The notes below the pieces were generated by a model. It worked only from the letters and a program-made list of their open reading frames with translations, had not been told where the DNA came from and searched no databases. Below, one piece after another: positions 1 to 64,000 of a stretch of 64,000 nucleotides of DNA (the first letter of the stretch is position 1; the number at the start of each line of letters is the position of its first letter). Source of the DNA: Microbacterium indicum DSM 19969. Its GTDB lineage: Bacteria; Actinomycetota; Actinomycetes; Actinomycetales; Microbacteriaceae. The translations under genes were made by a program, and so were the position numbers. Location: positions 310,001-374,000 of the forward strand of contig NZ_AULR01000001.1 in assembly GCF_000422385.1 (NCBI RefSeq). Direction: 5' to 3'.

Positions 1-184
1 CGTGGAACCCGTTGATGAAGGTGCCGTCCTCGTAGGCGCTGCGGCCCTCCGAGAAGTTGCAGCGCATGCCGAGGTAGCCGTTGCCGATCGCGAAGGAGGT
101 CTCGGTCACCCCGAGGTCGTCGCCGCTGTAGTGGCGTTCGACGAGCCGCCAGGGGTCGACGGGGAAGCGTTCGCGATCGATCAT
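1..184 (-). CDS. Glycoside hydrolase family 65 phosphorylase, N-terminus only (partial)
   Basis: This is the first 61 codons of a gene that runs off the left edge. The start is ATG at 184, which overlaps the stop of the upstream HAD gene in an ATGA. The visible protein begins MIDRERFPVDPWRLVERHY and contains ETSFAIGNGYLGMR, the typical N-terminus of GH65 disaccharide phosphorylases (trehalose, maltose or kojibiose phosphorylase). These enzymes cleave a disaccharide with phosphate to give glucose and beta-glucose-1-phosphate in the cytoplasm. The coupled HAD gene would convert the latter to glucose-6-phosphate. The sugar cannot be told from this fragment. Confidence 0.85.
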   Translation of the reverse strand, partial: MIDRERFPVDPWRLVERHYSGDDLGVTETSFAIGNGYLGMRCNFSEGRSAYEDGTFINGFH

Positions 185-942
185 GCGGGGTTCTCCTCCA
201 GGAGGTCGGCGAGGTCGGTGACGACGAGGGTGGCTCCGGCGTCGAGGAGCGCTGACGCGCCGGCGCCGCGGTCGACGCCGATGACGAGGCCGAAGCGCCC
301 GGCGGATCCCGCGGCGACGCCCGAGATCGCGTCCTCGACGACGACGGTGCGGGCGGGATCGGTCCCGACCTCGCGCGCGCCCTCGAGGAACGCGTCGGGG
401 GCGGGCTTCGACGGCAGGCCCTTCTCCTCCGAGACGACGCCGTCGACGATCACCGGGAAGAGGTCGATGATCCCCGCGGCCTCGAGGACGGGGCGGGCGT
501 TCTTCGAGCTCGAGACGATCCCGATCGGCACGCCCGCCTCGATGAGCAGGCGCACGACCTCGAGGGATCCGGGGTACGGGTCGATCCCGTCGTCGGCGAG
601 GACGCGTATGAAGACCGTGTTCTTGCGGTTTCCGATGCCGCACACCGTGTCGAGCGACGGGTCGTCGCCCGGCTCGCCCCACGGCACCTCGATGTCGCGG
701 CTGCGCAGCAGCGAGGCGACGCCGTCGTAGCGGCGCTTGCCGTCGAGGTGGTCGAAGTAGTCGGCGTCGGAGTAGGCGGGGCTCACGTCCCACTGCGCGA
801 ACAGCTCGGTGAACATCGTCTTCCACGCGCGCATGTGGACCTCGGCCGTCGGCGTGACGACGCCGTCGAGGTCGAACAGCACGGCGTCGAAGCCTGCCAG
901 CTGCGGTGCGCGTGTCTCGAGAAGGGCGGGGGTGTCGGTCAC
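181..942 (-). CDS. HAD-superfamily beta-phosphoglucomutase-like phosphatase/mutase
   Basis: This 253-residue protein is a haloacid dehalogenase-fold enzyme of the beta-phosphoglucomutase group. The motif FDLDGVV at residues 23-29 supplies the nucleophilic Asp and the acid/base Asp. A GIVSSSKN motif near residue 145 and a VVVEDAISG motif near residue 203 fit HAD motifs II and IV. An alpha-helical cap lies between motifs I and II. The start is GTG, with GGAG seven bases upstream. Its stop overlaps the start of the GH65 phosphorylase gene, so the two are probably translated together and feed beta-glucose-1-phosphate into glycolysis. A plain sugar-phosphate phosphatase is the alternative. Confidence 0.85.
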   Translation of the reverse strand: MTDTPALLETRAPQLAGFDAVLFDLDGVVTPTAEVHMRAWKTMFTELFAQWDVSPAYSDADYFDHLDGKRRYDGVASLLRSRDIEVPWGEPGDDPSLDTVCGIGNRKNTVFIRVLADDGIDPYPGSLEVVRLLIEAGVPIGIVSSSKNARPVLEAAGIIDLFPVIVDGVVSEEKGLPSKPAPDAFLEGAREVGTDPARTVVVEDAISGVAAGSAGRFGLVIGVDRGAGASALLDAGATLVVTDLADLLEENPA

Positions 943-1035
943 AGCGATCTCCGATGCGTGCGGGGAGCCGGGTCACCGTCACACTAGCGCGACACCGCTC
1001 CCCCGAGAGCGCCCGTCGTCAGCCGTTCACCGAGA

Positions 1036-2229
1036 TCATGCGTTCGTCACATCGAGCGCCTGGCGGGCGATCTCGCGCTCCTCGTCGGTCGGGACGACGA
1101 GGACCGTGACGGCCGAGTCGTCGGAGGAGATCCGGGTGATCTCGCCGCGCACGACCGACGCGTTGCGCTCGGGGTCGACGCGGACGCCCGCGAAGCCGAG
1201 CGTCGCGAGCGCCTCGGCGCGCACGGCGGCGACGTTCTCGCCGACTCCCGCGGTGAACGAGATCACGTCGACGCCGCCGAGCTGCGCCATGAACGCGCCG
1301 GCATATGCGCGCAGCCGGTGCGCGTACACCGCGAGGGCGAGGGTCGCGTCGGCGTCGCCGTCGGCGCGCGCGGCCTGCAGGTCGCGCATGTCGCTGCGCC
1401 CCGCGAGGCCGAGGAGGCCGCTGCGCTTGTTGAGGAGGGCGTCGAGGTCGCCCGCCGTCATGTCGGCGCGGCGCATGAGCTGCAGGAGGATCGCGGGGTC
1501 GAGGTCGCCCGAGCGCGTTCCCATCACGAGCCCCTCGAGCGGCGTGAACCCCATCGAGGTGTCGACGGATCGGCCGCCGTCGATGGCCGTGACCGACGCG
1601 CCGTTGCCGAGGTGGAACACGATCTGCCTGAGCTCGGCGAGCGGGCGGCCGACGAAGGCCGCCGCCGCCTCGCTGACGTATTTGTGGCTCGTGCCGTGGA
1701 ATCCGTATCGGCGGATGCGGTGCCGCGCCGCGACCTCGCGGTCGATCGCGTAGGTGTATGCCTCGGGCAGCATGCTCTGGTGGAACGCGGTGTCGAACAC
1801 CGCGACGTGCGGGATCCCCGCGAAGGCCGCCCGCGCCGCGCGGATCCCCTGGATCGCGCCCGGGTTGTGGAGCGGAGCGAGGACCGAGAGATCCTCGATG
1901 TTGATCTCGACGAGGTCGTCGATGACGGTCGCCTCGAAGAAGCGCGCGCCGCCGTGGACGACGCGGTGCCCGACCGCGACGGGCGCGTGCTCGTCGAGCG
2001 ACGGCCCGTGCTCGGCGAACGCATCGAGCATGACGCGGAAGCCCGCGGTGTGGTCGGGGATCGGGCGCGTGATCTCGGTCTTCTCGCCGCCCGCCGCGTG
2101 CTCGGCGCGGCCCTCGGACTCGCCGATCCGCTCGACGAGGCCCGCCGCGAGCACGCTCTCGGACGCCATGTCGAGCAGCTGGTACTTGAACGACGAGGAT
2201 CCGCTGTTGACGACGAGGACGATGCTCAC
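1036..2229 (-). CDS. ackA: Acetate kinase
   Basis: This 397-residue protein has the standard length and motifs of acetate kinase: the N-terminal VLVVNSGSSSFKYQL nucleotide-binding segment, GHRVVHGG near residue 82, FHLGNGAS near 206 and TPLEGLVMGTRSGDLDP near 230. It interconverts ATP plus acetate with ADP plus acetyl phosphate in the cytoplasm. The start codon overlaps the stop of pta by four bases, so the two enzymes of the phosphotransacetylase-acetate kinase pathway are translationally coupled. They serve acetate overflow and acetate uptake. The 93 bases downstream, before the HAD gene, hold no clear terminator. Confidence 0.97.
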   Translation of the reverse strand: MSIVLVVNSGSSSFKYQLLDMASESVLAAGLVERIGESEGRAEHAAGGEKTEITRPIPDHTAGFRVMLDAFAEHGPSLDEHAPVAVGHRVVHGGARFFEATVIDDLVEINIEDLSVLAPLHNPGAIQGIRAARAAFAGIPHVAVFDTAFHQSMLPEAYTYAIDREVAARHRIRRYGFHGTSHKYVSEAAAAFVGRPLAELRQIVFHLGNGASVTAIDGGRSVDTSMGFTPLEGLVMGTRSGDLDPAILLQLMRRADMTAGDLDALLNKRSGLLGLAGRSDMRDLQAARADGDADATLALAVYAHRLRAYAGAFMAQLGGVDVISFTAGVGENVAAVRAEALATLGFAGVRVDPERNASVVRGEITRISSDDSAVTVLVVPTDEEREIARQALDVTNA

Positions 2230-4337
2230 GCTGCCGCTCCCTGGGCCTGGATCGCCGTGATGGCGACGGTGTTGACGATGTCGTCGACGAGCGCGCCGCG
2301 CGACAGGTCGTTGATCGGCTTGTTGAGCCCCTGGAGGACGGGCCCGATCGCGATCGCTCCCGCCGAGCGCTGGACCGCCTTGTAGGTGTTGTTGCCCGTG
2401 TTCAGATCCGGGAACACGAAGACCGTCGCACGGCCCGCGACCGCGGATCCGGGCATCTTCGCCTGCGCGACCGCGGCGTCGGCCGCGGCGTCGTACTGGA
2501 TCGGCCCCTCGATCGGCAGCTGCGGCGCGCGCTCGCGGGCGAGGCCCGTCGCCGCGCGGACCTTCTCCACGTCCTCGCCGGAACCCGACTCACCCGTCGA
2601 ATACGACAGCATCGCGACGCGCGGCTCGATGCCGAACTGCTCGGCCGTCGCCGCCGACGAGACGGCGATGTCGGCGAGCTGCTCGCTCGTCGGGTCGGGG
2701 ATCACGGCGCAGTCGCCGTACACGAGGACGCGGTCGGCGAGCGCCATGAGGAAGACGCTCGAGACGACCGACACGCCGGGCCGCGTCTTGATGACCTCGA
2801 ACGACGGGCGGATCGTGTGCGCCGTCGTGTGCGCGGCGCCCGAGACCATGCCGTCGGCGAGCCCCATGTGCACCATCATCGTGCCGAAGTACGACACATC
2901 GGTGACGCGGTCGGCCGCCTGCTCGTAGGTGACGCCCTTGTGGGCGCGCAGCCGCGCGTACTCGGTCGCGAACTTGTCGACGTGCACGGGGTCGAAGGGG
3001 CTCAGCACGTGGGCGGCGGCGATGTCGAGGCCCAGCTCGATGGCCCGGGCGCGCACCTCGAAGGGCTCGCCGAGGATCGTGAGCTCGGCGACGCCACGCT
3101 CGAGGAGGATCGCCGCGGCGCGCAGGACCCGGTCGTCGCCGCCCTCGGGCAGGACGATGTGGCGCCTGTCGCCGCGCGCTCGCTCGATGAGCTCGTGCTG
3201 GAACATGAGCGGGGTCACGACCGTCGCGCGCGCGATCCCGAGAACGCGGGTCAGCTCGGCGATGTCGACGTTCTGCTCGAAGAGCCCGAGCGCGCGGCTG
3301 TAGCGCTGCGGGCTCGCGGCGGCGAAGCGGCCGCGCACGTTCATGATCCGCACCGCGGTGGCGTAGGTGTCGCCCGACGTGCGGATGATCGGGATCCCCG
3401 TGGAGAGGCCGTCGACGAGCCGGAGGACGGGGTCCGACACCTCGGTCGTCCCGTTGAGGACGATGCCCGCGATCGAGGGGAACGTGGCCGAGCTGTGCGC
3501 GAGGAGCGTCGCGACGAGCGCGTCGTTGCGGTCGTCGGGGACGATGACGACGTCGCCCTCCTCGAGGCGCGGCAGGATCCCGGCGACCGACATCGCGGCG
3601 ACCGTCACGCCGAGGGCCTCCCGGTCGAGGAGAGCCTCGTCGCCCGTCACGAGCTGCCCGTCGAGCGCGTTCAGGATGTCGCCGAGCGTCGGCGCGACGA
3701 GGATCCGGTCCTCGGGGAGGGCCCACACGGGATCCTCGGGGGTCAGCGCCCGGACGGCGTCGATCGTCTCGGCGAGCTGCGCGGGGTCGACGCGGTTCAC
3801 GATCGTCGCCGCCAGCTCGGCGTTCCCCCGCTCGAGCTCGCCGAGCGCGAGCGACGCGAACTGCGCGATCTCCTGCGGCGAGCGGCCGGCGGATCCGCCC
3901 AGGGTGTCGGCCTCGCCGCGCTGCTGCCGGCCCCCGAGGACGAGGAGCACGGGCGTGCCGAGGTTCGCGGCGATCCGCGCGTTGTACGCGAGCTCGGCGG
4001 GGCTGCCGACGTCGGTGTAGTCGCTTCCGAGGACGACGACGGCGTCGCACCGCGCCTCGATGTGGGCGAATCGCTCGACGATCTCGGCGAGGGCGCGCTC
4101 GGGGTCCTCGCGGACCTCGTCGTAGGTCGCGCCGACGCACTCGTCGTAGGAGAGATCGGCGCTCGCGTGCTCGATGAGCATCTCGAGCACGTAGTCGCGC
4201 TCGGCCGTCGACCGCGCGATCGTCCGGAACACGCCCACCCGCGGGGCCGTGCGGCTCAGGGCGTCGAGCACCCCGAGCGCGATCGTGGACTTGCCGGAGT
4301 GCCCTTCGGCGGAGGAGATGTAGATGCTTCGCGCCAC
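2226..4337 (-). CDS. pta: Phosphate acetyltransferase (long form, with P-loop and DRTGG domains)
   Basis: This 703-residue protein converts acetyl-CoA and phosphate to acetyl phosphate and CoA. It is the long, three-part form. An N-terminal P-loop domain begins IYISSAEGHSGKSTIALG (residues 5-22), a DRTGG regulatory domain lies around residues 210-330, and the catalytic PTA_PTB domain occupies roughly residues 375-700 with HTIRPSFEVIKTRPG and SYSTGESGSG. The start is GTG at 4337. It has no Shine-Dalgarno sequence but has TAGCGT six bases upstream, consistent with leaderless transcription. It is followed by the overlapping ackA. Confidence 0.96.
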   Translation of the reverse strand: MARSIYISSAEGHSGKSTIALGVLDALSRTAPRVGVFRTIARSTAERDYVLEMLIEHASADLSYDECVGATYDEVREDPERALAEIVERFAHIEARCDAVVVLGSDYTDVGSPAELAYNARIAANLGTPVLLVLGGRQQRGEADTLGGSAGRSPQEIAQFASLALGELERGNAELAATIVNRVDPAQLAETIDAVRALTPEDPVWALPEDRILVAPTLGDILNALDGQLVTGDEALLDREALGVTVAAMSVAGILPRLEEGDVVIVPDDRNDALVATLLAHSSATFPSIAGIVLNGTTEVSDPVLRLVDGLSTGIPIIRTSGDTYATAVRIMNVRGRFAAASPQRYSRALGLFEQNVDIAELTRVLGIARATVVTPLMFQHELIERARGDRRHIVLPEGGDDRVLRAAAILLERGVAELTILGEPFEVRARAIELGLDIAAAHVLSPFDPVHVDKFATEYARLRAHKGVTYEQAADRVTDVSYFGTMMVHMGLADGMVSGAAHTTAHTIRPSFEVIKTRPGVSVVSSVFLMALADRVLVYGDCAVIPDPTSEQLADIAVSSAATAEQFGIEPRVAMLSYSTGESGSGEDVEKVRAATGLARERAPQLPIEGPIQYDAAADAAVAQAKMPGSAVAGRATVFVFPDLNTGNNTYKAVQRSAGAIAIGPVLQGLNKPINDLSRGALVDDIVNTVAITAIQAQGAAA

Positions 4338-4343
4338 GCTCCC

Positions 4344-4349
4344 ACGCTA
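4344..4349 (-). promoter_or_regulatory. Putative -10 element of a leaderless pta promoter
   Basis: On the minus strand TAGCGT ends six bases before the pta GTG start. This is the spacing expected if transcription begins at the start codon. No -35 element is convincing. Confidence 0.45.
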
Positions 4350-4377
4350 CTCCGACTTTTCTATCGGCTGTAGAAAT

Positions 4378-4875
4378 TCACCCGACTTTCACCGTGTACG
4401 CGGCCTCGCGGGCGAGGAGCGAGCGCTTCACGTCGGTGCCCCAGGCGAAGCCGCCGAGGGATCCGTCTCCGCGCAGCACCCTGTGACAGGGGACGAAGAG
4501 CGCGACGGCGTTGCGGGCGCAGATCGAGGCGGCGGCGCGCACGGCCGACGGGCGCCCGAGGGCGGCCGCGAACTCGGTGTAGCTGAGCGGCGCGCCGGGG
4601 TCGATCCTCCGCAGCGCGCTCCAGCCCGCCGCCTGCAGCTCGGTTCCGGGCTGGCTGACGGCGACGCCCATCGCGGGAGTCGGGTCGCCGCCGTAGAAGG
4701 CGCGCACGGCGTCGGCCGCGGCGAGGGCTCCGGGAGCCGCGTCGACGGGGCGGCGCAGACGCGCCTGGAGGGCGTCGAGGTCTCCCGTCCAGCCCGAGGC
4801 GACGACGGATCCGTCGGCGTCGGCGAGGATCCCGAACGGCCCGTCTGGCGTCTCGATGAATTCGTATGCGTGCAT
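4378..4875 (-). CDS. ogt: Methylated-DNA--[protein]-cysteine S-methyltransferase
   Basis: This 165-residue suicide enzyme transfers the methyl group from O6-methylguanine in DNA to its own cysteine. The active-site motif [18 protein letters not shown] lies near residues 130-147, with the acceptor Cys in PCHRV. The DNA-binding helix precedes it ([18 protein letters not shown]). An AGGAGAG ribosome-binding site sits six bases before the ATG. The gene lies 13 bases after the stop of the AdaA-AlkA fusion on the same strand, so the two form an alkylation-damage repair operon. In enterobacterial Ada the methyltransferase is part of the regulator; here it is a separate protein. Confidence 0.95.
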
Positions 4876-4888
4876 GTTCTTTCTCTCC

Positions 4889-6316
4889 TCAGGACAGGGC
4901 GCTGCGCCAGAAGTGCGCCGATGCGTACGACCGCCACGGCGCGAGGCGTTCGGCCCACGCGGCGAGCGCCTTCGGCTCGGCCGGGGCTCCCGCGCGCCCC
5001 GCTCCGTTCCGGAGCACGAGGTCGCCGGGCAGGATCACGTCGGGATCGCGCGCGACGCGCATGCGCACGTAGTCGGCGGTCCACGGCCCGATGCCCGGCA
5101 TCGCGAGGAGCGCCGCGCGCTGCTCGGCGGGATCGTCGGCGGCCGTCAGCGTCAGATCGCCGGCGGCGAGCGCGGCGGCCGCTCCGATGACCGACGCGAC
5201 GCGGCGCGCCGGTCCCGTGAGGACCTCGTGCCCGCGCGCGGCGATCGCGTCCGCGGTCGGGAAGAGCGTCCGCTCGCGGCCCGCGATCGTCACGCGCTCG
5301 CCGAGCGCGTCGGCGAGCCGGGCGAGGTGCGTCCGCGCGGCCGCGACCGAGATCTGCTGGCCGACCATCGCGCGCATGAGCATCTCGTGCGGATCCGATG
5401 CGCCCGGGACGCGGATCCCCGGAGTCGCGAGCACGAGCGGCTCGAGTTCGGGGTGCGCCGCGAGCGCGGCGTCGATCGCGACGGGGTCGGCGTCGAGGTC
5501 GAAGAGGCGGCGCACGCGGGCGACGAGCGGGCCGAGGTCGCGCAGATCCTCGAGGTGGGCCGTGAGCGTCAGGTGCCCGTCGAAGTCGACACGGAACCAC
5601 GCCGCGCCGTGCGCCATGCGGAGGGTCCGCGCGTAGCTGCGCTCGGCGGTCTCCTCGACGCCCGCGACGGCGCGCGGGGCGAACCAGGCGAAGACGCCGT
5701 CGGCGTCGAAGGGCTCGCGGAACGGCAGCTCGAGCGAGATCGCGCCCGCCGCGGGCGCACCCCGCCGTCGCGCGCGCAGCTCGGTCGGCGTCAGGCCGAA
5801 CACCTCCCGGACGGTGTCGTTGAACTGGCGAACGCTCGCGAAGCCCGCGCCGAACGCGACGTCGGACGCCGGCAGATCGGTCTCGACGAGGAGCGAGCGC
5901 GCCGTGTGCGCGCGGTGCGCCCGGGCGAGGGCGAGCGGGCCGGCGCCGAGCTCTGCGGCGAGCACGCGCCCGAGCTGACGCTCCGAGTAGCCGACGCGGC
6001 GCGCGAGCCCAGAGACGCCCTCGCGCTCGACGACGCCGTCGCCGATGAGCCGCATGGCGCGGGCCGCGACGTCGCCGCGCACGTCCCACTGCGGGGATCC
6101 CGGGGCCGCCTCGGGCAGGCAGCGCTTGCACGCGCGGAAGCCCGCCTCGTGCGCGGCGGCCGACGTCTCGTAGAACGTCACGTTCTTCTCGAACGGCGTG
6201 CGGGCGGGGCAGCTCGGTCGGCAGTAGATCCCGGTCGACCGGACGGCCGTCACGAACTGCCCGTCGAAGCGGCGGTCGCGCCCGCTGACGGCGCGGTACC
6301 GCTCGTCGAATGTCAT
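4889..6316 (-). CDS. AdaA-AlkA fusion: methylphosphotriester-sensing activator with 3-methyladenine DNA glycosylase
   Basis: This is a protein of about 475 residues with three parts. Residues 1-75 are the Ada zinc domain with [10 protein letters not shown] and ACKRC, whose first Cys accepts a methyl group from DNA phosphotriesters. Residues 80-175 hold an AraC-type helix-turn-helix region ([31 protein letters not shown]). The rest is an AlkA N-domain plus HhH-GPD glycosylase with [15 protein letters not shown] and [15 protein letters not shown]. It should sense alkylation, activate its own operon and excise alkylated bases. I chose the ATG at 6316 ([10 protein letters not shown]); the frame is also open 19 codons further upstream. 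The ogt gene follows it. Confidence 0.93.
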
Positions 6317-6398
6317 GCTCACGGGATCCACCCTCGCATCCCGGAGGGGCCCGGGCTGGCGGAAATCGGACATCGCTGTTCGGGCCGCCCCGGGTACG

Positions 6399-6491
6399 AA
6401 AAGACTCTCCGCGTACCCGGCAGAGCCTGGTTACCCTTGCTACGTTTCCGTCCTGGGGGAGTTGGCCTGGATGCCGTCACGCGGAGAGCTT
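6399..6491 (-). ncRNA. ffs: Small bacterial signal recognition particle RNA (4.5S type)
   Basis: The minus strand carries the SRP S-domain core CAGGACGGAAACGTAGCAA, equivalent to the conserved CAGG..CGGAA..AGCA region of 4.5S RNA. The ends pair: GCTCTCCGCGT at the 5' side with ACGCGGAGAGT at the 3' side, followed by TTTT as terminator. The result is a hairpin RNA of about 93 nt, the usual size of the small SRP RNA in Actinobacteria. It binds Ffh for co-translational membrane targeting. A TTAGACT element on the minus strand about ten bases upstream is a plausible -10. The ends are accurate to a few bases. Confidence 0.88.
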
Positions 6492-6579
6492 CCGTCAGTC
6501 TAACAGCCGGCCTGGGCGCCTCCTGAGCCCGGCCGGTATCTTGGGACGCGTCCCCTCCCGTCCCGATCCGAGGCAGCGC

Positions 6580-7572
6580 ATGACCGACACGATCTCCTCC
6601 GCGCCGCAGGGCCTGACGGCCGACCAGTTCCGCGAGACGACGGGCGCGATCGCGGCCTCGATGCGGCAGGTCATCGACGGCAAGGACCACGCGATCGACG
6701 GCGCCCTCGTCGTCCTGCTCGCCGAGGGCAACCTGCTCGTCGAGGACGTCCCCGGCGTCGGCAAGACGATGCTCGCCCGCGCGCTCGCGGCCTCGATCGA
6801 CGCCGACGTGCGGCGGATCCAGTTCACGCCCGACCTCCTGCCGAGCGACGTCACGGGCGTGTCGATCTTCAGCCCCGCCACGCGCGAGTTCGAGTTCACC
6901 CCCGGCGCCGTCTTCGCGAACATCGTCATCGCCGACGAGATCAACCGCTCCTCCCCCAAGACGCAGTCGTCGCTGCTCGAGGCGATGGAGGAGCGCCAGG
7001 TCTCGGTCGACGGGCGCACCTACCAGCTGCCGGATCCCTTCCTCGTCGTCGCGACGCAGAACCCGCTCGAGATGGACGGCACCTACGCGCTGCCCGAGGC
7101 GCAGCTCGACCGCTTCATGATGCGCATGTCGATGGGGTACCCCGATCCCGAGGCCGAGATGCTCATGCTGCGCCAGCGCGACGCCGAGAACCCGCTGACG
7201 AAGATCCGACCCGTCGTCGACGTCGCGGGCGTCGCCCGGCTCATCGCGTTCGCGCGGCGGGTGCACGTGTCGCCGCTCATCGAGCAGTACGCCGTGTCGA
7301 TCGCGCAGGCGACGCGCGCGCACGGCGAGCTGCGCCTGGGCGCGAGCCCCCGCGCGACGCTGCAGCTCGTGCGCGCGGCGAAGGCCTGGGCGGCGCTGCA
7401 GGGCCGCGAGTACGTCGTCCCCGACGACGTGTCGGGGCTCGTGAAGCCGATCTTCGGGCACCGCCTCGTCCCGGCGCGCACCGCCGTCGGCACGCGCCGG
7501 TCGGCCGACCCCGTCGCGCGGATCCTCGACGAGATCGTCTCCGAGGCGCCGGTCCCCGTGGCGGACAGGTGA
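6580..7572 (+). CDS. MoxR-family AAA+ ATPase
   Basis: This 330-residue MoxR-type AAA+ ATPase has the Walker A motif EDVPGVGKTMLARAL, Walker B IVIADEINRSSPKTQS, sensor region FLVVATQNPLEMDGTYALPEAQ and a C-terminal lid domain. These proteins act as chaperones that load or activate partners encoded beside them. Here the partners are the overlapping DUF58 gene and the TgpA-like gene, the classic MoxR-DUF58-transglutaminase operon. The start is ATG at 6580 with GAGG six bases upstream. The open frame extends further upstream through the ffs region but no upstream start fits. Confidence 0.95.
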   Translation: MTDTISSAPQGLTADQFRETTGAIAASMRQVIDGKDHAIDGALVVLLAEGNLLVEDVPGVGKTMLARALAASIDADVRRIQFTPDLLPSDVTGVSIFSPATREFEFTPGAVFANIVIADEINRSSPKTQSSLLEAMEERQVSVDGRTYQLPDPFLVVATQNPLEMDGTYALPEAQLDRFMMRMSMGYPDPEAEMLMLRQRDAENPLTKIRPVVDVAGVARLIAFARRVHVSPLIEQYAVSIAQATRAHGELRLGASPRATLQLVRAAKAWAALQGREYVVPDDVSGLVKPIFGHRLVPARTAVGTRRSADPVARILDEIVSEAPVPVADR

Positions 7573-8678
7573 CGCGGGCCGCGCCGCGGCGCATCGTGTG
7601 GGCGCGGCCGACGTCGCGCGGCGTCGCGATGGTCGTCGTCGGCGCCGTCGTCGTCGGCACGGGGATCCCGCTCGGCCGCGTCGAGCTGGTCGCGATCGGC
7701 GGCGCGCTCCTCGTCACGGCCGTGCTGTCGCTCCTCGCGCTCGCCGTCCCTCCCCTGTCGCGGGTCTCGCGCGCTCTCTCGGCCGACCTCGTCTCGGTCG
7801 GCGACGTCCTGCGGGTGAGGACGACGGTCGTGGGCGGGAGCGCCGCCATGACCGACGACGCCGACGACCTGATCGACGACGCCTTCGACCCCGTCGAGGT
7901 CTCGCCCGCCGCTGTGGGCCGGGGCGGCGTGCGGCTCGACTACGCCGTCGTCGCGACGCGGCGCGGGCGTCACGGCGTCGGCCCCCTGCAGATCACCGAC
8001 CTCTCGCCCTTCGGCACGTGGGTGCGCCGCTATCCGGCGGGCGCGATCGACGCCGTCGTCGCGGTCCCGCAGATCATCGAGCTGCGTCCCCTCGCCGAGG
8101 CGGGATCGGCCTACGGCGACCGGCCGTCGCCCTCGCCCCGCCTCGGGCAGGGATCCGACAACCTCATCCCGCGCCCCTACGCGCCGGGCGATGCGATGCG
8201 GCGCGTGCACTGGCGGGCGTCGGCCCACCACGGCGACCTCATGGTGCGCGAGGAGGAGCAGGAGCACACCCCGGGCGCCCTCGTGATCCTCACCCGCTCC
8301 CCCGTCCTCGAGCCGCAGGAGTTCGAGGCGTGCGTCACGGCGTGCGCGTCGGTCGTCGCGCGCCTCTCGCGCGACGGATACGTCGTCACGGTGTGCGACG
8401 ACGCGGGCGATCCGCTCGGATCCGTGGACGGCGGCGCGGGGCTCGCCGACCTCCTCGAGACGCTCGCGACCGTCGAGCAGCAGGACCCCGGCGCGGATCG
8501 CGCCCCCGCCGACGCGGGCTTCGTCGTCGCGATCGGGACCGCGCCCTTCGTGCCCGCGGGCTCCGCTCCCCACCTGCTGCTCGCCCCGGCCCCGGCCGAG
8601 GCGCCCGGGTGGCGGGTCGGCGCGATCTCCGACGGCATCGACGTCGCGTGGATCCGAGCCACGGGAGGCGCGCGATGA
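7569..8678 (+). CDS. DUF58 domain-containing protein
   Basis: This 369-residue protein has two N-terminal membrane segments (about residues 13-60: GVAMVVVGAVVVGTGIPLG and LVAIGGALLVTAVLSLLAL). The DUF58 signature around residues 195-225 reads IPRPYAPGDAMRRVHWRAS. The rest resembles a von Willebrand A-like fold. Its start GTG overlaps the moxR stop by four bases and its stop overlaps the start of the next gene by four bases, so the three genes are translationally coupled. The biochemical role of DUF58 proteins is not settled; the operon suggests an envelope complex. Confidence 0.92.
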   Translation: MTRAAPRRIVWARPTSRGVAMVVVGAVVVGTGIPLGRVELVAIGGALLVTAVLSLLALAVPPLSRVSRALSADLVSVGDVLRVRTTVVGGSAAMTDDADDLIDDAFDPVEVSPAAVGRGGVRLDYAVVATRRGRHGVGPLQITDLSPFGTWVRRYPAGAIDAVVAVPQIIELRPLAEAGSAYGDRPSPSPRLGQGSDNLIPRPYAPGDAMRRVHWRASAHHGDLMVREEEQEHTPGALVILTRSPVLEPQEFEACVTACASVVARLSRDGYVVTVCDDAGDPLGSVDGGAGLADLLETLATVEQQDPGADRAPADAGFVVAIGTAPFVPAGSAPHLLLAPAPAEAPGWRVGAISDGIDVAWIRATGGAR

Positions 8679-10840
8679 GGCGCACGAGTCGCCCCAGCGC
8701 GCTGCTCTCGCTCGCGACCGCGGCGGCCGTCGTCTTCGCACTGCTGCCGCTGACCACCCTCCTCATCCCGACGTGGTTCCCCGCCGCCGCGGGCTCGGCC
8801 GTCGTGATCGTCGGCATCGGCTACGCGGCCCGCGCCCTCGTGCGGCTGCGGGGCTTCGCGCTCGTCGCCCAGCTGATCGCGTGGGCCGTGACGGCCGTCG
8901 TGACGGCCCCGCTGCCCGACGACGGCGATCCGATCAGCGGCATCGTCGGGATCGGATCCGACGCGACGAACGAGATCGTCACGGGGCTCGCGCCGATGGC
9001 CGTCGGCGACGCGCTCGCGTTCGTGCTGACGCTCGCCGCCTGCCTGCTCGCGATCCTCGTCGACATGGTCGCGACGTCGATGCGCGCCCCGCTCGCCGCG
9101 GCCGTGCCCCTCGCCGCGGTCTTCATCGTGCCGCAGCTCGTCGTGCCGCGCGGCGACCATCTCCTGCTCGCGATCCCCCTCATCGTCGCGATCCTCGGCA
9201 TGGCGGCTTTCGCGTCGGAGCGCCGCAGGCGCCCGCGGCCGCCGCTCGTCGCGGTGTCGGCCGGCATCATCGCGCTGTCGCTCGTCGCGGCCGTCGCGAT
9301 CGCACCTCAGGTCACGACCGCGCGCGGCCCCGTCACGGGCGGCCTCGGGACGAGCCCGACCCAGATCGACGTGTCGATCGACCTCGGCGACGAGCTCCGC
9401 CAGTCGGCGGGCACGGAGGTCATGCGCGTGTCGACGTCGGCCGGATCGGCGCCCTACCTGCGGCTCGCGACCGACACGACGTTCACGGCCGCGGGCGGCT
9501 GGGAGCAGGACGCCGGCCCCGTCGTCGCCCTGTCGCGGGGCTTCGGGCCCGTGACCTCGTCGGGAGAGGTCGGGCCCGTCGCGGTCGTTCCGGAGAGCGT
9601 GAGCGTCGGCGACGTCCAGCTCGACACGGGTTACCTCCCCGTGCCGAACGACGCCGTCTCGATCGACGGCGCCGACGACGGGTGGCGCCTCGACACCGCC
9701 AACCGCACCGCGCGGGCGACGGATCTGTCGACCTACGGCGAGGAGTACTCGGTCGACGCGCAGCACCTGCGGCCGACCGCCGAGCAGGCGGTCTCGTCGC
9801 CGTGGGTCCAGGGCCTGCCCTCCGGCGTCTCGGAGGACGCGATCGCCTCGCCTGACGTCCGGGCCGGGACCCCGCTGATGGAGGCGCTCGACGAGTCGGG
9901 CGCTTCGACGGCGTCCGGCCCCTATGAGGCGCTCCTGGCCCTGCAGTCGTGGCTGCGGTCCGACGCGTTCACCTACTCGCTCGACACCCCCGACGCATCG
10001 GGGTACGACGACACCTCGCGCGGTTCGATCGAGGCGTTCCTCGACCAGCGCGAGGGGTACTGCATCCACTTCGCGTCGGCGTTCGCCCTCCTGGCGCGCA
10101 TGGACGGGATCCCGACCCGCGTCGTCGTCGGGTATCTGCCCGGCACGGCGACGGGCGAGCGCGACGGCGACGCCGCCGTGTACTCGGTCGACAGCGCCCA
10201 GCTGCACACCTGGCCCGAGGCGTACCTCGACGGGATCGGATGGGTGTCGTTCGAGCCGACCCCGACGATCGCCGACGCAGCGGATCCCACGGCCGCCTCC
10301 GCGCCCGACGACGCCGAGCCGACCGCGACGCCGACCCCCACGGCGACGCCCACCGCGACGTCGACGCCGAGCGCGACCCCGACGGCGTCGGCCTCCGCGG
10401 GCCCGGACTCCGACGCCGCCTCCGGCTCGGGCCCGCGGATCGACGGCGCCGTGCTCCGCACCGTCGTCGTGATCCTCGTCGTCCTCGCCCTGCTCGCGGC
10501 GCCCTCCGTCGTTCGCGAGATCGTCCGGCGCCGTCGCGTGCGCGCGGCAGCGGGAGGCGACGTCGGCGCCGCGTGGCGCGAGCTGAGGGCGACGGCGTCC
10601 GACGCGGGGCTCTCGGTGCCCGCGACCGAGTCTCCGCGCGCGTTCGGCACGCGCCTCGTCGCGCGCGGCGCGCCCGAGTCGGCGGTCAGGGCGCTCGTGA
10701 CGGCGATCGAGCACGCGTCCTTCGCCCCGGGAGGCGCCGGATCCGCGGATCTCTCGGCCCCGCTCGCGGAGATCCGGTCCGCGCTCCGGCGCCCGGCGAT
10801 CGGTCGCGTGATCCCCCGGTCGCTCTTCCTGCGGCGCTGA
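8675..10840 (+). CDS. TgpA-like membrane transglutaminase (DUF3488/DUF4129 family)
   Basis: This 721-residue membrane protein has about six N-terminal transmembrane segments in residues 10-215. A large extracytoplasmic part contains a transglutaminase core with Cys in REGYCIHFASAFALLARM (near residue 463), His in LHTWPEAY (near 511) and Asp in LDGIGW. A Thr/Pro-rich linker of PTATPTPTATPTAT type (about residues 545-580) is followed by one more membrane segment near 594-613 and a DUF4129-like cytoplasmic tail. The catalytic triad is intact. The linker is compositionally repetitive. It ends the MoxR operon, and the tRNA-Ser follows 56 bases later. The substrate is unknown. Confidence 0.93.
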   Translation: MRRTSRPSALLSLATAAAVVFALLPLTTLLIPTWFPAAAGSAVVIVGIGYAARALVRLRGFALVAQLIAWAVTAVVTAPLPDDGDPISGIVGIGSDATNEIVTGLAPMAVGDALAFVLTLAACLLAILVDMVATSMRAPLAAAVPLAAVFIVPQLVVPRGDHLLLAIPLIVAILGMAAFASERRRRPRPPLVAVSAGIIALSLVAAVAIAPQVTTARGPVTGGLGTSPTQIDVSIDLGDELRQSAGTEVMRVSTSAGSAPYLRLATDTTFTAAGGWEQDAGPVVALSRGFGPVTSSGEVGPVAVVPESVSVGDVQLDTGYLPVPNDAVSIDGADDGWRLDTANRTARATDLSTYGEEYSVDAQHLRPTAEQAVSSPWVQGLPSGVSEDAIASPDVRAGTPLMEALDESGASTASGPYEALLALQSWLRSDAFTYSLDTPDASGYDDTSRGSIEAFLDQREGYCIHFASAFALLARMDGIPTRVVVGYLPGTATGERDGDAAVYSVDSAQLHTWPEAYLDGIGWVSFEPTPTIADAADPTAASAPDDAEPTATPTPTATPTATSTPSATPTASASAGPDSDAASGSGPRIDGAVLRTVVVILVVLALLAAPSVVREIVRRRRVRAAAGGDVGAAWRELRATASDAGLSVPATESPRAFGTRLVARGAPESAVRALVTAIEHASFAPGGAGSADLSAPLAEIRSALRRPAIGRVIPRSLFLRR

Positions 10841-10896
10841 TTCGTTCCTCAGCCGGGCACCCGGTAGACTGTCCCGAGTGCCGTTCGCGGCACGAA

Positions 10897-10981
10897 GGAG
10901 GATTCGCCTAGCGGCCTATGGCGCACGCTTGGAACGCGTGTTGGGTGAAAGCCCTCGGGGGTTCAAATCCCCCATCCTCCG
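10897..10981 (+). tRNA. tRNA-Ser (anticodon GGA)
   Basis: This is an 85-nt class II tRNA. The acceptor stem GGAGGAT pairs with ATCCTCC and is followed by discriminator G. The anticodon arm is CACGC-TTGGAAC-GCGTG with GGA at 10931-10933. A long variable arm and a T arm with GGTTCAAATCC are present. The 3' CCA is not encoded. It reads UCC and UCU serine codons. Confidence 0.97.
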
Positions 10982-10985
10982 CCGA

Positions 10986-11024
10986 AGATCCCCGCCCCGG
11001 GTGCGCTATCCGGGTCGGGGATCT
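10986..11024 (+). terminator. Intrinsic terminator after tRNA-Ser
   Basis: A 15-bp inverted repeat (AGATCCCCGCCCCGG at 10986-11000, CCGGGTCGGGGATCT at 11010-11024, one mismatch) with a 9-nt loop starts four bases after the tRNA. The T tract is short (CTCTCTG). Confidence 0.7.
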
Positions 11025-11050
11025 CTCTGCATTCGGGCGGAGAACCGCCC

Positions 11051-12085
11051 TCAGAACAGCGTGAGCTGGGGGCCGGGCGCCGTCGCCTCCTCGGCGCGGC
11101 GGCGCGCCGCCCGGCGGACCTCGGGCTGGTCGAGATCCGGGGCGCCCCGCAGCCCGTGGCGGCCCAGCAGCGGCTCCATGCGCGCGGCGAGCTGCGCCCG
11201 GTACCCCTTCGGCGCGTAGGAGGAGGATCCGTAGAACCGCCGGTATCCCTCGGCGAGCTCGGGGTGCTCGCGGTCGAGCCACGCGAGGAACCACTCCTTC
11301 GCGCCCTGCCGCAGATGCAGCGCCCCGTACATCACCTCGGAGGCTCCCGCCTCGGCGATCCGGCGGACCCCCTCCTCGAGCTGCTCCGGCGAATCGGTGA
11401 GCCACGGCATGATCGGCATGACGAAGACCGTGACGCGGAACCCGAGGTCAGCCGCGGCGCGGACCGTCGCGAGGCGCGCCGCCGTCGACGGCGTACCCGG
11501 CTCGATCGCCTTCTGCAGTTCGTCGTCGAACACCGCGATCGACGACGACAGGTCGACGGGAACGTGCTGGGCCGCGTCGGCGAGGAGCGGCAGGTCGCGG
11601 CGCAGCAGCGTGCCCTTCGTGAGGACCGACATCGGTGTCCCGCTCTCGGCGAGCGCCGTGATGATCCCGGGCATGAGCCCGTACCGGCCCTCGGCGCGCT
11701 GGTACGGGTCGGTGTTGGTCCCGAGCGCGACGAGCTCGTGACCCCACGACCGCCTCGCGAGATCCTTCCGCGCGACCTCGGCCGCGTTCACCTTCACGAC
11801 CACCTGCTGGTCGAAGTCGGCCCCGGAATCGAACCCGAGGTAGTCGTGCGTCTTCCGCGCGAAGCAGTACACGCACGCATGGGAGCATCCCCGGTACGGG
11901 TTGATGGCCCAGTGGAACGGCATGCTGCTCGCGTCGGGGACCCTGTTCACGATCGACTTCGCCATGACCTCGTGGAAGGTCACGCCCTGGAACTCGGGCG
12001 TGCGCACCGACCGCACGAGCCCGGGCATCGCGAACAGCCCCGGATCCGCGGACGCAGTTTCGAGAGTCTGCCCCGTCCATCGCAC
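11051..12085 (-). CDS. Rv2578c-family radical SAM protein
   Basis: This protein of about 344 residues is a radical S-adenosylmethionine enzyme. Residues 67-74 read CSHACVYC, the CX3CX2C ligand of the 4Fe-4S cluster. Conserved blocks include GVTFHEVMAKS, ALGTNTDPYQRAEGRYGLMP and VLTKGTLLRRDLPLL, and the protein ends in QLTLF. The order and ending match the mycobacterial Rv2578c family, whose reaction is unknown. I start it at GTG 12085 (VRWTGQ) because the family begins MRW. A GTG ten codons upstream (12115) is also open. A terminator-like hairpin of the next gene lies just upstream. Confidence 0.88.
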   Translation of the reverse strand: MRWTGQTLETASADPGLFAMPGLVRSVRTPEFQGVTFHEVMAKSIVNRVPDASSMPFHWAINPYRGCSHACVYCFARKTHDYLGFDSGADFDQQVVVKVNAAEVARKDLARRSWGHELVALGTNTDPYQRAEGRYGLMPGIITALAESGTPMSVLTKGTLLRRDLPLLADAAQHVPVDLSSSIAVFDDELQKAIEPGTPSTAARLATVRAAADLGFRVTVFVMPIMPWLTDSPEQLEEGVRRIAEAGASEVMYGALHLRQGAKEWFLAWLDREHPELAEGYRRFYGSSSYAPKGYRAQLAARMEPLLGRHGLRGAPDLDQPEVRRAARRRAEEATAPGPQLTLF

Positions 12086-12124
12086 CCTTATATGGGAACA
12101 GATATTCGATCTCACGTCAAGCGA

Positions 12125-12171
12125 GAGCCCCCGCTCCCCGACCGCCGGTGGGCGTCGGGGCGCGGGGGCTC
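12125..12171 (-). terminator. Terminator downstream of the flotillin-like gene
   Basis: An 18-bp inverted repeat with one mismatch (arms 12125-12142 and 12154-12171, 11-nt loop) lies nine bases after the stop of the SPFH gene and before the radical SAM gene. There is no long T tract. Confidence 0.7.
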
Positions 12172-12179
12172 GGCGCGCG

Positions 12180-13676
12180 CTACTTCTGGCCGTCGGCGAT
12201 GCCGCGGCCGATCGAGGTGCCCTGGATCACGGACGAGAGGTCGATGCCCGTCGCCTCGCGCACCGTGTCGAACATGGCGCGCATGCCCATGGCCGCCTCG
12301 CCGGCCATGTGGCTCGTCGCGCCGCCCTCGTCGCCGGATCCTGTGAGGACCGTGACGCTGCCGATCGTCGAGTACCCTTTCGCGAACTCGGTCATCATCG
12401 GCACGAGCACGTCGAGCGAGCGCTGCGCGAGCACGGCCTCCTGGTTGAGCTTGAGCGCCTCGGCCTCGGCCTCGATCGCCGCGGCGCGGGCCTCACCCGC
12501 GAGCCGGATCGCGTCGGCCTCCGCCTGCGCACGCGCGCGGGCCGCGTCGGCCTCGGCCTGCGCCTTGAGGCGGGTCGCCTCGGCCTCCTGGACGGCGCGC
12601 TGCGCGTCGGCCTCGGCCGACTTGATCTGCGAGTAGGCGAGGGCGTCGGCCTTCTTCTGCTCCTCGTACTGGCTGATGTCGGCCTCGCGGCGCTGGACCT
12701 CGGCGCGCGCCTCGGCGTCCTTGACCTGCGAGTACGCGCGCGCGTCTGCGCGCTTCTGCTCCTCGTACAGGCTCGCGTCGGCGACGCGCTTGACGTCGGC
12801 GTCGAGCTGCGCCTGGCGGTTCTCGGCCTGCTGCATGAGCACGCCCTGCTCGGCGCGGGCCCGCGCGAGCGCCTCGGCCTGCTCGGCCTCGGCGCGAGCC
12901 TCGCCGACGTCCGACGCCGCGGCGGCCTGGTTCTTGTCGAACGCGGTCTGCTCGACGAGCGTCTCCTCGCTCGTCGCGATCTCGCGCGCCTTGATCTGGC
13001 GCTCGGCGTCGATGCGGGCGACCTCGGCCTGCCGCTTGACCTTCGAGACCTCCTCGGCGCCGAGGGCGTCGATGTAGCCGTTCTGGTCGGTGATCCCCTG
13101 GATCTGGAAGCTGTCGAGCACGAGGCCCTGCTCGTCGAGGTCGCTTTTGATGAGCGCCGCGATCTGGTCGCTCAGCTGCTGACGGTCGCGCATGAGCTGT
13201 TCGACCGTCAGGGTCGCGACGACGCCGCGGAGCGCACCCTCGAGCTGCTCGGTCGTGAACGCCTCGATCGCCTTGTCCTGCGACACGAAGCGCTCCGCGG
13301 CCCGGGCGATCGCGTCTCCGTCGGACCCGACCTTCACGAGCGCGACGCCCGTCACGTCGACCGTGACGCCCTGGATCGACTGGGCCGTCGGCTGCACCAT
13401 GATCTGGCGCGCCCGGAGCGAGAGCGTCTCGGCGCGCTGCGTGATCGGGTTGACGATCGCACCCCCGCCGCGGATCACCGACACGTTCGCAGCCGGCACG
13501 CCGCCCTTCCTCTTGCCGCGCCGGCCCACGATCACGAGAGCCTCGTCGGCGCGCGCGACCTTGTACCAGGCGCGCATGAGCAGCGCGATGACGAGTGCGA
13601 CGACGGCGGCGACGACGAGCAGGATCACGACGATGATCACGATGCCCACGGCCCCGATGGTGGCGAAGACGCCCAT
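12180..13676 (-). CDS. Flotillin-like SPFH domain protein
   Basis: This 498-residue membrane scaffold protein has one N-terminal transmembrane segment (residues 8-35, very Val/Ile-rich), then an SPFH/band-7 domain (about 38-210, with ALVIVGRRGKRKGG and AETLSLRARQIMVQPT). A long Ala/Glu/Gln-rich coiled coil follows (about 215-420), with a compact C-terminus. The coiled coil has tandem copies of a unit around LYEEQKRADARAYSQVKDAEA and QYEEQKKADALAYSQIKSAEA. The architecture matches bacterial flotillins (FloT/YuaG), which organise membrane microdomains. No NfeD partner is encoded next to it. An AAAGGA ribosome-binding site precedes the ATG. Confidence 0.9.
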   Translation of the reverse strand: MGVFATIGAVGIVIIVVILLVVAAVVALVIALLMRAWYKVARADEALVIVGRRGKRKGGVPAANVSVIRGGGAIVNPITQRAETLSLRARQIMVQPTAQSIQGVTVDVTGVALVKVGSDGDAIARAAERFVSQDKAIEAFTTEQLEGALRGVVATLTVEQLMRDRQQLSDQIAALIKSDLDEQGLVLDSFQIQGITDQNGYIDALGAEEVSKVKRQAEVARIDAERQIKAREIATSEETLVEQTAFDKNQAAAASDVGEARAEAEQAEALARARAEQGVLMQQAENRQAQLDADVKRVADASLYEEQKRADARAYSQVKDAEARAEVQRREADISQYEEQKKADALAYSQIKSAEADAQRAVQEAEATRLKAQAEADAARARAQAEADAIRLAGEARAAAIEAEAEALKLNQEAVLAQRSLDVLVPMMTEFAKGYSTIGSVTVLTGSGDEGGATSHMAGEAAMGMRAMFDTVREATGIDLSSVIQGTSIGRGIADGQK

Positions 13677-13817
13677 AGTGCAGTCCTTTTCCGGATCGCC
13701 CGGCCCCGTCGCCGTCGGCGCAGGTCGGCGGATCCACCCCCAGCCTATTCACAAACGGCGCCCCTGTGAGACCGGGATCCCGGGCGGGGTCCCATCGGGC
13801 GCGGAGGCGGCCGCTCG

Positions 13818-13823
13818 TAGACT
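13818..13823 (+). promoter_or_regulatory. Putative -10 element, leaderless promoter of the DUF2568 gene
   Basis: TAGACT ends six bases before the ATG at 13830, and no Shine-Dalgarno sequence is present, so transcription probably starts at the start codon. Confidence 0.5.
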
Positions 13824-13829
13824 GGCGGC

Positions 13830-14201
13830 ATGTCCGACAGCACCGCCCCGACCCCCGGGGTCGACCGCCCGCGCATCACTCTGCTCGACGTCCTGCGCCT
13901 GCTGAGCGAGCTGCTCGCGTTCGGGTCGCTCGCGCTGTGGGGCTTCTTCGCCTGGCCCCAGCCGTGGGCCGTGGTGTTCGGCATCGCGACCCCCGTCGTG
14001 GCGATCCTCGTGTGGGCGTTCTTCCTCTCGCCCAAGGCCGTGATCGCCGTGCCGAGCTACGTGCGCGCGCTCATCGAGCTCGTGATCTTCGCGAGCGCGA
14101 CGGTCGCCCTGTGGGCCCTGAGCTTCCCGTGGGCCGGCCTCGCGGTCGGCGTCTTCTGCGTCGCCGTCGGACTCCTCGTCGGGCGCCGCCGCCTGCGCTG
14201 A
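13830..14201 (+). CDS. DUF2568 (YrdB-like) small membrane protein
   Basis: This 123-residue protein has four hydrophobic segments (about residues 20-42, 45-70, 75-95 and 98-117) in the pattern of the YrdB/DUF2568 family. LDVLRLLSELLAFGSLALWGFF at the N-terminus and RALIELVIFASAT in the third helix are typical. No function is established for the family. It is divergent to the flotillin-like gene. The start is fixed by a -10-like TAGACT six bases upstream. Confidence 0.8.
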   Translation: MSDSTAPTPGVDRPRITLLDVLRLLSELLAFGSLALWGFFAWPQPWAVVFGIATPVVAILVWAFFLSPKAVIAVPSYVRALIELVIFASATVALWALSFPWAGLAVGVFCVAVGLLVGRRRLR

Positions 14202-14234
14202 TCCCCTGCACACGGAGCCGGCGTTCAGGGGATC
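14200..14234 (+). terminator. Possible weak terminator after the DUF2568 gene
   Basis: GATCCCCTG (14200-14208) pairs with CAGGGGATC (14226-14234) across a 17-nt loop directly at the stop codon. No T tract follows, so this is a modest candidate. Confidence 0.4.
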
Positions 14235-14336
14235 GTGAGTGCTTCGTGACGGGAATTCTTCCCTCTTCGGATATCGGCACGTCTACCATTGCCGTAGCGA
14301 CGCGCGAACGCGCGCGCCATCAGGGGAGAGACCGAC

Positions 14337-15878
14337 ATGACCGACCTGGCCACGAAGCCCGTCGACACCGCATCAGCGGGCGACTCGTCGCAGACCGTCG
14401 AATGGGCCCAGCCCGAACCGAAGAAGTCGCATAAGAAGCTCTGGCTCGGCATCGGCATCCCGGGCGGAGTCGTCGTGGCGGCGGCCGCTGCCGCCGGCGT
14501 CCTCTCGACCATGGTCATCGCCCCCGGCACCACGGTTCTCGGCGCCGACGTGGGCCTCTCCTTCCCCGGGTCGACGCACGACCGCATCTCCGAGGCACTC
14601 GCCTCCCTCCCCATCGACATCACGGTCGACGGCGAGACCGCCCAGCTCACGGGATCCGATCTCGGGCTCTCGGTCGACGCCTCGACCGCCGCGGCCGACG
14701 CCCTGAGCGAGCGCCCGGCGTGGAAGGTCGGCGAGTGGAACGGCGGCGACACCGGCGCCGATGTGACGGTCGACGAGGCCGCGGCGTCCGCGGCCCTCAG
14801 CGACGCGTTCGCCGACGCGTACACCGACCCCGTGAACGCGCAGATCCAGTACTCCGACGGCTCGTACCAGGCCGTCGCGGGCCAGTCGGGCCGCGGCGTC
14901 GACACGACCGCCCTCGCCGCCGACATCGAGCAGCAGCTCGCGGCATCGAACGGATCGCAGGCGCTCGCCTCCGGCACGCAGCTCCTCGCCGCCGCCGACA
15001 GCTCGTCCGGCATCACGATAGACACGAGCTTCGTCGAGATCCAGCCGCTCTTCACGACGAACGACGCCGAGGCCGAGGCGCAGCGCCTCAACGGCCTGCT
15101 CACGGGCGTCTCGTTCTCGCTCGACGGCGACGACGTCGACACCGCCCCCGCCGACACCGTCGCGTCGTGGCTCGACGTCACGGTCGGCGACGACGGCACG
15201 GTCAGCGTCGCGACCGACGACGCGGCGATCCAGTCGTACGTCGACGGCCTGCCGGCCAAGGTCGACCAGGATGCCACCGACGCCGACGTCATCGTCAACG
15301 CGGCGGGCGACGTCCTGAAGACCGAGACGGAGGGCCAGGACGGCTACAAGGTCTCCTCGACCGACGGCGTCGCCGACCAGGTCGCCGCGGCTCTCACGCA
15401 GGGCGAGTCGGCCGACATCGCGCTCACGGGCGAGGTCGTCGAGCACAAGACGACCGAGCGCTTCCGCCGCGCGTACGTCGACATCAGCGAGGGCATGTCG
15501 TACTTCTACGAGACGGTCAACGGCGGCGAGGAGAAGCTCGTCCGCACGATCCCCTCGGCGACCGGCACGGCCGGCCACGACACCCAGACGGGCAACTTCA
15601 CCGTGTACGCGCAGCTCACCTCGCAGAACATGGGCTCGTGCGACGCCGACGGCAACTACGACCCGACGCGCGGCGGCAAGGACTTCGGCTACTGCACCGC
15701 GAACGTGCCGTGGATCTCGTACTTCAACGGCGACCAGGGCTTCCACGGAACCTACTGGCACAACAACTTCGGCAACGGCGCGCGCATGAGCCACGGCTGC
15801 GTCAACCTGCCCGAGGCCGAGGCCCAGTGGACGTACTCGTTCCTCCAGGTCGGCACCCCCGTCCAGGTCGTCTCGTAA
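14337..15878 (+). CDS. L,D-transpeptidase (YkuD domain) with peptidoglycan-binding domain
   Basis: This 513-residue protein has a cytoplasmic tail of about 38 residues, one membrane anchor (about 39-62, IGIPGGVVVAAAAAAGVL), then tandem PG_binding_4-like regions (about 75-370). The catalytic YkuD domain is C-terminal (about 385-513). The catalytic signature is HGTYWHNNFGNG followed by MSHGCVNL, with Cys as nucleophile. It forms 3-3 cross-links in peptidoglycan or attaches proteins to it, outside the membrane. A GGGGAGAG ribosome-binding site precedes the ATG and a strong terminator follows the stop. It is probably transcribed alone. Confidence 0.94.
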   Translation: MTDLATKPVDTASAGDSSQTVEWAQPEPKKSHKKLWLGIGIPGGVVVAAAAAAGVLSTMVIAPGTTVLGADVGLSFPGSTHDRISEALASLPIDITVDGETAQLTGSDLGLSVDASTAAADALSERPAWKVGEWNGGDTGADVTVDEAAASAALSDAFADAYTDPVNAQIQYSDGSYQAVAGQSGRGVDTTALAADIEQQLAASNGSQALASGTQLLAAADSSSGITIDTSFVEIQPLFTTNDAEAEAQRLNGLLTGVSFSLDGDDVDTAPADTVASWLDVTVGDDGTVSVATDDAAIQSYVDGLPAKVDQDATDADVIVNAAGDVLKTETEGQDGYKVSSTDGVADQVAAALTQGESADIALTGEVVEHKTTERFRRAYVDISEGMSYFYETVNGGEEKLVRTIPSATGTAGHDTQTGNFTVYAQLTSQNMGSCDADGNYDPTRGGKDFGYCTANVPWISYFNGDQGFHGTYWHNNFGNGARMSHGCVNLPEAEAQWTYSFLQVGTPVQVVS

Positions 15879-15899
15879 CGCTTCGCGCAGACCTTCATG

Positions 15900-15929
15900 A
15901 GGCCCTCCCGCATCCGTGCGGGAGGGCCT
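15900..15929 (+). terminator. Terminator after the L,D-transpeptidase gene
   Basis: A perfect 13-bp stem (AGGCCCTCCCGCA with TGCGGGAGGGCCT) with loop TCCG. The TAACCT that immediately follows, starting on the last T of the stem, is the putative -10 of the next gene, so terminator and promoter abut. Confidence 0.8.
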
Positions 15930-15934
15930 AACCT
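15929..15934 (+). promoter_or_regulatory. Putative -10 element of the GNAT gene (leaderless)
   Basis: TAACCT ends six bases before the ATG at 15941. The only purine-rich stretch upstream is part of the terminator stem, so leaderless initiation is the simplest reading. Confidence 0.45.
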
Positions 15935-15940
15935 TTGGGT

Positions 15941-16393
15941 ATGAGCGACCTCCACGCAGAACTGCTCTCGGCGGCCACGATCGTCGCCGCGAACTCGCTG
16001 ACCCTGAAGCCGGGCCAGGAGGACTTCGTCGCCCCGACGACCTACGCCGTGGCACTGTCGGTCGCCGACCCGCAGAAGACCTGGCAGCGCGTCGTCCTCG
16101 ACGGCGACGAGGTCGTCGCCTTCATCCAGGCGTACTTCGACGCCGACCAGCCGTCGGACTACCTGCGTGCGGCGCTGTGGCGCGTCAACGTCGACGCCGA
16201 CGCGCAGGGCCGCGGCGCGGGCCGCTACGCCGTCGAGGCGGTCCTCGAGGAGGCCCGCCGGCGTGGCCTCGAGCGCGTCACCGTGGTCTACGAGGCGGGC
16301 GACCTCGGCCCCGAGGCCTTCTTCCGCCGTGTCGGGTTCGCGCCCGTCGGTGAGAGCGAGTACGGCGAGGTGGTCGCCGAGATCCGCCTCTGA
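15941..16393 (+). CDS. GNAT-family N-acetyltransferase
   Basis: This 150-residue protein has the GNAT fold. The acetyl-CoA pyrophosphate loop is seen in DADAQGRGAGRYAVEAVLEEA (starting near residue 86), preceded by the beta-strand segment LRAALWRVNV. FFRRVGFAPVGES near residue 128 is the usual C-terminal motif. It would transfer an acetyl group from acetyl-CoA to an amine; the acceptor is not evident. It is close to proteins annotated as spermine/spermidine or ribosomal acetyltransferases only at the family level. The ATG at 15941 is preferred over the TTG two codons earlier because of the -10 spacing. Confidence 0.85.
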   Translation: MSDLHAELLSAATIVAANSLTLKPGQEDFVAPTTYAVALSVADPQKTWQRVVLDGDEVVAFIQAYFDADQPSDYLRAALWRVNVDADAQGRGAGRYAVEAVLEEARRRGLERVTVVYEAGDLGPEAFFRRVGFAPVGESEYGEVVAEIRL

Positions 16394-16557
16394 TCTCGCG
16401 CCGCGACGGATGACGGGCGCGGAGCCCCCTCTTCTGAGTCGCGGGGCCGGTCTCCGCGGAGCGATCGGCCGCGCAGCCCCCCCGAATCGGGACGACAACG
16501 CACCGCGCGCGATCCCGGGGCCCGGCGACAAGCCGATGACGAGGCTCGTGCGCCCGC

Positions 16558-16563
16558 TAGCAT
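16558..16563 (+). promoter_or_regulatory. Putative -10 element of the orphan gene at 16571
   Basis: TAGCAT ends seven bases before the ATG at 16571, with no Shine-Dalgarno sequence between them. Confidence 0.4.
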
Positions 16564-16570
16564 CGCCAGC

Positions 16571-17089
16571 ATGTGGATCTCCGAGCGCCCCGTTCCCGAT
16601 GTCGAGGCCGAGCTCGACCAGGTGGCGTCCGCGATGGCCGACGCCGACAGCCGCGTCTACGTCGTCGCCGACGGCCGCTGGGTATCGGCCATCCAAGACT
16701 TCCCGCTGACCGCGGACAAGCCGTCGAGCGTATGGACCGCATGCTCGCTCCGCGACTCCCTCGCGGATTCGCCCCATCCGCTCGTGACGATCGCGGTGGG
16801 CGAGGAGGGTCAGCGCGACTCGCTCTGGGACCGTATCGGACGTGATCCGAACGGGCTGACGCGGGTGAGCACGAAGGCGGCCCTCCTCACGACGGACGGC
16901 GGCGTCCATCGAGCGACCTTCGCCACGAACGAAGCCGGCGACTCGGCCGTCGAGTTCAACGCAGACGGCGCCGTCGTCGTGGTCTGGACCGCACGACTGG
17001 ACCTCCTCCCCGACGAGCTCCCGCTCGCCGACGCCGCGGACCAGCTCCCCGCCATGATCGCCGCGTGGAGAAGCCTGGCTCGCGGCTGA
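16571..17089 (+). CDS. Hypothetical protein, 172 residues
   Basis: I do not recognise this protein. It begins MWISERPVPDVEAELDQVAS and is a soluble, acidic alpha/beta protein without signal peptide or membrane segment. Beta strands appear as RVYVVADGRW, LVTIAVG, AALLTT and AVVVVWTA. The Trp/Asp pattern resembles small immunity-type or SMI1-like proteins but no motif is decisive. Codon use is normal for the window. It lies between the GNAT gene and the lipoprotein operon, with its own promoter-like element, so it may or may not belong with the export cluster that follows. Confidence 0.65.
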   Translation: MWISERPVPDVEAELDQVASAMADADSRVYVVADGRWVSAIQDFPLTADKPSSVWTACSLRDSLADSPHPLVTIAVGEEGQRDSLWDRIGRDPNGLTRVSTKAALLTTDGGVHRATFATNEAGDSAVEFNADGAVVVVWTARLDLLPDELPLADAADQLPAMIAAWRSLARG

Positions 17090-17206
17090 CCCCGTGTCGA
17101 CGCGCCCCGTCTGACGCCCCGGCGGCTCCCCGGGACGTGAGAAGCAACGGCGCGAACGCGGACGGGCGGGGGCGCCGCCATCGCCGATGGTCATCCGGCA
17201 TCGCAG

Positions 17207-17212
17207 TATCGT
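17207..17212 (+). promoter_or_regulatory. Putative -10 element of the lipoprotein-ABC operon
   Basis: TATCGT ends seven bases before the ATG at 17220. This spacing repeats what is seen at several other genes here and favours 17220 as the start of the lipoprotein. Confidence 0.35.
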
Positions 17213-17219
17213 TCTGGTG

Positions 17220-17882
17220 ATGAGCCAACTAATTGTCATGCCCACGTCCGGGGGCCGGACGTGGCGCGTCGCGGGGGGGGTAGCGTGCGCCGGGGTTCTG
17301 GCGGTCTCCGCGTTCGCGCTCGTCGCCTGCTCCGCTCCTGAGGCGGAGGGCGGCCACGCGACCGCCGGCGATGTGAGCTTCACGGGGCCGTACGCACAGC
17401 GGTTCGCGGACGAGTACGACGCCGACCGCACCTCCGACCTCGCGCGGCAGATCCTCGCGACGGGCGAGATCACCGATGCCGACGTCGCGGAAGTCCGCAC
17501 CCGGTTCGCCGACTGCCTCGAGTCAGAGGGCATCACGTTGGACGCGCTCGACGGCAACACCATGAACTACACCGTGACGGTCGATGACTCGAACGACGCG
17601 GCCGAGGGCCACGTCACCGATTGCGAGTATTCGTCGGGCCTGCAGCCGGTGTACTACCTCGACCTCGAGATGCGGGGGAACCCGGAGCACCGGGATCTGG
17701 CCGAGGTCATGACCGAATGCTTCATCGACAAGGGTGTCGTCCCGTCGGATTACACGGTCGCCGACTACGAACGCGACAACGCCGACTACACGTTCCCCTT
17801 CGCGGGCACCGTCGAAGGCGACGTGGTCTACAGCGAGTGTCTCGATGACCCGCTCGGGCTGATCGCTCAGGCCGGCGAGTGA
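17220..17882 (+). CDS. Lipoprotein with four acid-Cys motifs, first gene of an ABC export-type operon
   Basis: This is a lipoprotein of about 220 residues. The signal peptide ends in the lipobox ALVAC, so the mature protein starts SAPEAEGG after the lipidated Cys. The mature part carries four further cysteines, each preceded by an acidic residue (DCLES, DCEYS, ECFID, ECLDD), which probably form two disulfides outside the cell. I recognise no domain. The stop overlaps the next start by four bases (GTGA), tying it to the adaptor, ATPase and permease. It may be the substrate-recognition or sensing part of that machine. Starts at 17187 and 17238 are also open. Confidence 0.75.
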   Translation: MSQLIVMPTSGGRTWRVAGGVACAGVLAVSAFALVACSAPEAEGGHATAGDVSFTGPYAQRFADEYDADRTSDLARQILATGEITDADVAEVRTRFADCLESEGITLDALDGNTMNYTVTVDDSNDAAEGHVTDCEYSSGLQPVYYLDLEMRGNPEHRDLAEVMTECFIDKGVVPSDYTVADYERDNADYTFPFAGTVEGDVVYSECLDDPLGLIAQAGE

Positions 17883-18973
17883 GCGGCGGTCGACGCGCGG
17901 CGACGGTGATCACGGCGAGCCTCGTCGCCGTCGGGCTCGTGTGCGCGGGAGCGGCGGCGGCGCTGTTGCTGCGCCCCGCGGTTCCGGCGTCACTCGCCGG
18001 CGACGCCGCGGCGACGACCGCGCCGGCCGCGCAGCGCGAGTTCGCGGACGAGCAGGCGGTCGACGTCCGTCTGACGATGGCCGACTCCGCGTCGATCGTC
18101 GCCCCGAGGGACGGCCGCGTCACGGCGCTGCAGTGCGCGCCGGGCGCCGAGGCGCACTCCGGCGACACCATGGTCTCGGTCGACGGGCGTCCGCTGCTGA
18201 GCCTCGCGACCAGCACGCCGCTGTGGCGCGACCTCCGGATCGGCGACACGGGTGCGGACGTCACCGCGCTCCAGGAGACGCTGACTGCCGACGGGTACGC
18301 CACGGCGGCGGACGGCGTCGTCGGGTCGAGCACGGCGGACGCGGTCCGGTCGGCGTTCCGCGCGATCGGCGTCACGGGTCCGTCGGGTCAGCCCGAGGAA
18401 CAGGCCGGAGACGAGGACGAGGCCGCCCAGCAGGCGGTCGTCCTCGCCGTCGCCGACGTGGTGTGGCTGCCGGCGCCGAGCCTCGTGCTGCAGGAGTGCG
18501 CCACGGTGGTCGGCGGCCAGATGGCCGCAGGAGACGTCCTCGCGACCTCGCCGGACGTCGTCACGGGGGTGCGGATCACGGGGCAGGACTCGAGCGCGCT
18601 GCCCGGCGATCGGGTCGTCGCGGTCGGCGACGTCGCCGGTGCGCTGACGGCGGATCAGACGATCGTCGATCCCGAGTTCCTGCGCGACATCGTCACGACC
18701 CCCGAGTTCTCGGAGGCGGCACCGCAGGATCACGAGGTGGTGCTGCCCGGCACGAGCTCGCTCACCGCGCCGGTCGCCGTTCTGGCTGTTCCGGCGAGCG
18801 CCGTCTTCGGTCTCGCGGGTACCGCGGGGTGCATCTCGATCGACGGCTCCCCCGTCCCCGTCGACGTCGCGGGCTCCGAGCTGGGCCAGACCCTGGTCGC
18901 GCCGCGGGAGCCGCTCGACGGCGTCTCCCAGGTCGACGCGAAGCCGGAGGCCGATGCGTCATGCGCATCGTGA
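17879..18973 (+). CDS. Periplasmic adaptor-type protein with peptidoglycan-binding insert
   Basis: This 364-residue protein has an N-terminal membrane anchor (about residues 8-32) and an extracytoplasmic part. SIVAPRDGRVTALQCAPGAEAHSG near residue 60 looks like the lipoyl/barrel-sandwich half-motif of membrane fusion proteins. A PG_binding_1 domain follows, with RIGDTGADVTALQETLTADGY near residue 120 and DGVVGSSTADAVRSAF. An acidic segment (EEQAGDEDEAA) and more beta-rich barrel follow. Adaptors of this build are found with MacB-like ABC transporters in Actinobacteria, where the insert could anchor the pump to the wall. Start GTG overlaps the lipoprotein stop and its 3' end overlaps the ATPase gene by 13 bases. 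Confidence 0.8.
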   Translation: MSGGRRAATVITASLVAVGLVCAGAAAALLLRPAVPASLAGDAAATTAPAAQREFADEQAVDVRLTMADSASIVAPRDGRVTALQCAPGAEAHSGDTMVSVDGRPLLSLATSTPLWRDLRIGDTGADVTALQETLTADGYATAADGVVGSSTADAVRSAFRAIGVTGPSGQPEEQAGDEDEAAQQAVVLAVADVVWLPAPSLVLQECATVVGGQMAAGDVLATSPDVVTGVRITGQDSSALPGDRVVAVGDVAGALTADQTIVDPEFLRDIVTTPEFSEAAPQDHEVVLPGTSSLTAPVAVLAVPASAVFGLAGTAGCISIDGSPVPVDVAGSELGQTLVAPREPLDGVSQVDAKPEADASCAS

Positions 18974-19578
18974 TGGGCGCGGTCGGCCACAGATTCGATT
19001 CCGGCGGCTGGCTGTTCCGCGGTGTCGACCTCGCGTTCGACGCCGGTCGCTCCTACGCGCTCACCGGGCCGTCCGGATCGGGCAAGAGCACGCTGCTGGG
19101 GATCATCGCGGGGTGGATCGCGCCCGTCGAGGGGAGCGTGGATCGCGGGGACGTCGCCCGCTCGGCTCGGGTGTTCCAGAACCCCCACGGCACGCCGCGC
19201 CGCTCCGCGCGCGACCACGTCGCGCTTCCGTTGCTCGCGCGCGGCGCGTCGCCGAGAGAGGCCGACGAGCAGGCGGACGGCTGGCTCGAGCGCTTCGGCC
19301 TCGGCGCTCTCGGCGGCCGGCGATTCCGCGACCTGTCGGGTGGCGAGGCGCAGAGGCTCATGCTCGCGCGGGCAGCGGCCACCTCGCCCGACCTGCTGCT
19401 CGTCGACGAGCCGACGGCGCAGCTCGATCCGTCGGCCGCCGACGGCGTCAACCTCGCGCTGAACAGCCTGAGGCTCGAGCACACGATCGTCGTCGTGGCG
19501 ACGCACGACGATCGCACGCGCGACGCGTGCACGGACCACGTCGATCTCCGTGCGTTCGCACCGGAGGCGGTCGCGTGA
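18961..19578 (+). CDS. ABC transporter ATP-binding protein (MacB/LolD type)
   Basis: This 205-residue ATPase has Walker A GPSGSGKSTLLGIIAG (about residues 36-51), signature DLSGGEAQRLMLARA, Walker B DLLLVDEPTAQLD and a His switch in VVATHDD. The Q-loop region (VFQNPHGTPRRS) is present. It is shorter than most family members because the middle helical region is compact. Start ATG lies within the end of the adaptor gene, and its stop overlaps the permease start by four bases. It would power the adjacent permease. Confidence 0.92.
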   Translation: MRIVMGAVGHRFDSGGWLFRGVDLAFDAGRSYALTGPSGSGKSTLLGIIAGWIAPVEGSVDRGDVARSARVFQNPHGTPRRSARDHVALPLLARGASPREADEQADGWLERFGLGALGGRRFRDLSGGEAQRLMLARAAATSPDLLLVDEPTAQLDPSAADGVNLALNSLRLEHTIVVVATHDDRTRDACTDHVDLRAFAPEAVA

Positions 19579-20636
19579 GACTCGCCGCGATCGCGCGCGA
19601 GGCGTGGCGCAACGTCCGCTCCGGCACGGCCCGGACCGTGACGATCGTGTGCGCGCTCATCCTCATCGTGGGCGGTCTGGTCGCGGCCGATCTCGCGTCG
19701 ATCCGGTCGATCCAGTCCGAAGCGCGGGCGTTCCAGACGTCGGGCGCTTCCGTGCTCATCTTCTCTGCTCCCGGGCAGATCGATGGTGCGATGTGCGCCG
19801 CGCTCGCGGGGACGGGATCGGTCCGCACCTCGGGCGCGCTTCGCGAGAACGAGACGATCGAGATGGCCGCTCTCCCCGACAGCGCGGTTCCGGCGTACGA
19901 GGTGACGGGCGGGGTTGCGACGATCCTGGGCGCCGCGGCGGACTCGAGCGGGCTCGTCATATCCGACCAGCTCGCGTCGATGCTGGGCGCTCGGCCCGGG
20001 GACGACGTCGAGACGGCCGCGGGTCCCGTGCGCGTCGCGAGCGAGTACGCGTACCCCTCGGACGGGAGGAGGTCCGGCTTCGGGTACGCGGCGCTCGCGC
20101 CCGTCCTCCCCCGGGGCGCCTTCGACGAGTGCTGGGCGGAGGCATGGCCGACGTCCGAGAGCACGGCCGCGCTTCTGCACGACACCCTGCTCGCCTCGGG
20201 CGATGCCGGATCGGGGACGTACTCGCAGCTCAACGCCACGCACGGCTCGGCCTTCGACGGGGTCGCGCGGTTCCGAGCCCGGCTGACGGCGCCGGCCCCG
20301 GCGGCAGCGGCCCTGCTCGGCGCGGCACTCGGGTGGATCGTCGTGCGCGCGCGCCGCCTGTCGCACGCCTCGGCGCTGCACGCAGGGGTTCGGCACCGAG
20401 ACCTCGTGTCGATCTGGGCGATCGAGATCGGGATCGCCGTGCCCGCGGTCATCGTGGCGGCGTCGCTCATCACGGCGGGGTTCGTCGTGCGCGCGCCGGC
20501 GGAGGACGCCGGGTCCCTGATCGCGGCGGCCGCGGCGATCGCGGGCGGGGCCGTTTCCGGCGTCATCGCGGGAGGGCTCGCGGCGTACGCGTCGATCCGC
20601 GAGCGGCACCTGTTCCGCTACTTCGCCGACCGATGA
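19575..20636 (+). CDS. ABC transporter permease, FtsX/MacB-like topology
   Basis: This 353-residue protein has one N-terminal membrane segment (about residues 19-40), a large extracytoplasmic domain (about 45-235) and three C-terminal segments (about 238-260, 278-305 and 315-340). This is the topology of MacB/FtsX-type mechanotransmission permeases, which do not pass substrate through the membrane but move the extracellular domain. The external domain has two cysteines (GAMCAALAG, FDECWAEAW). It is the last gene of the operon. The sequence around residue 90-160 is too divergent to name the family. Confidence 0.8.
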   Translation: MRLAAIAREAWRNVRSGTARTVTIVCALILIVGGLVAADLASIRSIQSEARAFQTSGASVLIFSAPGQIDGAMCAALAGTGSVRTSGALRENETIEMAALPDSAVPAYEVTGGVATILGAAADSSGLVISDQLASMLGARPGDDVETAAGPVRVASEYAYPSDGRRSGFGYAALAPVLPRGAFDECWAEAWPTSESTAALLHDTLLASGDAGSGTYSQLNATHGSAFDGVARFRARLTAPAPAAAALLGAALGWIVVRARRLSHASALHAGVRHRDLVSIWAIEIGIAVPAVIVAASLITAGFVVRAPAEDAGSLIAAAAAIAGGAVSGVIAGGLAAYASIRERHLFRYFADR

Positions 20637-20721
20637 CCGGTCCGGGTTCGGAGCCCGCGGTCCCGATCGGCCCGGGCGACGCGGGGATCACCGGCTGACC
20701 CCCGCGCCCCACCGACCGGCG

Positions 20722-22536
20722 TCAGACGAGCGACTCCCGCCACGCCCTGTGCAGCTTCGCGAACGTCCCCGTCCCCGCGATGAGGGTCTCGGGCGCGTCG
20801 TCCTCGATCACGCGCCCGTGCTCCATGACGAGAACGCGGTCGGCGATCTCGACCGTCGAGAGGCGGTGGGCGATGATGATCGCGGTGCGGTCGGCCAGCA
20901 GGGTCTGCAGGGCGCGCTGGATCATCTGCTCCGACGGGATGTCGAGCGACGCCGTCGCCTCGTCGAGGATCAGCACCGCGGGATCCGCGAGGAACGCGCG
21001 CGCGAACGACACGAGCTGGCGCTGACCCGCCGAGACGCGGCCGCCGCGCTTGTTGACGTCGGTGTCGTACCCGTCCGGCAGCGACATGATGAACTCGTGC
21101 GCGCCGACGGCCTTCGCGGCGCCCTCGATCTCGTCGAACGACGCGCCGGGGCGCCCGAGGGCGATGTTGTCGGCGACCGTCCCGCTGAAGAGGTATGCCT
21201 CCTGCGTGACCATGACGATCGCGCGGCGCAGGTCCTGCTGGCTGAGGTCGCGCAGGTCGATCTCGTCGAGCGTGACGGATCCCTCGCTCGGGTCGTAGAA
21301 CCGCGAGACGAGCTTCGCGAGCGTCGACTTGCCCGCGCCCGTCGTGCCGACGACCGCGACGGTCTGACCCTCGGGGATGTCGAGCGAGAACTCAGGCAGG
21401 ATCGTGCGCCCGGCGCCGTACCCGAAGGTCACGTCGTCGAAGCGCAGGTGCCCGTGCGCCTCGGGGAGGGCCGTCGGGGACTCGGGGTCGGGGACCGAGG
21501 GCTCCTCCTCGAGCACGCCCGACACCTTCTCGAGCGCGGCCGACGCGGCCTGGAACGAGTTGATGAAGGTCGCGACCTCCTGCAGGGGCGTGAAGAAGTT
21601 GCGCACGTAGAGCACGGCCGACAGCAGCGCGCCGACGGTGAACTCGCCCCACGTGATCCGCACGCCGCCCCACAACACGACGATGCCCGTCGCGAACGCC
21701 GAGATCGCCATGAGGCCGGGCTCGAAGGTTCCGAAGAGGCGGATGACGCGCATGTTCGCCTCGCGGTACTTCTCGGACAGGCCCGCGAAGATCCGCTCGT
21801 TCCCGGGCTCGGCGCGGAACGCCTTGCCCGCGCGGATCCCCGTCATCGTCTCGACGAACTTGACGATGACCTGCGCGCTCCACACGCGCGTCTCGCGGTA
21901 GCGCACCTGCGACCGGCGGTAGAACCAGCGCATGAGGAGGCCGAGCGGCACGACGGCGACGACGATCACGAGACCCGACTGCCAGTCGACGAGCACGAGC
22001 GCGATGAAGGTGAAGACGCCGTAGAGCACGCCGTTGACGAGCTGCGTGAGGCCGCCGTTGAGCAGCTCGCGGATCGTCTCGAGGTCGCTCGTCTGGCGCG
22101 AGATGATGCGGCCGGAGGTGTAGGTCTCGTGGAACTCGAGGCTCAGCCGCTGCGTGTGGTGGAACACCCGCGTGCGCAGGTCGAGCAGCACGGCCTGCGT
22201 CAGGTGCGCCGCGAGGGTGTCGTACCAGGCGAGGAGCGCGGCGCCCAGGATCGCCGTCGCCGCGTAGGCCGTGACGACGCCCCAGGTGGGCCCCCAGTCG
22301 CCCTCCCCCGTCACGGCGGGGAGCGCCGTGTTGAGCCCGATGCCGAGGAGCGCCGGGCCGAGGACGCGGACGCCCGTCTGGACGACCACGACGATCGACA
22401 CGAGGAGGACGCGCCACTTCATGGGCGCGAGGAGCGACAGGAGGAGGCGCTGCGAGCGCTCACGGATGACGCGGCTCTCGTCCTTCGTGTAGTCGGTGCG
22501 GTCCTCGCCCGCTGTTCCCTGGACGGTCCCGCTCAT
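20722..22536 (-). CDS. Heterodimeric ABC exporter, subunit with canonical Walker B
   Basis: This 604-residue protein is a full half-transporter: six transmembrane helices (about residues 35-330) and a nucleotide-binding domain (about 365-600). Walker A is [12 protein letters not shown], Walker [13 protein letters not shown] with the catalytic Glu, and the His switch is in [10 protein letters not shown]. The signature is VSAGQRQL, a departure from LSGGQ. Its ATG overlaps the stop of the other subunit gene (ATGA). Together they form an asymmetric multidrug- or lipid-type exporter. I start it at ATG 22536 ([16 protein letters not shown]). No substrate is implied by the context. Confidence 0.93.
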
Positions 22537-24389
22537 CGGCCGGCCTCCTCGGTCTCGTCGAGCGAGCGCTGCGGATCCGACCGCATCGCGCTCTCCTGTC
22601 GTTCGTCGTCCTCGAGGCTCGAGATCACGGCGCGGTAGGCCGGCGTCGAGGCGAGCAGCTCGCTGTGCGTCCCGACGGCCGTCACGCGGCCGCGCTCGAG
22701 CAGGGCGACGCGGTCGGCGAGCGCGACCGTCGACGGCCTGTGCGCGACGACGAGCGCCGTCGTGCCCCCCAGGGTGCTCTTGAGACGCGTCTGCACGCGC
22801 TCCTCGGTGTTGACGTCGAGCGCCGAGAGCGGATCGTCCATGACGATGACCCGCGGGCGGGCGGCGACCGCGCGGGCGAGCGCGAGGCGCTGGCGTTGGC
22901 CGCCCGAGAGGCTCATGCCCTCCTCGCCGATCATCGTCTCCGTGCCCTGCGGCAGCTCGGCGACGAACTCGGCCTGCGCCACCTCGAGGGCCTCGTCGAG
23001 CACGCGATCCGCCTCGGGCGAGGCGATGTCGAGGTCGTCGCGGCCCAGCAGCACGTTCTCGCGCACCGACGCCGAGAAGAGCGTCGCATCCTCGAACGCC
23101 GTCGCGATGTGGGTGCGCAGCTCGACGAGCCGCATGTCGCGCACGTCGACGCCGTCGAGCGTCACGCGGCCCGCCGTCACGTCGTAGAGCCGGGTGGGCA
23201 GGGTCGTGAGCGTCGTCTTGCCCGACCCCGTGAGCCCGACGAGCGCCATGGTCTCGCCCGGGACGAGCGCGAGGTCGATGCCGTCGAGCAGGTCGGTCTC
23301 GTGGTCGCGCGCGTCCTGGTAGCGGAAGTGGGCGCCCTCGAAGGCGAGCGCTCCGCGCGGATCCGCGAGTGTCACGGGGTTCTCGGGGTCGGTGATCGTG
23401 TCGACGGCGTCGAACACCTCGAACACGCGGTCCGTCGACGTGCGGGCGTCGAGCAGGAACGCGAACAGGAACCCGATCGACTCGATGGGCCAGCGCAGGA
23501 TCGTGGCCATCGCGAAGTATCCGAACAGCTGCGACACCGAGATCTGGCCCGTCGAGGCGAGCCAGATCCCCACCGCGAGACACACCGCGAAGGCGAGCTC
23601 GGGCATGAGGACGAGCACGAAGTCGACGATCGCGATCTGGCGCGCCTTGCCCATCTCGGTCGCGCGCAGGCCCTCGGCCTGGCGCGTGAAGCTGCGGAGC
23701 GCGTGCGGGCCGCGGCCGAACGCCTTGAGCACGCGGATCCCGTGCACGCTCTCCTCGACGCTCGTCGCGAGGTCACCCTGCTGGTCCTGGCTGCGGCGCG
23801 TCAGCACGCCGTAGGTGCGCTCGAAGCGGAACGCCTGCCAGAGGATCGGCAGGCTCGCCACGAGGAAGACGCTGCCGAGCATCCAGTGCCACTGGAACAG
23901 GAGCACGGTCCCGATCACCGAGGTCAGGACGTTGACGACGAGCATGATGAGGCCGAAGGCCATCCAGCGGCGCAGCAGGCCGATGTCCTGCATCATGCGG
24001 CTGAGCAGCTGCCCGCCCTGCCAGCGGTCGTGGAACTCGATCGGGAGCTTCTGCAGCCGGTTGTAGAACGCCGTGCGCACGTTGTACTCGATCGCGGTCG
24101 ACGGCGCGAGCACGAACCAGCGGCGCAGGTAGACCATGAGCGCCTCGAGCAGGCCGAGGCCCAGGACCGCGAGGGCGCCCCAGACGACGGGCATCGTCTG
24201 CCCCGTCGACAGCGGGCCTCCGACGATCCGTTCGAGGGCCGTCGGGATCAGGAGCGCGACGATCGACGCCCCGAGGGCCGACAGGCCGCCCGCGACGAGG
24301 CGTGCGCGGTTGCCCTTCGCGAAGGGCGCGATGCGCAGGAGAGCCCGGACCGTCGAGAGACGTTCGGGCTCGGAAGAGACAGCAGACAT
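22533..24389 (-). CDS. Heterodimeric ABC exporter, subunit with degenerate Walker B
   Basis: This 618-residue half-transporter has six transmembrane helices (about 20-320) and a nucleotide-binding domain with Walker [13 protein letters not shown] and a canonical [14 protein letters not shown] signature. Its Walker B reads [12 protein letters not shown], with Asp in place of the catalytic Glu. In heterodimeric exporters such as TM287/288 this marks the subunit that supplies the degenerate ATP site; the partner's VSAGQ signature completes that site. It is the first gene of the pair. The C-terminus is charged ([19 protein letters not shown]). Confidence 0.93.
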
Positions 24390-24433
24390 GACACCTCAGC
24401 GATGAGACATGGGGAGTTTCCGCGGAGACGCGA

Positions 24434-24466
24434 CAGCCCCCCAGCCTATGCCAGGCTGAGGGGCTG
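24434..24466 (-). terminator. Terminator after purH
   Basis: A 14-bp inverted repeat with one mismatch (CAGCCCCCCAGCCT / AGGCTGAGGGGCTG, loop ATGCC) lies 11 bases beyond the purH stop on the minus strand, and 45 bases before the ABC exporter start. Confidence 0.75.
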
Positions 24467-24477
24467 CGGGGGCGCGA

Positions 24478-26085
24478 TCAGTGGAAGAAGTGGCGCTCGC
24501 CCGTGAAGTACATCGCGATGCCGTACTTCTTCGCGAGCTCGATCGTCTCGTCGTCGCGCACCGATCCGCCCGGCTGGATGATGACCGAGACGCCGGCCTC
24601 GATGAGGGCCTGCGGACCGTCGGAGAACGGGAAGAAGGCGTCGGACGCCGCGATGGATCCCGCGACGCGGTCGCCAGCGCGCTCGACCGCGAGCTTGCAG
24701 CTGTCGACGCGGTTGACCTGGCCCATTCCGATGCCGACCGTCGCCGAGTCCTTCGCGAGGACGATCGCGTTCGACTTGACGGCGCGGCACGCCTTCCACG
24801 CGAACACGAGGTCGGCGAGCGGCACATCGGGCTCCTCGCCCGCGACGAGCTTCCAGTCCTTCGCGACCGTCTCGAAGTCGTCCTGCGGGAAGCGGTCGGC
24901 GTCCTGCAGCAGCAGGCCGCCCGACACGAGGCGCACGTCCATGCGCTCCTGCTGCCAGTTCGCCGGCAGCTTCAGAACGCGCAGGTTCTTCTTCGCCTTG
25001 AACACCTCGAGCGCCTCGGGCTCGAAGTCGGGCGCCACGATGACCTCGGTGAAGATGTCGCGCAGGTTCTCGGCCATCTTGAGCGTCACGGTGCGGTTCG
25101 CGGCGATGACGCCGCCGAAGGCGCTGAGCGGATCGCACGCGTGGGCGCGCAGGTGGGCGCTCGCGATCGGGTCGAGGGCCTTGGGGTCGGCGACCGCGAG
25201 ACCGCACGGGTTCGCGTGCTTCATGATCGCGACGGCGGGGAGGACCATGTCGTAGGCCGCGCGGAGGGCCGCGTCGGCGTCGACGAAGTTGTTGTACGAC
25301 ATCGCCTTGCCCTGCAGCTGCTCGGCCTGGGCGATGCCCGCGGCGCCGACGCGGTTGTAGAGCGCGGCGCGCTGGTGCGAGTTCTCGCCGTAACGCAGGT
25401 CGGCGAGCTTCTCGGCCTGGATCGTGAGGTGGGCCGGGAGATCGGACTCGCCCTCGATCGTCTCGCCCGCGAACCACTCGGCGACGGCCGTGTCGTACGA
25501 GGCGGTGTGGGCGAAGGCGCGGGCGGCGAGCTCGCGGCGCTCCGCGAGGGTCGTGCCGCCCGCGGCGAGCGCCGCGACGATCGACGGGTACGCGGCGGGG
25601 TTGACGACGATCGCGACGTTGGCGTGGTTCTTCGCCGACGCGCGCACCATGGCGGGGCCGCCGATGTCGATCTGCTCGACCACGTCGTCGCCCTCCGCTC
25701 CCGACGCGACGGTCTCGACGAAGGGGTAGAGGTTCACGACGACGAGCTCGAAGGGCGAGATGCCGCTCTCGGCGAGCTGCTTCTCGTGCGACTCGAGGCG
25801 CAGGTCGGCGAGCAGGCCGCCGTGCACGTTCGGGTGCAGGGTCTTGACGCGCCCGTCGAGCATCTCGGCGACGCCCGTGACCTCGGCGACGTCGGTCACG
25901 GCGTAGCCCGCGTCGCGGATCGTCGCGGCCGTCGACCCGGTCGACACGATCTCGACGCCCGCGCCCGCGAGGGCCGCGGCCAGCTCGGTGAGCCCGGTCT
26001 TGTCGCTGACCGAGACGAGCGCCCGGCGGATCGGGACGAGGTCGCGGTTGCGGTACAGCGAGGGGTCGTGGCTCGGACCGGCCAT
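24478..26085 (-). CDS. purH: Bifunctional AICAR transformylase/IMP cyclohydrolase
   Basis: This 535-residue enzyme performs the last two steps of purine synthesis: formylation of AICAR with 10-formyltetrahydrofolate and ring closure to IMP. The N-terminal MGS-like IMP cyclohydrolase domain (about 15-160) contains [13 protein letters not shown] and [13 protein letters not shown]. The transformylase domain fills the rest, with [11 protein letters not shown] and [13 protein letters not shown]. The length is usual. It follows purN by ten bases on the same strand, as in many actinobacteria. Confidence 0.98.
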
Positions 26086-26095
26086 GGGGTCTCCT

Positions 26096-26695
26096 TCAGT
26101 GTGCGGGGTGTGCGGAGGTCGAGAGGTCGAGGTCGCCCGCGGCGATGCGCCGCACGACGTCGATGAGCAAGCGGCGCTCGACGGGCTTGATGCGCGCGTG
26201 CAGCGACTCCTCGGTGTCGCCGGGCTCGATGGCGACGCGCTCCTGCGCGAGGATCGGGCCCGTGTCGACGCCGTCGTCGACCTGGATCACGCTCGCGCCC
26301 GTCTGGGACGCGCCGGACGCGAGCGCGTCGCGCACGCCGTGCGCCCCCGGGAACTCGGGCAGGTAGGCGGGGTGCGTGTTGACGATCGCGGGCGCGAACT
26401 CGCGCACGACGGCCGGAGGCAGAAGGCGCATGAGCCCGCTGAGCACCACGAGGTTGGGGCTCCAGGCGCGCAGCTGCGTCGCGAGCTCCTCGCCCCACGC
26501 CTCGCGGCTCTCGAACGCCCGGAACGGGACGGAGAAGGCGGGGATCCCGAAGTCGGCCGCGTGGGCGAGGCCCTCGGCGTCGCGGTCGGCGCCGACCGCG
26601 ATCACGCGGGCCGGGAAGCCGGGTGCGGCCGCCGCCTCGAGGAGGGCCCGCAGATTGGAACCGGTGCCCGAGATGAGGACGGCGACGTTCAGCAC
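26096..26695 (-). CDS. purN: Phosphoribosylglycinamide formyltransferase
   Basis: This 199-residue enzyme transfers a formyl group from 10-formyltetrahydrofolate to GAR in purine synthesis. Motifs are [16 protein letters not shown] at the N-terminus, [10 protein letters not shown] near residue 87, the catalytic region [15 protein letters not shown] (Asn and His) and [15 protein letters not shown] with the catalytic Asp. Start is GTG at 26695 with a -10-like TAGACT six bases upstream, so it is probably transcribed leaderless. purH follows at once. Confidence 0.97.
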
Positions 26696-26699
26696 CCGG

Positions 26700-27962
26700 T
26701 CAGTCTACGCGGGAGGGGGCGTCGGCCTCGTCCGCGGCCGCGCGATCGACGCGGCGCATGGGCGCGAGCAGCAGGATCGCCGCGCCGACGAGCGCCTCGA
26801 GGCCGAGCGTCAGCGCCACGGCGCCGGGCTGCGGGCCGATCTCGGCCAGGCGGCCGGGGCCGATGGATCCGCTCGCGAACTGCGCGAGCAGGGCGCCGAC
26901 CGCGCCCGTCGCGACCGCGATGCCGAGGGCGATGACGACGCGGGGCGCGTAGCGTTCGCGCCCCTCGCCGTCGTGGGCCCAGTCATCGTCGTACGCGCGG
27001 CGCACGATGAACCCCGCAAGCGCGCCGAAGGCGACGGGAACGAGGGCGACGAGGAGGAACCACCCGGATCCCCCCTCGGGGAGCAGCCCGAACATCGGGA
27101 CGCCGGGCACGACGCCGAGCGAGGATCCCGACGGCGACACCGCCGTGCCCGATCCGACGGCGAAGCCGGGGCCCGCGATCCACGACATCGCCCAGATGAT
27201 CGCGGTCGGGAGGTAGCCGACGTGCACGAGCGTGAGCGCCGTCGCGCCGGCGGGGTCGACGCCCGCGCGCTCGAAGAGCGTGACGACCTCGCCGCCGCGC
27301 ACCGCGACGGAGATCGCGAACAGCAGCGCCGCGACGCCGACGACGCCCGTGACGACGACCGCCGTGCCGCGGGCGACGAGGGTCGGCACCTCGCGCCAGG
27401 CCGTGTCGAGGCGGTCGAGCTGGTCGTGGACGAGGTCGATCGCTCCCCCGTCGCCGTCGTTCCACGCGGCGCGGATCGCCCCGCCGATCATGCCGACGGC
27501 GTAGATCGCGGCGGGGAAGACGATCGCCTGCCACAGCGCGACGTGCGCGACGGGGTTCTCGCTCGTGAGGCCCACGAGCGCCGCGGCGCCCGCCGTCACG
27601 ACGGTGCCCGTCGCGACGCCGACGATCGTCGCGCCCGCCTCGACGGCCCGGCGTCCCGACCGGGCGGCGAAGAAGAAGGTGAAGGCCGCGAAGAGGAGCG
27701 GCGCGAGGCTCAGCGCGAACGAGGCCCCGTCGGACGCGACGCCCGTGAGCGCCTGCGCGTCATCGTCGAGCCGCACTGCGAGGGGCACGAGATGCCCCGC
27801 CTGCCAGACGCGGGCCGTCGCGGGCCACAGGGCGCCCCACGCGGCGTCGCCGAACTCGACGATCCAGAGCAGGGTGAGCGGCGCGAGGATCACGACGAGC
27901 GACACGGCCGCCGACACCAGCGCGTCGACGGCGGCGAGGATGGCGACGAGGACCCGATGCAT
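26700..27962 (-). CDS. DUF6350 multi-pass membrane protein
   Basis: This 420-residue integral membrane protein has about nine to ten hydrophobic segments, starting with [21 protein letters not shown]. The sequence and its place directly before purN match the actinobacterial DUF6350 family, which some annotations link to cell division (PerM). No catalytic motif is visible. The C-terminal 25 residues are charged and cytoplasmic. In related genomes this gene usually follows sucD; here a 12-kb block stands between them. Confidence 0.85.
26702..26707 (-). promoter_or_regulatory. Putative -10 element of purN (leaderless)
   Basis: On the minus strand TAGACT ends six bases before the purN GTG. The element overlaps the last codons of the DUF6350 gene. 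Confidence 0.5.
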
Positions 27963-28037
27963 AGCGCCTCGACCCTAACCCGGGGCGGCGGGGTTTCCCG
28001 GGAGCGCCCGCCGCGTCCTCGCGCCCATTCAGCTCGC

Positions 28038-29348
28038 TCAGAGCGCTGCGAGCGCCGCGTCGAACGCCGCGAGGAACGTCGCGACCTCCTCGCCGGTCAC
28101 GACGCAGGGCGGGACGACGTGGATCCTGTTGTCGGCCGCGAACGGGATCACGCCGCGATCCAGGAGCAGCGCCTTGAGCCGCGCGATCGTCGCGGCGGGG
28201 ACCGGCTCCTTCGTCGCCCTGTCGGCGACGAGCTCGACGGCCCAGAACACGCCCAGGCCGCGCACCTCGCCGATCACGTCGTGCCGCGCCGCGAGGGCCG
28301 CGAGGCCGGGGCCGATGTGCTCGGCCCCCACCTCGCGAGCGTTGTCGACGACGCCCTCCTCGGTCATGGCGTCGAGCGCGGCGACGATCGACGCCGCCGC
28401 GAGCGGGTGCCCCGAGTACGTGAGCCCGCCGGGGAACACGTTCTCGTCGAAGTGGCGCGCGATGTGCGCCGCGGGCAGCACGCCGCCGACCGGCACGTAC
28501 CCCGAGTTGACGCCCTTCGCGAAGGTCACGATGTCGGGGACGACGCCCTCGGGCGCCGTGCGCTCGCTCTGCCACGAGAACCACTCCCCCGCGCGGCCGA
28601 AGCCCGACATGACCTCGTCGAGGATCAGGACGATCCCGTGCCTGTCGCACAGCTCCCTCACCCCCGCGAGGTATCCGGGCGGCGGCACGAGGACCCCCGC
28701 CGTCCCGGGGATCCCCTCCAGGAGGATCCCCGCGATCGACCCGGCCCCCTCGGCCTCGACGACCCGCTCGAGGTGGTGCAGCGCGCGCTCGCACTCCTCG
28801 GCCTCCGTCTCCGCCCAGAACTCGCTGCGGTAGGAGTACGGGCCGAAGAAGTGCACGTGCCCGCGGGCGTACTCGTTGGGGATGCGGCGCCAGTCGCCCG
28901 TCGCGACGATCGCCGCCCCCGTGTTGCCGTGGTAGCTCCGATACCGGCTGAGGATCTTGTCGCGCCCCGTCACGATGCGCGCCATCCGGATCGCGTTCTC
29001 GTTCGCGTCGGCCCCGCCGTTCGTGAAGAAGACCTTCTCGAACCCCGGGCCCGCCTTCGCGAGGATCCGCTCGGCCGCCTCGCCGCGCGCGAGGTTGACG
29101 GTCGACGGCCCGATCGTCGCGAGGGTCTCGGCCTGGCTGCGGATCGCCTCGACGACCTTCGGATGCCCGTACCCGATGTTGACGTTGACGAGCTGGCTCG
29201 AGAAGTCGAGGTACTCGCGCCCCTCGTAGTCCCAGACGCGCGTCCCGGATCCGCCCGCGAGGACGAACGTCGGGCCGTTCGCCTGCGCCGACCACGAGTG
29301 GAAGACGCCGCGGTCGAGCGCGAGGGCGCGCGCGGTCTCGGAGGTCAC
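28038..29348 (-). CDS. Class III aminotransferase, probably for beta-alanine or a related omega-amino acid
   Basis: This 436-residue PLP enzyme belongs to the class III (omega) aminotransferases. FFTNGGADANENAIRMAR, GILLEGIPGTAGV, ILDEVMSGFGRAGEW and TFAKGVNSGYVPVGG (with the PLP lysine) are visible. It is the last gene of the catabolic operon. In reductive pyrimidine degradation the hydantoinase and ureidopropionase release beta-alanine or beta-aminoisobutyrate, which such an enzyme would deaminate to a semialdehyde. Start GTG at 29348 overlaps the stop of the binding-protein gene by four bases. Substrate assignment rests on context. Confidence 0.85.
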   Translation of the reverse strand: MTSETARALALDRGVFHSWSAQANGPTFVLAGGSGTRVWDYEGREYLDFSSQLVNVNIGYGHPKVVEAIRSQAETLATIGPSTVNLARGEAAERILAKAGPGFEKVFFTNGGADANENAIRMARIVTGRDKILSRYRSYHGNTGAAIVATGDWRRIPNEYARGHVHFFGPYSYRSEFWAETEAEECERALHHLERVVEAEGAGSIAGILLEGIPGTAGVLVPPPGYLAGVRELCDRHGIVLILDEVMSGFGRAGEWFSWQSERTAPEGVVPDIVTFAKGVNSGYVPVGGVLPAAHIARHFDENVFPGGLTYSGHPLAAASIVAALDAMTEEGVVDNAREVGAEHIGPGLAALAARHDVIGEVRGLGVFWAVELVADRATKEPVPAATIARLKALLLDRGVIPFAADNRIHVVPPCVVTGEEVATFLAAFDAALAAL

Positions 29349-30487
29349 GCCCCGCCCTCGGTGATCTCGACGTCGATCGGCGCGTAGTCGGACCCCGTGA
29401 CGTCGATCCCCTCGGCCTCCACATCGGCGAGCGCCTGCTCGATGTACTCGTTCGTGTGGGCCTCGGCGGGCGGCTCCTCCGTGATGAGGTGCGCGCCCTG
29501 CTCGTTCACGGCCGCGAGAGACCCCGCGACGGTCTTGTCCCACGCGTCCTCGTCGATGTAGCCGATGCCGTTCTCGGCGGGCCACACGAGCTTGTTCGTC
29601 TCGTTCGCCATCCACAGCTCGTGCGACGGGCCCCAGCTGGATCCGGCGTCGATCGTGATCTGCGCCGCCTCCTCGACGTTGTCGCGCGCGTACGCCCAGC
29701 CCTTGATGACGGCGCGCAGGAACGCGACGGTCGTGTCCTGGTACTCCTCGTCGCTCGCGAGCCGCTCGGTGTCGGCCCAGAGCGCGTCCTGCAGCATCGC
29801 CCCCTCGGTGTCCTCGTACGAGATCACCGAGAAGTCGTCAGGCTGGTAGAGCTCGCCCGTGTCGGGGTCGACGGCTTCGAGCAGCTGCGCGTACTCGTTG
29901 TAGGTCATCGCCTGCGCCGCGTCGATGTCGCCCGCGAGGAAGGCGTTCATGTCGAAGCTCTGCGTCACGATGTCGACGCTCGACGCGTCGAGACCCTCCG
30001 CGGCCATCGCCGCGAAGATCTCCCACTCGTTGCCGAAGCCCCACGACCCGATGCTCTTGCCCTCGAAGTCGGCGACCGAGTCGATGCCCGAGTCGGCCCA
30101 CGCGACCTGCAGCGTGCCCGATCGCTGGAAGATCTGGGCGATGTCGGTGATCCCCGCGCCCTGCTCGATCGAGCCCAGGGCCTTGGGGACCCAGGCGACG
30201 GCGTAGTCGACCTCGCCGTTCACGAGGGCGTCCTGCGGGACGATGTCGCCCCCTGACTCGATGATGTCGACGTCGAGGCCCTCGTCCTCGAAGAAGCCCT
30301 GCTCCTGCGCCGCGAAGTATCCGGCGAACTGCGCCTGCGGGAGCCACTGCAGCTGCAGCGACACGGGGGTGAGCTCGTCCCCGTCTGACCCCTCGTCCGA
30401 CGAGGTGGGCGAGCATCCGGCGAGAAGTGCCGTTGCGGCGACGACCGAGGCCGCCGTGAGCGCCGTGAGGCGTGTCGTGGTGCGCAT
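29345..30487 (-). CDS. NMT1/THI5-like ABC substrate-binding lipoprotein
   Basis: This 380-residue protein has a lipoprotein signal ending ALLAGC near residue 25, then a periplasmic-binding-protein fold of the NMT1/THI5 type: VSLQLQWLPQAQFAGYFAAQ, EGLDVDIIESGGDIVPQDAL and the WAYARDN region. Members bind pyrimidine-like or riboflavin-like ligands or sulfonates. Placed in an operon with a dihydropyrimidinase, a pyrimidine, hydantoin or carbamoyl-amino acid is the likely ligand. An AAGGAG ribosome-binding site lies seven bases before the ATG. It is 42 bases downstream of the permease gene. Confidence 0.9.
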   Translation of the reverse strand: MRTTTRLTALTAASVVAATALLAGCSPTSSDEGSDGDELTPVSLQLQWLPQAQFAGYFAAQEQGFFEDEGLDVDIIESGGDIVPQDALVNGEVDYAVAWVPKALGSIEQGAGITDIAQIFQRSGTLQVAWADSGIDSVADFEGKSIGSWGFGNEWEIFAAMAAEGLDASSVDIVTQSFDMNAFLAGDIDAAQAMTYNEYAQLLEAVDPDTGELYQPDDFSVISYEDTEGAMLQDALWADTERLASDEEYQDTTVAFLRAVIKGWAYARDNVEEAAQITIDAGSSWGPSHELWMANETNKLVWPAENGIGYIDEDAWDKTVAGSLAAVNEQGAHLITEEPPAEAHTNEYIEQALADVEAEGIDVTGSDYAPIDVEITEGGA

Positions 30488-30529
30488 GTGGTGCTCCTTC
30501 TGAATCGGGTGGTGGTGCGTTCGGGTGGG

Positions 30530-31312
30530 TCAGCGGGCGCCGAGGCGGGCGCTGACGGCCGCCTCGATCCCCGCGGTGACGGCGTAGAACACGATGCCGA
30601 GCACGATGGCGCCGGCCACGAACGCCCAGCTGCGGGCGTACGCGCTCTGTGCGGCGTAGGTCGAGATGAGGCCGCCGAGGCCCCCGCGCGGGCCGCCGAA
30701 GTACTCGGCGACGAGCGCCGAGATGACGGCGAGCGAGCTCGCCACGCGGATCCCCGTGACGATGTGGGGCGCGGCGGTCGGGAGCGTCACGGTGCGGAGC
30801 GCCTGGGCGCCGCTCGCGGCGTAGACGCGCATGAGGTCGCGGTGCACGGGGAGCGCCTGCCTGAGGCCGCGCAGCGTGCCGAGGAAGACGGGCGTGAAGG
30901 TCGCGATCCCCGCGATGATCTGGCGGCCCGTCTGGCTGTCGGCGCCGAACATCGTGTTGAGGACCGGCGCGAGCGCCACGATCGGGACGACCGCGAGGGC
31001 CGCGACGAGCGGGCCGAGCATCCCGTCGACGGGGCGGGCGGCCGCGGCGAGCGCCGCGAGGGCGATCGCGACGATCGAGCCCCCGACGAGGCCCACGAGG
31101 GAGTTGCCTCCCGTCGCGAGGGCGCCCGACGCGATCGCGGGCAGGAGCTCGGCGAACTCCGCGGCGATCGCGCCGGGGCTCGGGAGCACGTACCCGTCGA
31201 CGAGGCCCGTCGCGATGCTCGCCTGCCACGCCCCGACGAGGACGACGCCGAGGGCGATCGGCCACCCGATCGCGCCGGCGAGCGAGCGACCCCTGGCCGC
31301 GGCGGCGCTCAT
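30530..31312 (-). CDS. ABC transporter permease (ThiX/SsuC-type), first of two
   Basis: This 260-residue permease has six membrane helices and the EAA loop in YAASGAQALRTVTLPTAAPHI (about residues 165-185). It matches the BPD_transp_1 family as used by nitrate/taurine/thiamine-precursor importers. Its ATG overlaps the stop of the ATPase gene by four bases. A second, different permease lies on the other side of the ATPase, so the channel is probably a heterodimer. Confidence 0.9.
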   Translation of the reverse strand: MSAAAARGRSLAGAIGWPIALGVVLVGAWQASIATGLVDGYVLPSPGAIAAEFAELLPAIASGALATGGNSLVGLVGGSIVAIALAALAAAARPVDGMLGPLVAALAVVPIVALAPVLNTMFGADSQTGRQIIAGIATFTPVFLGTLRGLRQALPVHRDLMRVYAASGAQALRTVTLPTAAPHIVTGIRVASSLAVISALVAEYFGGPRGGLGGLISTYAAQSAYARSWAFVAGAIVLGIVFYAVTAGIEAAVSARLGAR

Positions 31313-32118
31313 CGCGTCTCCACCCCGCGGCCGGCCGGCTCTCCGCCGTGCAGCGCCTCGCGCACCGCCGTGACCATCGCGAAGTAGGCCTCGTCCTCGC
31401 GCAGGTCCTCGCCTCGGTCGGCGCCGCCCTCGAGGCGCATCTCGAGGATCCCGCTGATCCGGCCGGGCCGCGGCGACATGACGACGACGCGGTCGGAGAG
31501 GTACACGGCCTCCGGGATCGAGTGGGTCACGAACACGACCGCGGCGCCCGTCTCGGCGCGGATGCGCAGGAGATCCGACTGCATCTTCTCGCGCGTCATC
31601 TCGTCGAGCGCGCCGAACGGCTCGTCCATGAGGAGCAGCTTCGGCTTCTCGGCGAGGGCGCGCGCGATCGCGACGCGCTGCTGCATGCCGCCCGACAGCT
31701 GATCGGGGAAGCGGCCCGCGAACTCGGCGAGGCCGACCATGTCGAGGAGCTCGGCGACGCGGGCGGCGCGATCGGCCTTCCGCGCCCCGTGCAGCTGCAG
31801 GGGAAGGCCGACGTTGTCGGCGACGGTGCGCCAGGGCAGGAGGCCCGCCTGCTGGAACGCGATGCCGTAGTCCTGATCGACGCGCGCCCTCGGGGCGGGC
31901 TTGCCGAACACGCTGAGCTCGCCGCTCGTCGGCCGGTCGAGGTCGGCGATGAGCCGCAGCAGCGTCGACTTCCCGCAGCCGGAGGGGCCGATGAGCGAGA
32001 CGAACTCGCCGGGGCGGACGTCGAGGTCGATCCCCGTGAGCGCATGGACGTCGCCGGCGGCGGTGGGGAACGTCCTCTCGAGGCCGCGGATCGCGACGGC
32101 GGGTGCGGATTCGGTCAT
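31309..32118 (-). CDS. ABC transporter ATP-binding protein (SsuB/ThiZ-type)
   Basis: This 269-residue ATPase has Walker A GPSGCGKSTLLRLIA (about residues 42-56), signature QLSGGMQQRVAIARAL, Walker B LLLMDEPFGALDEMT and His switch VVFVTHSIPEAVYL. It is of the nitrate/sulfonate/taurine importer subfamily. The FQQAGLLPWRTV Q-loop is typical. Both ends overlap neighbouring permease genes by four bases. It powers uptake through the two permeases for the catabolic operon. Confidence 0.95.
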   Translation of the reverse strand: MTESAPAVAIRGLERTFPTAAGDVHALTGIDLDVRPGEFVSLIGPSGCGKSTLLRLIADLDRPTSGELSVFGKPAPRARVDQDYGIAFQQAGLLPWRTVADNVGLPLQLHGARKADRAARVAELLDMVGLAEFAGRFPDQLSGGMQQRVAIARALAEKPKLLLMDEPFGALDEMTREKMQSDLLRIRAETGAAVVFVTHSIPEAVYLSDRVVVMSPRPGRISGILEMRLEGGADRGEDLREDEAYFAMVTAVREALHGGEPAGRGVETR

Positions 32119-32984
32119 GCGGATGCCTCCACGCGGCGATGGTTCCGGAGGGCGGACGAGGCGGCGGCGACCGACAGGGCCGCGACGAGCCCCAGCGCGA
32201 CGGCGCCGAAGATGGGGGCCCAGGCCTTCGGCGGATCCGCCGACGCCTGACCCGCGAACTGGATCACGAGGCGACCGAGCCCGCCGCGCATGCCCGTCGA
32301 CACCTCGGCGACGATGCTCCCGACGATGGCGTTCGCGGCGCCGAGCCGCACGGCGGTGAGCAGGTGGGGCACCGCGGCGGGCAGCCGCAGCCGCGCGACC
32401 GTGCGCCACCAGCCGACGCCGTAGGAGCGCATGAGCTCGAGGTGGATCCGGTCGGGCGACTCGAGGCCCGCGAGCGCGCCGACCGCGATGGGGAAGAACG
32501 CGAGGTAGCTCGCGATGACGGCGACGCTCATCCAGTCGGCCCACCCGGCCTGGGATCCGAGCGCGCGGACGATGGGCGCGAAGGCGATGAGGGGGACGGT
32601 CTGGCTGAGGACGATCCACGGCAGGAGCGCGCTGCGGGCGACGCCCGACGCGAGCATCGCGAGCGCGAAGCCGAGACCGACGACGAGGCCGACCGCGAGG
32701 CCGACCGCCGAGATCCCGAGCGTCACGGCCGACGCGCGGACGATCACGAGCCACAGCGGCTCGGCGCGCGACGACGCCGTCTCCCCGCCCGCGAGCCGCG
32801 CGATCATGTCCCACACGTGCGGCATCGCGAGGTCGCTCGAGCGCGGCAGGACGCGGATCCCGCCGATGCTCGCACCGTCGTCCGGCCCCAGCGCGGCGTA
32901 CAGCTCCCAGATCGCGACGGCCGCGACGACGCCGGCGGCACCCCACGCCGCCTGGCGCCACCTGGCGGCCGAGCGGGCGCTCAC
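32115..32984 (-). CDS. ABC transporter permease (ThiX/SsuC-type), second of two
   Basis: This 289-residue permease has six to seven hydrophobic segments and the EAA-loop motif MRSYGVGWWRTVARLRLPAA around residues 185-205. It shares the family but not close sequence with the other permease of the operon. Start GTG at 32984 overlaps the stop of the LLM oxidoreductase gene. The helix near residues 95-125 is rich in Val/Gly/Leu. Confidence 0.9.
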   Translation of the reverse strand: MSARSAARWRQAAWGAAGVVAAVAIWELYAALGPDDGASIGGIRVLPRSSDLAMPHVWDMIARLAGGETASSRAEPLWLVIVRASAVTLGISAVGLAVGLVVGLGFALAMLASGVARSALLPWIVLSQTVPLIAFAPIVRALGSQAGWADWMSVAVIASYLAFFPIAVGALAGLESPDRIHLELMRSYGVGWWRTVARLRLPAAVPHLLTAVRLGAANAIVGSIVAEVSTGMRGGLGRLVIQFAGQASADPPKAWAPIFGAVALGLVAALSVAAASSALRNHRRVEASA

Positions 32985-33997
32985 GAGACCGCCGTCACGG
33001 CGTCGCGCATGGCCGGGATGACGACCTCGCCGTACACGCGGAGCGTCTCCTCCTTGGCGTCGTGCTGCAGGTAGCCCGCGAACTGGTCGACCCCGATGGC
33101 GCGCAGCCGCTCGAGCTTCTCGATGTGCTGCTCCGGGGTTCCGAGCACGCAGAATCGGTCGACGATCTCGTCGGGCACGAAGCCCACGTGGTCGTTCGCC
33201 GCCCGGCCGTGCGAGTTGTAGTCATAGCCCTCGCGCGCCGCGACGTAGTCGGTCAGCGCCCGCGGCACCGCGCCGTCGCCGCCGTAGCGGCGCACGATCT
33301 CGGCGACGTGGTTTCCGACCATGCCCCCGAACCAGCGCGACTGGTCGCGCATGTGCGCGATGTCGTCGCCGACGTAGAACGGCGCCGCGACGCAGAACGT
33401 GATCTCCTCGGGATCCCGCCCCGCCCTCTCCGCCGCCTCGCGGACCGTGCCGATCATCCACGACGCGATCTCGACGTCGGCGAGCTGCAGGATGAACCCG
33501 TCGCCGACCTCGCCCGCGAGCTGCAGCGCCTTCGGCCCGTACGCCGCGACCCACATCTCGAGCGAGCTGCCCCGCGACCACGGGAACCGCAACGTCGCGC
33601 CGCGGTGCTCGACGGCCCGCGAGTTCGCGAGCTCGCGGATCACGTGGATCGCCTCGCGCAGCTCGCCGAGCGACGACGGGCGGCCCGCGAGCGTCCGCAC
33701 GGCGCTGTCGCCGCGGCCGATGCCGCACACCGTGCGGTTGCCGAACGCGTCGTTGAGCGTCGCGTAGAGCGACGCCGTGACGGTCCAGTCGCGCGTGGCG
33801 GGGTTCGTCACGAACGGGCCGACCTTCACGCGGCGGGTCGCCGCGAGGATCTGCGCGTACACGACGTACGGCTCCTGCCACAGCAGGTGCGAGTCGAAGG
33901 TCCACACGTGGCTGAACCCGTGGTTCTCCGCCCGCACGGCGAGCTCCACGACCCGCGACGCGGGCGGATCGTTCTGCAGCACGACTCCGAAGTCCAT
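32981..33997 (-). CDS. LLM-class F420-type oxidoreductase (CPS_4043-like)
   Basis: This 338-residue protein has the bacterial-luciferase-like TIM barrel: MDFGVVLQNDPPASRVVELA at the start, HGFSHVWTFDSHLLWQEPYV, VKVGPFVTNPATRDWTV, CGIGRGDSAVRTL and LEMWVAAYGPKALQLAGEV. The pattern fits the actinobacterial branch of TIGR03842-like F420-dependent oxidoreductases, whose reaction is unknown. It is translated after the hydantoinase and overlaps the next permease gene. No dihydropyrimidine dehydrogenase is present in the operon, so a redox step on the ring is one possible role. RutA, which opens uracil, is a distant relative within the same superfamily. Confidence 0.85.
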   Translation of the reverse strand: MDFGVVLQNDPPASRVVELAVRAENHGFSHVWTFDSHLLWQEPYVVYAQILAATRRVKVGPFVTNPATRDWTVTASLYATLNDAFGNRTVCGIGRGDSAVRTLAGRPSSLGELREAIHVIRELANSRAVEHRGATLRFPWSRGSSLEMWVAAYGPKALQLAGEVGDGFILQLADVEIASWMIGTVREAAERAGRDPEEITFCVAAPFYVGDDIAHMRDQSRWFGGMVGNHVAEIVRRYGGDGAVPRALTDYVAAREGYDYNSHGRAANDHVGFVPDEIVDRFCVLGTPEQHIEKLERLRAIGVDQFAGYLQHDAKEETLRVYGEVVIPAMRDAVTAVS

Positions 33998-34008
33998 GGC
34001 ATCTCCCC

Positions 34009-35448
34009 TCAGCTCAGGTACTGCGTCAGGCCGCGCTTGACGTAGCGGCCGTGGCCCGCGCGCCCGACATAGCCGGATCCGTCGACGACGACCTCGCCGC
34101 GCGACATCACGAGGTCCACGTGGCCGTCGACCTCGAAGCCCTCCCACGCCGAGTAGTCGATGTTCATGTGGTGGGCGCCGCCGCCGAGGCCGAGCGAGGT
34201 GTGCCCGTTCGGGTCGTACACGACGACGTCGGCGTCGGCACCCGGCTGGATGACGCCCTTGCGGCCGTACATGCCGAACATGCGCGCGGGGGTCGTCGAC
34301 GTCAGCTCGACCCAGCGCTCGAGCGTGATCCGGCCCTCGACGACCCCCTGGTACATGAGGTCGAGGCGGTTCTCGACGCTGCCCATCCCGTTGGGGATCT
34401 TCGCGAAGTTCCCGCGCCCGAGCTCCTTCTGCTCCTTCATACAGAAGGGGCAGTGATCCGTCGAGACCATCTGCACGTCGTTGGTGCGCAGGCCCGTCCA
34501 GAGCGCGTCCTGGTGCCCCTCGTGGCGCGCACGCGCGGGGGTCGAGAACACGTACTTCGCGCCCTCGAAGTCGCCCCACTCGGCGCTCTTCGCCGCGAGG
34601 TGCTCCTCAAGCGACAGGTACAGGTACTGCGGGCAGGTCTCGGCGAAGACGTTGAGCCCGTCGTCGCGGGCGGCGGCGATCTGCGCGAGCGCCTGCTTCG
34701 CGCTCACGTGCACCACGTAGAGCGGCGCGCCCGTGAGCTGCGAGATCATGATCGCCCGGTGAGTGGCCTCCTCCTCGGTCTGCCACGGCCGGGTGAGCCC
34801 GTGCCACTCGGGCGAGGTGTGCCCCGCGTCGAGCGCCTGCTGCTGCAGGACATCGATGATGGATCCGTTCTCGGCGTGCATCATCATCATCGCGCCGTCG
34901 TCCGCGCCCTTCTGGAAGGCGCGGAAGATCTGCCCGTCGTCCGACAGGAAGACGCCCTTGTACGCCGTGAAGAGCTTGAAGCTCGTCACGCCCTCCGCGA
35001 TGAGCTCGTCCATCGCGGTCAGCGACGACTCCTGCACGTCGGAGAGGATCTGGTGGAACCCGTAGTCGACGGCGCACTTCCCCGCGGCCTTCTCGTGCCA
35101 CAGGTGGTACTGGTCGAGGATGTTCTGGTCCGGGTATTGGACGACGAAGTCGACGATCGTCGTCGTGCCGCCCCACGCCGCCGCGCGGGTCCCCGTCTCG
35201 AAGGTGTCGGAGGCGAAGGTGCCGCCGAACGGCATCTCCATGTGGGTGTGCGCGTCGACGCCGCCCGGCACGACGTACTTCCCCGTCGCGTCGATGACCC
35301 GGTCGACGGTCGACGCGAGGTCGGATCCGAGGAGCTGGGATCCCGGCGCGAGCACCGCCGCGATCGTCTCGCCGTCGACGAGGACGTCGGCGAGGGCCCG
35401 GCCCGTCGCGCTGACGACGGTGCCGCCCGTGATGAGTGTCGTTGCCAT
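34009..35448 (-). CDS. hydA: Dihydropyrimidinase / D-hydantoinase
   Basis: This 479-residue cyclic amidohydrolase has all metal ligands: His67 and His69 in DAHTHMEMP, the carboxylated Lys158 in TSFKLF, His191 in MMHAENG, His247 in YVVHVSAKQA and Asp331 in STDHCPF. It opens the ring of dihydrouracil, dihydrothymine or 5-substituted hydantoins to an N-carbamoyl amino acid. The downstream amidase-type gene is separated by 11 bases. The ATG at 35448 has an AGGAG ribosome-binding site. The gene could equally be called pydB; the natural substrate is inferred from neighbours. Confidence 0.95.
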   Translation of the reverse strand: MATTLITGGTVVSATGRALADVLVDGETIAAVLAPGSQLLGSDLASTVDRVIDATGKYVVPGGVDAHTHMEMPFGGTFASDTFETGTRAAAWGGTTTIVDFVVQYPDQNILDQYHLWHEKAAGKCAVDYGFHQILSDVQESSLTAMDELIAEGVTSFKLFTAYKGVFLSDDGQIFRAFQKGADDGAMMMMHAENGSIIDVLQQQALDAGHTSPEWHGLTRPWQTEEEATHRAIMISQLTGAPLYVVHVSAKQALAQIAAARDDGLNVFAETCPQYLYLSLEEHLAAKSAEWGDFEGAKYVFSTPARARHEGHQDALWTGLRTNDVQMVSTDHCPFCMKEQKELGRGNFAKIPNGMGSVENRLDLMYQGVVEGRITLERWVELTSTTPARMFGMYGRKGVIQPGADADVVVYDPNGHTSLGLGGGAHHMNIDYSAWEGFEVDGHVDLVMSRGEVVVDGSGYVGRAGHGRYVKRGLTQYLS

Positions 35449-35459
35449 GGCTTCTCCTC

Positions 35460-36308
35460 TCAGGGGGCCGTGATCGCGGCGTAGGAGTCGGGGCGGCGGT
35501 CGCGGTAGAACTGCCAGCTGTCGCGCGCCTCGCGGATGAGCGAGAAGTCGAGGTCGCGCACGAGGACCTCCTCGTCGGTGCCGGATCCGTAGTCGCCGAC
35601 GAGGTTCCCGCGGGGGTCGCAGAACTGGCTGCGCCCGTAGAAGTCGACGGCCTCGTCGCCGTACTCGTTGTCCTCGCGCCCCACGCGGTTGGGGGCGGCG
35701 ACGAAGTACTGGTTGGCCGCGGCGGCCGCCGGCTGCTCGAGCTCCCACAGGCGGTTCGACAGCCCGGGCTTCGTCGCGTTGGGGTTGAACACGATGTCGG
35801 CGCCGCCGAGCCCCAGCTCGCGCCACCCCTCGGGGAAGTGCCTGTCGTAGCAGATGTACATGCCGACGCGGCCGACCGCGGTCTCGAAGACGGGGTACCC
35901 GAGGTTGCCGGGACGGAAGTAGAACTTCTCCCAGAACTTCTCGACGTGCGGGATGTGGTGCTTGCGGTACTTCCCGAGGATCGTGCCGTCGGCGTCGACG
36001 AGGACCGTCGTGTTGTAGTACACGCCCGTCATGGCCTCCTCGTAGATCGGGAGCACCATGACCATGCCCGTCTCCTTCGCGACGGCCGCGAAGCGCTGGA
36101 CGATCGGCCCGTCGGCCGCCTCGGCGTAGCGGTAGTACTTCGCGTCCTGCGTGATCCCGAAGTACGGCCCGTAGAACAGCTCCTGGAAGCTCATGACCTG
36201 CGCGCCGTCGGCCGCGGCTTCGCGGGCGAAGCGCTCGTGCCGGTCGAGCATCGACTCCTTGTCGCCCGTCCAGGTGGTCTGGCTGATGGCCGCTCTCACG
36301 ATCGTCAT
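35460..36308 (-). CDS. Nitrilase-superfamily N-carbamoyl-beta-alanine amidohydrolase (beta-ureidopropionase type)
   Basis: This 282-residue CN-hydrolase has the Glu-Lys-Cys triad: Glu43 in SFQELFYGPYF, Lys in YRKHHIPHVEKFWEKFYF (near 116) and Cys153 in YICYDRHFPEGWR. The HIPHVEKFWEKFYFRPG segment is characteristic of the beta-ureidopropionase/N-carbamoylputrescine branch. It releases CO2 and ammonia from N-carbamoyl-beta-alanine made by the hydantoinase. It is the first gene of the operon and stands divergent to the MocR regulator. A GGAGG site precedes the ATG. Confidence 0.93.
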   Translation of the reverse strand: MTIVRAAISQTTWTGDKESMLDRHERFAREAAADGAQVMSFQELFYGPYFGITQDAKYYRYAEAADGPIVQRFAAVAKETGMVMVLPIYEEAMTGVYYNTTVLVDADGTILGKYRKHHIPHVEKFWEKFYFRPGNLGYPVFETAVGRVGMYICYDRHFPEGWRELGLGGADIVFNPNATKPGLSNRLWELEQPAAAAANQYFVAAPNRVGREDNEYGDEAVDFYGRSQFCDPRGNLVGDYGSGTDEEVLVRDLDFSLIREARDSWQFYRDRRPDSYAAITAP

Positions 36309-36431
36309 GGATCCTCCGTCTCCTCGGTGCCCTGCTGTGAACCGTTACTGTCGGCCTTGGACATTTCTCTGAAATTTCGCTTCCGACCCCTGCGGTTAAT
36401 TCCTCGTCGGCCGCCGCCCGCGCCCGACAGG
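36309..36431 (+). promoter_or_regulatory. Divergent control region between the catabolic operon and its MocR regulator
   Basis: The 123 bases between the two divergent starts contain a stretch at about 36360-36405 that is unusually A+T-rich for this genome, with the palindrome GAAATTTC at 36371-36378 and the overlapping inverted repeat TTTC-TCT-GAAA. MocR regulators commonly bind such divergent regions. No -10/-35 pair can be fixed with confidence. Confidence 0.45.
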
Positions 36432-37790
36432 ATGGCGAGCGTGACCCCCATCACGACGGCAGGCGTGCTCGCGCAGCGCGTCGACGAGCCCAGCCCCTCG
36501 GGCATCGCCGCGAGCCTCGCGCAGCTGATCGCCGAGGGCACGCTGGCGCCCGGCGATCGCCTCCCGACGGTGCGCGACCTGGCCCGCGCGCTCGGCGTGA
36601 GCCCCGCGACCGTGTCGACGGCGTGGGGCGCCCTCGCCGGCGCCGGCACGATCGTCGCGCGCGGCCGGGCGGGGACCTTCGTGCGCGGAGCGCCCGCCCC
36701 CGACGTCGCCCCGCGCACCCGCCGCCTCGACGGGCACACGCCCGCAACGCGCCTCGACCTCTCGCGCGGCACCCCGGATCCCGCGCTGCTGCCCGGCCTC
36801 GCCCGCGCCTTCGAGCGCTCGGCGCCGCACGCGTCGACCGCGAGCTATCACGACCAGCCGCTGCTCCCCCGGCTCGAGCGCCTGCTGCGGCGCGGCTGGC
36901 CCGCCCCATCGCATCGCCTCACGGCCGTGTCGGGCGCGCTCGACGGCATCGACCGCGTGCTCGGCCGCGTCGCGCGCTTCGGCGACCGCGTCGTCGTCGA
37001 ACGGCCGACGTTCCCACCCCTCTACGACCTCCTCGACGTGCTCGGCCTCGTCGCGGTCCCCGTCGAGATCGACGACGAGGGGATCCTCCCCGATTCGCTC
37101 GCCGAGGCGCTCTCGTCCGCCCCGAGCGCGCTCCTCCTGCAGCCGCGCGCGCAGAACCCCACAGGCGCATCGATGACGCCGGGCCGCGCAGCAGACCTCG
37201 CCCGCGTCATCGCGGGGTCACCCCGCGGCCGCGGCGCCGTCGTGATCGAGGACGACCACTCGGGCGCGATCGCCCAGTCGCCCGCGGTGTCGCTCGCCGA
37301 GCATCTGCCTGAGCAGACGGTGCTCATCCGGTCGTTCTCGAAGTCGCACGGCCCCGACCTCCGCATCGCCGCGCTCGGCGGGCCCGACAACCTCATCGCC
37401 CGGGTCGAGGCGCGCCGCTCGCTCGGGCCGTGGTGGGTGCCGCGCCTCATCCAGCACGTCGTCGCCGAGCTGCTCACCGACGGCGAGTCGATCGCCGAGG
37501 TCGCGCGCGCCCGCGCCGCCTACGCCGCGCGGCAGCGCCGCTTCGCCGCCGCGCTCGGGCGCGACGCCGCCGACGGCGTGAACGCGTGGATCCCCGTCGA
37601 GAACGAGCGCGCGGCCCTCGTCCACCTCGCGGCGCAGGGGATCCGGGCGGCGGCCGGCAGCCCGTTCTTCCCCGAGGACGTGACGTCGACGGCCGACGGG
37701 CGCGCGAGGATCCGCGTGACCGTCGGCGCGATCACGGGTGACGTGCCCGCCGTCGCGGCGTCGATCGCGCGCGCCGCGGCGGCGAGCTGA
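36432..37790 (+). CDS. MocR-type transcriptional regulator (GntR HTH plus aminotransferase-like domain)
   Basis: This 452-residue protein has a GntR winged helix at residues 10-80 (LIAEGTLAPGDRLPTVRDLA; LGVSPATVSTAWGAL) and a class I aminotransferase-fold domain behind a Pro/Arg-rich linker. The PLP-binding lysine is present in IRSFSKSHGPDLR (Lys near 304), and LLLQPRAQNPTGASMT and VIEDDHSG are recognisable. MocR proteins sense an amine through PLP. Its divergent position makes beta-alanine or another operon product the likely effector. The stop lies two bases from the stop of the convergent next gene. Start ATG at 36432 has AGG close by. Confidence 0.9.
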   Translation: MASVTPITTAGVLAQRVDEPSPSGIAASLAQLIAEGTLAPGDRLPTVRDLARALGVSPATVSTAWGALAGAGTIVARGRAGTFVRGAPAPDVAPRTRRLDGHTPATRLDLSRGTPDPALLPGLARAFERSAPHASTASYHDQPLLPRLERLLRRGWPAPSHRLTAVSGALDGIDRVLGRVARFGDRVVVERPTFPPLYDLLDVLGLVAVPVEIDDEGILPDSLAEALSSAPSALLLQPRAQNPTGASMTPGRAADLARVIAGSPRGRGAVVIEDDHSGAIAQSPAVSLAEHLPEQTVLIRSFSKSHGPDLRIAALGGPDNLIARVEARRSLGPWWVPRLIQHVVAELLTDGESIAEVARARAAYAARQRRFAAALGRDAADGVNAWIPVENERAALVHLAAQGIRAAAGSPFFPEDVTSTADGRARIRVTVGAITGDVPAVAASIARAAAAS

Positions 37791-37792
37791 GC

Positions 37793-38239
37793 TCAGCCCT
37801 CGACGGGCTCGAGCACGAAGACCGCGATCCGGCGGTCGGTGCGCTTCGTGTAGTCCTCGTACGGCGGGTAGGCGGCGACCGAGCGCGCCCACCACTCGTC
37901 GTACTCGGCGCCGTCGATCTCGCGGGCGTCGTACTCGCGGGTCACGGATCCGTCCTGCAGCGCCACGCGCGGATTCGCCTTCACGTTCCAGTACCAGGCC
38001 GGCGGCTTGGGCGCGCCGCCCTTCGACGCGACGACGGCGTAGCGGCCCTCGTGCTCGACGCGCATGAGGGCCGTCTTGTGCACGCCGCCCGTCTTCGCGC
38101 CGACGTTCGTCAGGACGACGATCGGCCACTCGGTTCCCTCGAGGAGCGCCTGCTCGGATCCGCCCGAGGCCTCGAACGCCTCGGCCTGCGCACGGGCGTG
38201 CGGTTGGGTGCTGGGGATGTACTCGCCGGAGAATGCCAT
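37793..38239 (-). CDS. Deazaflavin (F420)-dependent nitroreductase-family protein
   Basis: This 148-residue protein belongs to the DDN/F420-dependent nitroreductase family (split beta-barrel). [41 protein letters not shown] is the core (residues about 40-80), followed by [16 protein letters not shown]. Members use reduced F420 on quinones or nitro compounds; the natural substrate is rarely known. It is convergent with the MocR gene and has its own leaderless-type promoter. A second F420-type enzyme, the LLM oxidoreductase, lies in the neighbouring operon. Confidence 0.9.
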
Positions 38240-38245
38240 GTCGCC

Positions 38246-38251
38246 AGGCTA
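38246..38251 (-). promoter_or_regulatory. Putative -10 element of the F420-type nitroreductase gene
   Basis: TAGCCT on the minus strand ends six bases before the ATG at 38239. It sits directly beyond the GH31 stop codon. Confidence 0.45.
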
Positions 38252-38252
38252 C

Positions 38253-40637
38253 TCAGCCGCGGGCCTCGTCGACGACGGCCGCGAGCAGCTCCGTCAGGGC
38301 GGCGCGGACCGACTCGGGGAGGTCGATCGCCGCGAGCTCGCCCGCCTTCTCGATCGCCGGGCGGTCGCCCTCGAGGACCGCCCACGCCGCGAGCTTCGGG
38401 TCATTCGCCATCTGCGCCCGCGCGAGGACGTCGCTCATCGCGTCGCGGCGGTCGGGCCCGACCCGAATCCCGCCCTCGACCGTCACGACGATCTCGCGCG
38501 CCGTCGGCCCCGCGGCGGAGACGCTCCAGCGCCCGTCCTCCCCCGCGACGTCGACGGGGGATCCGTCCACGAGGACCCGGTCGGGCCGCGCCGCGAGGAA
38601 GGTCGCGGTCCACGCGCGCTCCGCCGGGACCGCCGCGGCGTCGCCCGTCGCCGCCCCGATCCGGAGCTCGCCCGTCTCCGGGTCCCACGCGATCTCGGTC
38701 GTCGCGCCGGGGGCAGCGCTCGTCGACGTGTCGTCCTCGGCGTCCTCGGCGAGCACGAAACGACCGGCGGCCGACGGCGCGACGATCACCTCGACGGCGC
38801 GCGGGTTGCGCGTCGCGTCGAGGTCGTCGTCGCCCGCGAGGGGCAGGATCCCGCCCGCGCGCAGCAGGACGGGGATCGCGTCGATCGCGCGGTGCAGGTC
38901 GACGCGGCGGTCGCCGCGGTAGACCGTGCCCGTGAAGACGTCGGTCCACGTTCCCTCGGGCAGCCACGCCCCCGCACGCCCGAGGAGCGAGGCGGGGTCG
39001 CGCGGCGAGGTGATCGGTGCGACGAGAAGCTCGCTGCCGAACGCGTACTGGTTCGGCACGTCGAAGGCCTCGGGCCGGTGGGGCTCGAGGTGGTGCATCG
39101 GGCGGACGAGCGGGACGCCCGACGCCGCCCGGTGGTTCATCGTGTGGAGGTAGGGCACGAGGGCGTGCCGCAGCCGCAGCGCGGCGACCATCGCGTCGCG
39201 GTGCTCGGCGGGGAAGTTCCACGGCTCCTTGCGGATGAACGGGTTGTTCGACGAGTGCAGCCGCAGGATCGGCGAGAACACCCCGTACTGCACCCAGCGG
39301 GTCACGAGCTCGTCGTCGCGGACGCCGTGGGTGTGCCCGCCGATGTCGTGGCTCCACCAGCTGTAGCCGATGTTCGACGCCGTCGCCGTGAACTCGGGCT
39401 GGAAGTCGAGCGACGCCCAGGTCATCACCGTGTCGCCCGAGAACCCCACGGCGTAGCGGTGGCTGCCGGGGCCCGCGTATCGCGAGAACGTCATGCCGGG
39501 CGCCCCGGCCCGCGCCGCGTCGAGGTGGTGGAAGTGGTTGAGGAGCCAGAGCGGATCCACGCCGGGCAGGTTCGAGGTGCTCCCCTGCTGCCAGTCGAGC
39601 CACCAGAAGTCGACGCCCTGCGCCTCGAGCGGGTGGTGCAGCTCGCGGAAGTAGGCCTCGACGAACCGGCGGTCGGTCGCGTCGAAGGCGACCGTCTGCC
39701 CCGTCGCCGGATCGACGCCCATCGCCTCGGCCATCGCGGGGTACGGATCCTCGAAGGCCCGCACCCCGTCGGCGGGGTGCACGTTGAGCGTCGTCCGCAT
39801 GCCGCGGTCGTGCAGCTTCCCGAGGAAGCCCTCGGGGTCGGGGAACAGGTCCCGCTCCCACGAGTACCCCGTCCACCCCGTGCCGTACTCGGGCGGGACG
39901 GATGCGACCCGGTGCCAGTCCATGTCGATGACCGCGACCGAGAACGGGACGCCCGCCGCGTCGAAGCGATCCATGAGGTCGAGGTACTCGGCGTCGGAGT
40001 ACGCGTGGTAGCGGCTCCACCAGTTGCCGAGCGCCCCCCGCGGCAGCCGCATCGGGTGGCCCGACACGTCGTACAGCGCCGCGACGGCCCCCGCGAAGTC
40101 GCGTCCGTAGGCGAAGACGTAGAGGTCGCGGCCGCCCGGCGTGCGGGTCCCGATCCAGCCGTCGTCCTCGAAGAGGAAGGACTCGGAGTCGTCGATCACG
40201 GCGGTGCCCCGCATCGACACGACCCCGGTGTCGAGCTCGGTGCGGCCGTCGACGCGGTCGAGCGTGCGGGCCGTGCCGCCGAGGTCGTAGGTCGGCTCGC
40301 CGTACCGCCAGCGGCGGCCATCGTGCCCGAGCGTCTGCACGAGCAGGCCGTCGGACGAGAACTCGCGCCCGTCGTACCGGAGGCTCGCGGCGCCCGTGCG
40401 GATCTCGACGCCGTCGCGGAACGGGCGCTGCGTGAAATCGACGGGCGGCAGCTCGCGGCGGATCGCGAACGTCGACGCGCGATCCTCGAACGCGCCGTCC
40501 GGCGCCCACTCGATCCGGAACAGGCGGTCGGTGAGGACCGTGACGCGCCAGCGGTCGCCGCGCACCTGCTGCGAGGCCGCGGCGCGCGGCGCCGCCTCGG
40601 GGAGCGGGCGGACGACGGGAAGCTCGGTGTCGGTCAT
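38253..40637 (-). CDS. Glycoside hydrolase family 31 alpha-glycosidase
   Basis: This 794-residue cytoplasmic enzyme has the GH31 build: an N-terminal beta-sandwich (about 20-200), the TIM barrel (about 230-560) and C-terminal beta domains. Catalytic regions are VDFWWLDWQQGS (nucleophile Asp near 346) and VGFSGDTVMTWASLDF (acid/base Asp near 399), with VAVIDMDWH near 240. GH31 includes alpha-glucosidases, alpha-xylosidases and alpha-N-acetylgalactosaminidases; the DWQQG variant departs from the common WxDMNE, so I do not name the sugar. No signal peptide. GAGGAGG precedes the ATG. No transporter or regulator for a sugar lies next to it. Confidence 0.9.
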   Translation of the reverse strand: MTDTELPVVRPLPEAAPRAAASQQVRGDRWRVTVLTDRLFRIEWAPDGAFEDRASTFAIRRELPPVDFTQRPFRDGVEIRTGAASLRYDGREFSSDGLLVQTLGHDGRRWRYGEPTYDLGGTARTLDRVDGRTELDTGVVSMRGTAVIDDSESFLFEDDGWIGTRTPGGRDLYVFAYGRDFAGAVAALYDVSGHPMRLPRGALGNWWSRYHAYSDAEYLDLMDRFDAAGVPFSVAVIDMDWHRVASVPPEYGTGWTGYSWERDLFPDPEGFLGKLHDRGMRTTLNVHPADGVRAFEDPYPAMAEAMGVDPATGQTVAFDATDRRFVEAYFRELHHPLEAQGVDFWWLDWQQGSTSNLPGVDPLWLLNHFHHLDAARAGAPGMTFSRYAGPGSHRYAVGFSGDTVMTWASLDFQPEFTATASNIGYSWWSHDIGGHTHGVRDDELVTRWVQYGVFSPILRLHSSNNPFIRKEPWNFPAEHRDAMVAALRLRHALVPYLHTMNHRAASGVPLVRPMHHLEPHRPEAFDVPNQYAFGSELLVAPITSPRDPASLLGRAGAWLPEGTWTDVFTGTVYRGDRRVDLHRAIDAIPVLLRAGGILPLAGDDDLDATRNPRAVEVIVAPSAAGRFVLAEDAEDDTSTSAAPGATTEIAWDPETGELRIGAATGDAAAVPAERAWTATFLAARPDRVLVDGSPVDVAGEDGRWSVSAAGPTAREIVVTVEGGIRVGPDRRDAMSDVLARAQMANDPKLAAWAVLEGDRPAIEKAGELAAIDLPESVRAALTELLAAVVDEARG

Positions 40638-40663
40638 GGGGTCTCCTCCTCGGGCCGAAAGCA

Positions 40664-40700
40664 GAGGGGAGCACCCGGCTCGGCGCCGGACGCTCCCCTC
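40664..40700 (-). terminator. Terminator after sucD
   Basis: Arms GAGGGGAGC (40664-40672) and GCTCCCCTC (40692-40700) enclose a 19-nt loop that can itself pair (CCGG..CCGG). It lies 15 bases beyond the sucD stop. Confidence 0.65.
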
Positions 40701-40715
40701 GTCGCGCTCACTCGC

Positions 40716-41618
40716 TCAGAGCGCCTGGATGATCTCTCGCATGAGCTGGGCGGTCTCGCTCGGCGTCTTGCCGACCTTGACGCCCGCGGCCTCGAGGGCC
40801 TCCTTCTTCGCGGCGGCCGTGCCCGCGGATCCGGACACGATGGCGCCCGCGTGGCCCATCGTCTTGCCCTCGGGGGCCGTGAAGCCCGCGACGTAGCCCA
40901 CGACGGGCTTCGTGACGTGCGCCTTGATGTACTCGGCGGCGCGCTCCTCGGCGTCGCCGCCGATCTCGCCGATCATGACGATCGCCTTCGTCTCGGGGTC
41001 GGCCTCGAACGCCGCGAGGGCGTCGATGTGCGTCGTGCCGATGACGGGGTCGCCGCCGATGCCGATCGCGGTCGAGAAGCCGTGGTCCTTGAGCTCGAAC
41101 ATCATCTGGTAGGTGAGCGTCCCCGACTTCGAGACGAGCCCGATCGGGCCCTTGCCCGTGATGTTCGCCGGCGTGATGCCCGCGAGCGCCTCGCCCGGCG
41201 TGATGATGCCGGGGCAGTTCGGGCCGATGATGCGGGTCTTCTCGCCCTTCGACTGCGCGTAGGCCCACGCCTCGGCGCTGTCGCCCACGGGGACGCCCTC
41301 GGTGATCACGACGAGGAGGCCGATCTCGGCGTCGATCGCCTCGATCATGGCGTCCTTCGTGAACTTCGGGGGCACGAACGCGACCGACGTGTCGGCGCCC
41401 GTCTTCTCCATCGCCTCGGCGACCGAGGCGAACACCGGCAGCTCGACGGCGTTGCCGTCGGCGTCGACGTGGCTGACCGTCGTGCCGGCCTTGCGCGCGT
41501 TGACGCCGCCGACGACGTCGGTGCCCGCCTTGAGCATCAGCGCCGTGTGCTTCGAGCCCTCGCCGCCCGTGATGCCCTGGACGATGACCTTGGAGTCCTT
41601 GTTGAGGTAGATCGACAT
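40716..41618 (-). CDS. sucD: Succinate--CoA ligase, alpha subunit
   Basis: This 300-residue subunit has the CoA-binding N-domain ([21 protein letters not shown]) and the ligase domain with [34 protein letters not shown] and the phosphorylated His in the [14 protein letters not shown]-preceding region ([14 protein letters not shown]). With SucC it makes ATP or GTP from succinyl-CoA in the TCA cycle. The ATG at 41618 has AAGGA seven bases upstream. It follows sucC by 28 bases. Confidence 0.97.
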
Positions 41619-41646
41619 TCTCTTGTCCTTATCCGATCTCGTCGTC

Positions 41647-42813
41647 TCAGGCGTTCGCCAGCTCGGCGGCCTTGTCGGCACCCTCGTCCATACCCGCGGC
41701 GAGCGTGACGAGCGGGTGGTTCGCCTCGGCGAGGATCGCGCGACCCTCGTCGACCTGGTTGCCGTCGAGGCGCACGACGAGCGGCTTCGTCGCCGCGTCG
41801 CCGAGGATCTCGAGGGCCTTGACGATGCCCTCGGCGACCGCGACGCAGCTCGTGATGCCGCCGAAGACGTTCACGAAGACGCTCTTGACCTGCGGGTCGC
41901 CGAGGATGACGTCGAGGCCGCTGGCCATGACCTGCGCGTTCGCGCCGCCGCCGATGTCGAGGAAGTTCGCCGGCTTCACGCCGCCGTGCTTCTCGCCCGC
42001 GTACGCGGTGACGTCGAGCGTCGACATGACGAGGCCCGCGCCGTTGCCGATGATGCCGACCTGGCCGTCGAGCTTCACGTAGTTGAGGCCCGACTCCTTG
42101 GCCTTCGCCTCGAGCGGATCCGCCGCGCCCTTGTCCTCGAGCTCCTCGTGCTCAGGGTGGCGCACCTCCGACGCGTTGTCGTCGAGCGACACCTTGCCGT
42201 CGAGGGCGATGACGTCGCCGGCGCCCGTGAGCACGAGCGGGTTGACCTCGACGAGCGTGGCGTCCTCGCCCTTGTACACGTCGAAGAGCTTCACGAAGAC
42301 GTCGGAGACCTTGTCGACGAGGTCCTCCGGGAAGTTCGCGGCCTGCGCGATCTCGACCGCCTTGGCCTTGTCGATGCCCGTCAGCGGATCGACCTCGACG
42401 CGCGCGAGCGCCTCGGGCTTCTCGACCGCGAGCTGCTCGATCTCCATGCCGCCCTCGACGCTGCAGAGCGACAGGTAGGAGCGGTTCGCGCGGTCGAGGA
42501 GGACCGAGAAGTAGAACTCGCTGGCGATGTCGGCGCCCTGCGCGACCATGACGCGCTTGACGACGTGGCCCTTGATGTCGAGCCCGAGGATCTGCTTCGC
42601 CGCTTCGTACGCCTCGTCGGGGGTCTTCGCGACCTTGACGCCGCCCGCCTTTCCGCGACCGCCGGTCTTGACCTGGGCCTTGACGACCACCACGCCGCCG
42701 ATCTTCTCCGCCGCTGCCTTCACCTCCTCGGGGGTGTCGGCGATGATGCCGGCGAGCACCGGCACCTCGTACTTCTCGAAAAGGTCTCGAGCCTGGTACT
42801 CGTAGAGATCCAC
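41647..42813 (-). CDS. sucC: Succinate--CoA ligase, beta subunit
   Basis: This 388-residue subunit starts with [22 protein letters not shown]. The ATP-grasp domain carries [20 protein letters not shown], and the C-terminal ligase domain [19 protein letters not shown] and [18 protein letters not shown]. It binds the nucleotide and succinate. I use GTG at 42813, which has GAAGGA about seven bases upstream; an ATG seven bases further up is out of frame. It is co-transcribed with sucD. Confidence 0.97.
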
Positions 42814-42937
42814 GTTGCATTCCTTCGGTGGGGCACGGGAGATGAGGTTGCGGCCGATCGGGCCGGTTTCTCGACGTCGAGAGATCTCGAACACGACCAG
42901 GGTACTACCCGCCCGAGACCCCTCCCGAACGCGGAAA

Positions 42938-42964
42938 CGCCTCCCGCCGGGATGGCGGGAGGCG
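42938..42964 (-). terminator. Terminator after the small membrane protein gene
   Basis: A perfect 11-bp stem (CGCCTCCCGCC / GGCGGGAGGCG) with loop GGGAT stands 20 bases beyond the stop at 42985 and upstream of sucC. Confidence 0.75.
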
Positions 42965-42984
42965 CGTCGCGGGACGGCTCGGCG

Positions 42985-43152
42985 TCAGTGCTTCATGCGC
43001 TGGCTGTCCATCATCGGCAGCGCCATCGCGAGGCAGACCGCGATGATGCCCGCCGCGAACACGACCGCGTGGAACGACGGCACCATGAACGCGACGCCGA
43101 ACAGGAAGATGCCGCCGACGAACAGGATCAGCGAGAGAAGAAACATGAGCAT
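42985..43152 (-). CDS. Small two-helix membrane protein (55 residues)
   Basis: This short gene encodes MLMFLLSLILFVGGIFLFG at the N-terminus, then a second hydrophobic segment (FHAVVFAAGIIAVCLAMAL) and the basic end MMDSQRMKH. It should be a small integral membrane protein. Its own terminator and a GAAGGGCGG ribosome-binding region about ten bases upstream support it as a real gene. I do not know a family name. It lies between the SseB-domain gene and sucC, a spot often held by short membrane proteins in relatives. Confidence 0.75.
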   Translation of the reverse strand: MLMFLLSLILFVGGIFLFGVAFMVPSFHAVVFAAGIIAVCLAMALPMMDSQRMKH

Positions 43153-43202
43153 GTGCGAGGTCCGCCCTTCGGGAAAGTCTTCGTCAATCCTAATGGTCCG
43201 CG

Positions 43203-44333
43203 TCAGTCGTCCGCGCCGTCGCCCGCGAGGGCGATGACGGGATCCAGCTCCTCGCGGGTCAGCGTCATGAGTGGCCCCGCGGGGTCGATGAGCACGCCGC
43301 CGAGCGCGGGGTGCTCGGCGAGGACGCGGCCGATCTTCGCGGCGTCGAACGGCAGCGCGCGCTCGCTGCGCCCCTGCGCGACGACCTCGAGCGGGTGCGA
43401 GTAGACCTGCAGCAGGCGCGTGCCGTTGGCGAGGCGGGCCTCGGCGATCCCCAGCGCCTCGCTCCCCTCCTGCGTCGGGCCCGCTGCGACCCACAGCGGC
43501 GGGCGGTCGGCGAGCAGCGCGGCGACCTTGCGGGGCGTGTCGGTGTCGCGCGGCTGCGCCAGCATCGCCTTGAGGCGCAGCTGCGGGTCGGCCTGGCCGA
43601 TCGCGCGCTCGAGGACCTGGCGGGGCAGGACGATCCGGCTGCGGCCCGACGCGCTGTCGACGATGAGCCCGTCGAAGCCGTTGTCGATCATGTGCTTCAG
43701 GATCTGCTGCACGGGCTGCGCGACGGCCGACGTCTGCGCGTTGCCGTCGGCCTTCACGGCGTCGCTCAGGGCGCGGCCCGAGCTGAAGACGAGCATGTAG
43801 TTCTTGTCGCCGTTGCGCGCGACGCCGAACGACAGGGTCGCCTTGCCGTCCTCGCCGACCTGCTCGCGCACGTCGCCCGAGACGCGAAGGAAGAGGTGCC
43901 CTTGCAGCAGCTGGCGGGCGACGCCGAGCAGCTGCGCCGGGTTGGGCTTCTCGGGGAGCGCCTGCAGGGCGTCGCGCAGGAGGGCGTTGTCGCGCAGGCC
44001 CTTGACCGTCTCGAGGTCGGCGGGCGGAGCGGCCGGCGCGAAAGGCAGCTCGCGTGCCTGCTCGGGGGTCGGCACGGCGGCGCGCGACGGCGGCTGCGGA
44101 GCCTGCTGCGGAGCGGGGCTCGGCTCGGGGACCGAGGCGGGATCCGCGACCTCGGGGCCCGACGGCGCGCCGACGCCCTGGAACGACGAGAACGAGATGT
44201 TGACCTGCGGTGTCGGCTCCTCGGGGGCGTCCCCTCCGGCGGCCTCGGCCGGCTCAGCGGCGGGGGTCTCGGCGGCGGCCGGCTCCTCGGGGTTCGAGGA
44301 GTCGGACTTCTTCTTGCGCGAGAACAGACCCAT
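43203..44333 (-). CDS. SseB-domain protein with disordered N-terminus
   Basis: This 376-residue protein starts MGLFSRKKKSDSSNPEEPA, followed by a long Pro/Ala/Glu-rich disordered region to about residue 125. The SseB-like region covers about 130-370: VKGLRDNALLRDALQAL, FVARNGDKNYMLVFSSGRAL-type strands and a second half with PRKVAALLADRPPLWVAAG. SseB domains are known from type III secretion chaperones but occur widely in actinobacteria without known role. TACCCT lies seven bases before the ATG, consistent with leaderless transcription. It is downstream of pcrA. Confidence 0.82.
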   Translation of the reverse strand: MGLFSRKKKSDSSNPEEPAAAETPAAEPAEAAGGDAPEEPTPQVNISFSSFQGVGAPSGPEVADPASVPEPSPAPQQAPQPPSRAAVPTPEQARELPFAPAAPPADLETVKGLRDNALLRDALQALPEKPNPAQLLGVARQLLQGHLFLRVSGDVREQVGEDGKATLSFGVARNGDKNYMLVFSSGRALSDAVKADGNAQTSAVAQPVQQILKHMIDNGFDGLIVDSASGRSRIVLPRQVLERAIGQADPQLRLKAMLAQPRDTDTPRKVAALLADRPPLWVAAGPTQEGSEALGIAEARLANGTRLLQVYSHPLEVVAQGRSERALPFDAAKIGRVLAEHPALGGVLIDPAGPLMTLTREELDPVIALAGDGADD

Positions 44334-44340
44334 ACCCTTC

Positions 44341-44346
44341 AGGGTA
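44341..44346 (-). promoter_or_regulatory. Putative -10 element of the SseB-domain gene
   Basis: TACCCT on the minus strand ends seven bases before the ATG at 44333. GAAGGG lies between, so a leadered start cannot be excluded. Confidence 0.4.
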
Positions 44347-44388
44347 CGTGGCGCAGGTGACGCCGAGACCGGGCGCCGAGGATCCGCG

Positions 44389-46773
44389 TCACACCTTCGA
44401 GATCGGGGCGACCTTGATGAGGAGCTTCTTCGGGCCGACCTCGTCGAAGCGCACATGGGCGATGCGCTTGGCGCCCTGCCCCGTGATCGTGTCGACGGTT
44501 CCCTCGCCGAAGTCGTCGTGGCGGATCCGGTCGCCCGCCTCGAGCTCGAGGTCGCCGTTGTCGCGCACCTTGCCGGTCACGCGGTTCGTGAACTCGGCGA
44601 GCGCCGCCTTGGCCCCCGGCTTCGGCTCGAGCGGCTTCACGCCCCAGCGGTTCTCGCCGCGCGGGCGCGTCGCGTTGAGCGCGCGCGACTGAGTGCCGCC
44701 GCGGCCGTTGACGTCGCCGGGCGACTGGCGCCAGTCGATGAGGCCCGCCGGGATCTCCTGCAGGAAGCGGCTCGGCATGGCGACCGACACCTCGCCGAAC
44801 TGCGCGCGCGTCATCGCGAGCGAGAGGTAGAGGCGCTTGCGGGCGCGCGTGATCCCGACGTAGAACAGGCGCCGCTCCTCCTGCGGCCCGCCGGGCTCGC
44901 CGGCCGAGATCCGGTGCGGGATCAGATCCTCCTCGACGCCCGTGAGGAACACGGTGTCGAACTCGAGGCCCTTCGCCGTGTGGAGCGTCATGAGCGAGAC
45001 GGTTCCCGACGCGTCGTCGAGGTCGTCGCTGTCGGCCACGAGCGCGACCTCGGTGAGGAAGTCGACGATCGTGCCCTGCGGGTTGTTGCGCGCGAACTCG
45101 CGGGTCACGGCGACGAGCTCGTCGAGGTTCTCGACGCGCGCCTCGTCCTGCGGGTCGTTCGAGCGGCGCAGCGCGTCGAGATAGCCGCTCTTGTTGAGGA
45201 GCACCTGCAGCCCCTCGGTCACCGCCGACGGCGGCGCGTCGTCGCCCGACGACGGGAGCAGGATCTCCTGCGCCTCGGCGAGCACGGCGTCGAGCTGGGC
45301 GAGGGCCGACTGCAGCTTGGGGCCGAGACCCATGGCCGCCGAGTGCGCGAGCGCCTCGCGGAACGTGATGCCGTTGTCGGCAGCGAACTGCGCGATGTTC
45401 GTCTCGGTGACGGCGCCGATTCCGCGCTTGGGCTTCGACAGGATCCGCCGCACCGCGAGCTCGTCGGCCGGGTTCACGACCGACACGAGGTAGGCGAGCG
45501 CATCCTTGATCTCGGCGCGGTCGTAGAACTTCGTGCCGCCCATGATCTTGTAGGGCACCGCGGCGCGGATGAAGATCTCCTCGAGCGCGCGCGACTGCGA
45601 GTTGGTGCGGTAGAACACGGCCATGTCGCCGTAGTTCACGCCCGTGCGCCGCAGCGCGTCGATCTCGTCGGCGACGAACTGCGCCTCGTCGTGCTGCGAG
45701 TAGCCGGTGAAGCCCGTGACCATCTCGCCCTCGCCCTGATCCGTCCAGAGCTTCTTGTCCTTGCGGTCGAAGTTGTTGCGGATCACGGCGTTCGCCGCGT
45801 CAAGGATGTTCTGGCTCGAGCGGTAGTTCTGCTCGAGGAGCACGACCTTCGCGCCGGGGAAGTCCTGTTCGAAGTCGGTGATGTTGCGGATGTCGGCGCC
45901 GCGGAACGCGTAGATCGACTGGTCGGAGTCGCCCACGACGGTGAGCGACGCCGCCTCGTTCTTCTCGTCGCCCGGCATGAGCGCGAGCATGCCGCCGCCG
46001 ACATCCATCGCGTCGGGCTCGGCGGGCTTCGTGAGCTCGCGGATCAGCTGGTACTGGGCGTGGTTCGTGTCCTGGTACTCGTCGACGAGGATGTGGCGGA
46101 AGCGCCGCCGGTACACGTCGGCGACGTGCGGGAACGCGCGGAAGAGGAACACCGTCTGCGCCAGCAGGTCGTCGAAGTCGAACGCGTTGGCGGCGCGCAG
46201 GCGGCGCGAGTAGTCCTGGAAGATCTCGACGAACAGGCGCTCGGCCGGATCCTCCATGTTGGCCTGCGAGCGGTACGAGTCGGCGTCGTGCAGCTCGTTC
46301 TTGAGCTTCGAGATGCGGCTCTGCACGCCCGCCGGGGTGAGCCCGTACGCGTCGGCCTCGTGGTCCTTGACGAGGCGCTTCATGAGCGCGCGGACGTCGC
46401 CTGAGTCGTAGATCGTGAAGGTCGGCTTGAAGCCGAACTGCTCGGCCTCGCGGCGCAGGATCCGCACGCACGCCGAGTGGAAGGTCGAGATCCACATGCC
46501 CTGCGCCTGGTCGCCCACGAGCTCGCGCACGCGCTCGCGCATCTCCCCCGCGGCCTTGTTCGTGAAGGTGATCGCGAGGATCTGGCTCGGCCACGCCTCG
46601 CGCGCCCGCAGGAGCGACGCGATGCGGTGCGTGAGCACGCGCGTCTTGCCCGAGCCCGCGCCGGCCACGATGAGCAGCGCCGGGCCGCGGTACTCGACCG
46701 CGGCGCGCTGCTCGGGGTTCAGCCCGTCGAGGAGCGGATCGGATGCTGTGGGGGTGAGGGGTGCGTCAGCCAT
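44389..46773 (-). CDS. pcrA: ATP-dependent 3'-5' DNA helicase PcrA/UvrD
   Basis: This 794-residue superfamily I helicase has LNPEQRAAVEYRGPALLIVAG with Walker A GAGSGKTRVLTHRI, DEYQDTNHAQYQLI (Walker B), VVGDSDQSIYAFRGAD (motif III), EQNYRSSQNILDAAN (motif IV) and LMTLHTAKGLEFDTVFLTG (motif V/VI region). It acts in nucleotide excision repair and in removing RecA from DNA. The C-terminal tail ends in a Tudor-like RNA-polymerase-binding segment (GDRIRHDDFGEGTVDTI). TAGACT lies nine bases before the ATG. Confidence 0.97.
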   Translation of the reverse strand: MADAPLTPTASDPLLDGLNPEQRAAVEYRGPALLIVAGAGSGKTRVLTHRIASLLRAREAWPSQILAITFTNKAAGEMRERVRELVGDQAQGMWISTFHSACVRILRREAEQFGFKPTFTIYDSGDVRALMKRLVKDHEADAYGLTPAGVQSRISKLKNELHDADSYRSQANMEDPAERLFVEIFQDYSRRLRAANAFDFDDLLAQTVFLFRAFPHVADVYRRRFRHILVDEYQDTNHAQYQLIRELTKPAEPDAMDVGGGMLALMPGDEKNEAASLTVVGDSDQSIYAFRGADIRNITDFEQDFPGAKVVLLEQNYRSSQNILDAANAVIRNNFDRKDKKLWTDQGEGEMVTGFTGYSQHDEAQFVADEIDALRRTGVNYGDMAVFYRTNSQSRALEEIFIRAAVPYKIMGGTKFYDRAEIKDALAYLVSVVNPADELAVRRILSKPKRGIGAVTETNIAQFAADNGITFREALAHSAAMGLGPKLQSALAQLDAVLAEAQEILLPSSGDDAPPSAVTEGLQVLLNKSGYLDALRRSNDPQDEARVENLDELVAVTREFARNNPQGTIVDFLTEVALVADSDDLDDASGTVSLMTLHTAKGLEFDTVFLTGVEEDLIPHRISAGEPGGPQEERRLFYVGITRARKRLYLSLAMTRAQFGEVSVAMPSRFLQEIPAGLIDWRQSPGDVNGRGGTQSRALNATRPRGENRWGVKPLEPKPGAKAALAEFTNRVTGKVRDNGDLELEAGDRIRHDDFGEGTVDTITGQGAKRIAHVRFDEVGPKKLLIKVAPISKV

Positions 46774-46980
46774 GTCGCATCGAGTCTAGGAGCGACCCCC
46801 GACAGGCGGACAGCCGACGCCGTCTCGGGCAATCCGCGCGCGGACCGCATGTCCTCCGCGAAATCGTGATCAAATCGTCGCATGGTCGATGCGCGGCATA
46901 GGCTATATGGCCATACTGCCCACGGTCGGCCCGGGTTCTCCGGGCGGATTCCGCACTTCGATCACTCGGAGGAACTACCT

Positions 46981-47685
46981 GTGCCCCCTGTCAATGGAGA
47001 GATCATCGACACGCACCCGCAGCGGCTCGCCGACGCCGTCTACGACCGACTCGCAGGAGCGATCGTCGACGGCACGCTGAGCCCCGGCCAGCGGGTCCGC
47101 GACGGCGATCTCGCCGAGACCCTCGGCGTCTCGCGCATGCCGGTGCGCGAGGCCCTGCAGCGTCTCGAGCACCAGGGCCTCATCGAGATGGTCGCGAGCC
47201 GGTACACCCGCGTGACCGACGTCACCCCCGAGATGCCGGGCGAGTCCCTCGAGTTCCTCGGGTACCAGGCCGCCGTCGCCGTGCACCTCGCCGTACCGCG
47301 CATGACGGCCGCCGAGCGCGCGGAGGCCGCACGGCTCGCGCGCGCGGTCGGCGAGCACTCGGCGACCGACGCCGAGCGGGCGTACCGCAGCACGCGCGAG
47401 CTGCTGACCTTCCTCGCCGACCACAGCGGCAACTACCTGTTCCGCGGCATGATCGACGACGCGTGGCTCGCCCTGACCCGCAACCTCCAGGGATCCACTC
47501 CCCTGCTCAAGGACGTCGCGCAGGTGCGCGCCGACTTCGACGCCGTCGCGGAGCGCATCGAGGCGGGCGACGCCGACGGCGCCGAGCAGGCCGTTCGGGC
47601 GTTCTACCTCATCGGCCCCGGCCAGAACGGCCCGTCGGCGCTCATGCGCAGGATCCAGGACGAGCGGGCGGCGGCCGCCGAGTAG
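46981..47685 (+). CDS. GntR-family transcriptional regulator (FCD-like effector domain)
   Basis: This 234-residue regulator has a winged helix at residues 10-80 (AIVDGTLSPGQRVRDGDLAETLGVSRMPVREALQRLEHQGL) and a helical effector domain from about 85. A GGAGGA ribosome-binding site seven bases before GTG 46981 fixes the start; the frame is open further upstream. It stands apart from any operon, divergent to pcrA, and its targets cannot be read from the sequence. Upstream bases around 46900 are A+T-rich (GGCTATATGGCC), a possible promoter or operator. Confidence 0.9.
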   Translation: MPPVNGEIIDTHPQRLADAVYDRLAGAIVDGTLSPGQRVRDGDLAETLGVSRMPVREALQRLEHQGLIEMVASRYTRVTDVTPEMPGESLEFLGYQAAVAVHLAVPRMTAAERAEAARLARAVGEHSATDAERAYRSTRELLTFLADHSGNYLFRGMIDDAWLALTRNLQGSTPLLKDVAQVRADFDAVAERIEAGDADGAEQAVRAFYLIGPGQNGPSALMRRIQDERAAAAE

Positions 47686-48690
47686 GCCCCGCACGGCCCG
47701 CCGCTGGCGATATGCCGCGTGGCGGATCCCCCTCCCGCGGGGATCCGCCCAACAGCGGCCGATGAGGATCCATCAGGCCGCGCCAAGGTCGAACGGCCAC
47801 GCGAGGGTCAGCCCTCACGCGAGGATCCACCAGTCCGTCCGCCGCCCCCGAAAGGCCGCGCGAAAGATCGCCCTCACGCGGGGATCCGCCCAAAAGCGGC
47901 CAATGAGGATCCGACAGGCCGCGCCAAGCTCGAAACGCCGCGCGAGGGGCCGCCCCCGCGCGGGGATCCACCAGTCCGTCCGCCGCCCCCGAAAGGCCGC
48001 ACGAGAGATCGCCCTCACGCGGGGATCCATCCGCTCTCATCAGCCCTTCGTGGCCCAGCGGAGACCGGGGCCCCCTGCCGCCCCGAACACCCGCGCGAAG
48101 GATCCCTCACCTGCGGGCATCCGCCCAAAAGCGGCCCAGCAGGATCCAACAGGCCGCCGATAGCACCAAAGGCCGCGCCAGGGGCCGCCCCACGCGGGGA
48201 TCCATCCGCCCTCACCAGCTCATTGCAGCCCAGCGGAGAACCAAACGCCCGCGCGAAAGATCGCCCTCACGCGGGGATCGACCCGAAAGCGGCCAATGAG
48301 GATCCGACAGGCCGCCGATAGGCCGAAAGGCCGCGCCAAGGTCCACCCCCAGGCGGGGATCCATCCGCTCTCATCAGCCCCGCGTGGCCCAGCGGAGACC
48401 TGGGCCCCTGCCGCCCCGAAGACCCGCGCGAAGGATCACCCACCAGCGGGGATCCGCCCACAAGCAGCCAATGAGGAGCCAACAGGCCGCCGATAGGGCG
48501 AGAGGCCGCGCCAGGGTCCACCCTCACGCGGAGATCCACCCGCTCTCATCAGCCCCTCGCAGCCCGCCGGAGGCTCAAACGCCCGCGCGAAGGATCACCC
48601 ACCCGCGGGGATCCGCCCAAAAGCGGCCAATGAGGATCCGACAGGCCGCCGGTAGGGCGAAAGGCCGCGCGACGGGGTGCGCCGCGCGGG
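47686..48690. repeat. One-kilobase array of degenerate direct repeats between convergent genes
   Basis: No gene is supported here. The region is built from imperfect direct repeats. Block A, about 46 bp beginning GCGGGGATCCGCCCA and ending GGATCCGACAGGCCGC, starts at 47737, 47878, 48113, 48271, 48446 and 48605. Block B (GGGGATCCATCCGCTCTCAT and variants) follows at about 48018, 48196, 48355 and 48531. Block C (GATCCACCAGTCCGTCC) occurs at about 47823 and 47964. A lead-in CCGCGCGAARGATC precedes most A blocks. Units are 141-235 bp apart. Open frames across it are repetitive and Arg/Pro/Ala-rich, not protein-like. Confidence 0.85.
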
Positions 48691-50250
48691 TCAGTACCCC
48701 GCGAACGCGTCGGTCGTCAGCGAACGGGCGGCGCGCAGCTCGGGCGCGAGCTCAGCGATCAGCGCGGGAGGGCCCGACACGTAGGCGTGACGAGCCGGCA
48801 GATCCCCGACCGCCTCGGCGAGCCCGCCCGCAGTGAGACGCCCCTCGCGCGAGGTCCACCCCGCCGGGAGATCGTCGATCCGCTCGCCGCTCCACACGAC
48901 GACCGTGATCCCGGAGCGCTCGATCAGGTCGCGGTAGGCGAGCTCCTCACCCGATCGCACGACGTAGACGAGGACGATGTCGCGGCGCCTTCTCGTCGCC
49001 TCGAGGTGGCGCAGCTGCGAGACGAACGGCGTGATCCCGATCCCGGCGGCGACCCACAGGAGCGGCCGGGTCGGTTCGTTGGCCGGGAGCGTGAAGTCGC
49101 CCCACACCCCCGTGACGCGCAGGTGATCCCCCGCCGCGGCCGACTCGAGGGCGCGCTTGTAGCTGCTGGATCCGCGCCGATACGCGACGCGGAGGGCGGG
49201 CAGATCCTCGGGCGCCGACACGATGCTGAACTCGCGGCGCGTTCCCCGCGCGTCGGGCCGCGCGTGCGGCACCTCGAGCTCGAGGTACTGGCCCGGGGCG
49301 AAGGAGAACGGCCGCTCGGCGACGAGCACGAGCTCGTGCGAGGTGGGCGTCGGCGCCGTGCGGCCGCCGACGCGCATCCGTCCGCCCGGACGCGAACGGA
49401 CCGCGAGGACGAAGGCGAGGAGGTTCCCGATCAGCAGGGCCCGCTCCTGGCCGAGGCTGACCGATCCGATGAGCGGCGACCACCCCGCGAGGATCGCCGT
49501 CAGGACGGCGACGGCGTACTGCTGGCCCCGCCGCGGCGGGAGCGTGAGCGGCTCGGTGAGCATGAACGCCGCGAGGAAGAGGAACGGGCTCGACAGCAGC
49601 GCCGACGACGCGATGGCGACGGCGTCGACGGCGAGGTCGTACTGCGCGAGCTGCACGACCGTGCGCACGGAGTAGACGGCGGCCGCGACGACGACGAAGA
49701 CGACGGCGAGGCGGATCCGCCCCACCCGCACGAGCACGGCGATCCCCGCGATGACGACCGCGGCCGCGAGCACGGGCGATCCGATCCACCACGCGGAGAT
49801 CGGCAGCCCCGCCGACGGCGCCAGCGACCCGACGATCGTCAGCACCGAGGCGCCGACGGCCGCCGGGTTGAAGAGGTGGCGCCCGCGCCACGCGAGCAGG
49901 TGCTTCGAGAGCGCCGCGGCCGCGGCGGCGAGCGCGACTCCGGCGAGGCCGACGAGCTCGGCCGACGGCCGCAGCACGAAGAGCAGGATCAGGCCCGTGA
50001 TGAGCATCGACTCGACGCGCGGCCTCCCGCCGCGCAGTCGCTGGATCGCGACGTCGACGCCCACGCCGACGACGACGAGCACCGCGAGCGTCGCGAGGAT
50101 CTCGAGCGCCGTCGGCACCACGAGGCCGAAGAACGAGAGGATCAGCGACACCGCCGACAGGGCGAGGAGGGCCGTGAGGACGACCCGATACATCGACGCG
50201 CGGCCGATCCACCCGCGCAGCCGCAGGGCCGCCGCGGGCAGACCGCTCAC
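48691..50250 (-). CDS. Membrane flavin oxidoreductase: RnfD/NqrB-like domain fused to an FNR domain
   Basis: This 519-residue fusion has about nine to ten membrane helices in residues 15-300 with RnfD/NqrB-like blocks (ESMLITGLILLFVLRPS, GRHLFNPAAVGAS, AAFMLTEPLTLPPRRGQQY). A ferredoxin-NADP reductase module follows (about 315-519): FAPGQYLELEVP, REFSIVSAPEDLP for FAD, GIGITPFVSQLRHLEA for NAD(P) and YVSGPPALIAEL at the end. It should pass electrons from cytoplasmic NAD(P)H across the membrane. The GTG start overlaps the ApbE stop by four bases. The partner FMN-binding lipoprotein is the likely acceptor. Confidence 0.88.
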   Translation of the reverse strand: MSGLPAAALRLRGWIGRASMYRVVLTALLALSAVSLILSFFGLVVPTALEILATLAVLVVVGVGVDVAIQRLRGGRPRVESMLITGLILLFVLRPSAELVGLAGVALAAAAAALSKHLLAWRGRHLFNPAAVGASVLTIVGSLAPSAGLPISAWWIGSPVLAAAVVIAGIAVLVRVGRIRLAVVFVVVAAAVYSVRTVVQLAQYDLAVDAVAIASSALLSSPFLFLAAFMLTEPLTLPPRRGQQYAVAVLTAILAGWSPLIGSVSLGQERALLIGNLLAFVLAVRSRPGGRMRVGGRTAPTPTSHELVLVAERPFSFAPGQYLELEVPHARPDARGTRREFSIVSAPEDLPALRVAYRRGSSSYKRALESAAAGDHLRVTGVWGDFTLPANEPTRPLLWVAAGIGITPFVSQLRHLEATRRRRDIVLVYVVRSGEELAYRDLIERSGITVVVWSGERIDDLPAGWTSREGRLTAGGLAEAVGDLPARHAYVSGPPALIAELAPELRAARSLTTDAFAGY

Positions 50251-51119
50251 GAGAAGATCTCCGCGTCGCCCCGGGCGATGCGGTCGCCGAGCGCCCACTC
50301 GAGGCGACCGTCGGACAGCATGCGGACCCAGTGCGCTCCCCACTCGGCGGCGAGCGCGTCGCCCCCGTCGAAGAACAGGGCGGTCGCGAGTGCGTCGGCC
50401 GTCATCGCGTCGGGCGCGATCGCCCAGGTCGCGACGACGGTGCGCACGGGCAGGCCCGTCCGGGCGTCGAGCACGTGGTGCAGGCCGTCGCCCCACGCCC
50501 GGCGGTTCGCCGCCGACGCGCAGAGCGCCTCGTCTCCGATCGTCACGACGCCGATCGCGCGGCGCGGGTCGTAGGGGTGCTCGAGGGCGATCCTCTGGGT
50601 CGCGCCGCGGGCGATCAGATCCCCGCTCGCGTCGACGACGACGTCGCCGGGAACCAGCTCGGCGACGAGGTCGACGAGCCGCCCCTTGCCGAGTGCGCCG
50701 ACGTCGATGACGCCTGGGCCGTCGAGCGCGAGCGTGCCGTCCGACCAGGAGAGCCGCTCGCGCCAGTCGCCGGGCGCCGCCTCGGCCCGCGCCGGCCGCA
50801 GCGAATAGGACGCGTCGTAGCCGAGGGCCTCGAGCGAGCGCCCCACAAGCGGGTTGACGGCGCCGCCCGTCGCGGCGTCGAGCCGCGCGAACGCGTCGAG
50901 CATCGCGGCCCCGTCGGGAGGCAGCTCAGCGGATCCGCCCGACGCCGCGAGCCGCGACACGAGCGATCCGCCGTCGAACCGCGACCACTCCGCGTCGAAC
51001 TCCGCGATGCGGTCGGCGATCCGGCCGCGCGTGTCGTCGTCGAGCGGATCCGCCGTATCGACGCTCCATCCCGTTCCGATTGCGTCGAACGCCCACCGGG
51101 ATCTCGTCTGCGTCGGCAT
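50247..51119 (-). CDS. apbE: FAD:protein FMN transferase
   Basis: This 290-residue protein is an ApbE-family enzyme that attaches FMN covalently to a Ser/Thr of a target protein, using FAD. Motifs are FDAEWSRFDGGSLVSRL, VIDVGALGKGRLVDLVAE (residues about 155-172) and ASGDLIARG. The C-terminal ALFFDGGDALAAEW region holds the metal-site Asp. No signal peptide is visible although its targets are extracytoplasmic in most cases. The next gene upstream encodes an FMN-binding-domain lipoprotein carrying a flavinylation motif, the obvious target. Confidence 0.93.
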   Translation of the reverse strand: MPTQTRSRWAFDAIGTGWSVDTADPLDDDTRGRIADRIAEFDAEWSRFDGGSLVSRLAASGGSAELPPDGAAMLDAFARLDAATGGAVNPLVGRSLEALGYDASYSLRPARAEAAPGDWRERLSWSDGTLALDGPGVIDVGALGKGRLVDLVAELVPGDVVVDASGDLIARGATQRIALEHPYDPRRAIGVVTIGDEALCASAANRRAWGDGLHHVLDARTGLPVRTVVATWAIAPDAMTADALATALFFDGGDALAAEWGAHWVRMLSDGRLEWALGDRIARGDAEIFS

Positions 51120-51120
51120 G

Positions 51121-51639
51121 TCAGGCCGCCGCCGCTTCCTGCTTGATCTCCTCGATCGCGGCGTTGAACCCCGTGCTCGTGAGCGAGGATCCCGCCACGC
51201 GGTCGACCGCGAGGTCGTCGATGTCGACGCCCACGACCTCGTCGGCGATGCCGTCGATGAACTGCGACTGGTACTGCCGGCTCTCGGACGCCTGGGGGTC
51301 GCCCGACACCTCGACCGACGTCACGACGTCGTCCTCGAGCGTCACGGTCACGGTGACGCTCTCGACCGACTGGGGCGTCTGGTACGTGCCACCTGCCGTG
51401 TAGGTGCCGTCGACGTAGTCGCTGTCCGACGTCGCCGTCTCGGTCGTCGTGTCCTCGGACGCCGACTCGTCGGTCGTCGTCGTGTCGGTGCTCGTCGTGC
51501 CGCTGCTCGTCGTGTCGTCGGTCGACGTCGTCGCGTCGTCGGTCTGGTCGTCGGCGGCCCCGGCCGCTCCGCACCCTGCCAGCACGAGCACGCCCATCAC
51601 GCCCGCGATGGCGGCGCCGCTGCGAATGGTCCTGCTCAT
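51121..51639 (-). CDS. FMN-binding domain lipoprotein
   Basis: This 172-residue lipoprotein has lipobox VLAGC (near residue 23), a Thr/Ser/Asp-rich linker of about 50 residues, then an FMN_bind domain. VESVTVTVTLEDDVVTSVEVSG is its first strand pair and VAGSSLTSTGFNAAIEEI carries the flavinylation motif, whose Thr would bear FMN. It is extracellular, anchored to the membrane. ATG 51639 has GGAG six to seven bases upstream. One base separates its stop from the ApbE start. It should shuttle electrons from the RnfD-like/FNR protein to an unknown acceptor. Confidence 0.9.
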   Translation of the reverse strand: MSRTIRSGAAIAGVMGVLVLAGCGAAGAADDQTDDATTSTDDTTSSGTTSTDTTTTDESASEDTTTETATSDSDYVDGTYTAGGTYQTPQSVESVTVTVTLEDDVVTSVEVSGDPQASESRQYQSQFIDGIADEVVGVDIDDLAVDRVAGSSLTSTGFNAAIEEIKQEAAAA

Positions 51640-51734
51640 GTCGGTCTCCTGCCGTCCGCGCCGTCCCGGTGACGGCCGCGAGATCACGCTATTCGCACGT
51701 CCCGCGGGGAGCCGTTGCGTGAGCTATGACATTC

Positions 51735-52697
51735 CTATGACGCGCCGTCGCGAAAGACCAGGGCCGCGAGATCCGGGTGGTCGGCGAAGACCCCGTCGAC
51801 GCCGAGCGCGCGGATCCGCTCCCATTCGCCCCGCCAGTCGCCTCGTTCGGCGCGCTCCCCGTCGCCGCGGAACGGATCCGCGAGGAAGGCGTTCTCGGGG
51901 CGGCAGGTCCACGTGAACAGTGTGAGCCCCGCGCCGCGGATCCGACCGGCGAGGGACGGGTCGGCGAGCAGCAGCGACTTCGCGAGGCTCAGCCCGTCGA
52001 CGCGCCCCGCGAACGCCGCGACGTCGGCGAGCTGCTCGGCGTACGTCGGCGCGTCGGCTCCCCGCTCGCGCACGAGGTCGTCCGGGGATCCGCGGTCCTC
52101 GACGAGGTAGACCATCTCGGCGTCGGCGCCCCGCTCCCGCAGCTCGGCGAGCACCGTCTCCTCGAACGACTCGATCACGAGGCGGCCCGGACGCTCGTCC
52201 CCGTGCCAGCCGGCCGCCGCGAGCTCGCGCAGGACGAGCCCCGCGACGTCGTGCCGCTGCGCCGTGAAGTGCGCGGCGTGCTTGATCTCGACGACGGCGC
52301 CGACCCCGCCGGCGCGGGCGATGTCGAGCACGTCGACGAGGCGGAGGATCGGCTCCGTGTCGTCGTGCGCCGCGCTCTCGGGGCGCAGCTGCGGGATCCG
52401 CTCCCGCGAGCGCAGCGTCGCGAGCTCGGCCCAGGTGAAGTCGTCGACGAACCATCCCGTCGCCTCCCCGCCGCCCGCCGCCTTCGTCGTGCGGCGATCC
52501 GCGAACTCGGGGTGCAGCGCGACGTCGGTCGTCTCGGAGATCTCGACGTCGTGGCGCACGACGAGGACGCCGTCGCGGGTCGGGATGACGTCGGGCTCGA
52601 CGGCGTCGACGCCCTGCGCGATCGCGATCTCGTACGACGAGCGCGTGTGCTCGGGCCTGTATCCGGGAGCGCCGCGGTGGCCGATGATGATCGTCAC
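51735..52697 (-). CDS. Glycerophosphodiester phosphodiesterase
   Basis: This protein of about 320 residues has the GDPD TIM barrel: TIIIGHRGAPGYRPEHTRSS at the N-terminus with the catalytic His and Arg, DAVEPDVIPTRDGVLVVRHD with Glu and Asp for the metal, VVEIKHA and GVDGVFADHPD. It splits glycerophosphodiesters into glycerol-3-phosphate and alcohol. No signal peptide, so cytoplasmic. Start GTG 52697 is chosen because the family begins a few residues before GHRG; the frame is open further upstream to 52811. No Shine-Dalgarno is clear. Confidence 0.92.
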   Translation of the reverse strand: MTIIIGHRGAPGYRPEHTRSSYEIAIAQGVDAVEPDVIPTRDGVLVVRHDVEISETTDVALHPEFADRRTTKAAGGGEATGWFVDDFTWAELATLRSRERIPQLRPESAAHDDTEPILRLVDVLDIARAGGVGAVVEIKHAAHFTAQRHDVAGLVLRELAAAGWHGDERPGRLVIESFEETVLAELRERGADAEMVYLVEDRGSPDDLVRERGADAPTYAEQLADVAAFAGRVDGLSLAKSLLLADPSLAGRIRGAGLTLFTWTCRPENAFLADPFRGDGERAERGDWRGEWERIRALGVDGVFADHPDLAALVFRDGAS

Positions 52698-52833
52698 ACC
52701 GACACCGTATTCGGGTTCGCTCAGGGCGTCGGGAAAATCGCGATGAACACGGCCCATGCATAGCGTCTCGCCGATATCGTGGATCCAAAGCCGCCTTCGG
52801 GCGACGATCACTACTCAGGAGTGTGACCATCTC

Positions 52834-53742
52834 ATGGCCAGCGCCGGATTCAACAACCCCTACTTCACGCAGGAGCAGTCGAACCGGGGTCAGCAGGGCT
52901 ACGCGACGCCGCTGAACCCCGACCAGCTCATGAACGCGCGCCAGGGCGCGCAGATCCCCCAGGTCGCCGACCAGGCGCGCCTCGAGGGGATGTACTCGGC
53001 CCCCGCGGCCGGAACCCCGCAGACCGGGCGCATGACGTACGAGGACACGATCGTCAAGACGGCGATCCTCTTCGGCGTCATGCTCGTCGTCGCGGTCATC
53101 TCGTGGGTCATCACCCTCGGCGGCGTCTTCGCCCCCGACCAGGCGCGCACGCTCGTGATGGTGCCCGCCCTCATCGGCGCGATCGGCACGCTCGTCATCA
53201 GCCTCGTCATCGCGTTCCGCAAGCAGTCGCCCGTCGGCCTGACCTTCGCCTACGCGGTCGCCGAGGGCCTCTTCGTCGGCGGCATCTCGGCGATCTTCGA
53301 GGCGCTGTACCCGGGCATCGTCGTGCAGGCGGCGCTCGCGTCGATCGCCGTCATCGGCGTGACCCTCGCGCTGTTCGCGAGCGGCAAGATCCGCGCCTCG
53401 GCGCGCATGACCAAGATCATGCTGATCGCGCTCGTCGCCTACGCGGCGTTCTCGCTGCTCAACGTCATCCTCATGTGGACGGGCGTCTTCGGCGACTCGG
53501 GCGGCTTCGGCCTCCGCTCCGAGGTCACGATCATGGGCATCCCGCTCGGCCTGATCATCGGCGTCGTCGTCGTGTTCATGGGCGCGTACATGCTCGTCGT
53601 CGACTTCGACATGGTGCAGCGCGGCGTCCGCAACGGCGCCCCGCAGAAGCTCGCCTGGACGGCCGCCTACGGGATCCTCTCGACCGTGGTCTTCATCTAC
53701 ATCGAGATCCTCCGCATGATCGCGATCGCCCGGAACAACTGA
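52834..53742 (+). CDS. Bax inhibitor-1/YccA family membrane protein
   Basis: This 302-residue protein has a Gln/Asn-rich N-terminal tail (FNNPYFTQEQSNRGQQ) and seven membrane helices from about residue 72. The family is recognised by MTYEDTIVKTAILFGVMLVV and the last helix pair ending TAAYGILSTVVFIYIEILR. BI-1 proteins are proposed calcium-leak or stress proteins; the bacterial role is unclear. AGGAG lies about 11 bases before the ATG. A strong bidirectional terminator follows. Confidence 0.92.
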   Translation: MASAGFNNPYFTQEQSNRGQQGYATPLNPDQLMNARQGAQIPQVADQARLEGMYSAPAAGTPQTGRMTYEDTIVKTAILFGVMLVVAVISWVITLGGVFAPDQARTLVMVPALIGAIGTLVISLVIAFRKQSPVGLTFAYAVAEGLFVGGISAIFEALYPGIVVQAALASIAVIGVTLALFASGKIRASARMTKIMLIALVAYAAFSLLNVILMWTGVFGDSGGFGLRSEVTIMGIPLGLIIGVVVVFMGAYMLVVDFDMVQRGVRNGAPQKLAWTAAYGILSTVVFIYIEILRMIAIARNN

Positions 53743-53752
53743 CGCACGCGAT

Positions 53753-53792
53753 CACGATGAAGGCCCCGCCGCAAGGCGGGGCCTTCATCGTG
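53753..53792. terminator. Bidirectional terminator between convergent genes
   Basis: A perfect 18-bp stem (CACGATGAAGGCCCCGCC and its complement) with loop GCAA fills the gap between the BI-1 and S33 peptidase stops. Confidence 0.85.
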
Positions 53793-55088
53793 TCAGGCTC
53801 GGGGCCCGCCCTCGGCCTCGACGCGGTCGATGAGGCGACGCAGGACCGACGGATCCTGGCGGAGCCCGTCGTGCTCGAACTCGTTCGTGATCCAGAAGTG
53901 CATGTTCGGGACGGCGTCGCGCGTCTCGAGGGCGAGCTCGAGCGGGACGAACATGTCGTCGTGGTACATCGCGGCGGCGACCGGGACCTCGTTGCGCGAG
54001 AGCTGGTCGCGGTCGTAGAGCGCGGGATGCTCCTCGCGCTCGTGCAGCGCCATCGCGGCGTCGCGGAACGGGCGCAGCGACGCGACCTCGTCGAACTGCC
54101 ACGGGAAGTACATCTCGCCCGTGAACGGCAGGGGCCGCCCCGCCGCGATCTCGACCCCGGCGTCGAAGCCGCCGACCTCGCCGCGCATGCGGTGCGCCGC
54201 CCAGCGGGTCGCGCCCGCGCCGTCGGCGTAGATCTCCTCCTGCAGCAGCGCGTACAGCGGGTTGCCCCAGAGCTGCGTCGCGCCGTCGACGGCGTCGAGG
54301 AAGAAGTCGGTCAGCCGGTGGCCCGCGAACGCCTCGTCGAGCAGCCAGTGCAGGCGCTCCATGCCCGGGCCCATCCCGAAGTCGGATCCGAGGGTCTGCA
54401 GCCGGCGCGCCGTCAGCCGGTCGCCGCTCGGCAGGCGCACGTCGTCGTTCTCGACCCGGTCGACGATCCGCGCGAGGGTCTCCTGGTGCTGCGGGTAGCG
54501 GCGGTGGAACTCGGCTGTCTTGCGCGCGACGCGCGGCAGCGTGCTGCGATAGACCGCGTCGGCGTCGGGGCGGATCGACGTGATCCCGCCCGTCACGTAG
54601 CTCGCCGAGAGCGCGTCGGGAGCGAACGACAGGTAGCTCAGCGTGAGGAAGCCGCCGTAGCTCTGCCCCAGCGTCTGCCACCGCTCGCCGCCGTAGACCT
54701 CGTGGCGGATTCGCTCGGCGTCGGCGACGATCTGCTCGGCGCGGAAGCGCCGCAGGTGGGTCGCGGCGTCCTCGGCCGACATCCCCGCGATCGACGCGGC
54801 CTCGACTCGGGTCGACCTCCCCGTGCCGCGCTGGTCGAGCAGCAGGACCCGGTGCGTCTTCAGCGCCTCGCCGATCCACCCGCCCTGCGGGTCCGGCCGC
54901 GGACCCTTCCCTCCGGGGCCGCCCTGGAGGAAGAGGAGCACGGGCGCGTTCTCGAGCCCGGGCCGCGACACCTCCCGCGCGAACACCTCGATCGTCGAGC
55001 CGCCCTCCCCCGCGAACCAGTCGAGCGGGACGTCGACGGTGATGTCGCGGAGACGCAGGCCCCGCAGGTCGTACGCGTGGATGTGCAT
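53793..55088 (-). CDS. Alpha/beta-hydrolase, proline iminopeptidase-like (peptidase family S33)
   Basis: This 431-residue hydrolase has the oxyanion-hole motif FLQGGPGGKG, the VLLLDQRGTGRS strand and nucleophile elbow LGQSYGGFLTL (Ser near 152). The C-terminal His is in the NEFEHDGLR region and an Asp in MYHDDMFVP. These are the landmarks of prolyl aminopeptidases, which remove N-terminal proline. No signal peptide. It is longer than the 310-residue short form and fits the longer actinobacterial/bacteroidal type. The stop lies directly against a terminator. Confidence 0.9.
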   Translation of the reverse strand: MHIHAYDLRGLRLRDITVDVPLDWFAGEGGSTIEVFAREVSRPGLENAPVLLFLQGGPGGKGPRPDPQGGWIGEALKTHRVLLLDQRGTGRSTRVEAASIAGMSAEDAATHLRRFRAEQIVADAERIRHEVYGGERWQTLGQSYGGFLTLSYLSFAPDALSASYVTGGITSIRPDADAVYRSTLPRVARKTAEFHRRYPQHQETLARIVDRVENDDVRLPSGDRLTARRLQTLGSDFGMGPGMERLHWLLDEAFAGHRLTDFFLDAVDGATQLWGNPLYALLQEEIYADGAGATRWAAHRMRGEVGGFDAGVEIAAGRPLPFTGEMYFPWQFDEVASLRPFRDAAMALHEREEHPALYDRDQLSRNEVPVAAAMYHDDMFVPLELALETRDAVPNMHFWITNEFEHDGLRQDPSVLRRLIDRVEAEGGPRA

Positions 55089-55186
55089 GCGTCCATCCTC
55101 GCGGATCCGGCTCTCGTTCCTCCCGCCACGAGCTCACCGCCTGGGCCACGGCGCGGAAGCTGCTCTGACGGATCCCCGCCGCGCGG

Positions 55187-55192
55187 TACCGT
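55187..55192 (+). promoter_or_regulatory. Putative -10 element of the gene at 55219
   Basis: TACCGT lies 26 bases before the proposed CTG start and 14 bases before the GGGAGGG ribosome-binding site. This would give a short leader with a good ribosome-binding site. Confidence 0.35.
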
Positions 55193-55218
55193 GGTCGCGT
55201 CTCAGCGGGAGGGCGAGG

Positions 55219-55929
55219 CTGAGCGAGAACCAGGCGCCGTACTACCAGTACGGCCGCCCCACGGCACCGGACGTCGCGATCTGGCAGACGATCCAGCTCA
55301 ACGAGGCGATCGACGTCGGCCAGGACGACATCTGGCCGACGATGCCCACCGCCTTCCCGCCGCGGTTCGCGCCCGATGAGCGCGTGTACACGGGCGGGCG
55401 CTTCGTGCTGAGCGACTACGGCGCGCTCGGCGACGGGAGCTACGAGCACGACGGCGGCTTCTTCTTCGCGACGGGCACCCTGGGCCTCGCCCTCACGGCG
55501 GGCGCGATGGCGGGGCGCGCGATCGGCAACAACGCGCGCCGCAATCAGGCGGCGCAGGACGCGCAGGGCCGCTGGAAGGTCATCGACCAGGGGCAGATCT
55601 TCGTCGGGACCCACGGCTTCTACCTCGTGCCCGACACGGGCGGCCTCCTGTCCTGGGGCTACGGCCACCTGACGTCGGCGCAGATGGCGGGGCTCGGAAC
55701 CCTCTGGATGACGGGCAGCTCGGATCGCGGGCCCATCACCTGGATCATCCAGAGCGGCTGGGCCGAGCTGATCTTCACGCTCTGGGCGCGCCTCGTGCAC
55801 CCGCAGCATCAGCAGTACGCGACGGGCGCCTGGGTGCCGCCGGGCTGGGCCGACAGGATCCGCGCGATGCGGGTCGCGATGCCGACGCGCCTCTCCGACG
55901 AGTCGCGGCTGCGGCAGATCCTCGGCTAG
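55219..55929 (+). CDS. Hypothetical protein, about 236 residues, probable CTG start
   Basis: I do not recognise the family. The coding part is clear from about SENQAPYYQYGRPTAPD and continues with a soluble fold containing one hydrophobic stretch (FFFATGTLGLALTAGAMAGRAIG, about 90-112). The reading frame has no ATG or GTG between the start of the divergent S33 gene and this sequence. A CTG at 55219 stands six bases after GGAGG, so CTG is the best start. The stop overlaps the stop side of the convergent TetR gene by four bases. The Trp-rich end (WVPPGWADRIRAMRV) is distinctive. Confidence 0.7.
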   Translation: MSENQAPYYQYGRPTAPDVAIWQTIQLNEAIDVGQDDIWPTMPTAFPPRFAPDERVYTGGRFVLSDYGALGDGSYEHDGGFFFATGTLGLALTAGAMAGRAIGNNARRNQAAQDAQGRWKVIDQGQIFVGTHGFYLVPDTGGLLSWGYGHLTSAQMAGLGTLWMTGSSDRGPITWIIQSGWAELIFTLWARLVHPQHQQYATGAWVPPGWADRIRAMRVAMPTRLSDESRLRQILG

Positions 55930-56477
55930 CCGTTCGCCGCGATGACGGCGCGGACCGTGCGCGCGACGAGGTCCCGGTCGAGGGCGCGGCGCGCGAACAC
56001 GCGGTGGATCGGCCACCCTTCGATCAGCACGTCGAGGGCGCGCGCCTGGGCAGGCTCGAAGTGCAGCAGCAGGCTCTCGTGGCTGCGTTCGAGCCACTCG
56101 CGCGTCGTGGCGGCGACGGCCTCGTTCTTGTTCGCGTAGGCGTACATCTCGAACAGCAGCGCGACCTCGCGCTCGGGCATGTACTCGGGCCCGCAGATCA
56201 GCTCGATGACGGCCTGCTCGGCCTCGTCGCGGTCCGCCGCCCGCTCGAGCGCGGCGCGATACTGCGCCGAACCGAGCAGATGCATGCGGTCGAAGGCCTG
56301 CGCGATGATGTCGGCGATGCCGTCGAAGTAGTAGGTGAGGGATCCGAGGGGAACGTCGGCGGCGGCCGCGATCTTGCGGTGCGTCGTGCCATGGGATCCG
56401 TGGTCGGCGATCACCGCGAGGGCGGCGTCGAGGATCTTCTCGCGGCGCTCGGGGTCGTTCGGGACGCGGCGGGCCAT
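55926..56477 (-). CDS. TetR-family transcriptional regulator
   Basis: This 183-residue regulator has the TetR DNA-binding domain in residues 8-55 (RREKILDAALAVIADHG; TTHRKIAAAADVPLGSLTYYF). The ligand-binding part is helical. It is divergent to an MFS transporter with 70 bases between the starts, the usual arrangement for local repression of an efflux gene. A GGGGAG ribosome-binding site lies just before the ATG. Confidence 0.92.
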   Translation of the reverse strand: MARRVPNDPERREKILDAALAVIADHGSHGTTHRKIAAAADVPLGSLTYYFDGIADIIAQAFDRMHLLGSAQYRAALERAADRDEAEQAVIELICGPEYMPEREVALLFEMYAYANKNEAVAATTREWLERSHESLLLHFEPAQARALDVLIEGWPIHRVFARRALDRDLVARTVRAVIAANG

Positions 56478-56547
56478 CTCCCCATGCTCGCACGACCCCG
56501 AAGTGTGTGCGCTTGTACACGTTTCGTCCTCGTCCGGAGATCACGCC
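56478..56547. promoter_or_regulatory. TetR/MFS divergent promoter region with possible operator
   Basis: The 70-base region contains the imperfect palindrome TGTGCGCTTGTACA at about 56504-56517, inside GTGTGTGCGCTTGTACACG. It is a candidate TetR operator. Promoter elements for both genes are not distinct. Confidence 0.4.
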
Positions 56548-57750
56548 GTGCCCCCCTCGCTTCGCGCCCATCGCAACGCCCTCTTCACGCTCTTCCTCCT
56601 GCCCGGCATCGGCAGCGCGTCGTGGGTCACACGCACGCCCGACGTGCGCGACGAGGTCGGCGCGTCGACCGCCGAGATGGGGCTGATCCTCTTCGGCCTC
56701 TCGATCGGATCCACGATCGGGATCCTCCTGTCCGGCGCGCTCGTGCAGCGCTTCGGAACGCGCACCGTCATCACGGCGGGGGCGCTCGCGAACGCGATCG
56801 GCGTCGCGGGGGTCGCCGCCGGATCCCTCACGAGCCAGGGCGTCATCGTCGCGATCGGGCTCGGGTTCTTCGGGCTCGGGATGGGCGGCGGCGAGGTCGC
56901 GATGAACGTCGACGGCGCCGAGGTGGAGCGGCGCTACGGCCGCGCGATCCTGCCGATGCTGCACGGATTCTTCAGCCTCGGGACCCTCATCGGCGCGGTC
57001 GTGGGCATGGTCCTCACCGCGATCTCGTTCCCCGTGTGGATCCACCTCGTCGCCGTCGCGGCGATCATGGTCGCGGCGCTCCTCACCGCCGTCCGGTACG
57101 TCCCGGGCGGTTTCGGGAAGGGCGAGGGCGCTGCGGCGGACGTCGACGCCGTGCGGCGGCCGGTCTGGAAGGATCCGAACCTGCTCCTCATCGGCGGGAT
57201 CATCCTCGCCCTCGCGATGGCCGAGGGAACGGCCAACGACTGGCTTCCGCTGCTCATGGTCGATGGGCACGGTTTCGATGCCGCGTGGGGATCCGCGACC
57301 TACGCGATCTTCGCGGCGTCGATGACGCTCGGGCGCTTCCTCGGCGGAGGTTTCGTCGACCGCTTCGGCCGTGCGGCCGTCCTCGCGGGGAGCTCCGTGC
57401 TCGGCGCCGCGGGCCTCGCCGTCGTCGCGTTCGTCGACAACCAGGCGTTCGCCGTCGCGGCCGTGGTGCTGTGGGGGATCGGCACCTCGCTGGGCTTCCC
57501 TGTCGCCATCTCGGCCGCCGGCGACTCCGGCCCGAACCCGGCGGCGCGCGTGTCCCTCGCCGCGACGCTCGGCTACGTCGCCTTCCTCGTGGGCCCGCCG
57601 ACGCTCGGGTTCCTCGGCGAGCACTACGGGCTGCGCAACGCGATCATCGTCGTGCTGTGCCTCGTCGTCGTGGCGATCTTCCTCTCCCCCGGCGCGCGCC
57701 AGCGCACGTGCACCGGCGCCGAGGCAGAGGCCGACGCCCCGCAGGCCTGA
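56548..57750 (+). CDS. Major facilitator superfamily transporter (YbjJ-like)
   Basis: This 400-residue protein has about twelve membrane helices. LLPGIGSASWVTRTPDVRDEVGAS at helix 1 and the loop, GSTIGILLSGALVQRFGTRTVI with the MFS motif A, and the second-half FLGGGFVDRFGRAAVL copy of that motif place it in the MFS, near the YbjJ/fucose-permease-like group. The substrate is unknown. Start GTG at 56548 has GGAGA seven bases upstream. It is controlled, by position, by the divergent TetR protein. Confidence 0.9.
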   Translation: MPPSLRAHRNALFTLFLLPGIGSASWVTRTPDVRDEVGASTAEMGLILFGLSIGSTIGILLSGALVQRFGTRTVITAGALANAIGVAGVAAGSLTSQGVIVAIGLGFFGLGMGGGEVAMNVDGAEVERRYGRAILPMLHGFFSLGTLIGAVVGMVLTAISFPVWIHLVAVAAIMVAALLTAVRYVPGGFGKGEGAAADVDAVRRPVWKDPNLLLIGGIILALAMAEGTANDWLPLLMVDGHGFDAAWGSATYAIFAASMTLGRFLGGGFVDRFGRAAVLAGSSVLGAAGLAVVAFVDNQAFAVAAVVLWGIGTSLGFPVAISAAGDSGPNPAARVSLAATLGYVAFLVGPPTLGFLGEHYGLRNAIIVVLCLVVVAIFLSPGARQRTCTGAEAEADAPQA

Positions 57751-57759
57751 CCCGCCCGC

Positions 57760-57852
57760 CCGCCGAGCACGACGACGGCAGAATCACCCGCCGGGCCCCC
57801 GACACGCCGCCCCGACAACCCGGACGGCGAGATCTGCCGTACTCCTGCGGCG
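57760..57852 (-). repeat. Intergenic palindromic repeat, copy 1
   Basis: Outer arms GCACGACGACGGCAGA (left) and TCTGCCGTACTCCTGC (right) are imperfect complements. The centre reads CGACACGCCG, opposite to copies 2 and 3. Confidence 0.75.
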
Positions 57853-57859
57853 CCGGCGC

Positions 57860-57954
57860 CCGCCGAGCAGGACTACGGCAGAATGCGCCGCCCCGGCCCG
57901 CCGCCCGGCGTGTCGGGGCCGCAACCGCCGAATCCGCCGTGGTCGTGCCGGCGG
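57860..57954 (+). repeat. Intergenic palindromic repeat, copy 2
   Basis: A 95-bp element: left arm GAGCAGGACTACGGCAGA, centre GCCGCCCGGCGTGTCGGGGC and right arm TCCGCCGTGGTCGTGCCGGC. It begins eight bases after copy 1. Confidence 0.75.
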
Positions 57955-58040
57955 CCGGCGTCGCCGCCAGCTCTGGCGGTGGCGCAACAGCGGCATCCCT
58001 GTCGCAGCTCAGGGTCCGCCCGCCGAAGGTCGACCTCCAT

Positions 58041-58135
58041 CCGCCGAGCACGACGACGGCAGATTCCGCCCTCCAGGCCCGCCGCCCGGCGTGTCGGGGC
58101 GGCACCCGCCGAATCTGCCGTGGTCGTGCCGGCGG
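58041..58135 (+). repeat. Intergenic palindromic repeat, copy 3
   Basis: This is the most regular 95-bp copy: left arm GAGCACGACGACGGCAGA, right arm TCTGCCGTGGTCGTGCCGGC, centre CCGCCCGGCGTGTCGGGGCG. The arms complement each other over about 20 bases with a few mismatches. Confidence 0.8.
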
Positions 58136-58238
58136 AGCGGCCCGCTGGCCCGGCCACCGATAGTCCCGCGCCGAGGCGCCGACCCGACTCCGCCCGGGTC
58201 CGCCGCCCTGCGCCGGGCCGGGCCGGGGCGCCGCTGCC

Positions 58239-58333
58239 CGGCGGGCACGACCACGGCAGAACCACCCGCCCCGGGGCCGACACGCCGAGCAGCGGGCGGC
58301 GCAGGCGAGTTCTGCCGTAGTCCTGCGCGGGCG
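58239..58333 (-). repeat. Intergenic palindromic repeat, copy 4 (inverted)
   Basis: This 95-bp copy matches the reverse complement of copy 3: it begins GGCGGGCACGACCACGGCAG, has CGACACGCCG in the centre and ends TCTGCCGTAGTCCTGCGCG. Confidence 0.75.
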
Positions 58334-58385
58334 CGACGGGGAACCGCCGTTCCGCCGGCACACCCGGTGCACCCCGGCGGAACGC

Positions 58386-58415
58386 GAGAGGGCCGCCCCG
58401 AAGGGCGGCCCTCTC
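58386..58415 (-). terminator. Terminator after guaA
   Basis: A perfect 13-bp stem (GAGAGGGCCGCCC and complement) with loop CGAA lies nine bases beyond the guaA stop. Confidence 0.8.
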
Positions 58416-58424
58416 AGCCCGGGA

Positions 58425-60002
58425 TCACTCCCACTCGATGGTTGCCGGCGGCTTCGACGTGACGTCGAGCGTGACGCGGTTGATCTCGCTTACCTCGTTC
58501 GTGATGCGGTTCGAGATCTTCGCGAGCGTGTCGTACGGCAGGCGCGTCCAGTCGGCCGTCATGGCGTCCTCGCTCGAGACGGGGCGCAGCACGACGGGGT
58601 GGCCGTAGGTTCGGCCGTCGCCCTGCACGCCCACGGAGCGCACGTCGGCGAGCAGCACGACCGGGCACTGCCAGATCTCGCCGTCGAGGCCCGCTGCGGT
58701 GAGCTCCTCGCGCGCGATGGCGTCGGCCTCGCGCAGGATCTCGAGGCGCTCGCGCGTGACCTCGCCGATGATCCGGATGCCGAGCCCCGGGCCCGGGAAC
58801 GGCTGGCGGCCGACGATCGCCTCGGGGATCCCGAGGTCGCGCCCGATCTGCCGCACCTCGTCCTTGAACAGCGTGCGCAGCGGCTCGATGAGCTCGAACT
58901 CGATGTCGTCGGGCAGCCCGCCCACGTTGTGGTGGCTCTTGATGTTCGCCGTGCCGGATCCGCCGCCCGACTCGACGACGTCGGGGTACAGCGTGCCCTG
59001 GACAAGGAACTTCACGGGCGCCCCGCCATCGGCCCGCGCCTGCTCGACGAGGTCCTTCTGCACCTTCTCGAACGCGCGGATGAACTCGCGGCCGATGATC
59101 TTGCGCTTCTGCTCGGGGTCGGTGACGCCGGCCAGGAAGCCCAGGAAGGTGTCCTCGGCGTCGACCGTGATGAGGTTCACGCCGGTCGACTCGACGTAGT
59201 CCTTCTCGACCTGCTCGCGCTCGCCCTTGCGGAGGAGCCCGTGATCCACGAAAACGGCGGTCAGCTGGTCGCCGATCGCGCGGTGCACGAGCGCCGTCGA
59301 GACGGCCGAGTCGACGCCGCCCGAGAGGGCCGAGATGACGCGCGCGTCGCCGACCTGCTCGCGGATCCGCGCGACCTGCTCCTCGATGACGTTGCCCGTC
59401 GTCCAGTCGGCCGGGAGGCCGGCGGCCTTGTGGAGGAAGTTCTCGATGACGGTCTGGCCGTGATCCGAGTGCTTCACCTCGGGGTGCCACTGCACGCCGT
59501 AGAAGCAGGCCTCGGCGTTGCCGAACGCCGCGACGGGGGTGCCGGCCGTCGACGCGAGCACGTCGTAGCCCTCTGGCGCCTTCGCGACCGAGTCGCCGTG
59601 GCTCATCCACACGTTCTGCTCGGCGGGGGTGCCCTCGAGGAGGACGCTGGATCCGGTCAGCGTCGCGTCGGTCGCGCCGTACTCGCGGTTGCCCGTCTGG
59701 GCGACCTCGCCGCCGAGGGCCTGCGCCATGACCTGGAAGCCGTAGCAGATGCCGAGGGTCGGGATCCCGAGCTCGAAGATCGCGCCGTCGAAGCTCGGGG
59801 CGCCCTCAGCGTACACGGACGACGGGCCGCCCGAGAGGATCATGGCGACGGGATCCTTCGCGCGGATCTCGTCGACGGTCACGTCGTGCGAGACGAGCTC
59901 GCTGTACACGCCCGCCTCGCGCACGCGGCGCGCGATGAGCTGGGCGTACTGGGCGCCGAAGTCGACGACCAGGACCGGTCGCTGTGCGGTGTCTGCGCTC
60001 AT
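58425..60002 (-). CDS. guaA: GMP synthase (glutamine-hydrolysing)
   Basis: This 525-residue enzyme makes GMP from XMP, ATP and glutamine. The N-terminal class I amidotransferase domain has [15 protein letters not shown] with the nucleophile Cys and [14 protein letters not shown] with the His. The ATP pyrophosphatase domain has the P-loop [14 protein letters not shown] and ends [15 protein letters not shown] plus the dimerisation domain closing in [10 protein letters not shown]. The ATG at 60002 overlaps the stop of the DUF3817 gene (ATGA). guaB3, another gene of guanine nucleotide synthesis, lies 3 kb away on the same strand. Confidence 0.98.
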
Positions 60003-60544
60003 CGCGCGGCCTCCTCTGAGGGGTCGGTGGCGTTGGCAGCGGCCTTCGCCGCGCGCTTCTCGGCCGCGCGCTGCTCGCGCTCGGACAGGTAGGTCGTCAC
60101 CTCGCGGGCGACGATGCCCTCCATGACGAAGGACAGGAAGGGGACGACGCCGCTCAGCGCGAGCAGCAGGAAGCGCCCGAAGCCCCAGCGCATGAGGCTC
60201 CACATCCAGAACACGCTCGCGAGGTAGACGACGTAGAACCAGCCGTGGATCACGAGGATCGCGAGCGAGAGGTTGACGCCGTCGCCCGTCGAGATGATCT
60301 CGCAGCCGCCCGCGCCCATCGCGAACTGGGAGTACCAGGCGCAGTCGCCGGCCGGGACGACCGACGCGAAGTACAGGAACCCGCCCGACCCGCCGGCGAA
60401 GAGCTCGAGGTGGATGGGCGTGTACTTGAGGACCATCTCGGTCACGAGCAGCAGCAGGCCGATGCCCGTGATGATGCTCGTGATCCGGTAGAAGCGGAGC
60501 GCCGCGCGGATCCGAGGGAACGAGGAGAGCCGGGGCTGAGCCAT
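59999..60544 (-). CDS. DUF3817 membrane protein coupled to guaA
   Basis: This protein of about 181 residues has four hydrophobic segments: [21 protein letters not shown] (about 17-37), [29 protein letters not shown] and [15 protein letters not shown]. The DUF3817 family is recognised by the [11 protein letters not shown] core. Its function is unknown; a place just before guaA is common in this order. The C-terminus is Ala/Glu/Lys-rich. ATG 60544 is preferred over GTG 60550 because TAGAAT lies seven bases upstream of it, as in other leaderless genes here. Confidence 0.82.
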
Positions 60545-60551
60545 GCCCACG

Positions 60552-60557
60552 ATTCTA
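60552..60557 (-). promoter_or_regulatory. Putative -10 element of the DUF3817-guaA operon
   Basis: TAGAAT on the minus strand ends seven bases before the ATG at 60544. Confidence 0.5.
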
Positions 60558-60631
60558 CGGTGCGGCCGCTGTGCACCTCCCCGTCACCTGAGGGCCGCCT
60601 GCCCGACTTATGCGTTTGCAAGAACCAGTGA

Positions 60632-60637
60632 CAAAAT
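60632..60637 (+). promoter_or_regulatory. Putative -10 element of zwf
   Basis: CAAAAT ends six bases before the GTG at 60644. A GAGGG lies too close to the start to act as a normal ribosome-binding site, which favours leaderless transcription. Confidence 0.35.
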
Positions 60638-60643
60638 CGAGGG

Positions 60644-62140
60644 GTGAGTGACGAAGAGCCTCAGAAGATCTCCTACCCCGCAGTGGGCGCGACGCCCCAT
60701 CGATACGACAGCGAGCCCACCGAGCCCCACGTCATCGTCCTGTTCGGCGCGACGGGAGATCTGGCCCGCCGCAAGCTGCTCCCGGGACTGATCTTCCTGG
60801 TGCTGAGCGATCTGGCCCCCGCGATCCACATCGTCGGATCCTCGCTCGAGGACATCACCGACGACGAGTTCCGCGACATCGCCTGGGACGCCGCGACGAA
60901 GTTCGGCCAGCACCCCCTGACCCGCGAGGAGTGGGAGTCGGTCGCCGGCCGCTTCCACTACGTCCCGCAGGGCGCGGGCCCCGAGGCGCTCGCCGAGGCC
61001 GTGGCCGACGCCGAGAAGGATCTGGGCGAGGGCGCGCTGCGCCTGCACTACCTCTCGGTCCCGCCGAAGGCCGCGCGCGCGGTCATCACGATGCTGCGCG
61101 ACGCGCAGCTCGTCGAGCGCAGCCGCGTCGTCATGGAGAAGCCGTTCGGAACCGACCTCCGCACGGCCGTCGAGCTCAACGACTTCGTCCACGAGACCTT
61201 CGACGAGCAGCAGATCTTCCGCATCGACCACTTCCTCGGCAAGGAGGCGGCGCAGAACATCCTCGCGTTCCGCTTCGCCAACGGCCTGTTCGAGCCGATC
61301 TGGAACCGCAACTTCATCGACCACATCCAGATCGACGTCCCCGAGACCCTGGGCCTCGACCGCCGCGCCGGCTTCTACGAGTCGACGGGCGCGTACAAGG
61401 ACATGGTCGTCACGCACCTGATGCAGATCCTGGCCTTCACGGTCATGGAGCCGCCGACGGCCCTCGAGCCGCGCGCCATCAGCGAGGAGAAGAACAAGGT
61501 CTTCCGCTCGATGCTGCCCATCGAGCCGAGCGACGTCGTGCGCGGCCAGTACGCGGGCTACCGCATGGAGGAGGGCGTGGCGCGCGACAGCGACACCGAG
61601 ACCTTCATCGCGCTCAAGGTCGGCATCGACAACTGGCGCTGGGCCGGCGTGCCGATCTACCTCCGCACGGGCAAGAAGATGGCCGAGGGCATGCGCATCG
61701 TGTCGATCGCGTTCAAGGAGGCGCCCCGAACGATGTTCCCCGCCGGATCCGGCGTGGGCTCGCAGGGCCCCGATCACCTGACCTTCGACCTCGCCGACTC
61801 GTCGCGCGTCTCGCTGTCGTTCTACGGCAAGCGCCCGGGTCCCGGCATGAAGCTCGACAAGCTGTCGATGCAGTTCTCGATGAACGAGGTCGAGGAGTCG
61901 AAGGACGTCCTCGAGGCCTACGAGCGCCTGCTGCTCGACGCGATGCGCGGCGATCACACCCTGTTCACGACGGCCGAGGGCATCGAGTCGCTCTGGGAGC
62001 GCTCCGAGGGCCTCCTGCTCGACCCGCCGCCCGTGAAGAGCTACCAGCCCGGCACGTGGGGCCCCAACGCGATCCACCAGCTGGTCGCGCCCAATGCCTG
62101 GCGCCTGCCGTTCGAGCGCGCCTGGCGCGAGCACCGCTGA
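60644..62140 (+). CDS. zwf: Glucose-6-phosphate dehydrogenase
   Basis: This 498-residue enzyme oxidises glucose-6-phosphate to 6-phosphogluconolactone with NADP, the entry to the pentose phosphate pathway. The dinucleotide-binding motif VLFGATGDLARRKLLPGL (residues about 30-47), the active-site signature RIDHFLGKEAAQN (about 197-209) and VVMEKPFGTDL are intact. Start is GTG at 60644. It is transcribed alone here, away from transaldolase and opcA, which often accompany it in actinobacteria. Confidence 0.97.
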   Translation: MSDEEPQKISYPAVGATPHRYDSEPTEPHVIVLFGATGDLARRKLLPGLIFLVLSDLAPAIHIVGSSLEDITDDEFRDIAWDAATKFGQHPLTREEWESVAGRFHYVPQGAGPEALAEAVADAEKDLGEGALRLHYLSVPPKAARAVITMLRDAQLVERSRVVMEKPFGTDLRTAVELNDFVHETFDEQQIFRIDHFLGKEAAQNILAFRFANGLFEPIWNRNFIDHIQIDVPETLGLDRRAGFYESTGAYKDMVVTHLMQILAFTVMEPPTALEPRAISEEKNKVFRSMLPIEPSDVVRGQYAGYRMEEGVARDSDTETFIALKVGIDNWRWAGVPIYLRTGKKMAEGMRIVSIAFKEAPRTMFPAGSGVGSQGPDHLTFDLADSSRVSLSFYGKRPGPGMKLDKLSMQFSMNEVEESKDVLEAYERLLLDAMRGDHTLFTTAEGIESLWERSEGLLLDPPPVKSYQPGTWGPNAIHQLVAPNAWRLPFERAWREHR

Positions 62141-62147
62141 CGCCGAG

Positions 62148-62195
62148 CGTACGAGGGCGGCCCCGGATCCTCGGATCCGGGGCCGCCCTCGTACG
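62148..62195. terminator. Long bidirectional terminator between zwf and the SURF1 gene
   Basis: A perfect palindromic hairpin with arms of 22-23 bp (CGTACGAGGGCGGCCCCGG.. and its complement) and loop CTCG fills the space between the two convergent stop codons. The centre includes two GGATCC sites. Confidence 0.85.
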
Positions 62196-62200
62196 TGCGA

Positions 62201-63037
62201 TCAGTCCTCGTCGTCGAGCGCGTCGGGATCGACGCCCGCGAACTCCTCGAGCTCGCGCTCCCAGGCGTCCTTCGCCAGGCGGTACCAGAGGTAGAACGAG
62301 AACGCCGCGAAGATCGCCCACTCGACGGCGTAGAAGAGGTTGAGCCAGTTGACGGGGCTCTCGGCCTCGGGGGCGGGCGACGAGATCGCCGTCAGGCCGA
62401 CGTCGGCGACGCCGCCGTCGGGATCCTGCGAGGCGAAGAACGCGCGGTAGACGGGTCCGTCGGTCTCGCCCCATCGGCCGAGGAGGGCGGCGGGCGACAT
62501 GCGCGTGATCTCGTAGGGATCGTCGCCCGTCGCGGCGACGGCGCCCTCGTCCGAGATCATGCGGCCCGTCATCTCGACCTCGCCCGAGGCCTGCGCGTCG
62601 AGGCGCTGCGCCGCGGCGTCGGCCTCCTCGCGGGTCTCGGCCCAGCCGACCGCGACGGCGAGGTTGGCTCCCTCGTCGGTCACGAGGTGCCCCGTGACCC
62701 AGAAGCCCTCGGCGCCGTCGTTGACGCGCTGCGTCACGACGAGGAAGTCGCCGCCGGTCCAGGTGCCCGAGACGTCGGTGCGCTGGCCGTCGTAGTCGGC
62801 GTCGATGTACTCGCCGGGCCGCACGATGTCGTCGAGGGGCAGGATCTCCTCCGTCGCGCCCGCGGGCTGCGGGTCGGTGTCGAACGACCGCGACAGCTGC
62901 CACTGCAGGAGGACCGAGAAGATCGCCGCGACGACGAGGCACAGCACGAGCATGCCGATCCACCGCGGGCGCAGCATGACCTCGCGGAGGGTCGGCGGGA
63001 ACTCCGGCGCCTCGGGGGGAAGGGTCTCGGAAGTCAT
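62201..63037 (-). CDS. SURF1 family protein, cytochrome oxidase assembly
   Basis: This 278-residue protein has the SURF1 plan: one N-terminal helix (about 25-45, RWIGMLVLCLVVAAIFSVLLQWQL), a periplasmic domain with VSGTWTGGDFLVVTQRV, and a C-terminal helix (about 233-253, YAVEWAIFAAFSFYLWY). SURF1 helps insert haem a into subunit I of aa3-type cytochrome oxidase. The ATG overlaps the guaB3 stop by four bases, so it is translated behind guaB3. The C-terminus is strongly acidic. Confidence 0.92.
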   Translation of the reverse strand: MTSETLPPEAPEFPPTLREVMLRPRWIGMLVLCLVVAAIFSVLLQWQLSRSFDTDPQPAGATEEILPLDDIVRPGEYIDADYDGQRTDVSGTWTGGDFLVVTQRVNDGAEGFWVTGHLVTDEGANLAVAVGWAETREEADAAAQRLDAQASGEVEMTGRMISDEGAVAATGDDPYEITRMSPAALLGRWGETDGPVYRAFFASQDPDGGVADVGLTAISSPAPEAESPVNWLNLFYAVEWAIFAAFSFYLWYRLAKDAWERELEEFAGVDPDALDDED

Positions 63038-64000
63038 TCGTACGGCGTCACGACGACGTCGACGCGCTGGAACTCCTTGAGGTCGGAGTAGCCCGTCGTG
63101 GCCATCGACTTGCGCAGGGAGCCCAGCAGGTTGGTCGTGCCGTCGGCCGAGATGGCGGGCCCGTGCAGGATCTGCTGCATGGGACCGACCTGGTCGACCT
63201 GCACGCGGCGCCCGCGGGGCAGCGACGGGTGGTGCGCCTCGGCGCCCCAGTGGTAGCCGTTGCCCGGCGCGTCGGTCGCGCGGGCGAGCGAGACGCCGAG
63301 CATGACGGCGTCCGCGCCCATCGCGATCGCCTTGACGATGTCGCCCGAGGTGCCGACGCCGCCGTCGGCGATCACGTGCACGTAGCGTCCGCCCGACTCG
63401 TCGAGGTAGTCGCGGCGCGCGCCGGCGACGTCGGCGACCGCCGACGCCATGGGCGTGTGCACGCCGAGGGTCGTGCGCGTCGTCGAGGCCGCTCCCCCGC
63501 CGAAGCCGACGAGGACGCCGGCCGCGCCCGTGCGCATGAGGTGCAGCGCGGCCTGGTAGGTGCCGGCGCCGCCCACGATCACGGGGACGTCGAGGTCGTA
63601 GATGAACTGCTTGAGGTTGAGCGGCTGCTCGCCGGCCTTCGACACGTGCTCGGCCGAGACCGTCGTGCCGCGGATCACGAACAGGTCGACGCCCGCGTTC
63701 ACGACCGTCTCGTAGAACTCGGCGGTGCGTTGCGGCGAGAGCGCGCCCGCGACGACGACGCCCGCCTCGCGGATCTCGGCGATGCGGCGCGTGATGAGCT
63801 CGGCGCGGATCGGCTCGGCGTAGAGCGCCTGCATGCGCTGCGTCGCCGACTCGGCGGGGAGCGAGGCGATCTCGGCGAGCAGGGGCTCGGGATCCTCGTA
63901 GCGGGTCCAGAGGCCCTCGAGATCGAGCACGCCGAGCGCGCCCATGCGGCCCAGCTCGATCGCCGACGCGGGGCTCACGACGGAGTCCATCGGCGCCCCG
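63034..64000 (-). CDS. guaB3: GuaB3 family IMP dehydrogenase-related protein (partial, 5' end outside window)
   Basis: This is the C-terminal part, about 322 residues, of a GuaB3 protein; the frame is open through the right edge, with Gly-Ala-Pro preceding MDSVVSPASAIELGRMG to give the family motif APMDSVVSP. LGVLDLEGLWTRYEDPEPLL, VIADGGVGTSGDIVKAIAMGADAVMLG and GSLRKSMATTGYSDLKEF are visible. It shares the IMPDH barrel but lacks CBS domains in this part. Actinobacteria carry it besides true GuaB; its reaction is debated (IMPDH- or GMP-reductase-related). Confidence 0.95.
   Translation of the reverse strand, partial: GAPMDSVVSPASAIELGRMGALGVLDLEGLWTRYEDPEPLLAEIASLPAESATQRMQALYAEPIRAELITRRIAEIREAGVVVAGALSPQRTAEFYETVVNAGVDLFVIRGTTVSAEHVSKAGEQPLNLKQFIYDLDVPVIVGGAGTYQAALHLMRTGAAGVLVGFGGGAASTTRTTLGVHTPMASAVADVAGARRDYLDESGGRYVHVIADGGVGTSGDIVKAIAMGADAVMLGVSLARATDAPGNGYHWGAEAHHPSLPRGRRVQVDQVGPMQQILHGPAISADGTTNLLGSLRKSMATTGYSDLKEFQRVDVVVTPYE

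Follow-up and report, generated by a model that had tools for sequence, protein, structure and literature searches.

The question raised by this locus is what function is performed by four consecutive genes in a 64,000-nucleotide stretch of the genome of Microbacterium indicum DSM 19969 (the whole of this stretch is referred to here as the window), which a preliminary description had taken for a possible undescribed wall-anchored ABC export or signalling machine. An open reading frame check of the window sequence confirms what was claimed there for the layout, viz. that the four frames are open and overlap one another by 4, 13 and 4 bases. The features of the cassette are listed in Table 1. 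For the lipoprotein, an ATG at position 17187 is an alternative in-frame start.

Table 1. Positions within the window of the genes of the cassette, of elements inside them and of the gap that precedes them
Feature	Position	Strand	Remarks
Gap of 130 bases	17090..17219	+	Without a toxin gene; in relatives a toxin gene of about 300 bases lies here
Lipoprotein, candidate bacteriocin-immunity protein of an unnamed family	17220..17882	+	220 aa
Lipobox LVAC (lipidated Cys is residue 37)	17319..17330	+	Cys invariant in 13/13
Membrane-anchored adaptor	17879..18973	+	364 aa, GTG start
PG_binding_1-like insert (adaptor residues 124-158)	18248..18352	+	22.6 bits, cut-off 23
ABC ATPase	18961..19578	+	205 aa; family signature DEPTAQLD
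MacB-like permease	19575..20636	+	353 aa, GTG start; 1 + 3 helices around an extracytoplasmic domain

The lipoprotein contains, besides its lipobox, the four acid-Cys motifs ADC, TDC, TEC and SEC, and the lipobox Cys together with four later Cys residues is invariant in all 13 of the aligned members from the genus. Its earlier characterization as a protein with these motifs and no known domain is upheld, as all of its Pfam and NCBIfam matches are below cut-off; in the 13 members scanned, no credible match to either collection was found for the family, nor did these scans reveal any sequence kinship to immunity families of the NisI/SpaI type. The Pfam matches to PycTM (seen in 1 of the 13 members) and Emfourin are far below their cut-offs and were rejected, as were some weak NCBIfam matches. 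A single-sequence structure prediction for this protein gave a mean pLDDT of 42.8, and the best match of its profile to solved structures had an E value of 0.2.

The wall-binding insert proposed for the adaptor is borne out: its PG_binding_1 match is just under the Pfam cut-off, and the profile of the adaptor family matches solved peptidoglycan-binding domains over the same region (5NM7, E 3.7e-6). The ATPase matches PF00005 (E 7e-26), and its third-best NCBIfam model is TIGR03608 (L_ocin_972_ABC), at 99.1 bits under a curated cut-off of 254.85. For the permease, no Pfam or NCBIfam match was found up to an E value of 1, and its hydropathy agrees with the one N-terminal and three C-terminal helices described earlier, with a borderline extra segment at 60-78. 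This layout is not odd in itself, because 1 + 3 helices is the usual arrangement in MacB. The extracytoplasmic domain carries conserved DGR and CW motifs, and the C-terminal helices show a weak profile match to MacB (5GKO, E 0.014).

The significance of this gene set is seen when its relatives are considered. A total of 51 cassettes, inclusive of the window, that have an adaptor and a permease of the window's family were profiled; loci L254-L256 (no adaptor in the stretch), as well as L105 and L257-L261 (outside the family or distant), are not part of this set. Two loci with weak or contig-end permease matches from the genus (L089 and L090) were fetched and left unprofiled, L088 was profiled for lipoproteins only, and several weak or partial permease matches from the taxonomic family (G602, G731, G755, G651, G585:C3 and G697:C20) were left unfetched. 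A scan of genome contigs with an ATPase alignment gave unspecific patterns, and its 80 loci (L111-L190) were left out. The complete order lipoprotein-adaptor-ATPase-permease is present in 45 of the 51 cassettes, the window counted, and this recurrence exceeds chance; the lipoprotein is carried by 49. Among 149 genomes of the genus, 12 contain both the lipoprotein and the permease, 4 only the lipoprotein, 3 only the permease and 130 neither (Fisher 5e-12), and hence co-occurrence of lipoprotein and transporter is seen elsewhere as well. Plasmid carriage was considered and rejected, as two permeases had no plasmid match at E 1e-3 and the ATPase gave two plasmid matches at E 1e-20, both of less than 42% identity; a permease scan of viral contigs yielded nothing useful.

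Directly upstream of the lipoprotein, 43 of the 51 cassettes carry a gene for a small protein with a Sec-type signal (called by a crude rule), which we regard as a putative toxin. These 43 comprise 24 proteins of the lactococcin-972 type (PF09683), 16 belonging to a loose two-cysteine group and 3 of a third type (D). On manual inspection, four of the automatic toxin calls were discarded (L084, the first lipoprotein of L224, and the second of L244 and of L258) and one was added (the third of L224). The PF09683 model matches all 23 lactococcin-group sequences at E 0.01 (one of two identical sequences being left aside), and no credible match to a known family was found for the two-cysteine group or type D. 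An NCBIfam match to JUQZ-1, seen in 2 of 17 two-cysteine members (18 against 40 bits in the one detailed), covers a stretch that includes the signal peptide and was discarded. The two-cysteine group may itself comprise several families, since single-linkage clustering was used to assemble it and the sequences compared retain part of the signal. A limit of the crude rule is that, in nearly the same form, it finds a Sec-like frame before 109 of 497 other genes as well, compared with 54 of 72 lipoprotein matches; the count for the other genes skips two loci and uses an anchor that differs by 40 bases. When the search is instead begun from PF09683, all 5 places above cut-off in the 149 genomes of the genus are directly followed by a lipoprotein gene of the present type, and for only 19 of 42 such places in 329 genomes of the taxonomic family does a permease of the window's family follow within 3 kb. 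Also against a general link, in 14 of the 30 fetched PF09683 loci from the taxonomic family, no lipoprotein of this family is present within about 1.5 kb, and some of these loci carry a TIGR01654-like membrane protein in its place. The set belongs with lactococcin-972-type loci, an outcome which the preliminary description had itself named as one that would speak against its proposal; the other outcome it named, a lipoprotein that does not accompany the transporter elsewhere, was not observed. Taken together, this comparative genomic evidence suggests that the four genes are the transport and immunity half of a bacteriocin operon.

Within this half, it is the lipoprotein that seems to go with the toxin. 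Pairs of the two without this adaptor adjoining occur in four loci (L088, L272, L274 and L281, about 0.9 kb being seen beyond the lipoprotein in the last three), and L073 has a further pair on the strand opposite to its transporter. In quick trees with many open forks, toxin type changes 3 times among the labelled rows on the lipoprotein tree (the minimum being 2), 5 times on that of the permease and 8 times on that of the adaptor, and the lipoprotein tree thus fits toxin type best. One example of a close coupling is provided by L228 and L230, where the adaptor (99%), ATPase (95%), permease (86%) and toxin signal (95%) are highly identical, whereas the mature toxin is only 43% and the lipoprotein 59% identical; the DNA identity drops to 43-59% across the mature toxin and the N-terminal half of the lipoprotein, which suggests, from this one operon pair, that it is this half that recognises the toxin. 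However, this pattern, in which toxin and lipoprotein diverge faster, does not hold generally: among 11 pairs, conservation of the mature toxin is below that of the adaptor in 4, equal to it in 1 and above it in 6, and the difference is striking only for L228/L230.

In the window itself, no toxin profile finds a match (best E 0.21; the type-D profile was applied to this genome within the window only), and the genome as a whole has no PF09683 match at E 10. A weak, unlinked candidate toxin (E 0.097) is present elsewhere in the genome. No toxin was found either for the cassettes at L075, L076, L084, L222 and L227. The gene upstream of the window cassette is rare, being found in 3 of 149 genomes of the genus with its own included, and a test of the insertion site was dropped for this reason. 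With no toxin gene beside it, the copy in the window may be an orphan resistance cassette.

We consider it likely, from gene content and its comparison across relatives, that the window locus is an orphan bacteriocin-immunity cassette, in which a NisI-like immunity lipoprotein is combined with a MacB-type detoxifier bearing a wall-binding adaptor. From its anchor on the outside of the membrane, the lipoprotein would bind the toxin while the latter is still on its way to its target (lipid II in the case of lactococcin 972), as NisI does with nisin, and the MacB-type ATPase-permease pair, with its adaptor touching peptidoglycan, would then expel the bound or membrane-near toxin. Specificity would come from the lipoprotein and the transporter would be a more general pump. 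Because the toxin gene is absent, the cassette in the window would either make the cell resistant to toxins from neighbouring bacteria or act together with an unlinked toxin.

If the ABC cassette instead serves to move the Sec-translocated toxin, or another protein that is secreted, across the thick wall once it is at the face of the membrane, and the lipoprotein acts as a chaperone in this, then the toxin-lipoprotein-adaptor-ATPase-permease order of most copies and the wall-binding insert would be well accounted for, and MacB-type systems can export proteins. However, this reading is unlikely, as toxin-free cassettes exist, two of them with a regulator adjoining, and as lactococcin-972 proteins are thought, in the available part of one account, to be Sec-secreted without a dedicated system (PMC11796350). 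Immunity is likelier than export because the cognate proteins bear Sec-type signals and adaptor-free toxin-lipoprotein pairs exist. An envelope-stress or antimicrobial-peptide detoxification module of the BceAB kind, with bacteriocin operons as one of its users and a non-bacteriocin substrate in the window, is in our view quite improbable. It is consistent with the lack of a toxin in the window, L075 and L076, with the OmpR-type response regulators that adjoin the latter two and with the response regulator and histidine kinase upstream of L083. However, a toxin gene stands beside 43 of 51 copies, the window permease is nearest to the toxin-associated permeases of L073 and L074, and no two-component protein was detected by Pfam in a scan of four neighbours in the window (14337-15878, 15941-16393, 16571-17089 and 20722-22536). 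The idea of an export or signalling machine that is new altogether was rejected, as a toxin gene is present in most relatives. Of the earlier interpretation, the list of parts has stood, and so has the comparison to MacB with a wall-binding insert in the adaptor; the claim of an undescribed machine must be narrowed.

The locus type is already known in outline, and what looks undescribed is the immunity-lipoprotein family and the unnamed toxins that accompany it; neither the role of the lipoprotein nor the additional toxin groups nor the orphan state was found in the open-access literature searched. In lactococcin-972 loci, genes B and C are, according to the available part of one source, experimentally unverified at any locus (PMC11796350), and the dedicated lipoprotein is a concrete candidate for the self-protection of such producers. 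Used as bait, it leads to small secreted proteins without a known family that are likely bacteriocins. We also lean slightly towards the broader reading that these genes form a chassis common to a large class of Sec-secreted bacteriocins of actinobacteria, most of them still without a name, in which the toxin slot would hold lactococcin-972 or at least two other types without a known family, each with a lipoprotein of one diverse family, the ABC machine would be generic and the window would be a stripped resistance copy. If so, the lipoprotein would be a bait for unknown bacteriocins generally.

In comparison with known systems, the lactococcin-972-type loci (lcn972, pneumococcal scbABC and mediterrocin) likewise have a gene for a secreted toxin and, after it, ABC genes and genes with a putative role in immunity, and PF09683 is common to them and 24 of the 51 cassettes; the window has no PF09683 gene. 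Such loci often use, in the available text of one report, a 7-TM DUF1430 protein with an ATPase (PMC12345188), whereas the cassette here has a lipoprotein, an adaptor with a wall-binding insert, an ATPase and a short permease, which at 353 aa and with no database match is not the large 7-TM DUF1430/TIGR01654 immunity protein, just as the ATPase scores well under the TIGR03608 cut-off. The Pep1 cluster of Curtobacterium sp. APC 4022 (a core peptide, two hypothetical genes and two ABC genes; PMC10456417) is, set beside the present cassettes by its description, probably the same operon type, and the lactococcin-972 operons of Brevibacterium have a core peptide, two membrane proteins and an ATPase (PMC5719810); neither a lipoprotein nor an adaptor nor an orphan cassette appears in the available portions of these two accounts, which leave the hypothetical genes unanalysed. 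The likeness to MacAB lies in the 1 + 3 helices, the weak MacB match and the presence of an adaptor. However, MacB is a fused ATPase/FtsX permease, whereas here these are separate proteins encoded by two genes, with no FtsX match in Pfam, and the adaptor has a peptidoglycan-binding insert. To our knowledge, an outer-membrane channel is not expected in this lineage, and NisFEG has neither an adaptor nor a MacB-type permease. With regard to LanI-type immunity lipoproteins, which bind their bacteriocin, the present lipoprotein has a lipobox and diverges together with its toxin between L228 and L230, and it may bind the toxin. In NisI with NisFEG and SpaI with SpaFEG, a specific surface lipoprotein is combined with an ABC expeller (as described in the available part of PMC8538875), and these systems would work like the cassette described here if the model proposed for it is correct.

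On the basis of its architecture, its gene order, the association of its relatives with small secreted-type proteins and, in one case, co-divergence with them, the cassette in the window is probably an orphan bacteriocin-immunity cassette. Its four ORFs are all open and overlap by 4, 13 and 4 bases, as the preliminary description had it, and domain scans and hydropathy bear out the parts listed there, viz. a lipoprotein, an adaptor with a peptidoglycan-binding insert, an ATPase and a permease with 1 + 3 helices. Such a layout is usual among ABC proteins of the MacB type. Searched against Pfam and NCBIfam, the permease gave no match up to E 1 and the lipoprotein only matches far below cut-off.

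Positions of the features discussed, in the window and in loci (L) from other contigs
Feature	Sequence	Position	Strand	Remark
Lipoprotein, adaptor with peptidoglycan-binding insert, ABC ATPase, MacB-like permease	Window	17220-20636	+	Open ORFs
L,D-transpeptidase with PG_binding_4 domains	Window	14337-15878		Few genes upstream of cassette
Mature toxin and N-terminal half of lipoprotein	L228	9800-10377		DNA identity to L230 43-59%
Three pairs near one distant ABC cassette, plus further lipoprotein-like match	L260 (other family, same phylum)	6144-12921		Each pair a secreted-type protein of ~130 aa and a weakly matching lipoprotein
109-aa Cys-containing secreted-type ORF, no Pfam family	L262 (own genome, contig 16)	943-1272		Downstream of likely transposase fragment

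The lipoprotein and the transporter, treated in the preliminary description as parts of one machine, do co-occur. In single-sequence searches of 149 genus genomes (own genome included in each count), 16 had the lipoprotein, 15 the permease and 49 the adaptor; lipoprotein and permease were together in 12 and both absent from 130 (Fisher 5e-12), and in three of the four genomes with the lipoprotein only, the match is confined to residues 6-80. A permease profile matched 38 of 329 family genomes (4 with E no better than 6e-10), from 23 of 85 genera, and 7 of 396 phylum genomes, 3 of them weakly, the own genome being included in both.

The neighbourhoods of most permease and lipoprotein matches were fetched and then profiled, giving 51 cassettes inclusive of that in the window. 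The order lipoprotein-adaptor-ATPase-permease is complete in 45; L083, L222, L228, L230 and L232 are without an upstream lipoprotein and L225 is without a recognisable ATPase. By a crude in-house rule, the lipoprotein gene is preceded on its own strand, usually within 150 bases, by one for a small protein bearing a Sec-type signal, and such a presumed toxin gene accompanies 43 cassettes (24 lactococcin-972, 16 two-Cys and 3 type D), the toxin-lipoprotein pair lying downstream of the permease in L228, L230 and L232. As 109 of 497 other genes likewise have an ORF with a signal upstream of them by nearly the same rule, single cases are weak, and it is the recurrence of related small proteins that argues for the association. 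PF09683 matches all 23 lactococcin-972 sequences, and this group also matches solved lactococcin 972 (2LGN) and 9HKJ. No Pfam family was matched at E 0.01 by the 17 two-Cys sequences (L073 contributing one from an additional pair), a loose group of low identity joined by single linkage and having two invariant Cys, or by the 4 type-D sequences (one from L088). One genome holds L073, L084, L085 and L088, i.e. several such systems with differing toxin types; in L084 the ATPase is recognisable in its C-terminal half only. The distant family cassettes L257, L258 and L259 have other kinds of secreted-type proteins beside weakly matching lipoproteins, and the L260 locus is possibly an amplified toxin-immunity array.

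In quick trees of the same cassettes, with many open forks, the toxin-type changes needed number 3 for the lipoprotein (minimum 2), 5 for the permease and 8 for the adaptor. Between L228 and L230, whose two genomes belong to the same genus, the adaptor is 99%, the ATPase 95% and the permease 86% identical; the toxin signal peptide is 95%, the mature toxin 43% and the lipoprotein 59% identical. Beyond the divergent DNA stretch identity climbs to 70-88%, with a second dip to 61% further downstream, a pattern that would look like that expected of a swapped or diversifying toxin-immunity pair. Faster toxin-lipoprotein divergence is not general: in a comparison of 11 pairs, conservation of the mature toxin is below that of the adaptor in 4 (L228/L230, L228/L232, L233/L253 and, slightly, L233/L235), level with it in 1 and above it in 6.

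The idea that the set could be characterised as a lactococcin-972-type locus holds in part: in the genus, all 5 PF09683 places over cut-off adjoin a lipoprotein of the window's family, but 14 of 30 family loci fetched have none within ~1.5 kb. In the family genomes, 19 of 42 PF09683 places over cut-off sit 1.7-2.9 kb upstream of a detected permease; 13 of the fetched loci adjoin a cassette, all with the lipoprotein, and in a further three (L272, L274, L281) the lipoprotein is present while the ~0.9 kb visible past it contains no adaptor. Six downstream proteins from the 14 loci were scanned, and TIGR01654 is matched by three at E 4e-8 or better and by a fourth at 0.009, each match falling under the curated cut-off and each protein being truncated by the locus end. 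The PF09683 toxin family thus has two or more types of presumed immunity, the lipoprotein cassette being one. Export as the main role of the ABC cassette is unlikely, as the small proteins carry Sec-type signals of their own, toxin-lipoprotein pairs exist without the adaptor, and cassettes exist without a toxin.

No toxin gene was found in 8 of the 51 cassettes (the window, L075, L076, L083, L084, L222, L227 and L250), where the L250 contig gives only ~0.4 kb upstream, and that of L083 stops inside the permease, so that a downstream pair may exist as in its nearest relatives L228, L230 and L232. L075, L076 and L083 adjoin an OmpR-type response regulator, L083 also a histidine kinase, and resemble peptide-resistance modules. 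The gap 5' of the window lipoprotein is 130 bases; three toxin profiles run over all six frames of the window gave no match (best E 0.21), and PF09683 had none in the whole own genome. The missing toxin has one weak, unlinked candidate there, the L262 ORF, hit by the two-Cys profile at E 0.097. The lactococcin-972-associated permeases of L073 and L074 are the nearest relatives of the window permease, and the position of the window lipoprotein is unstable between trees. Another genus offers a series: L226 has toxin and lipoprotein, L227 the lipoprotein only, and L222 neither. As the L227 and L222 genomes hold a lactococcin-972/lipoprotein pair elsewhere, an orphan cassette could work with an unlinked pair.

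Loci of this type are already reported in outline. In the portions of the sources covered, Curtobacterium (PMC10456417) and Brevibacterium (PMC5719810) are described as having loci of the lactococcin-972-like type that include additional, unnamed genes, the presumed immunity factor of the mediterrocin locus is a DUF1430 protein (PMC12345188), and the family is mentioned only in passing in PMC12328743; no description of the cassette lipoprotein was found in the open-access papers searched. Lactococcin 972 binds lipid II, according to passages of PMC11796350 and PMC9964109. In the proposed immunity cassette, the lipoprotein would bind the toxin and the wall-anchored ABC machine would expel it, for which NisI together with NisFEG, as outlined in part of PMC8538875, provides the analogue of a lipoprotein plus an ABC expeller.
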